A stretch of 20,975 nucleotides of DNA from a virus: the IMG/VR virus record IMGVR_UViG_3300034104_003606, positions 1 to 20,975 of that record; one strand, given 5' to 3'. A program made the position numbers and the translations under genes. How positions within the stretch are numbered: position 1 is the stretch's first letter; every line of letters begins with the position of its first letter. This document shows positions 1-20,975 of the stretch, one piece after another. Under the pieces are notes generated by a model that was given only the letters and a program-made list of their open reading frames with translations, made no database searches and was not told the DNA's origin.

Positions 1-609
1 ACTTCGGCGTTGCGTGCGGAGTTGGATGCTCTGAAACTCAAGACGCGCTATAGGATGGGCGTCGGCGATGGGGCGGGACAGCTATTCGTCTACGGCGATT
101 ATGATTCGATCAAGGCAGCGCAGCGGACTGTGCTTCGAGCGGAGACCGCAGAGCGCGAGCGTGACGAGGCGCGGGCGATCGTAGACGCATGCGCAAAGGT
201 CATCCGCGAGACGGGGCGGCACACGCGCGGCGCGCATGAGACGCCGCACGATCTTGCCGGATTGATAGAGGTCATGCGCCGCGATCTTGATGAGGCGCGG
301 GCGGAGGCCGAGAGGATGCGCGCGTTCCGCGACTTCTTCCGCGACCGCGGCGAAGCCCTGTTCTTTAACTTCGGCATGGAGGCGGTGGACCTTTACAACG
401 CATGCGGCCAGCTTGGCCGGCCCATCCTCGCGGAAACTGAAAAGATGCGGAAGGATGCTGAGCGGTTTGTCTGGCAGGTAAGCGAATGGCTGAAGCCACA
501 ATCAGAAAACCACCGCCGAATCCTAGACGCATACCGGACTGGAGATATTGATGCGGTTAGGTCGGCAATCGACGCCGCCATCCTCGCCGATCGCGGGGGT
601 AAGTCATGA
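1..609 (+). CDS. Coiled-coil hypothetical phage protein, 5' end outside window
   Basis: The frame is open from base 1, so the true start probably lies upstream; a TTG at 10 is available but has no need to be the start. About 200 residues are visible. They contain two charged, Arg/Glu/Ala-rich helical stretches (roughly residues 40-60 and 95-115) that look like coiled coil, a Gly-rich stretch near residues 17-25, and an amphipathic C-terminal region. No catalytic motif is seen. The stop overlaps the next ATG by 4 bp, placing it in the same translationally coupled operon as the small genes that follow. I do not recognise the family; similar coiled-coil proteins of unknown role are common in phage accessory operons. 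Confidence 0.75.
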   Translation, partial: TSALRAELDALKLKTRYRMGVGDGAGQLFVYGDYDSIKAAQRTVLRAETAERERDEARAIVDACAKVIRETGRHTRGAHETPHDLAGLIEVMRRDLDEARAEAERMRAFRDFFRDRGEALFFNFGMEAVDLYNACGQLGRPILAETEKMRKDAERFVWQVSEWLKPQSENHRRILDAYRTGDIDAVRSAIDAAILADRGGKS

Positions 610-821
610 GTATGAAATACATTCGAGACACCTACGGAGTGCCGGCAAAACGCGGCGCGCGCGTTGTGGTTGTGGAGTATGTCGGCGTAGGTAGTCGCGT
701 CGTGAGAAAGACCGGCGGCACAATCACAGGTTCCCGCGGGGCGCACCTGCGTATCCGGCTGGATGGCAGAGCCTACTCTCTAAACTATCATCCCACACAT
801 ATGATCGAGTACCTGACATGA
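606..821 (+). CDS. Small KOW/SH3-like hypothetical protein
   Basis: A 71-residue protein starting at an ATG that overlaps the preceding stop by 4 bp; a second in-frame ATG lies two codons later. The sequence alternates beta-type segments: a basic start, the motif KRGARVVVVEY, a Gly-rich turn, then RGAHLRIRLDGR and a terminal HPTHMIEYL. This resembles small phage proteins with an SH3/KOW-like barrel that keep an RGA...LRVRLDG...YHPT pattern. Their function is unknown to me; nucleic-acid binding is only a guess from the fold and the basic charge. The gene overlaps its downstream neighbour by 4 bp. Confidence 0.8.
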   Translation: MSMKYIRDTYGVPAKRGARVVVVEYVGVGSRVVRKTGGTITGSRGAHLRIRLDGRAYSLNYHPTHMIEYLT

Positions 822-979
822 GCCTGCACCGCAAGAAGCCTAAGATGGCGCGGGCGGCGTGGAGGTCTCTACGGGTCGCCACAGCGTTCATGGTTCACGA
901 GACCAACGAAGCATACGCAATCCTGCGCTGGGTGCTCGCAGTGAGCGGGAGGTCAGCCGCCAGAGGACGCAGAAAATGA
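818..979 (+). CDS. Basic 53-aa hypothetical protein
   Basis: A short open frame from an ATG overlapping the previous stop by 4 bp to a TGA that itself overlaps the next ATG by 4 bp. The product is strongly basic at both ends (SLHRKKPKMAR at the start, ARGRRK at the end), with a hydrophobic/aromatic middle (about residues 33-42) that could be one amphipathic helix. No family is recognised. The position in a chain of ATGA-coupled genes is the main evidence that it is translated. Confidence 0.6.
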   Translation: MSLHRKKPKMARAAWRSLRVATAFMVHETNEAYAILRWVLAVSGRSAARGRRK

Positions 980-1197
980 AGCTTAACCCAGAGTGGAGCG
1001 ACGAATTCAGGGCCGGCTTTGAGGCTGGTTACGTGGCGGCTCAGTCCGATCCGGGGACACGGGCAGGCGCGATGATAAAAATCATGAGGCGGCTTGGGAT
1101 TGTCGGCGCCAGTCACTCGGAGATTGCGGAGCAGGTTTGCAAGAGGCTTGACGGACAGCAAGCAATTATCGATGCATTGAGCGGGAGGAGGAGGTGA
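976..1197 (+). CDS. Hypothetical 73-aa protein
   Basis: The ATG at 976 is chosen because it overlaps the preceding TGA by 4 bp; an in-frame upstream start at 859 would overlap the previous gene by about 120 bp. The protein is mostly helical, with FRAGFEAGYVAAQ near the N-terminus and a C-terminal helix with several charged residues, ending GRRR. No motif or family is recognised. Its last codons contain a purine-rich GGGAGGAGGAGG that serves as the ribosome binding site for the GTG-start gene that follows. Confidence 0.7.
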   Translation: MKLNPEWSDEFRAGFEAGYVAAQSDPGTRAGAMIKIMRRLGIVGASHSEIAEQVCKRLDGQQAIIDALSGRRR

Positions 1198-1382
1198 GCG
1201 AATCACTGACAGATGAGGGTGATTACGCAAATGCCTGTCCGTTTTGCGGATCGGAAAAGGCACGCCTCAATTGGGGTGGGTTTAACACATACGCTTACGT
1301 CGAGTGCCAGACCTGTGGGGCGCAAGGCCCGCCGAATGGCACCGATTCCGGTGCGGTAAGGGTTTGGAATATGAGAGTTTAG
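1194..1382 (+). CDS. Lar-like restriction alleviation zinc ribbon
   Basis: A 62-residue protein starting with GTG at 1194, 4 bp overlapping the previous stop and preceded by a very strong GGAGGAGG. It has the pattern of the Lar family: CPFCGS (C15, C18), a short beta hairpin, CQTCGAQGP (C38, C41), then a Gly/Ala-rich linker and a terminal VWN motif. Four cysteines predict one zinc site. Lar proteins of Rac prophage and relatives modulate host type I restriction-modification so that incoming phage DNA is spared; many phage homologues have not been tested. The family call is good, the biological role here is inferred. Confidence 0.8.
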   Translation: MSESLTDEGDYANACPFCGSEKARLNWGGFNTYAYVECQTCGAQGPPNGTDSGAVRVWNMRV

Positions 1383-1385
1383 CGA

Positions 1386-1832
1386 ATGGCTGACTGTATT
1401 ACCCTGCCGCCAAAGGATCGCGACCGCGACATAGAGCGCGTCGTTAGGCTGCTGCGCGACTACTGCCTGGGGAAGCCGATCAACGTCCGCGTGTCGATTG
1501 CGCGCCCCGAGAGGACGCCGGATCAGCTAAAATATTTGTGGGGCGTAGCGATTGACATGCTATCCCGGCATGCGGGGTACGAAAAAGACGACGTGCACGA
1601 ATACTTGTGCGGTCAGTTTTGGGGATGGAAGCCTAAGCGTGTCCCGGGCGGTGAAACGGTAGATGTCCCGATCCGCACCACGACGAAAGATGAGAACGGA
1701 GAGTGTGACGTAATCGACGGGAAAACGTTTTGGGATTACGTCGAGTTTGTGCAGCGAGTAGGGGCGAGGCAGGGAGTCATCATCCCGGACCCCGATCCAA
1801 ACTACAAAATCAAGAGGCGGGAAGATGCATAG
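1386..1832 (+). CDS. NinB-like recombination protein
   Basis: A 148-residue protein, ATG three bases after the previous stop. The N-terminal half has a basic strand (about residues 32-43) and the motif RTPDQLKYLWG (43-53), followed by a helix with H62, E67, H71. The C-terminal half carries a T-rich strand (RTTTK near residue 97), then FWDYVEFVQRVG and a final IIPDPDPNY. This layout matches NinB/lambda Orf-type single-strand-binding recombination mediators and their uncharacterised phage relatives, which help load recombinases in the RecF-type pathway. It sits with two putative nucleases in the same operon. The match is by pattern, so NinB-like rather than NinB. Confidence 0.65.
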   Translation: MADCITLPPKDRDRDIERVVRLLRDYCLGKPINVRVSIARPERTPDQLKYLWGVAIDMLSRHAGYEKDDVHEYLCGQFWGWKPKRVPGGETVDVPIRTTTKDENGECDVIDGKTFWDYVEFVQRVGARQGVIIPDPDPNYKIKRREDA

Positions 1833-2136
1833 CAATATTCGGGACAGGGCTTTCCTCGATCTATCCTATCGGTTCGGGTGCTTTCTTCGGATTGATGGTG
1901 TGTGCGAAGGCGGAGATGGCGAGCCGTGTCACGCGAACTGGGCGGACTACGGAAAAGGCGGCGGCATGAAGGCGCACGACATTTTTACCGTTCCCGGCTG
2001 CCGCTGCTGCCACCGAGAGCTAGACCAAGGGCGGATGTTCAGCAAAGAGGAAAAGCGGGCAATATGGGAACGCGCATGGCGATCCTATATCGTCGAGCTT
2101 TGGCAGGAAAAGCTAATCGGAGTAATCAAAAAGTGA
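1825..2136 (+). CDS. YbcO/DUF1364-type putative nuclease
   Basis: A 103-residue protein whose ATG overlaps the previous gene by 8 bp. It shows the YbcO/DUF1364 signature: a Cys near the N-terminus (C27, VCEG), CHANW at 35-39, a KGGGMKAHD stretch (44-52) and GCRCCHRELDQG (58-69), then a helix with many charged and aromatic residues. The conserved His and Cys resemble an HNH-like metal-binding fold, and family members are annotated as putative endonucleases in nin-type regions of lambdoid phages. Activity is not established for most. An overlapping frame through 1902-2132 is open but is treated as a shadow of this gene. Confidence 0.75.
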   Translation: MHSNIRDRAFLDLSYRFGCFLRIDGVCEGGDGEPCHANWADYGKGGGMKAHDIFTVPGCRCCHRELDQGRMFSKEEKRAIWERAWRSYIVELWQEKLIGVIKK

Positions 2137-2420
2137 GCGAGTGCCAGTGCAGAGGATGCAAGCTGATGTTCCCTGAACCGAGCTATCCGATTGAGACGAG
2201 GAAAGGTAAGCGCAAGCGATCATTGTATTGCGTTGACTGTCGTCGTGGCAAAAAGAGAAAAGAAGAACAGGCCCGCGCTGAGCGCGACAGGATCAGGCAA
2301 ATGGGGCCGTTTGAAGGGGTTAGGTTGCTGCCAATAGATGCTCCTTTCCCAGAGGGCAACAGGGTATTTGCTAGCTGGGCCGGCCCTGTAAATCGTGAGC
2401 CTTGGAGGCGGTCGATATGA
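2133..2420 (+). CDS. Zinc-ribbon hypothetical protein
   Basis: A 95-residue protein from a GTG at 2133 that overlaps the previous TGA by 4 bp. An upstream start in this frame would lie wholly inside the preceding gene. Cysteines C4, C6, C9 and the pair C33/C36 (YCVDC) can form a zinc site; between and after them lies a strongly basic segment (KGKRKR and RRGKKRKEE) that suggests nucleic-acid contact. The C-terminal third is Pro/Gly-rich without known motifs. I do not recognise the family. Confidence 0.65.
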   Translation: MSECQCRGCKLMFPEPSYPIETRKGKRKRSLYCVDCRRGKKRKEEQARAERDRIRQMGPFEGVRLLPIDAPFPEGNRVFASWAGPVNREPWRRSI

Positions 2421-2797
2421 GTAAGAAAATATTTCGCCCCGCAAAAACTGATGCTAATCAGGCTGAGATTGTGGCCGCGCTAAGGGCGCATGGTTGCGAG
2501 ACCTTGTCACTGGCGCCTATGGGTAACGGTTGCCCTGACTTGCTTGTATGGACGCCGCATGGGCTCTATGCGTCAGACATTGGTATGGCGCCCGCTCGGC
2601 TCGCTGAGGCAAGAGCGTGCTCGGCTCGCTATTCAGGCGAGCATCTTTTGATGGAGATCAAGGACGGCGCCAAGCCTCCTAGCGCCCGCAAGCTGACGCC
2701 GAAACAGCGGGCATTTCATGAATGGTGGCCCGGCGAAATTCACATTGTCGAAACCGTAGATCAGGCCTTAGCGGCCGCTGGAGTGATTGAGACATGA
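2417..2797 (+). CDS. VRR-NUC-type nuclease with an internal insertion
   Basis: A 126-residue protein. The ATG at 2417 overlaps the preceding stop by 4 bp and is preferred over a TTG at 2402. It has the phage VRR-NUC pattern: NQAEIVAALRAHGC (14-27), GNGCPDLLV (37-44, with D41), LLMEIKDG (77-84, with E80 and K82) and PPSARKLTPKQ (87-97). D41, E80 and K82 form the expected PD-(D/E)xK nuclease core; such proteins are thought to act in replication or recombination intermediates. Odd feature: about 32 residues separate PDLLV from LLMEIKDG, where most relatives I know have about 8-12. The extra part carries a 12-bp DNA repeat (2594-2605 and 2619-2630). Confidence 0.8.
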   Translation: MSKKIFRPAKTDANQAEIVAALRAHGCETLSLAPMGNGCPDLLVWTPHGLYASDIGMAPARLAEARACSARYSGEHLLMEIKDGAKPPSARKLTPKQRAFHEWWPGEIHIVETVDQALAAAGVIET

Positions 2798-2973
2798 GCG
2801 GCCTACCTTTCACGTGCAACAATCCTCACCTGTGCAAGAACGGCCATACGTGCGCGCACAACCCCATGAATCAGCTGACCGAATCCCGGCGGCACAAGAT
2901 CGCGGTTTCGGTCAAGCCGGGCGGTGAGTGCAGCCATTACAAGCCGGCGAGCGTTCCACATTCAGAACGATGA
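2794..2973 (+). CDS. Small four-cysteine hypothetical protein
   Basis: A 59-residue frame from an ATG overlapping the nuclease stop by 4 bp. Four cysteines (C8, C14, C20, C46) together with H12, H18, H22 and H48 suggest a small metal-binding protein. The spacing CxNxPHLCxNGHTC is reminiscent of small zinc-binding phage proteins, but no family is recognised. It ends SVPHSER at a TGA that overlaps another ATG. Confidence 0.6.
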   Translation: MSGLPFTCNNPHLCKNGHTCAHNPMNQLTESRRHKIAVSVKPGGECSHYKPASVPHSER

Positions 2974-3026
2974 ATTCTGCCGGTGACGTTGACCAGCCCA
3001 AGTGTCGGCGTAAGATGGACGCATAG
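2970..3026 (+). CDS. Possible 18-aa micro-ORF
   Basis: An 18-codon frame beginning at an ATG overlapping the previous TGA by 4 bp and ending at TAG. It is supported only by that overlap. A weak hairpin follows (CCGGC-GGGGT-GCCGG, 3027-3041), then the ribosome binding site of the next gene. It may be nothing more than the spacer, or a coupling leader for translation of the downstream gene. Confidence 0.2.
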   Translation: MNSAGDVDQPKCRRKMDA

Positions 3027-3055
3027 CCGGCGGGGTGCCGGCGGGAGATGGGAAA

Positions 3056-3409
3056 ATGGGAAGCGTCGAGGCCGATCTGGCCAGCCACGAATCAGCGCAG
3101 GACCGCGCGGACCGTTACAACGATGCCCTTTGCGACTGGATCACGACCGACCGCGTGAAAGCTAAGTTGCGCGATCTGATTTCGGTTCAGTGGGTGACCA
3201 CCGAGGACCTGATGATTCTGGCCGTGTCCGCCATCGCCGACGCCGCCCCGCGCGAAATGACCGGCGCCGCCGCGGCTCACGACAAGGGTATCGAGTTGCT
3301 GACCAATCGCCTTGCCGGTCTCGTCTTGGCCGAGCTGCAACTCGACTTCGCCCGCGAATGCGACGAGATCAGCGCGCAGAATCGAGTGGACGCGAGGGAT
3401 GCGGTATGA
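3056..3409 (+). CDS. Helical hypothetical protein
   Basis: A 117-residue protein. The ATG at 3056 is chosen because GGGAG (3043-3047) lies 8 nt upstream; a GTG at 3035 would place that site inside the gene. The product is acidic and predicted mostly helical, with an Asp/Glu-rich N-terminus, the segment DRVKAKLRDLISVQWVTTED near residues 32-51 and an Ala-rich middle. No motif or membrane segment is seen. It begins a new string of coupled genes after the only small gap in this operon. Function unknown. Confidence 0.65.
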   Translation: MGSVEADLASHESAQDRADRYNDALCDWITTDRVKAKLRDLISVQWVTTEDLMILAVSAIADAAPREMTGAAAAHDKGIELLTNRLAGLVLAELQLDFARECDEISAQNRVDARDAV

Positions 3410-3669
3410 GCGCGCCCTGGGCTGACGTGGATGTGCTGGCGGTGATTGAATCGCACCGGGACCAATGGGGCGATTTGGACAAGCCCGGCTTGTCGTTGGA
3501 GCAATCTCGGCTTTTTGCACTCCGAAACCCGGGGAACGATGAGGCAGTTCTCAGGCAGGCTTTCAATTTGAGGGCTTCCGACGAGTCGCTCCGGAAGGCT
3601 GGACGTGTCCCGGTGATTTCACGCTATCGCCGCCGAGCCTCCATTCATCGCATCGGGGGTGCCGCATGA
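3406..3669 (+). CDS. Hypothetical 87-aa protein
   Basis: The ATG at 3406 overlaps the previous stop by 4 bp; an earlier start in this frame (3190) would be almost wholly inside the preceding gene. The protein has an acidic, tryptophan-containing N-terminal half (PWADVDVL, DQWGDLDK) and a basic C-terminal tail (RYRRRASIHRIG). A segment around residues 45-62 could be a helix-turn-helix-like unit, but this is a loose impression. No family is recognised. Confidence 0.6.
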   Translation: MSAPWADVDVLAVIESHRDQWGDLDKPGLSLEQSRLFALRNPGNDEAVLRQAFNLRASDESLRKAGRVPVISRYRRRASIHRIGGAA

Positions 3670-3869
3670 GCAGTGATAACAAATCTGCAAGGGCCTTTGA
3701 ATTGCAGGCCGCAAGAGTGTCCGAAAGCATGGCTAACCACAGGGAGCGTATCGAATGGCTTTCTGAGCCTGATCCGAGATGGCGCGACGGTACGCCTGTC
3801 GATTCTGCCACTCGGGCAAAGCTTTTTCGCCAAAGCCAAGCCGTACTTTCAGGGGAAGAGCCGGCATGA
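3666..3869 (+). CDS. Hypothetical 67-aa protein
   Basis: Starts at an ATG overlapping the previous stop by 4 bp. The sequence is hydrophilic and helical (SARAFELQAARVSESMANHR), followed by a short EPDPRWRDGTPVDSATRAKL stretch. No recognised domain and no cysteines, unlike the two genes that follow. Translational coupling through ATGA overlaps on both sides is the main support. Confidence 0.6.
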   Translation: MSSDNKSARAFELQAARVSESMANHRERIEWLSEPDPRWRDGTPVDSATRAKLFRQSQAVLSGEEPA

Positions 3870-4033
3870 GCAGCGACAAGGCCGCGCCGGATTGCCGTGG
3901 GTGCAAGTGGTGGGACAACGGCGTTTGCGCTACGCGGAAGGTCGCACAGATCGCGTCGGGTCGCGCTCGGGGCCCGCGCGGCGACTGCGGCCCGGTCGGC
4001 CGCTATTTCGAGCCAAAGGAGCTGCGGGGATGA
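3866..4033 (+). CDS. Cys-rich mini-protein, copy 1 of a tandem pair
   Basis: A 55-residue protein from an ATG overlapping the previous stop by 4 bp. Motifs in order are APDCRGCKWW (C10, C13), a third Cys at C21, then GDCGPVGRYFEPK (C41 and the FEPK end). Four cysteines suggest a zinc knuckle. Short phage proteins of this kind, with a CxxCxW start and a CGxxGRxFEP end, are frequent in accessory operons of proteobacterial phages; I know no function for them. The next gene is a diverged duplicate, sharing identical DNA over 38 bp near the 5' end and a near-identical 3' end. Confidence 0.7.
   Translation: MSSDKAAPDCRGCKWWDNGVCATRKVAQIASGRARGPRGDCGPVGRYFEPKELRG
3874..3911 (+). repeat. 38-bp direct repeat, copy 1
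   Basis: This stretch is identical to 4038-4075 (offset 164 bp) and encodes the shared Cys-x-x-Cys start of the two tandem mini-genes. A second block (about 3978-4021 and 4158-4201) is also nearly identical and encodes the shared C-terminus, while the middle has diverged. Confidence 0.9.
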
Positions 4034-4215
4034 CCACCGACAAGGCCGCGCCGGATTGCCGTGGGTGCAAGTGGTTTGAACCGGCTAACAGGTGCTGGCC
4101 TAGCGGTTGTGCCTGCCCGGAAGTAGCGACCTCAGTTGCATTGAGTGCACGACTGCCTCACGGCGACTGCGGCCCCTCCGGCCGCTACTTCGAGCCAAAG
4201 GAGAAAGAGCAATGA
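4030..4215 (+). CDS. Cys-rich mini-protein, copy 2 of a tandem pair
   Basis: A 61-residue paralogue of the preceding gene, ATG overlapping its stop by 4 bp. It keeps the start (DKAAPDCRGCKW, C10 and C13) and the end (GDCGPSGRYFEPKE, C47) but has a different middle with C22, C27 and C29, so the two copies may bind metal differently. The duplication includes the overlap junction itself, because both copies are offset by 164 bp and lie in different frames. Function unknown. Confidence 0.7.
   Translation: MTTDKAAPDCRGCKWFEPANRCWPSGCACPEVATSVALSARLPHGDCGPSGRYFEPKEKEQ
4038..4075 (+). repeat. 38-bp direct repeat, copy 2
   Basis: Second copy of the repeat at 3874-3911, identical at every base I compared. 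It marks a gene duplication rather than a mobile element. Confidence 0.9.
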
Positions 4216-4361
4216 TGTATGCCCGTACAGTAGTAGGCCCGCCTGTCATCATGCAGATGATCGACGAAACGGAGCGTCAGGCGTATTTTGAACAGTCTGC
4301 GCGGACGGTAGACGGGCAGCGAGCTGAATACCGGCCGCTTGAAAAGGAGGGCGAAAACTGA
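4212..4361 (+). CDS. Hypothetical 49-aa protein closing the accessory operon
   Basis: Starts at ATG 4212 (4-bp overlap with the previous stop; a second ATG follows immediately). The short product has a hydrophobic start (VVGPPVIMQMI) and an acidic rest (DETERQAYFEQSARTVDGQR). No family is recognised. It is the last coding gene before about 920 bp of tRNA-like and structured non-coding sequence, and its final codons overlap the first tRNA-like segment. Confidence 0.6.
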   Translation: MMYARTVVGPPVIMQMIDETERQAYFEQSARTVDGQRAEYRPLEKEGEN

Positions 4362-4431
4362 TAGAGTTCAGGTATTCGGACGTTGCGGGGTTGCGACCCG
4401 CTTAGGTACGCGCAGACGGTTCGATTCCGGG
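4359..4431 (+). tRNA. Degenerate tRNA-like element (anticodon TGC-like)
   Basis: A tRNA-sized segment with a plausible D arm (GTTC 4366-4369 / GGAC 4378-4381, loop with GG), a perfect 5-bp anticodon-type stem GCGGG/CCCGC with a 7-nt loop GTTGCGA (4385-4401; T at position 33, apparent anticodon TGC), and a T-arm-like TTCGATT loop (4420-4426) on a stem of which only the 3 inner pairs form. I find no acceptor stem. The gap between anticodon and T arms is long. Seen: the arms. Inferred: a decayed or highly unusual tRNA gene. Confidence 0.25.
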
Positions 4432-4457
4432 TTCGGTGGTGGTCCCACGACTGCAAA

Positions 4458-4503
4458 GGCTGAGCAGCAAGAACGCAAGCGGGTTCGACTCCCGCGACAG
4501 CCA
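4458..4503 (+). other. T arm plus partial acceptor, tRNA 3' part
   Basis: A perfect T arm (GCGGG, loop TTCGACT, CCCGC; 4479-4495) is followed by GACAGCC and A, the expected acceptor 3' strand and discriminator. The only nearby complement is GGCTG at 4458-4462, which would leave a 16-nt linker in place of the D and anticodon arms. Just upstream, CTGCAAA (4451-4457) looks like a Cys-type anticodon loop (GCA) but has no matching stem. It may be a tRNA remnant, or a minihelix-like RNA. Confidence 0.35.
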
Positions 4504-4577
4504 AGCCCCAACCGCCCGGGGCCGTCCGAAAGTTGTTTGGGGTGAATGCGTAGGCGATGCGCTACAGGCGATGGTGA

Positions 4578-4594
4578 CGGGGTTTCTAGGCCCG
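4578..4594 (+). other. Anticodon-arm-like hairpin (TCT)
   Basis: Stem CGGGG/GCCCG (4 of 5 pairs) closes the 7-nt loop TTTCTAG, with T at position 33, apparent anticodon TCT (Arg) and A at 37. No T arm follows before the next tRNA-like element begins at about 4608. It could be an isolated remnant of a tRNA 5' half or a chance hairpin. Confidence 0.2.
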
Positions 4595-4607
4595 GTGAAC
4601 AAAGCCC

Positions 4608-4678
4608 GATGATGTAGCTCAGATGGTAGAGCGGCGGCCCAAAACCGTGCGACGTGGATTCGAGTTCCACCTTCAATG
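4608..4678 (+). tRNA. Imperfect tRNA gene (Trp-like, CCA?)
   Basis: Shows a textbook D arm: TA at 4615-4616, GCTC/GAGC stem (4617-4620, 4629-4632) and loop AGATGGTA. The T arm is perfect: GTGGA, TTCGAGT, TCCAC (4654-4670). The anticodon region contains CCCAAAACCG, resembling tRNA-Trp (anticodon CCA), but C replaces the invariant T33 and the stem pairs poorly. The acceptor strands GATGATG and CTTCAAT form only 4 pairs plus one wobble of 7. No CCA is encoded. It is either a decaying tRNA or one that needs editing; the amino acid is uncertain. Confidence 0.45.
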
Positions 4679-4711
4679 CCGGGCTCGCATCCGGCCACCC
4701 CAACGTTTAAC

Positions 4712-4736
4712 CGGCCCTAGTGGCCGTAGCAATACC
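4712..4736 (+). repeat. Short repeat, copy with 9-bp insert
   Basis: CGGCCCTAG (4712-4720) and CAATACC (4730-4736) are separated here by nine bases ending in TAG. At 4815-4830 the same two blocks are directly joined. The 9-bp difference is flanked by TAG on both sides, as expected for a small slippage deletion or duplication. Confidence 0.6.
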
Positions 4737-4817
4737 GCCCACTGCGGAGCATCACCAAGGTAGGTCAAGACCTTGTGTGCTCTGGTAACTTGATCAATAG
4801 CCCTTGGCAGTGGGCGG
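4735..4817 (+). other. Long inverted repeat enclosing a hairpin (structured RNA candidate)
   Basis: CCGCCCACTGC (4735-4745) is perfectly complementary to GCAGTGGGCGG (4807-4817), 11 bp. Inside lies a second hairpin: GAGCA/TGCTC (4747-4751, 4778-4782) and CAAGGT/ACCTTG (4756-4761, 4770-4775) around an 8-nt loop. A small hairpin CGGCC-CTAGT-GGCCG (4712-4726) precedes it. There is no T tract, so it is not a simple terminator. The 3' strand lies inside the tRNA-like element at 4800-4901. Confidence 0.45.
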
Positions 4818-4901
4818 CCCTAGCAATACCCCGGCGGCGTGGATAGACACGCGACGAGGTGCAGCAAGGCGTGGAACTGGGTTCGACTCCCAGCAAGGGC
4901 C
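4800..4901 (+). tRNA. Unusually long tRNA-like element (102 nt)
   Basis: The acceptor strands GCCCTTG (4800-4806) and CAAGGGC (4894-4900) pair perfectly over 7 bp, and the T arm is perfect (CTGGG, TTCGACT, CCCAG; 4877-4893). A D-arm-like hairpin GCGT-GGATAGAC-ACGC lies at 4837-4852. However, 30 extra bases (4807-4836) separate it from the acceptor strand, and the expected anticodon arm (4853-4876) does not form a 5-bp stem. No CCA is encoded. A tRNA carrying an insertion, or a tRNA-like non-coding RNA, are both possible; no amino acid is assigned. Confidence 0.4.
4815..4830 (+). repeat. Short repeat, copy without insert
   Basis: The 16-bp joined form of the repeat at 4712-4736. It lies in the part of the 4800-4901 tRNA-like element that separates the acceptor strand from the D-arm-like hairpin, so it may have been added by a local duplication. 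Confidence 0.6.
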
Positions 4902-4997
4902 CGTGAGGCGGACAGGCCGCCAAGTTTCCGGGCTTGTGGTGACTCCACTTGCGCCGATTAGTCAGGCGTGGCCCCGGCCATACGGGGCACTAGATTC

Positions 4998-5074
4998 ATG
5001 GGATTAGCACGGTCTGGTAGTGCGCTCGGTTTGGGGCCGAGAGGTCGGGGGTTCGAATCCCTCATCCCATACCA
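4998..5074 (+). tRNA. tRNA-Pro (anticodon TGG)
   Basis: A complete cloverleaf. Acceptor ATGGGAT/ATCCCAT is 7 perfect pairs, with TA at positions 8-9. The D arm is GCAC/GTGC with loop GGTCTGGTA. The anticodon arm is CTCGG/CCGAG with loop TTTGGGG and anticodon TGG at 5032-5034. The variable loop is AGGTC, and the T arm GGGGG/CCCTC has loop TTCGAAT. The discriminator is A and CCA is encoded at 5072-5074. It reads CCA and, by wobble, other Pro codons. It is the only fully canonical tRNA in the cluster. A stable hairpin GCCCCG-GCCATA-CGGGGC (4971-4988) lies just upstream. Confidence 0.96.
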
Positions 5075-5077
5075 AAC

Positions 5078-5161
5078 AATGTGGTCCGGGTTCGATTCCC
5101 GGTGAGCATATAGAGCTTCCGCGGTGGTATGGTCATGCCGGTTCGAGTCCGGCCCGCATTG
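5078..5161 (+). tRNA. tRNA-like element with a T-arm-like hairpin in D-arm position
   Basis: Acceptor strands AATGTGG (5078-5084) and CCGCATT (5154-5160) pair over 7 bp (one G-T), with G at 73. The 3' T arm is perfect (GCCGG, TTCGAGT, CCGGC; 5137-5153). Where the D arm should be there is a second perfect T-type hairpin, CCGGG-TTCGATT-CCCGG (5086-5102). A weak anticodon-like hairpin with loop ATATAGA (5108-5114) and a 17-nt variable region would bring the total to 84 nt, the size of class II tRNAs. It starts only 3 nt after the tRNA-Pro CCA. It may be a fusion of two tRNA remnants. Confidence 0.4.
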
Positions 5162-5176
5162 TTCCACCCTACGGCC

Positions 5177-5267
5177 TCCCGCTGGGCCGGTCTTACACCG
5201 CATCCTCCCGGTGTAAGGAGAGGCGAAAGCCGCAGCGGGAACATTCAGTTCTGCGAATGGGTCGCAG
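5177..5267 (+). promoter_or_regulatory. Structured 5' leader (three-way junction plus hairpin), cis-regulatory RNA candidate
   Basis: Stem P1 TCCCGCTG/CAGCGGGA (5177-5184, 5233-5240; 8 bp) encloses two hairpins. P2 is CTTACACCG/CGGTGTAAG (5192-5200, 5209-5217; 9 bp, 8-nt loop). P3 is GGC-GAAA-GCC (5222-5231) with a GNRA tetraloop. A further hairpin CTGCGA-ATGGG-TCGCAG (5251-5267) ends 2 nt before the strong ribosome binding site AAGGAGG (5270-5276) of the gene at 5282. An alternative outer pairing TGTTCC/GGAACA (5160-5165, 5238-5243) would compete with P1. All stems are read directly; a regulatory role is inferred from placement. Confidence 0.5.
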
Positions 5268-5281
5268 ATAAGGAGGAAGGC

Positions 5282-5686
5282 ATGATAATCGCGACAGGTA
5301 GCGCCGGCATCCCGCGCGGGGCGCTGGCTAAGGTCCGCAAGAGAGCGAATGACTCTTTTGTGTCTCGGGTCGATATTGACCCGCCGCCGATTGATGGCTG
5401 GGAGGTGGACAGGGCGACAGGTATTGCCCTAGCCATGCGGTGCGTGGAGCCGCACTCGGATGTTTGGCTTGGCATAGGCCCTGAACCGCCCGCACGCGAT
5501 CAGGCGTCATTATTTTGGCTCTTGCAAGAGCCGCGGCGCGGACGTTTTTATCTGCAGTGTGGCGAGGGTTTCGCCGGGCTGGGCCGCGGCGATTGGGTGC
5601 TATTCCCGCACGAGATTGCGCACTGCGCGACTGCGGACAGCCTGTGGCGCGGGGTTGCGTGGCAGTGCAGAAGAGTCGCAGCTTAA
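5282..5686 (+). CDS. Cupin-like hypothetical protein
   Basis: A 134-residue protein starting at the ATG 5 nt after AAGGAGG; an earlier start at 5129 would run through tRNA-like DNA. The N-terminal third is mixed (GIPRGALAKVRKRAND). The rest has short beta strands ending in GDWVLFPHEIAHC and WRGVAWQ, with the pattern SLFWLLQEPRRGRFYLQCG before them. This resembles small phage proteins that look like a cupin barrel, with GDWV..P...H as the conserved hairpin. No metal triad is obvious, so enzymatic activity is doubtful. It stands alone, between the structured leader and an intrinsic terminator, so it is probably expressed as its own unit or as the end of the tRNA transcript. Confidence 0.75.
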   Translation: MIIATGSAGIPRGALAKVRKRANDSFVSRVDIDPPPIDGWEVDRATGIALAMRCVEPHSDVWLGIGPEPPARDQASLFWLLQEPRRGRFYLQCGEGFAGLGRGDWVLFPHEIAHCATADSLWRGVAWQCRRVAA

Positions 5687-5694
5687 AAGCGGAA

Positions 5695-5725
5695 AAGGCC
5701 CCTATTCGGGGCCTTGTTCTTTTTT
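5695..5725 (+). terminator. Strong intrinsic terminator
   Basis: Perfect 8-bp GC-rich stem AAGGCCCC/GGGGCCTT (5695-5702, 5708-5715) with a 5-nt loop, followed by a T-rich tract (GTTCTTTTTT, ends 5725). It lies 9 bp after the stop of the cupin-like gene and separates that unit from the lysis and structural genes. The other strand has only a broken T run, so + strand function is favoured. Confidence 0.9.
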
Positions 5726-5836
5726 GCAGAGTGTGAACGCGTACTCGATTGCGGCTCTTTCCGACCCCTTGGCCGCGATCAGCAGTGCAAGGGCCTTGAT
5801 CGCTGCACCCTCGGGCAGGGGTGGGCTGTTCCATTT

Positions 5837-5857
5837 TTGACAGCAATATGGTATTCT
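5837..5857 (+). promoter_or_regulatory. Candidate late promoter elements
   Basis: A consensus TTGACA (5837-5842) lies in the 160-bp gap between the terminator and the first lysis gene. The nearest -10-like sequence is the extended form TGGTATTCT (5849-5857), but it is only about 9 nt away, too close for a standard pair. The two elements may therefore be used separately, or the site may need an activator or may belong to no promoter. Placement at the start of a block that runs unbroken to the window end is the best argument. Confidence 0.3.
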
Positions 5858-5885
5858 CGGCCGAACTAGGACCGGGAACGCGACA

Positions 5886-5993
5886 ATGAGGAAGGCTCCG
5901 CCACCGAAGAAAGCCCCTCCGCCGAGAAGGCCGGCGCCAAGGGAGAATCCGGGTTTTCTGGGCAAGTCAAAGAAACAGAACAACCCCGGCTGA
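5886..5993 (+). CDS. Pro/Lys/Arg-rich 35-aa peptide coupled to the endolysin
   Basis: A 35-residue frame whose TGA overlaps the next ATG (TGATG). The first 20 residues are almost only Lys, Arg, Pro and Ala (APPPKKAPPPRRPAP), then GFLGKSKKQNNPG. It is strongly cationic, with no hydrophobic segment. It may act only as a leader that couples ribosomes to the amidase gene, or be a real basic peptide that binds RNA or the envelope. Similar short Pro/Lys-rich frames occur near lysis or tail genes in other phages, without known function. Confidence 0.5.
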   Translation: MRKAPPPKKAPPPRRPAPRENPGFLGKSKKQNNPG

Positions 5994-6415
5994 TGCTCCC
6001 GATCCGCTTTCTGACGATCCATTGCGCCGCGACCCCCGAGGGGCGCGACAACTCCGCGGACGAGGTCCGGCGGTGGGATATTGCGCGCTTCGGCCAGCCT
6101 AGCTACCACTGGGTCATTGAGTTGGACGGCGACGCAGTCCGTCATTTGCGAGACGATCAGCGCGGCGCGCATGTCGCCAAGGCGAACACTGGAAACATTG
6201 GAATCTGCTACGTCGGCGGGACGGAAAGCCTGAACGCGGGCGGCAAGCCGAAGGACACGCGGACGCCGGCCCAGAAAGAGGCCATGGCCCGTCTGGTGCT
6301 CGAATACCGCGCCAAGTATCCCGGAATCAAGGTTAGGGGGCATCGCGACTGGCCGGGCGTCAAGAAGGCGTGCCCGAGTTTTGATGTTGCGACGTGGCTG
6401 AAGGAGATCGACTGA
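5993..6415 (+). CDS. Endolysin: N-acetylmuramoyl-L-alanine amidase (T7 lysozyme type)
   Basis: A 140-residue Amidase_2 protein, close in size to T7 lysozyme (about 150). It should cleave the bond between N-acetylmuramic acid and L-alanine in peptidoglycan. Zinc ligands expected for the family are H10 (LTIHCAAT), H117 (VRGHRDWPG) and C127 (KKACPSFD); Y38 and K125 fit the catalytic positions known in T7 lysozyme. No signal peptide or membrane anchor is seen, so release by a holin is expected. It starts at the TGATG overlap with the proline-rich peptide and ends at a TGATG overlap with the next gene. First enzyme of the lysis block. Confidence 0.95.
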   Translation: MLPIRFLTIHCAATPEGRDNSADEVRRWDIARFGQPSYHWVIELDGDAVRHLRDDQRGAHVAKANTGNIGICYVGGTESLNAGGKPKDTRTPAQKEAMARLVLEYRAKYPGIKVRGHRDWPGVKKACPSFDVATWLKEID

Positions 6416-6714
6416 TGGCCGTCGAGACCATATCGGATTATGCGGTGTGGGCCTTGTGCGCAGTCTCCGCATACCTTGGTAAAAAGACCTTGGACAATGA
6501 CCGGGCTGTCGCTGCGCTCGAACTCAAGGTCGAAGAGAAATTCCAGCGTAAGGAGGGGCTGGAGGACACCATCCGTAAGGCCGTAGACGCGGCATTTGTG
6601 CCCATGAATGCAAAGCTGGATCAGGCGCTAGAGGAGCTGGAGACGCAGCGCCTAGACCTTAATATCATTTTGGACAAGTTTGAAGTGCCGGCGGTGCAGC
6701 GGAATGGCCACTGA
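6415..6714 (+). CDS. Membrane-anchored coiled-coil protein in the lysis block
   Basis: A 99-residue protein. The ATG at 6415 overlaps the amidase stop (TGATG); the earlier in-frame start at 6394 is inside the amidase. Residues about 5-23 form a moderately hydrophobic segment (DYAVWALCAVSAYLG) followed by Lys, then a long charged helix with Leu repeats to the end, typical of a coiled coil. The topology (short N-terminal anchor plus helical domain) would suit an inner-membrane spanin subunit, but such proteins also occur with other roles. No Rz family signature is visible to me. Confidence 0.75.
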   Translation: MAVETISDYAVWALCAVSAYLGKKTLDNDRAVAALELKVEEKFQRKEGLEDTIRKAVDAAFVPMNAKLDQALEELETQRLDLNIILDKFEVPAVQRNGH

Positions 6715-7036
6715 CCATGAAGTCTTGCAGCACGTGAAGGCACGTCAAGACAAGCTGGAGCGTCTTATTCAGGACGTGAAGGAGCTAAGACAGGTTCCGC
6801 CGGCCGTTGGAGCAAATACGGGGACGGCCACGATCACGGTCAACATGGGCGGGTGGGGGGTGGCGGTAGCGGTCTGTGCGGCCTTGTTTTGCCTCTTGCT
6901 GGTAATCGACATGCGTAACGATCAGCGGGATTCCAATCGCAAGATTGAGCGGGCTCAGGACTACAACAACATGTTATGGCAGAGATACCCGGAGTTGCGT
7001 CCGGAAAACCTTAATCCAACCGAGGGCAAGAAATGA
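6704..7036 (+). CDS. Single-pass membrane protein, spanin or holin candidate
   Basis: A 110-residue protein. The ATG at 6704 is chosen; it overlaps the previous gene by 11 bp and avoids the longer overlap of an upstream start at 6680. The order is a charged helix (residues 6-30), a Gly/Thr linker, one strong membrane segment (about 50-69, WGVAVAVCAALFCLLLVIDM), then a charged tail containing YNNMLWQRYPELRP. This arrangement is unlike class I holins (three segments). It could be a phage membrane protein that regulates the holin. Function is inferred from context only. Confidence 0.7.
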   Translation: MATDHEVLQHVKARQDKLERLIQDVKELRQVPPAVGANTGTATITVNMGGWGVAVAVCAALFCLLLVIDMRNDQRDSNRKIERAQDYNNMLWQRYPELRPENLNPTEGKK

Positions 7037-7290
7037 GCACTCCTATCGTGATTGGCGGCCCGCCGCCGAAGCGTTCGATCTTCAAGAAGTGGGGCGTGTG
7101 GGCTGGCAGCATTGCTGCTGCGACCGGTGGCGCGATTCTGGCGTCGCCTGAGTTTGGGCAGGCCGTGCTAGGCGCAGTATCGGCCAAGGTGGACCCGGCC
7201 AGTGTCGGCGGTACTTTGGTGCTGATGGGTGTGCAGCAGGCGATCATCGCTGCGCGTCGTGCGTTGCTGGGCATTCCGGACGCTCGGTAA
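7033..7290 (+). CDS. Putative holin (two membrane segments)
   Basis: An 85-residue protein, ATG overlapping the previous stop by 4 bp. A Pro-rich N-terminus (GGPPPKRSIFKK) is followed by two hydrophobic Ala/Gly-rich segments at about 20-38 and 57-75 and a short basic end (ARRALLG). Size, two membrane spans, charged ends and a place next to the amidase fit a class II holin, which would form membrane lesions that let the cytoplasmic amidase reach the wall. No specific holin family is recognised, so this rests on topology and neighbourhood. Confidence 0.55.
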   Translation: MSTPIVIGGPPPKRSIFKKWGVWAGSIAAATGGAILASPEFGQAVLGAVSAKVDPASVGGTLVLMGVQQAIIAARRALLGIPDAR

Positions 7291-7293
7291 GCC

Positions 7294-7875
7294 ATGGCCG
7301 ATCTAAACAAGCCCGGCGCACAGGGTGGCTTAGGCCGCAGGCTGCTGATGGAGCTTGCGGATCGGGCCTTCCTCGGAAATCGCGGGTACAATTTCCGCTA
7401 TGGGACATGGGACCCTGCGGGGACTCGGCAAGGCGCGATCGGCGCAGGCATTGGGGCTGTAGTGCCCGGCGGTGGCACTCTCTATCACCTGCTGACCGAT
7501 GGCTTCCGAAACTTTCGGATGGACAACACTCGAAATTGGTCCGGGCCGACAAACTTCGCTAAGCCGACATTTGGCCAGCCAAGCTCTGGCCCTTCGACGA
7601 TCACGCAGACGCCGCTAGACCCGGCGGCACCGATCCCTTTCCGTTTGCCCGAGCGCTCTGGACCCCTGCGCTGGGATGGGAGTCAGGTTGTGCAGCCCAA
7701 CATGGTGACGGCAGCGCGCCCGAATCTGGCGATCCCCAATATGGGAGGAGCGCGTGGCATGCGCAGCTGGGGCGGACAAGGGATCACGGGCGAAGCCGCA
7801 ACGGCCATGATGGAGGGCATCCACATGGCGCCCCAGTCGATTTATACCGGAGTCAGAGGGCAGGGCCTGCTATGA
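7294..7875 (+). CDS. Hypothetical Gly/Pro-rich protein
   Basis: A 193-residue protein beginning 3 bp after the putative holin. The N-terminal half has short hydrophobic Gly-rich runs (AIGAGIGAVVPGGG at about 48-61) and the rest is rich in Pro, Thr, Asn and Gly without regular secondary structure (for example the stretch around 90-140). No motif or membrane segment is convincing. It overlaps the next gene by 4 bp. Low-complexity virion or assembly proteins can look like this, but I make no functional call. Confidence 0.65.
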   Translation: MADLNKPGAQGGLGRRLLMELADRAFLGNRGYNFRYGTWDPAGTRQGAIGAGIGAVVPGGGTLYHLLTDGFRNFRMDNTRNWSGPTNFAKPTFGQPSSGPSTITQTPLDPAAPIPFRLPERSGPLRWDGSQVVQPNMVTAARPNLAIPNMGGARGMRSWGGQGITGEAATAMMEGIHMAPQSIYTGVRGQGLL

Positions 7876-8120
7876 GGCTTAAAGAGGTGCGGGTTATTGA
7901 CGGCGAGACGGTCGCGCTTAGGAGCGACTGGACGGCCGTCTGCAAACGCAGAGGCGCCACTGTCACGTCAAGCGAGTGGGAGGGTGCCACAAGCCCATCC
8001 CTCACGGGCTACGTGGCTACAGCCATGCTGGGCGAGCATACGGGGCGCGTCAGAAACACGGTGACGCTGTCGAATGGCGAAACCCTAATCGCGGACCGCT
8101 GGGTCCTCCCTAATAACTGA
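7872..8120 (+). CDS. Small beta-rich hypothetical protein
   Basis: An 82-residue protein with ATGA overlap to the previous gene. It alternates hydrophobic beta strands: VRVIDGETVALRS, then a WEGATSPSLTGYVATAML stretch and a final pair with VTLSNGETLIADRWVL. The pattern looks like a small immunoglobulin-like or beta-sandwich domain, as seen in phage fibre or adaptor proteins placed just before the terminase genes. I do not recognise the family by name. A 20-bp gap follows before the small terminase gene. Confidence 0.65.
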   Translation: MRLKEVRVIDGETVALRSDWTAVCKRRGATVTSSEWEGATSPSLTGYVATAMLGEHTGRVRNTVTLSNGETLIADRWVLPNN

Positions 8121-8140
8121 ACCTTGCAGTTTAGTAACGG

Positions 8141-8425
8141 ATGAATATTAACGGCACCCCTGAGACGCTCCCCAAGAGAGGCCCCGGCCGTCCTCCCGGG
8201 TCTGCGAATAAGATCGGCAAAGCGGCAAAAGAAGTGATTGCGCAGGCTGCGGAGGAGTTGGGCGGTTGCGATAGGTTGGTGGCGTGGGCAAAGGCCGACC
8301 CTGCCAACGAAAAGGCGTTCTGGTCGCAGATTTATCCTCGCTTGCTGCCCCTATCGGTTCAGGGCGACCCCGAAAGCCCTGTCATTGGCGCGATCACGAT
8401 TAACCATGTCAGACCTGCAGATTGA
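8141..8425 (+). CDS. Putative terminase small subunit
   Basis: A 94-residue protein immediately upstream of, and overlapping by 20 bp, the large terminase gene. The N-terminus carries an AT-hook-like basic motif KRGPGRPPGSANK (12-24), which is common in small terminase and related DNA-binding phage proteins. A helical stretch with AWAKADPANEKAFWSQIYPRL near residues 48-68 follows, and an extended tail reaches the C-terminus. It would recognise the packaging site and load the motor. It is shorter than P22 gp3 (162 residues) and not obviously its homologue, so the call rests on position and motif. Confidence 0.7.
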   Translation: MNINGTPETLPKRGPGRPPGSANKIGKAAKEVIAQAAEELGGCDRLVAWAKADPANEKAFWSQIYPRLLPLSVQGDPESPVIGAITINHVRPAD

Positions 8426-9671
8426 CATCCCGGAAAAGCTCGGATTCCTTTTCGAGCCACACCGCTATAAGGTCGCCTACGGTGGCCGTGGTGGCGGGAA
8501 GTCATGGGCGTTTGCCGACGCGTTAGAGGTTCAAGGGCTGCAGAGGCCCTTGCGTATTGGCTGTTTCCGAGAGATTCAAAAATCGATCAAGGACTCTGTC
8601 CACAAACTTCTTGCCGACAGAATCAAGAAACATAATCTCGGCTGGTTTTATGAAGTCCAGCAAACCGTAATTCGTGGCCAGAACGGGACTGAGTTTTTGT
8701 TTGCTGGGCTGCAGGATCACACGGTTGACTCGATCAAGTCATACGAAGGCATTGACATCGCGTGGGTCGAAGAGGGGCAGGCGGTAAGTAAGCGTAGCTG
8801 GGACATCCTGATTCCAACCATCCGAAAGGATGGCTCTGAAATTTGGGTGAGCCTTAACCCCGAGTTGGATACAGACGAGACGTGGGTGAGGTTCATTGCT
8901 AACCCGCCCACGGACTCTGTCGTTGTATCGGTCAACTACCGGGATAACCCTTGGTTCCCTCCCGTTCTGGAGCGCGAGCGTTTGGACGCACTGGCTAGGA
9001 TGCCGAAAGCTGATTATGAAAATATATGGGAGGGGAAATGTCGCCCCGCTGTTTCCGGCGCCATCTATGCGGACGAAGTTGCAAAAGCCGAAGAGGAAGG
9101 GCGATTTAACCTTGTCCCTTACGATCCGAGCCTTAAAGCGCATGTCGTTTTCGACCTCGGGTGGAACGACAAGATGGCTGTGGGTATTGTGCAACGCCAT
9201 GTCTCTAGCCTTAGGGTAATCAAGTACATTGAAGATGACCACAAGACGCTTGATTGGTACTCTGATGCGCTTAGGCAGCTGCGGTACAACTGGGGGACTG
9301 TGTACCTACCTCATGATGGCGCGCATGGCGACTACAAGACCGGGAAAAGCGCAAGGCAATGGCTAGAGGGGCTTGGCTGGCGCGTTGAGTTTGCTCCTAA
9401 CCAACCGGTCGAAACTGGAATTAAGAATGCGCGCATGGCATTTGGCCAGCTGTACGTCGACAAAAGCGAGTGCGCGCGCTTGATCCAGTGCCTCCGTCGC
9501 TATCGCCGAAAAGTTCCGACAACGACAGGCGAGGCGTCGTCGCCGTTGCATGACGAATGGAGCCATGGCGCCGATATGTTCAGGTACATGGCATTGTGCG
9601 CGCCGCAAATGACTAACGATGCGGATAGCTTCGACCTCAGCAGCTTTAACCCGGTGTCGGAATGGGCATGA
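8406..9671 (+). CDS. terL: Terminase large subunit (PBSX-type)
   Basis: A 421-residue packaging ATPase/nuclease. The start is ATG 8406; an earlier in-frame start at 8238 would cover most of the small subunit gene. Walker A is GGRGGGKS (26-33), Walker B IDIAWVEE (116-123) and the coupling motif SLNP (149-152). The C-terminal RNase H-like nuclease has D250 (FDLGWND), D304 (LPHDGAHGD) and the acidic pair D383/D390 in HDEWSHGADMFRY. The motor pumps DNA into the prohead through the portal and cuts the concatemer. The sequence style is that of Terminase_3/PBSX family enzymes rather than P22 gp2 itself. It overlaps the portal gene by a few bases. Confidence 0.96.
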   Translation: MSDLQIDIPEKLGFLFEPHRYKVAYGGRGGGKSWAFADALEVQGLQRPLRIGCFREIQKSIKDSVHKLLADRIKKHNLGWFYEVQQTVIRGQNGTEFLFAGLQDHTVDSIKSYEGIDIAWVEEGQAVSKRSWDILIPTIRKDGSEIWVSLNPELDTDETWVRFIANPPTDSVVVSVNYRDNPWFPPVLERERLDALARMPKADYENIWEGKCRPAVSGAIYADEVAKAEEEGRFNLVPYDPSLKAHVVFDLGWNDKMAVGIVQRHVSSLRVIKYIEDDHKTLDWYSDALRQLRYNWGTVYLPHDGAHGDYKTGKSARQWLEGLGWRVEFAPNQPVETGIKNARMAFGQLYVDKSECARLIQCLRRYRRKVPTTTGEASSPLHDEWSHGADMFRYMALCAPQMTNDADSFDLSSFNPVSEWA

Positions 9672-11896
9672 CCAAGAAAAAGACCGCGTCTGACCCCATG
9701 CAGCCGATGCGCAAGCGTTATGACTTGTGCGTTGACGCCGACCGGGAGAACCGCGACACGGCGGCGGAGGACTGGCGTTTCCTGACCGTTCGGGGCGCGC
9801 AATGGGAAGATGCTTGGCGCCTGCGTCGAGGCAATCGGCCGTGCTATGAATTCCCGGTCCTTCGCGCTCACTGGCGCCAAGTCGTTAACGATCAAAAGCG
9901 GGCCAGACCGTCGATCAAGGTCCGTCCTGTCGAGAATGGAGACGCCAAGGGCGCAGAGCTTCGCGCCGGAATCTTGAAGAATATCGAGCAAACGAGCAAC
10001 GCGGACCGCGCTTATGACTCGGCATTCGAGTACTTGACGGCTGTCGGGTTTGGCGCGTGGCTGGTGACAACCCGCTACACTGCTAACGACGCATGGGATC
10101 AGGACTTGGCGATTGAGCCAATCGATGACCCGATTAACTCGGTCTGGATCGATCCTGATAATCACGATGATCCGTCTTTCGGGTTCATCGAGCGGACCTA
10201 TTCCCGCAGCGCGTTTGAAGCGATGTACCCGGACGCAAGGGTGGTCAGCTTTGACGCCGCCCGCAGGACAAGCCTTGTTTCTTGGTTCGGCGAGGATCAG
10301 GTTCGCGTTGTCGCCTACTATCGCAAGGTCCCGTATAAGTGCGAGATTGCGCTACTGAGTGACGGCCGGTCGGTTGATATGGCCGAGATAGTTGACGCCA
10401 TAGACGAGCTGGAGGCGCAAGGCGTCACCGTCCAGAAAACCCGCGTGACGACTAAGCACAAGGTCATCATGTCCATCTGCTCAGGGGCAGAGGAGATTGA
10501 CGGCCCGCATGAGACGGTTTTTCACCGCATCCCGATTGTGTGCGTGTGGGCCAACAAGCAAAAGTTTGAAGGCAAGTGGACGTGGTGCGGCATGGTGCGA
10601 TGGGCCAAAGACGCCCAGCGGATGCTTAACTATAACCTGACCACTGCGCAGGAAGCCGTCGCCAAGGTGCCGAAGGTTCCTTACATGGTCACTGCAAAGA
10701 TGCTAGAGGGCCCGGGCATAAAGGCCAAATGGGAGCGCGCAGCAGCAGAGGACCCGATATTCCTGCCGTACACTCCCGACCCTATGGCGCCGGGCAATAG
10801 GCCGATTCGTGAGCCGATGCCGGATGTGCCGGTGACGTTCTTGCAACTGTCGGAAGTCGGCGTTGACATGCTCAAGTCTGCGAACGGCATACATGATGCG
10901 TCGCTCGGCGCCCGCTCGAATGAGACCAGCGGGAGGGCAATTCTTGCGCGGCAGCAGGAAGGCGACACGGCGACGTTTGACTATCAGGACCACTTGAGTA
11001 ACGGGATTCGCAAAACCGGCGAAATCCTTGTGTCGGCGCTGCCAAAGGTTTATGACACTCAGCGCACGATCCGAATCATCGGCAAGGACGGGGCCGAGAA
11101 ACTGGAGACGCTATATCAGGAGGTTATGGATCGTCAGACGGGGCGCCCTGTCAAGATCAATGACCTGTCCGCAGGAAAGTATGACGTGACCGTGTCGTCT
11201 GGCCCCAGCTATGACACCCTCCGCATGGAGTTCGTCGACGCGCTGACGCAGCTTGGGCAGGGGAACCCGATGATTGCTCAGGCGGTCCCTGACCTGATCG
11301 TCAAGGCGCTTGACTTCCCGGGGGCGGATGAAGCCGCAGAGCGGTTGAAAATGCTGCTGCCGCCGCCGATACAGCAGCAGCTTTCGGAGGGCAAGGAATT
11401 GCCGCCAGAGGCCATGCAGGCCATGCAGCAGGCGCAGATGATGATGGAGCAAGCGCAGCAGCAGCAGCAGATGCTAGAGCAGGCCGCGCAGCAGGTTGCG
11501 CAGGAAAAGGCGGCGACCGACGCAGAGAAGCAGCAGATTGCGGCGGACAAGGCCCTGCTGGACGCCAATTTCAAGCGCATGCAGGCCGAATTGAAGGCCG
11601 CTCAGCTTGAGGCGAGCATGTCGCAGGGGGCGAAACAGGAAGAATTGGATACCAGAGAAGCGACGGTGTCCGATTCAGAGCAGAGAAATGAGGGCGAATC
11701 AGCCGCGATGCTGGCCGCTCAAGCCTTGATTGAGCAGGCCGCCACCCTGTTGGCGCAACAGTCCGCGATGATGGAACAAATGACTGTGATGTTGTCCGAG
11801 TTGTCTAGGCCTACGGCAAAGACCATGCAGGTGATTCGAGACCAGTCCGGCCGAGTGGTCGGCGCTGAAATTGTGGAGGCCGTGAATGGCGCTTGA
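9668..11896 (+). CDS. P22-type portal protein
   Basis: About 742 residues, similar to P22 gp1 (725). Two starts are possible: ATG 9662 and ATG 9668. The second gives the 4-bp overlap with the terminase stop that is usual in this window, with GGA 6 nt upstream. The N-terminal region (KRYDLCVDADRENRDTAAED) and the following wing/stem region fit the P22 portal family, which forms the dodecameric ring for packaging and tail assembly. The C-terminal 170 residues are Gln-rich coiled coil with a run of CAG-type codons near 11452-11471. This matches the helical barrel that projects into the head in P22. The end overlaps the next gene by 11 bp. Confidence 0.93.
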   Translation: MTKKKTASDPMQPMRKRYDLCVDADRENRDTAAEDWRFLTVRGAQWEDAWRLRRGNRPCYEFPVLRAHWRQVVNDQKRARPSIKVRPVENGDAKGAELRAGILKNIEQTSNADRAYDSAFEYLTAVGFGAWLVTTRYTANDAWDQDLAIEPIDDPINSVWIDPDNHDDPSFGFIERTYSRSAFEAMYPDARVVSFDAARRTSLVSWFGEDQVRVVAYYRKVPYKCEIALLSDGRSVDMAEIVDAIDELEAQGVTVQKTRVTTKHKVIMSICSGAEEIDGPHETVFHRIPIVCVWANKQKFEGKWTWCGMVRWAKDAQRMLNYNLTTAQEAVAKVPKVPYMVTAKMLEGPGIKAKWERAAAEDPIFLPYTPDPMAPGNRPIREPMPDVPVTFLQLSEVGVDMLKSANGIHDASLGARSNETSGRAILARQQEGDTATFDYQDHLSNGIRKTGEILVSALPKVYDTQRTIRIIGKDGAEKLETLYQEVMDRQTGRPVKINDLSAGKYDVTVSSGPSYDTLRMEFVDALTQLGQGNPMIAQAVPDLIVKALDFPGADEAAERLKMLLPPPIQQQLSEGKELPPEAMQAMQQAQMMMEQAQQQQQMLEQAAQQVAQEKAATDAEKQQIAADKALLDANFKRMQAELKAAQLEASMSQGAKQEELDTREATVSDSEQRNEGESAAMLAAQALIEQAATLLAQQSAMMEQMTVMLSELSRPTAKTMQVIRDQSGRVVGAEIVEAVNGA

Positions 11897-12944
11897 TTCG
11901 CTGGTGGCAAAGGGCAACACCGGAGCCGGCACGGACGCGCTTGCGGGCCGTCAGACGGGCGGCGGGTTTGTGGGCGCGGTCATGCTGACTGATGCCACTG
12001 GGGCCGAGGTGGACGGGGCGAATCCTGTTCCGGTCGAGGTCCAGAACCCCGCACTGCAGACCATCGCAGACAGGACGCTAGCGCCGGGGCAGGCAGTGAT
12101 GGCTTCGTCGTCCCCGGTCGTGATTGCCTCGAATCAGTCTGCGATTCCTGTCGCCCTGCCGAACATGACGACGGCGAACTATTCGCAGGCGGGCGCAATA
12201 TCGATCAATACCGACCTGATCGTTTTGGACTGCCAAGGTCTGGAGGGCGTTTCGATCCAGTGCGTCAGCATGGGCACGTCCGGGGTTGTGACTCCGGCAT
12301 GGTCGAATGACGGGGCAACCTACGTAGCGGCCACGATCATGACCCCTGCGGGGGCCGCGGCCACCACATTCAACGCCGCCGGGCTTTGGACAACCCCTGT
12401 GCTCGCGCGATTCCTCCGACTGCGGCTGACCACTGCGGCGACCGCGGGGACAACTTCGCTGCAGGTTCGCGGCGCAGTTCAGGCGTCCAATTACCCTGTT
12501 GCGGCCCAGCCGATCAGCGGGACTGTTTCGATTTCTGGCGCTCCCACCCTTGGGGCGGGGTCTAACCTTGCCGCAGACTTCGGCCTGCAGGCGAGAGCAA
12601 ACGCGACAGGCGCGGCGGCGGTCGCCAAGGTTGCCAGCGCAGCAAGCACCAACGCGACGAGCGTCAAGGCTTCCGCGGGGCGCGTCCTTGGCTGGCAGCT
12701 GACAAACACGACGGCCGCGGTCAAAGTTGTGCGTCTTTACAACCTCGCCTCAGCGCCGACGGTTGGGACATCGGTTCCGGTTTACAATATCGTGTTGCCG
12801 GCGAATGCAAGCATTAGTGCATCATTCCCGGTTGGGATTGGCCATGCGGCAGGAATCTCATACGCGATCACCAACGCGATTGCAGACCTTGACGCGACCG
12901 CGGTATCCGCTAACGACGTAATCGGAGCGATTTACTACGCATGA
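11886..12944 (+). CDS. Beta-rich virion protein, putative head decoration/fibre
   Basis: A 352-residue protein rich in Ala, Thr, Ser and Val, with few charges. After an N-terminal GNTGAGTDALAG turn it has a segment (NPVPVEVQNPA at about 46-56), then a beta-sandwich-like domain (about 95-200, with ARFLRLRLTTAATAGTTSLQV). A C-terminal domain (about 255-352) ends with YNIVLPANASISASFP...GAIYYA. Such proteins occur as head decoration or capsid fibre proteins in several phages. In P22 the scaffold gene directly follows the portal, so this gene is extra in the order. The surface role is inferred from composition and position. Confidence 0.6.
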   Translation: MALDSLVAKGNTGAGTDALAGRQTGGGFVGAVMLTDATGAEVDGANPVPVEVQNPALQTIADRTLAPGQAVMASSSPVVIASNQSAIPVALPNMTTANYSQAGAISINTDLIVLDCQGLEGVSIQCVSMGTSGVVTPAWSNDGATYVAATIMTPAGAAATTFNAAGLWTTPVLARFLRLRLTTAATAGTTSLQVRGAVQASNYPVAAQPISGTVSISGAPTLGAGSNLAADFGLQARANATGAAAVAKVASAASTNATSVKASAGRVLGWQLTNTTAAVKVVRLYNLASAPTVGTSVPVYNIVLPANASISASFPVGIGHAAGISYAITNAIADLDATAVSANDVIGAIYYA

Positions 12945-13321
12945 TTACGCTTTGGCTCGCAACCGGCTTGCTGAGTGGCGAAGAACAGCCCGCGACTCAG
13001 ATTGTGGGCGGCTGGGGGCTTGGTGTTCGCAGGAAAAAGGTATCGAAAGCGGTTAAGGAGGAGGCCGAGCGTCAAGCGGCCGAGGCCTTGGCCGCATTTG
13101 AGGAGCAAGAGCGACAGCAGTACCTAGCCCGGCTGGATGAGTTGCTGAAAATGCAGCCGATTCCGGCCGATATGGACGCAAGATTGATCGCCCTGACTGC
13201 GCAAAACGCGGTCAGGGCCCTGATCGAAGAACTTGCAGCAGAGTTTGACCGTTACATGGCGCGTCTTGAGTTCGAGAGAGACGAAGAAGAAGCGGTGATT
13301 TTCCTGTTGCTCGCAGCGTGA
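12941..13321 (+). CDS. Charged helical hypothetical protein between portal and scaffold
   Basis: A 126-residue protein, ATG overlapping the previous stop by 4 bp. A short hydrophobic N-terminal part (LWLATGLLSG) precedes GWGLGVRRKK, then a long Glu/Ala/Gln-rich helix (residues 35-70) and a second helix (about 80-120) ending hydrophobic (VIFLLLAA). It looks like a small coiled-coil assembly factor or minor head component. It is not recognised. The next 46 bp hold the two hairpins of the scaffold leader. Confidence 0.6.
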   Translation: MITLWLATGLLSGEEQPATQIVGGWGLGVRRKKVSKAVKEEAERQAAEALAAFEEQERQQYLARLDELLKMQPIPADMDARLIALTAQNAVRALIEELAAEFDRYMARLEFERDEEEAVIFLLLAA

Positions 13322-13326
13322 CCGAA

Positions 13327-13363
13327 CCGGACGGCTTCCGGGCTAAATCATCCTTGGAGGATG
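13327..13363 (+). promoter_or_regulatory. Scaffold leader hairpins, second one holding the Shine-Dalgarno
   Basis: Hairpin I is CCGGA-CGGCT-TCCGG (13327-13341). Hairpin II is CATCC-TTGGA-GGATG (13349-13363); its loop and 3' stem contain the ribosome binding site GGAGG (13356-13360) for the scaffold ATG at 13368. Folding of hairpin II would reduce ribosome access. P22 scaffold synthesis is known to be autoregulated after transcription, so this leader is a sensible place for such control. That link is inference. Confidence 0.45.
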
Positions 13364-13367
13364 CGCA

Positions 13368-14138
13368 ATGAGTGGTATCGAAAACGCCGAAAATGGCGCA
13401 GTGGTCGAAAAAACCGAGGCTCCGGCACCGGTAAGTTCCGACGCGACCGCGGAGCAGACTCAGGACCAGAAGGAACGCGACGATAAAGGTCGCTTCGTCC
13501 CTCAAGAGCGAGTCAATGAAATCACCCGTGCCCGGCGGCAAGCCGAGCGCGAGCGCGACGAGTTGCGTCAGCAGCTTGAATTCATGCGGAGTCAAACCCC
13601 GCAGCCCCAGCAACAGGCCGGAATCCCTGATCCGTCAGAACTTGGGTGGGATTTGCAGCAGTGGGGCAAGGCACTGACGGAAAACGTATCGCGCACCGCC
13701 TACGAACAAGCGCAGGCGCAGATTAGGCAAGAGCAGCAGCAGGCATATGAAGCGCAGTTGCTACAGCAGTTTGAGGCCCGGGAACAGGCCTTTGCGTCTC
13801 AAAGCCCGGGCTATTTCGACCGCGTCCAGTCCCTTATGGGGACCGTAAATTTTAATCCAGCTGTTGGCGAGATTTTGGCGACATCCGATCACGGACCCGC
13901 CGTTTTGGATTATCTCGCTCAGCACTTGGACGAAGCGGATCGCATTTCTCGACTGCCGCCGCATATGGCCGCTGCACAGATCGGGCGCATCGAGGCGAAA
14001 GTCTCCGCGCCGAAAACCAAACCCGTATCCAACGCCCCCGCGCCGGTTCCGACGCTTGGCGGTGGAGCGAGGTCAACTAAACCCGTTGGCGAAATGACCT
14101 ATGAAGAATACAAGGCATATCGCCAACAGAGCAATTGA
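13368..14138 (+). CDS. Scaffolding protein
   Basis: A 256-residue, very hydrophilic, Gln/Glu/Arg-rich helical protein just upstream of the coat gene, as in P22 gene 8 (303 residues). The N-terminus is acidic and disordered, then KGRFVPQERVNEITRARRQA starts a long coiled coil with many Gln repeats (to about residue 145). A Pro-rich linker (around 210-235) leads to a short C-terminal helix (MTYEEYKAYRQ), which would contact coat protein. It should direct coat assembly into proheads and leave before DNA fills the head. Strong GGAGG before the start, but in a hairpin. The call rests on gene position and composition more than on sequence match. Confidence 0.85.
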   Translation: MSGIENAENGAVVEKTEAPAPVSSDATAEQTQDQKERDDKGRFVPQERVNEITRARRQAERERDELRQQLEFMRSQTPQPQQQAGIPDPSELGWDLQQWGKALTENVSRTAYEQAQAQIRQEQQQAYEAQLLQQFEAREQAFASQSPGYFDRVQSLMGTVNFNPAVGEILATSDHGPAVLDYLAQHLDEADRISRLPPHMAAAQIGRIEAKVSAPKTKPVSNAPAPVPTLGGGARSTKPVGEMTYEEYKAYRQQSN

Positions 14139-14148
14139 GGACTGAGAA

Positions 14149-15360
14149 ATGCCGAATTCACTTATCACCCCTAGCATCATTGCCAAGGAAACGCTCATGC
14201 AGGTTGAAAACAACCTTGTCATGGGCAAGCTGGTTCACCGCGAGTACAAGGACGAATTTGTCAAGGTTGGCTCTACAGTCAACGTCAGGAAGCCTGTGCG
14301 ATTTGTCGCATCTGATGGCGCGACCCGCGTTAATCAGGACGTGCAGGAAGCCAACACTCCGTTCACCATCGACAAGCGCAAGCATGTGTCGTGGAAGTTC
14401 AGCACTCACGACCTGACGATGACAATTGAGGAGTACAGCGAGCGGTATATCCGTCCCGCTGCAATCGCGCTTGCTAACCAGATCGACGCGGATTTGTGTG
14501 CGCTTTACCGCGGCATCTTTCACTATGTCGGTACCGCCGGGACGACTCCGGCAACGTATGCGCAGATCGGCGCCCCTAGCGTTCGGCTGGATAATGCCGC
14601 GGTTCCTGCGGAGGATCGCCGCTTGGTGCTCAATCCGGAAGGCGCCTTCAATGTCTCGGACATGTTGAAGTCGCTTTATAACCCGGAGCTTGTCAAGGGC
14701 GCCATTCGCGGCCGGTCCATGGGCCCTATCGCGAACATGGATACCTACATGGACCAGAACATCCGTAGGCACACTGTCGGAACGTGGGGCACAACTCCGC
14801 TTGTTAACGGTGCGTCGCAAAGCGTGACCTATGCGAACGCTTCGCACGCCTACGGCAGCACGTCGCAGACGTTGAATATTGATGGCCTTACCGTCACGAC
14901 TGGAACATGCCTTTCGGGCGATCGGTTCACCATCGCAGGCGTCTTTGCCGTCAACCCGGTAAGCAAGGAAGCCCTCGCGACGCTGCAGGAGTTTGTTGTG
15001 CAGGCAGACGCGACGGCGAACGGAAGCGGGCAGGCTGCAATTACGATCTCTCCCGCAATCATCACTTCCGGCCCGTTCCAGACGGTGAGCGCCGCCCCTG
15101 CGGATAATGCGGCGATCACTCGCGTCTCCAGCAATTACGTTGCGAACCTTGCGTTTCACAAAAACGCCTTCGGTCTTGTTACGTGCCCGCTGGAGCTTCC
15201 GGACGGTGCGGCGTTCAAGGCGAGAGAAACGCACAACGGCTATTCCGTGCGCGTCGTGAAGGATTACGACATTGACACGGATGAGGACATCATCCGAATT
15301 GACACGCTTTATGGTGTCAAGACGCTTTATCCCGAGCTTGCTGCGATTCTTATGGGCTGA
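14149..15360 (+). CDS. Major capsid protein (P22 coat family)
   Basis: A 403-residue protein, slightly shorter than P22 coat gp5 (430). The N-terminal arm MPNSLITPSIIAKETLMQ and the following LVHREYKDEFVKVGSTVNVRKP are characteristic of the P22-type coat family, with an HK97 fold. A loop/domain rich in Thr, Ala and Ser at about residues 220-340 occupies the position of the P22 I-domain (telokin-like insertion). The C-terminus ends YGVKTLYPELAAILMG. It forms the icosahedral shell and interacts with the upstream scaffold protein. RBS GAGGA precedes the ATG. The opposite strand has a 532-codon open frame, which I regard as an artefact of GC-rich codon use. Confidence 0.95.
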   Translation: MPNSLITPSIIAKETLMQVENNLVMGKLVHREYKDEFVKVGSTVNVRKPVRFVASDGATRVNQDVQEANTPFTIDKRKHVSWKFSTHDLTMTIEEYSERYIRPAAIALANQIDADLCALYRGIFHYVGTAGTTPATYAQIGAPSVRLDNAAVPAEDRRLVLNPEGAFNVSDMLKSLYNPELVKGAIRGRSMGPIANMDTYMDQNIRRHTVGTWGTTPLVNGASQSVTYANASHAYGSTSQTLNIDGLTVTTGTCLSGDRFTIAGVFAVNPVSKEALATLQEFVVQADATANGSGQAAITISPAIITSGPFQTVSAAPADNAAITRVSSNYVANLAFHKNAFGLVTCPLELPDGAAFKARETHNGYSVRVVKDYDIDTDEDIIRIDTLYGVKTLYPELAAILMG

Positions 15361-15369
15361 TGAAAAACG

Positions 15370-15404
15370 GGAGGGGAGGTTAGCGCCTCCCCTCCTCCGG
15401 AGGC
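15370..15404 (+). promoter_or_regulatory. Coat/gp4 intergenic hairpin with alternative pairing to the SD
   Basis: GGAGGGGAGG (15370-15379) pairs perfectly with CCTCCCCTCC (15386-15395) around a 6-nt loop, a 10-bp stem starting 10 nt after the coat stop. There is no T tract, so it is not a classical terminator; it could stabilise coat mRNA or attenuate. An alternative 6-bp hairpin, GCCTCC (15385-15390) with GGAGGC (15399-15404), would bury the ribosome binding site GGAGG of the next gene. The two folds exclude each other. Confidence 0.55.
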
Positions 15405-15408
15405 AGGA

Positions 15409-15789
15409 ATGATCGCAAGCGAAATCACGACACAATCGCTCCGAGTCCTTGGCGTGATTGCCATTGGTGAAACGGCGAGGGCCGAGGACTCGGCGACTGC
15501 GCTTGAGTACTTGAATGACATGCTGGCGGAATGGCACGTTGACGAGGTGGGGCTGCCCGAGTACAGCGCGGAAACGCTTTCCAGCGAGTTGAATATCGGG
15601 AGGGAGGACAAGACTGCAATTGCACTGCAGCTTGCCGTGCGCCTTGCCCCAGAGTACGGGATGACGCTCGGCCTCGACGTGCTGTCGCGTGCCGAATCTT
15701 CCATGGAGGCGTTGCGCAAGCGGTATTTCGCGATTGCTCCGGCAGACTACGGGCACCTTCCCGGAGTCCGAAACGGTTGTAGTGAATGA
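15409..15789 (+). CDS. P22 gp4-like head-tail adaptor
   Basis: A 126-residue protein after coat, in the position of P22 gene 4 (166 residues). Recognisable pattern: ASEITTQSLRVLGVIAIGE (3-21), ATALEYLNDMLAEW (30-43), then DKTAIALQLAVRLAPEYG (67-84) and a final RYFAIAPADYG. P22 gp4 binds below the portal ring and provides the site for gp10, closing the head after packaging. The shorter length means the C-terminal extension of P22 gp4 is missing or replaced. Its SD lies in the alternative hairpin above. Its stop overlaps the next ATG by 4 bp. Confidence 0.88.
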   Translation: MIASEITTQSLRVLGVIAIGETARAEDSATALEYLNDMLAEWHVDEVGLPEYSAETLSSELNIGREDKTAIALQLAVRLAPEYGMTLGLDVLSRAESSMEALRKRYFAIAPADYGHLPGVRNGCSE

Positions 15790-17186
15790 AAACGAACTTT
15801 CTAGGCCCTGCGTACAAAGCGCGGTCCCTAAAGCTATCGGCGCAAACGCGGGTTAACCTGCTGTTTGAGCCGCCGGCCCCCGGATCGGCCGGAGACGGAA
15901 TGCTATTCCAGCGTCCGGGCAGGGTGCTATGGGCGACTGTAGGCGATGGCCCGCTGCGCGGGGGGCGCGTGTTTTCCGGCTTCGGCTGGATTGTTTCAGG
16001 GAGCCAGCTTTTTAGAGTTGACGCATCTGGGAATTCTACGCTTGTCGGGACGGTTCCCGGAAGCGGCCGAGTGACGATCGAGGCAAACGACACTCAAGTC
16101 GTGGTGATGCATTCCGAAGGCTGGAATGTCGTCACGCTCGCGACGCTCGCATACGCGGCGGTCCCCGACTCTCCGACAACTGCCCAAGGGTGCTACTTGG
16201 GAACGCGGATTTTCTTCCCGAACAGTAACGGCACGTATGGATGGACCGAAGTGGGGCAGGCGGCGACGCTAGACGCTCTGAACTTTGCATCTGCAGAGTC
16301 GAGGACCGACCCTGTGATTGCCTGCTACAGTGATAAGCGTGAGCTTTTGGTGTTTGGAAGCGAGTCTGCGGAGTGGTACTTGGAGACAGGCGACCCGGAT
16401 CAGCCAGTGCAAAGAACATCCGTGTCTGAGTACGGGCTAGCGGCCAAATACTCGATTGCCTCCGAAGACAACACGGTTTTCTACCTGGGGTGGAACGAAA
16501 ACGGCGACCCAAGGGTGTTTAAAATCGTGGGCAGCGCGCCTGTCAGCGTGTCTGACTTCGCGATTGAAAGCGACATTGCGAAGTACGGAAACGTATCGGA
16601 AGCTTACGGATTCACATACCACTATGACGGCCACCCTGTTTATGTCCTGACTATCCCGGACGGGGTGACTTGGGTGTATGACATCGCGACTCAGCAGTGG
16701 TCCCAGTTCGCAGACTGGGATGATGGCGACCTTAAGCCGTGGTCTGCGCTATTTCATCTGAAATTAGGCGGCAGCCATATCGTCGCGGACACGACTACAA
16801 ACAAGCTTTTCAGGCTTGACAAAGGCACTTTTTCAGATGGCGGGAATCCGCTATACTGGGAGCGTGCTTTTACGCATATCGAGGCGGAGGGCGTGAATAT
16901 CAGGTTCAACGCGCTGCAATTGTTCGCAGAAATGGGCGTCGGGCTTGACGGTAGTCCGCTCGTTGGCGCCGATCCGGTTGTTGCGCTTCGGTGGTCAGAT
17001 GATGGCGGGCTCTCTTTCCCCAGTTACCGAGAACTAAAACTGGGCAAAATCGGCGAGCATCGCAACCGCGCGATAACTTCACGCCTCGGCATGTCTCGCC
17101 ATCGTGTTTTCAAGCTTTCCGGGACTGACCCGGTGCCTGTCCGGCTGTTTGGCGTTTCACTGGATGCGGAGGCCTTGACTAAATGA
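15786..17186 (+). CDS. P22 gp10-like packaged DNA stabilization protein
   Basis: 466 residues, close to P22 gp10 (472). The N-terminal GPAYKARSLKLSAQTRVNLL is the family start. The middle has repeated beta blades, with LVFGSESAEWYLETGDPDQP near 188-207, RTSVSEYGLAAKYSI, and VTWVYDIATQQWSQF near 293-307. The C-terminal part has LRWSDDGGLSFPSYRELKLG. In P22 gp10 forms a hexameric tail hub that stabilises packaged DNA and carries the tailspikes and needle. Starts by a 4-bp overlap with the gp4-like gene, as expected for a coupled tail-assembly unit. Confidence 0.92.
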   Translation: MKTNFLGPAYKARSLKLSAQTRVNLLFEPPAPGSAGDGMLFQRPGRVLWATVGDGPLRGGRVFSGFGWIVSGSQLFRVDASGNSTLVGTVPGSGRVTIEANDTQVVVMHSEGWNVVTLATLAYAAVPDSPTTAQGCYLGTRIFFPNSNGTYGWTEVGQAATLDALNFASAESRTDPVIACYSDKRELLVFGSESAEWYLETGDPDQPVQRTSVSEYGLAAKYSIASEDNTVFYLGWNENGDPRVFKIVGSAPVSVSDFAIESDIAKYGNVSEAYGFTYHYDGHPVYVLTIPDGVTWVYDIATQQWSQFADWDDGDLKPWSALFHLKLGGSHIVADTTTNKLFRLDKGTFSDGGNPLYWERAFTHIEAEGVNIRFNALQLFAEMGVGLDGSPLVGADPVVALRWSDDGGLSFPSYRELKLGKIGEHRNRAITSRLGMSRHRVFKLSGTDPVPVRLFGVSLDAEALTK

Positions 17187-17770
17187 GCAGCGCGAGCCCA
17201 TCTGCCAAGCGCGACATGCTGAATGCCTTGTCAATCGATACGATGAAGCTGCATAGCGGCTACCCCGGCCTGACGGGCGCGAACGAAGTTTCCGGTGGGT
17301 CTCCGGCGTACGCAGCGAAAGCGTGCAGCTTCGCCTTTTCTTCGGCTGGAGAGCCCCGGGCGCTTTCCGGCTCCGTAGTTTTTGATGTTCCTGCGGTCTC
17401 GGTTCTTTGGGCCTCCATCTGGACCGGATCAACAATCCGTTTTATTGCCCCGACCGGCGGTGACCCCGTCGAGTTTTCGGCGGACCTGACTGCAAACACG
17501 ATCAAGGTTCCCGCGCATGGGTATGCCAACAATGACACAGTTGTTTTCTTCTCATCCTCTCCGCCTTCTCCGCTGGTAGCCGGGACGATTTATTACGTGG
17601 TCAACGCGACTACGGATGATTTTCAGGTGTCCGCGACATCCGGAGGGGGTGCGATCAATATCACGACCAATGCGTCCCCTGATTGTCTGGTGTCGAAGAT
17701 CGCGCCCCGCGTGTACGCAGCGCAGGATACGCATACAGTCGGCTCCTACACCTTCGGGCTCCCTTACTGA
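17183..17770 (+). CDS. Phage tail/fibre-associated structural protein with an inserted beta module
   Basis: A 195-residue protein, ATG overlapping the gp10-like stop by 4 bp. The segment YPGLTGANEVSGGSPAYAAK (27-46) and VVFDVPAVSVLWASIW (65-80) belong to a widespread small phage tail-fibre/adaptor type. Residues about 101-165 (NTIKVPAHGYANNDTVVFF, then GTIYYVVNATTDDFQVSATS) match a beta-sandwich module found in many phage virion proteins. The C-terminal VYAAQDTHTVGSYTFG completes the first domain. So it appears to be a two-part protein with a module inserted. It is not a P22 gene; a virion role is inferred from its place after gp10. Confidence 0.7.
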   Translation: MSSASPSAKRDMLNALSIDTMKLHSGYPGLTGANEVSGGSPAYAAKACSFAFSSAGEPRALSGSVVFDVPAVSVLWASIWTGSTIRFIAPTGGDPVEFSADLTANTIKVPAHGYANNDTVVFFSSSPPSPLVAGTIYYVVNATTDDFQVSATSGGGAINITTNASPDCLVSKIAPRVYAAQDTHTVGSYTFGLPY

Positions 17771-18147
17771 TGGCGACGGACAATTACATTGCGAGAGTCG
17801 GAACCGCGGCGACCGCTGGCACCGCGAATTGGGCGACGAGGCCGGCGCGCAAGGGGCTAACGGGCTGGCTTCCGCCCAGGAATACGCCCATGGCTCCCGG
17901 GCTTCCCCCGATGGGCAGAGAATACAGGATGGCGCTTGAAACGCTGTTTCAGCGGATCGGCGGCATCCTAGACGCATCCGTCCCCGAAGTCGCGGGGTCA
18001 GTCTCATTAGTGCAGACGGCCGTTCTTGAGGCGCAAGCGGCTGCGACAGCGGCGCAGGCGGTCGCCAGCGCAAACACGCTATCGATCGATGCGATTCGAG
18101 AAGTGGCGATTAACAATAACCTTGACGGGTCGGAAAACATCCCGTGA
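17770..18147 (+). CDS. Small coiled-coil structural protein at the needle position
   Basis: A 125-residue protein. The ATG at 17770 overlaps the preceding TGA by one base (TGATG); an upstream in-frame start (17683) lies inside the previous gene. The N-terminal half is Pro/Gly-rich (TGWLPPRNTPMAPGLPPMG), the C-terminal half is an Ala/Gln/Val-rich helix (about residues 68-110) that suggests an oligomeric coiled coil. In P22 the tail needle gene 26 (233 residues, trimeric coiled coil) lies at this point; this protein is half that size and has no recognisable needle sequence. It could be a short plug or needle analogue, or unrelated. Confidence 0.55.
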   Translation: MATDNYIARVGTAATAGTANWATRPARKGLTGWLPPRNTPMAPGLPPMGREYRMALETLFQRIGGILDASVPEVAGSVSLVQTAVLEAQAAATAAQAVASANTLSIDAIREVAINNNLDGSENIP

Positions 18148-18159
18148 GGAGAATTATCT

Positions 18160-18999
18160 ATGTCGTGGGGTAATTGGATTGGCGCAGCCGCATCCATCGG
18201 CTCCGCATACCTTGGCTATCGCGGCGCACAAAGCGCCGGGCAGGGTGCGACGCAGGCCGCGCAGCAGTCGAACGATCTGATGTGGCGGATGTATCAGCAG
18301 GACCAGCAGCGCCAGCAGCCGTTTTATAACACTTCTGTTGCTGCTGACCGGCAGGTTGCTGCGCTTCTAGGCTTGGGCAACACCACGCCGACTAACAGCC
18401 AGTATTACGATAGGGCCGAGGATGGGACGCCGATCATGCGGGCCGACATGGCCAATGATCCGCGCTATCGGCAGGCTTGGGATAACCTGCTAAGAGAGCA
18501 TCAAAATCAGTGGAGAACTGGCTATTGGAGCGGTTCGGACCCGAACTGGATTCAAGGCCGATTAGAGGGGACGCTAGGCCGGATTCAGCCTCAGCAACAG
18601 CAGCAGGGCGGGGAATTGGATTGGCTGCGGAATCTTCCGGGCTATCAGTTCGCCTTGGATCAGGGGCAGCGGTCGGTTGAATCAAGCGCGGCGGCCCGCG
18701 GCGGGCTAAACAGCGGTTCGACCTTGAAAGCCTTGACCCGCTACGGGCAAGGCATGGCCGATCAGCAGTACCGCTCGCACCTTTCGGACCTGATGCAACT
18801 GTCAGGCCGTGGGCAGGCTCAGGCTACGCAGATGGGCAGTCAAGGCATGCAGTATGCTTCCGGCATGGGCGCGAATCTGCAGAACGCTGCCCAGCAGCGC
18901 GCGCAATCGACCTATGATTCAAATGCAGCCATCCAGAACGGGCTGCAAAACGCTTGGTATTTCTACAATCGTTCGCAGGGCATGAGGGGCGGGCCATGA
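18160..18999 (+). CDS. DNA ejection/transfer protein, Gln-rich
   Basis: 279 residues with SD AGGAG before the ATG. The N-terminus has a Gly/Ala-rich hydrophobic helix (WIGAAASIGSAYLGYRGAQS) followed by a Gln/Asp-rich coiled coil (QQSNDLMWRMYQQDQQRQQ). This is the usual build of phage DNA-transfer (ejection) proteins analogous to P22 gp7, which leave the virion with the DNA and help form a channel through the envelope. The rest is Gln/Gly/Ala/Ser-rich with an LPGYQFALDQGQRSVESSAA motif (about 168-187) common to this class. Neighbour of the SLT-domain protein, with 4-bp overlap. Confidence 0.8.
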   Translation: MSWGNWIGAAASIGSAYLGYRGAQSAGQGATQAAQQSNDLMWRMYQQDQQRQQPFYNTSVAADRQVAALLGLGNTTPTNSQYYDRAEDGTPIMRADMANDPRYRQAWDNLLREHQNQWRTGYWSGSDPNWIQGRLEGTLGRIQPQQQQQGGELDWLRNLPGYQFALDQGQRSVESSAAARGGLNSGSTLKALTRYGQGMADQQYRSHLSDLMQLSGRGQAQATQMGSQGMQYASGMGANLQNAAQQRAQSTYDSNAAIQNGLQNAWYFYNRSQGMRGGP

Positions 19000-20597
19000 C
19001 TAATCTTTTTTTGCCGGATTTTGCTGGCGCATCGGAGCGAGGCTTTGCAGCAGGGAGAGAGCGCCGCCGCCAATCCACGCTTGAACGCTACTTTCAAGGC
19101 GCGACGCAAGGCGACGCCAACGCGCTTTCTCAGGTGTACCAAGCGGACCCGACCGCAGGCATGCAGGCGCAGAAATTTGCGCGCGAGCAACAGGACGACG
19201 ACATGGAGACGGTTGTCCGCGCGGCGCAGGTGTACTCGCAAACGCGGTCCCCACAGGCGTGGGCTTTTGTGCACAGCAAACTCTCGACCCGGCCGGAGTT
19301 CGCCGGGATGCCGGCTGATCTTTCGACACCGGAAGATCAAGAGGGGTCTTTGAAGTTCGCTAGCGCGCTGGTGAACTCTTTCGGCGGGAACGAGCAAAAC
19401 AATGTCCAGTCCCGGTTTATCAATGACCAAGGCGAAATGGTTGCATTGATGCGTGATGGGTCTACGCGCGTTGTCGGCAAAGCGGACCCGAGCATGCAAA
19501 TTCTTGAAGGCGATGGCGGGTTCTACGGAGTTGACCGCCGCAACCTGCGCGCCGCCCCGGTCCAGCTTGGCGGTGCTGCTCCGCCGCCCGCGCCTCAGGG
19601 GATGGATTACGGGCCGGAAGAAACTGACAACTACGTTCGAAGCATTCTCGGTCGCGCTGGAAGCCTAGACCCCAACTTGTCGCCAGAGCAGGCCGCTGAA
19701 GTTTTGCTCCCGCATCTGATACGGCAGGAAAGCGGAGGAAACCCTAACGCTGTTTCCCCAAAGGGCGCGCGTGGCCTTACGCAAGTTATGCCGGCGACGG
19801 GGCGCGATCCGGGTTTTGGCGTTACGCCGCTGCGGGATGGCTCCCCGGAAGAAAATGTAAGATTCGGCAGGGATTATTTGATTGCGATGCTTAGGCGCTA
19901 CCCGGGTCGTCCCGACTTGGCGCTTGCAGCCTATAATTCCGGGCCGGGCGCCGTTGACGCTCTAGCGTCCAATGCCCCGCCGGGCGCGCCGCCCCAGCAG
20001 CTACAGCCTAAGCCGCAGCAAATTTCCCCTGCCGAGCGCGAGCGTCTCGACATGGAGCGCGAGCGTTTAAAGTTGCAGCGGCAAGAGGCGGAGGCGCGCC
20101 GAACTGCAAACGCAGTGACGGGCAAAGCGCCTACGGAGGGCGAGCGCGCGGCCTTCGGCTACCTGCAAAGAATGGAGGCCGCAAGTCAGACGCTCTCGCA
20201 GGTCGAGGCGAAAGGCTATACGCCCGGCAGTTACCGGGATTACGTCGGCGCTAACAATGCTGGCCTTAGCGTGGTCGGGCCTCTTTTCAACCGGCTGCAG
20301 ACTCCGGAGGGGCAGCAGTACCGGCAGGCTCAAGAGGATTGGGTGAGAGCAAAGCTCAGGAAGGAGTCGGGCGCGGTCATTGGTGATGAAGAAATGGCGC
20401 GAGAAATTCGCGTTTACTTTCCGCAGCCCGGCGACAGTCCGTTGGTCCTTGCGCAGAAAGTGCAAGCGCGCAAGCAGGCGGAAGCGCAGTTGCGAAGCAT
20501 GGCCGGGCGGGCGGTCCCGCCGCAGGCCGCGCAGCCATCCGCGCCAACATCCGACGATGAAGATGACGCGCTGATTCGCAAGTATCTGGGGCGCTGA
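18996..20597 (+). CDS. Ejection protein with lytic transglycosylase (SLT) domain
   Basis: 533 residues; ATG 18996 overlaps the previous stop by 4 bp and is preferred over an upstream in-frame start at 18954. An N-terminal helical part (1-200) and a Pro-rich linker lead to an SLT domain at about 236-325. In it, LIRQESGGNPNAVSPKGARG contains the catalytic E245, GLTQVMP is the second motif, and ALAAYNSGPGAV (309-320) the third. It should cut peptidoglycan glycan strands during DNA entry. A charged coiled coil (about 345-380) and a C-terminal helical region follow, with a final DDEDDALIRKYLGR. P22 ejection proteins (gp7, gp20, gp16) do the same job; the SLT fusion is as in T7-like gp16 and others. 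Confidence 0.88.
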   Translation: MTNLFLPDFAGASERGFAAGRERRRQSTLERYFQGATQGDANALSQVYQADPTAGMQAQKFAREQQDDDMETVVRAAQVYSQTRSPQAWAFVHSKLSTRPEFAGMPADLSTPEDQEGSLKFASALVNSFGGNEQNNVQSRFINDQGEMVALMRDGSTRVVGKADPSMQILEGDGGFYGVDRRNLRAAPVQLGGAAPPPAPQGMDYGPEETDNYVRSILGRAGSLDPNLSPEQAAEVLLPHLIRQESGGNPNAVSPKGARGLTQVMPATGRDPGFGVTPLRDGSPEENVRFGRDYLIAMLRRYPGRPDLALAAYNSGPGAVDALASNAPPGAPPQQLQPKPQQISPAERERLDMERERLKLQRQEAEARRTANAVTGKAPTEGERAAFGYLQRMEAASQTLSQVEAKGYTPGSYRDYVGANNAGLSVVGPLFNRLQTPEGQQYRQAQEDWVRAKLRKESGAVIGDEEMAREIRVYFPQPGDSPLVLAQKVQARKQAEAQLRSMAGRAVPPQAAQPSAPTSDDEDDALIRKYLGR

Positions 20598-20598
20598 C

Positions 20599-20975
20599 AT
20601 GGCTGACTACTCGCGGGAAGAACTCATGCAGGCGCTAAGGTCCGCGGATGCTGCCGGAGACACGAAGGCAGCGACTGCAATTGCCCGTCGTCTTGACGCG
20701 ATGCGTCGCCCCGACTTTAGCAATGTGCAGACCACGGTGCGCTCTAGGGCCAAGCCTAAGACTGTCGCGCAGTTGACCGGCGTCTCAGATCGCGCCCTTG
20801 CCCCGACAACTGGGATGTCACCTGCTGCCCGCGCATTTACGGCATTCGACAAGTCGATGTCTGATGCCGGTCGCGGCGTGAAACAGGTGGCGACCCGCGC
20901 CGGAATGCTTGGGCTTGGTCTGCAGGCCGGTCTTATGAACCGCCTTGGGCTGGACGGAAACGAGGTAGTCCGCCG
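20599..20975 (+). CDS. Ejection-type virion protein, 3' end outside window
   Basis: An ATG one base after the previous stop opens a frame of 125 codons that runs off the window. The start MADYSREELMQALRSADAAG, followed by a helical ARRLDAMRRPDF, is a pattern often seen at the N-terminus of large internal virion or ejection proteins. The following part is Ala/Thr/Arg-rich (PAARAFTAFDKSMSDAG) and then a Gly/Leu-rich helix (AGMLGLGLQAGLMNRLG) that may associate with membrane. By position it should be the next ejection protein, possibly a very large one. Confidence 0.7.
   Translation, partial: MADYSREELMQALRSADAAGDTKAATAIARRLDAMRRPDFSNVQTTVRSRAKPKTVAQLTGVSDRALAPTTGMSPAARAFTAFDKSMSDAGRGVKQVATRAGMLGLGLQAGLMNRLGLDGNEVVR

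What the first reader, a model, noticed from the sequence alone, without database searches (positions are those of the whole stretch)
4359..5161. An array of tRNA-like elements in which only one is canonical
Seven TTCGA-type T-loop hairpins occur within 800 bp; five apart from tRNA-Pro have perfect 5-bp stems and one (4415-4431) is partial. Only the tRNA-Pro at 4998-5074 makes a full cloverleaf. The others keep T arms but have missing or mismatched acceptor, D or anticodon arms, and extra anticodon-like hairpins lie between them (4385-4401, 4578-4594, 4971-4988). If these were simply decaying, T arms should decay as well. Selective keeping of T-arm/acceptor-like parts raises the idea of minihelix or decoy RNAs, or of fragmented tRNAs; random decay and recombination of a phage tRNA cluster is the sober alternative.
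Basis: partly seen in the sequence, partly recalled or inferred. Interest (0 to 1): 0.72.

Follow-up and report, generated by a model that had tools for sequence, protein, structure and literature searches.

The report
Phage tRNA-shaped RNAs with swappable inserts
The odd tRNA look-alikes in this phage are not broken tRNA genes: at least one belongs to a large, apparently unnamed family of phage RNAs that keep a tRNA-shaped shell and swap the middle part freely, which suggests that phages use a tRNA disguise to carry many different RNA cargoes.

Summary
Six perfect T-arm hairpins lie on one strand within about 680 bp (0.009 expected), and ARAGORN calls only tRNA-Pro. Decay is not the explanation. 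The element at 4536-4704 has an acceptor-like stem, a D-arm and a T-arm whose loops are complementary, and an insert where the anticodon arm should be. The same scaffold recurs in over 100 phage contigs, in E. coli prophages and in phage P1, with covarying stems and 137 different inserts of 12-240 nt. In the window and seven relatives the insert is a second tRNA-like domain; 24 of 45 consensus pairs there show double-sided changes among eight sequences. Another insert type mimics 16S rRNA helix 11. Relatives of the window phage carry the same odd array beside intact tRNAs. The nearest known RNA is the prophage sRNA STnc100, which on reading has the same layout; the window element has no Rfam match except a generic tRNA hit to the nested domain. 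The structure is well supported. The function (tRNA-shaped carriers of exchangeable RNA effectors) is inferred. The other elements of the array (4361-4504, 4800-4900, 5076-5162) are less certain, but the last is conserved in two relatives.

The parts
4536..4704 (+). tRNA-like scaffold RNA: acceptor-like stem 4536-4544 / 4696-4704, AAT linker 4545-4547, D-arm, insert 4563-4677, T-arm
   Evidence: Structure scan; 49.8 bits with model R1 (the window is one of the model's 37 training sequences); RNAfold and RNAalifold recover the outer stem and both arms
4548..4562 (+). D-arm GCGT-AGGCGAT-GCGC; loop GCGA is complementary to TCGC of the T-loop (elbow contact)
   Evidence: Compensatory loop change GCTGAT/ATCAGC to GCGA/TCGC, also in L095, L202 and L316
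4678..4695 (+). Scaffold T-arm GCCGG-GCTCGCAT-CCGGC, stacked directly on the acceptor 3' strand
4574..4600 (+). Conserved CTAG hairpin (GTGACGGGGTTTCTAGGCCCGGTGAAC) that opens the nested-type insert
   Evidence: Same core in 7 IMG/VR contigs, Pseudomonas phage Marin and Cyanophage Cy-LDV1
4606..4677 (+). Second tRNA-like domain nested in the scaffold's insert: D-arm GCTC..GAGC, short anticodon-like arm without U33, T-arm 4654-4670, weak acceptor
   Evidence: Rfam tRNA 36.3 bits for 4608-4678; nested acceptor, anticodon stem and T-stem covary in A2
4699..4736 (+). Conserved spacer with hairpin CGGCC-CTAGT-GGCCG (4712-4726) followed by TAGCAATACC
   Evidence: 95% identical in L005; core also in L299 and L300
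4735..4817 (+). Hairpin module with 11-bp perfect terminal stem CCGCCCACTGC/GCAGTGGGCGG; occupies the slot that holds a tRNA-like in L316 and other sequence in L005
   Evidence: Inverted repeat I6; fold -40.9 kcal/mol; slot comparison
4800..4900 (+). tRNA-like remnant or element: acceptor GCCCTTG/CAAGGGC (7/7), tRNA-Leu-like D region GCGTGGATAGACACGC 4837-4852, T-arm 4877-4893, no anticodon arm
   Evidence: Weak mascRNA match of 25.2 bits, below its cut-off of 42.5; segment 4822-4853 is 100% conserved in L005. RNAfold prefers another pairing here; boundaries uncertain
4971..4988 (+). Hairpin GGCCCCGGCCATACGGGGC
   Evidence: Same hairpin in L300 at 678
4998..5074 (+). Canonical tRNA-Pro (TGG)
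   Evidence: ARAGORN; Rfam 59.4 bits
5076..5162 (+). tRNA-like element: acceptor ACAATGTGG/CCGCATTGT (9 bp, one G-U), T-arm 5137-5153, variable interior that here holds a second T-arm hairpin (5086-5102)
   Evidence: Acceptor kept in L300 and L316 with wholly different interiors; R1 score not significant (2.3 bits)
4459..4504 (+). Minimal element: GGCTG/CAGCC stem around T-arm 4479-4495
   Evidence: Sequence and RNAfold; no relative found, so evidence is weak
4361..4440 (+). Degenerate tRNA-Ala(TGC)-like piece: D-like arm, anticodon-like arm GCGGG-GTTGCGA-CCCGC 4385-4401, partial T-arm 4415-4431
   Evidence: Read from the sequence; RNAfold does not recover the cloverleaf; may be true decay

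Best explanation
The array encodes structured non-coding RNAs. Its best-defined unit (4536-4704) is a tRNA-shaped scaffold: an acceptor-like stem, a D-arm and a T-arm joined by a loop-loop contact at the elbow, with the anticodon arm replaced by a freely exchanged insert. Shown by comparative analysis: the scaffold structure, the insert variability, the nesting of a second tRNA-like domain in the insert, and same-strand association with phage tRNA genes. Inferred: the RNAs are transcribed with the tRNA cluster or a late/leader transcript, the tRNA-like shell lets host tRNA enzymes (RNase P and 3' processing) cut out and protect the RNA, and the insert acts in trans. For STnc100/PasD-like relatives the likely mode is base-pairing; for the tRNA-like and 16S-like inserts the likely mode is mimicry or sequestration of a factor that binds tRNA or rRNA, plausibly including host defence nucleases.
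For: Structure: in an acceptor-blind test 155 of 191 D-arm matches have the T motif within 300 nt (2.2% of random windows do), and 143 of 155 have all four outer acceptor pairs, against 60 on average (maximum 71) after shuffling partners. Alignment A1: 13 pairs with double-sided change against 6.8 shuffled; covariation 0.302 against 0.122, 0 of 500 shuffles; every slid register fails. D-loop/T-loop complementarity changes in step. Inserts: 137 distinct, 12-240 nt. Nested insert: 24 of 45 pairs with compensatory change in eight sequences. 16S helix 11 mimic: E 1.3e-7 against E. coli 16S nt 243-282, and an Rfam SSU match. Context: 40 of 181 elements within 1 kb of a tRNA (16 expected, maximum 24), 67 nearby tRNAs on the same strand and 3 opposite; a terminator within 200 nt downstream in 43 of 155 (48 of 775 random windows). 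P1 carries two copies after trnT. PasD and STnc100 are reported as related prophage sRNAs with different seeds and targets (PMC13192938).
Against: No expression, processing or phenotype data were found for the window or for R1 members. No encoded CCA is evident at a fixed position. The main subtype's T-loop (AGATCAGCA) is not a canonical T-loop, and the linker is AAT rather than UA. Only one of the window's non-canonical elements (4536-4704) is firmly in the family; 4361-4504 could be genuine decay. P1 guides over plp/upl, the antisense ORFs beside and partly over the P1 elements, score as non-essential (PMC10695390).
Confidence: 0.6

Rival explanations
1. Cis-acting leader or processing signals: the tRNA-like folds mark cleavage sites (tRNA punctuation) or shape leaders of the downstream genes, and the inserts are mere spacers.
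For: Elements often lie in leaders just upstream of a start codon, between Q and holin, or in the Pban-tci-ban leader of P1; the arrays alternate with real tRNAs.
Against: Inserts themselves keep structure with compensatory changes and one copies a 16S helix, which spacers need not do. About a quarter are followed by a terminator. Contexts differ from phage to phage.
Confidence: 0.22
2. Specifically decoys for defence systems that cut or sense tRNA: the nested tRNA-like with an abnormal anticodon arm soaks up an anticodon nuclease or a tRNA sensor.
For: Nested tRNA-likes keep the D- and T-arms but have abnormal anticodon loops; guides over the adjacent P1 ORFs show no effect on a lab host, as expected of an accessory trait.
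Against: No link to any defence system was tested; most inserts are not tRNA-like (9 of 137 contain a T-arm).
Confidence: 0.15
3. Random decay and recombination of a phage tRNA cluster.
For: 4361-4440 and the Leu-like piece at 4837-4900 do resemble broken tRNAs.
Against: The same non-canonical elements recur with covariation in unrelated phages; relatives show the odd elements beside intact tRNAs; acceptor and T-stem are kept while the interior is replaced.
Confidence: 0.05
4. A DNA-level mobile or recombination element (attC-like cassette) with conserved ends and a variable interior.
For: Conserved ends and variable interiors; the same insert in different surroundings.
Against: Strong strand bias relative to neighbouring tRNAs (67 to 3); stem-preserving changes and G-U pairs point to RNA.
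Confidence: 0.05

Closest known systems
STnc100 (Rfam RF02076) and PasD prophage sRNAs
   Same: STnc100 has the same layout on reading..GTG + AAT + D-like hairpin (CCCCC..GGGG), variable insert, T-like hairpin CCGGG-AGGCA-CCCGG, CAC.. closing stem with compensatory changes. The reported PasD context near antitermination protein Q matches some members. The P1 element at 70078-70201 is matched weakly by both models.
   Different: Different D- and T-loop sequences; R1 does not find STnc100 and RF02076 does not find the window. The tRNA-like reading was not found in the literature that could be searched. No nested tRNA. PasD sequence itself was not examined.
YrlA / bacterial Y RNAs (RF02553)
   Same: Non-coding RNA that mimics tRNA and also occurs in phages (own knowledge).
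   Different: No Rfam match in the window; YrlA is tied to Ro60 (own knowledge).
tmRNA
   Same: tRNA-like ends (acceptor, D, T) with the anticodon region replaced by a long insert.
   Different: No tmRNA call and no Rfam tmRNA match.
mascRNA/menRNA (RF01684)
   Same: Acceptor, degenerate D-arm and T-arm without a proper anticodon arm; weak match to 4800-4900.
   Different: Score 25.2 is below the cut-off of 42.5; a eukaryotic RNA family.
Engineered tRNA scaffold (Ponchon and Dardel; own knowledge)
   Same: A cargo RNA is placed where the anticodon arm was, so that a tRNA shell protects it.
   Different: Artificial; the phage family would be a natural counterpart.

Membership tests
R1 scaffold family defined here | Acceptor-like stem ending in GTG/CAC, with at least 7 pairs | tested here: met
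   TGGGGTG/CACCCCA, 7 of 7
R1 scaffold family defined here | AAT linker, 4-bp D-arm with AGG.. loop, 5-bp T-arm, complementary loops | tested here: met
   D-loop AGGCGAT with T-loop GCTCGCAT
tRNA | Cloverleaf with a 7-nt anticodon loop and U33 | tested here: not met
   ARAGORN rejects everything but tRNA-Pro; the nested domain passes the Rfam cut-off but lacks U33
tRNA | Encoded or added 3' CCA and aminoacylation | not testable with these tools
   No fixed CCA after the acceptor in the family
STnc100 (RF02076) | Rfam gathering score of 47 bits | tested here: not met
   No match in the window
STnc100 (RF02076) | GTG-AAT-D-hairpin-insert-T-hairpin-CAC layout | tested here: met
   Read in four STnc100-type sequences and in the window
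STnc100 (RF02076) | 3' intrinsic terminator | not tested
   Terminators downstream were counted for the family but not for the window itself
YrlA | Match to RF02553 | tested here: not met
YrlA | Ro60 gene nearby | not tested
   No Ro60 family search was run
tmRNA | ARAGORN or Rfam tmRNA call | tested here: not met
mascRNA-menRNA (for 4800-4900) | Rfam gathering score | tested here: not met
   25.2 against 42.5 bits

The most novel reading that the evidence does not exclude
Phages own a general-purpose natural tRNA scaffold: a fixed tRNA-shaped shell into which unrelated RNA effectors (tRNA mimics, rRNA helix mimics, antisense seeds) are swapped, strung in arrays among real tRNA genes and used against host RNA-binding factors or defences. 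STnc100 and PasD would be two known products of this platform.
Probability: 0.4. Interest if true: 0.93.

Novelty: new variant of a known kind. Interest (0 to 1): 0.78.

Why it matters
If right, what looks like tRNA debris in phage genomes is a modular RNA platform that tRNA scanners and Rfam largely miss. It occurs in phage P1 (69817-69918 and 70078-70201), so the question can be tested at once in a standard laboratory system. It would join two scattered prophage sRNA families (STnc100, PasD) under one architecture and offer a catalogue of natural cargoes, including a 16S rRNA helix and tRNA mimics, that may reveal host factors and defences targeted by phages.

Tried and rejected
Decay was tested by looking at relatives and rejected for the main elements. 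The spacer pattern AGCAATACCCCGGCGGC gave 8 further contigs, and those read as unrelated sequence in apparent coding regions. An exact pattern for the window's D-arm subtype found nothing in IMG/VR; only L095, L202 and L316 share that subtype. E. coli K-12 MG1655 lacks the element upstream of yfdP; lambda, P22, HK97 and T4 lack R1 matches. No E. coli genome matches the nested type. Among inserts compared with E. coli rRNA, only the helix 11 type stood out; the shuffled control gave 13 chance hits at E<0.01 in 20 rounds, so weaker matches were ignored. Encoded CCA was looked for and not found at a fixed place. Literature searches (10, open-access only) found no description of the scaffold (among them).

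Full report
OBSERVATION. The window carries six perfect T-arm hairpins on the + strand, starting at 4479, 4654, 4877, 5047, 5086 and 5137. Simulation of the region expects 0.009. ARAGORN calls only tRNA-Pro 4998-5074; the Rfam tRNA model adds 4608-4678 at 36.3 bits. The finding is confirmed.

FIRST LEAD. A blastn search tied window 4543-4671 to unannotated DNA in Pseudomonas phage Marin and Cyanophage Cy-LDV1. These phages share a hairpin GTGACGGGGTTYCTAGGCCC followed by a tRNA-like domain that ARAGORN does not call. An exact pattern found it in seven more viral contigs. Identical arrangements in unrelated phages argue against local decay.

THE SCAFFOLD. The flanks of these elements proved far more widespread than their middle: GTGAATGCGCAGGCTGATGCGC at the 5' side and GCCGGAGATCAGCACCGGCCAC at the 3' side. 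A structure scan reads them as tRNA-like: acceptor-like stem, AAT, 4-bp D-arm, insert, 5-bp T-arm directly on the acceptor 3' strand. The D-loop GCTGAT is complementary to the T-loop ATCAGC. In the window, L095, L202 and L316 both loops differ together (GCGA with TCGC), with 7 of 7 acceptor pairs in each although the acceptor sequences differ.

STATISTICS. Because the scan itself required pairing, an acceptor-blind test was run: 155 of 191 D-pattern matches have a T motif within 300 nt (88 of 3980 random windows), and 143 of the 155 have all four outer acceptor pairs, against a mean of 60 and a maximum of 71 with shuffled partners. On a 37-sequence alignment, 93.2% of cells pair (83.8% shuffled), 13 pairs change on both sides (6.8), the covariation score is 0.302 (0.122), and all slid registers fail. 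Sequences are related by descent, so these shuffles are not probabilities. Model R1 built from this alignment finds the scaffold in several terminase relatives of the window phage, L014, L016, L020, L023 and L044. Its hit in the window (49.8 bits) is by construction, since the window was one of the training rows.

INSERTS. 137 distinct inserts of 12-240 nt were seen; 9 contain a T-arm. The nested type (window, L004 and six other loci) has a consensus with 45 pairs, 24 with double-sided changes, including the nested acceptor, anticodon stem and T-stem. In L202 ARAGORN calls a tRNA-Pro inside the insert. A second insert type matches E. coli 16S rRNA nt 243-282 (E 1.3e-7; Rfam SSU 38.1 bits), and a third version of it lies in another E. 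coli locus. A 145-nt insert shared by Rahnella, Pantoea, Pseudocitrobacter and a phage also keeps its fold, with few double changes.

CONTEXT. Elements lie after tRNA-Asn and tRNA-Thr in P1-like plasmids, between Q and holin in a lambdoid prophage, and upstream of yfdP in an E. coli prophage. One type gives matches in 1585 of 5426 E. coli genomes, 813 covering most of the query. Phage P1 itself has two. Of 181 elements 40 are within 1 kb of a tRNA (16 expected); 67 neighbouring tRNAs are on the same strand and 3 opposite. A terminator follows within 200 nt in 43 of 155. R1 hits occur in 3 of 200 genomes of the phylum and 6 of 248 of the order under strict filters.

THE REST OF THE ARRAY. Relatives L005, L299/L316 and L300/L318 carry the spacer with CCCTAGTGGCCGTAGCAATRCC. 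L316 shows scaffold, spacer, a tRNA-like that reads as having a 3-nt anticodon loop, a further element, the CAATGCGG..CCGCATTG element, a second scaffold, and then intact tRNA-Pro and tRNA-Gln. The element at 5076-5162 keeps its acceptor in L316 and L300 with different interiors. The slot between the two AGCAATACC repeats holds a strong hairpin in the window, a tRNA-like in L316 and other sequence in L005. The elements at 4361-4504 have no relatives and may be decay.

WHAT IS KNOWN. Rfam 15 has no family at its cut-off for the scaffold. STnc100 was the surprise: it matches the second P1 element at 33.4 bits, below its cut-off, and full STnc100-type sequences read as the same layout with other loop sequences. 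A 2026 preprint reports that PasD and STnc100 probably share a common origin but have different seeds and targets (PMC13192938). That fits a constant shell with a changing effector. The literature search covered open-access papers only.

FUNCTION. The structural claim is strong. The claims of transcription as discrete RNAs, processing by tRNA enzymes and action in trans are inferences. In P1, guides over the antisense ORFs plp and upl score as non-essential on a laboratory host (PMC10695390), so any role is accessory or conditional.

Noticed in passing
L012, L014, L019-L021, L023, L032, L036, L040, L047, L050, L052-L054 (about 730 nt upstream of the terminase in several): Terminase relatives of the window phage carry amber-suppressor tRNAs (CUA anticodon, CCA present) near the 3' end of an ORF (checked in L020, L050, L053); in L020 that ORF continues past an in-frame TAG where L032 has a sense codon, suggesting TAG recoding.
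   Followed up: partly
window 8403-20597 and other main ORFs: 24 of 27 main ORFs end in TGA, 2 in TAG and 1 in TAA; no suppressor tRNA is called in the window.
   Followed up: partly
window 3779-4215: Two tandem, similar small Cys-containing ORFs (..DKAAPDCRGCKW..GDCGP.GRYFEPKE) lie just upstream of the array.
   Followed up: no
window 4958-5203 (-) and P1 69472-70041 (-): ORFs antisense to tRNA or T-arm DNA (RDSNPRP-type peptide in the window; plp and upl in P1) may be spurious gene calls.
   Followed up: partly
L331 1000-1700 (P1): P1 has further long stems around T-arm-like loops (GGTAAGGGTA..TACCCTTACC with GAGGGTTCGAATCCCTA; AAGAGCATTC..GAATGCTCTT) between trnT and tciA.
   Followed up: no
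L302 780-900: A version of the 16S helix 11 mimic sits inside a different closing stem, opposite an ORF annotated as a zinc-binding protein.
   Followed up: no
L297 1479-1667 and L100 2538-2726: Known phage RNAs C4 and isrK lie a few kb from scaffold elements.
   Followed up: no
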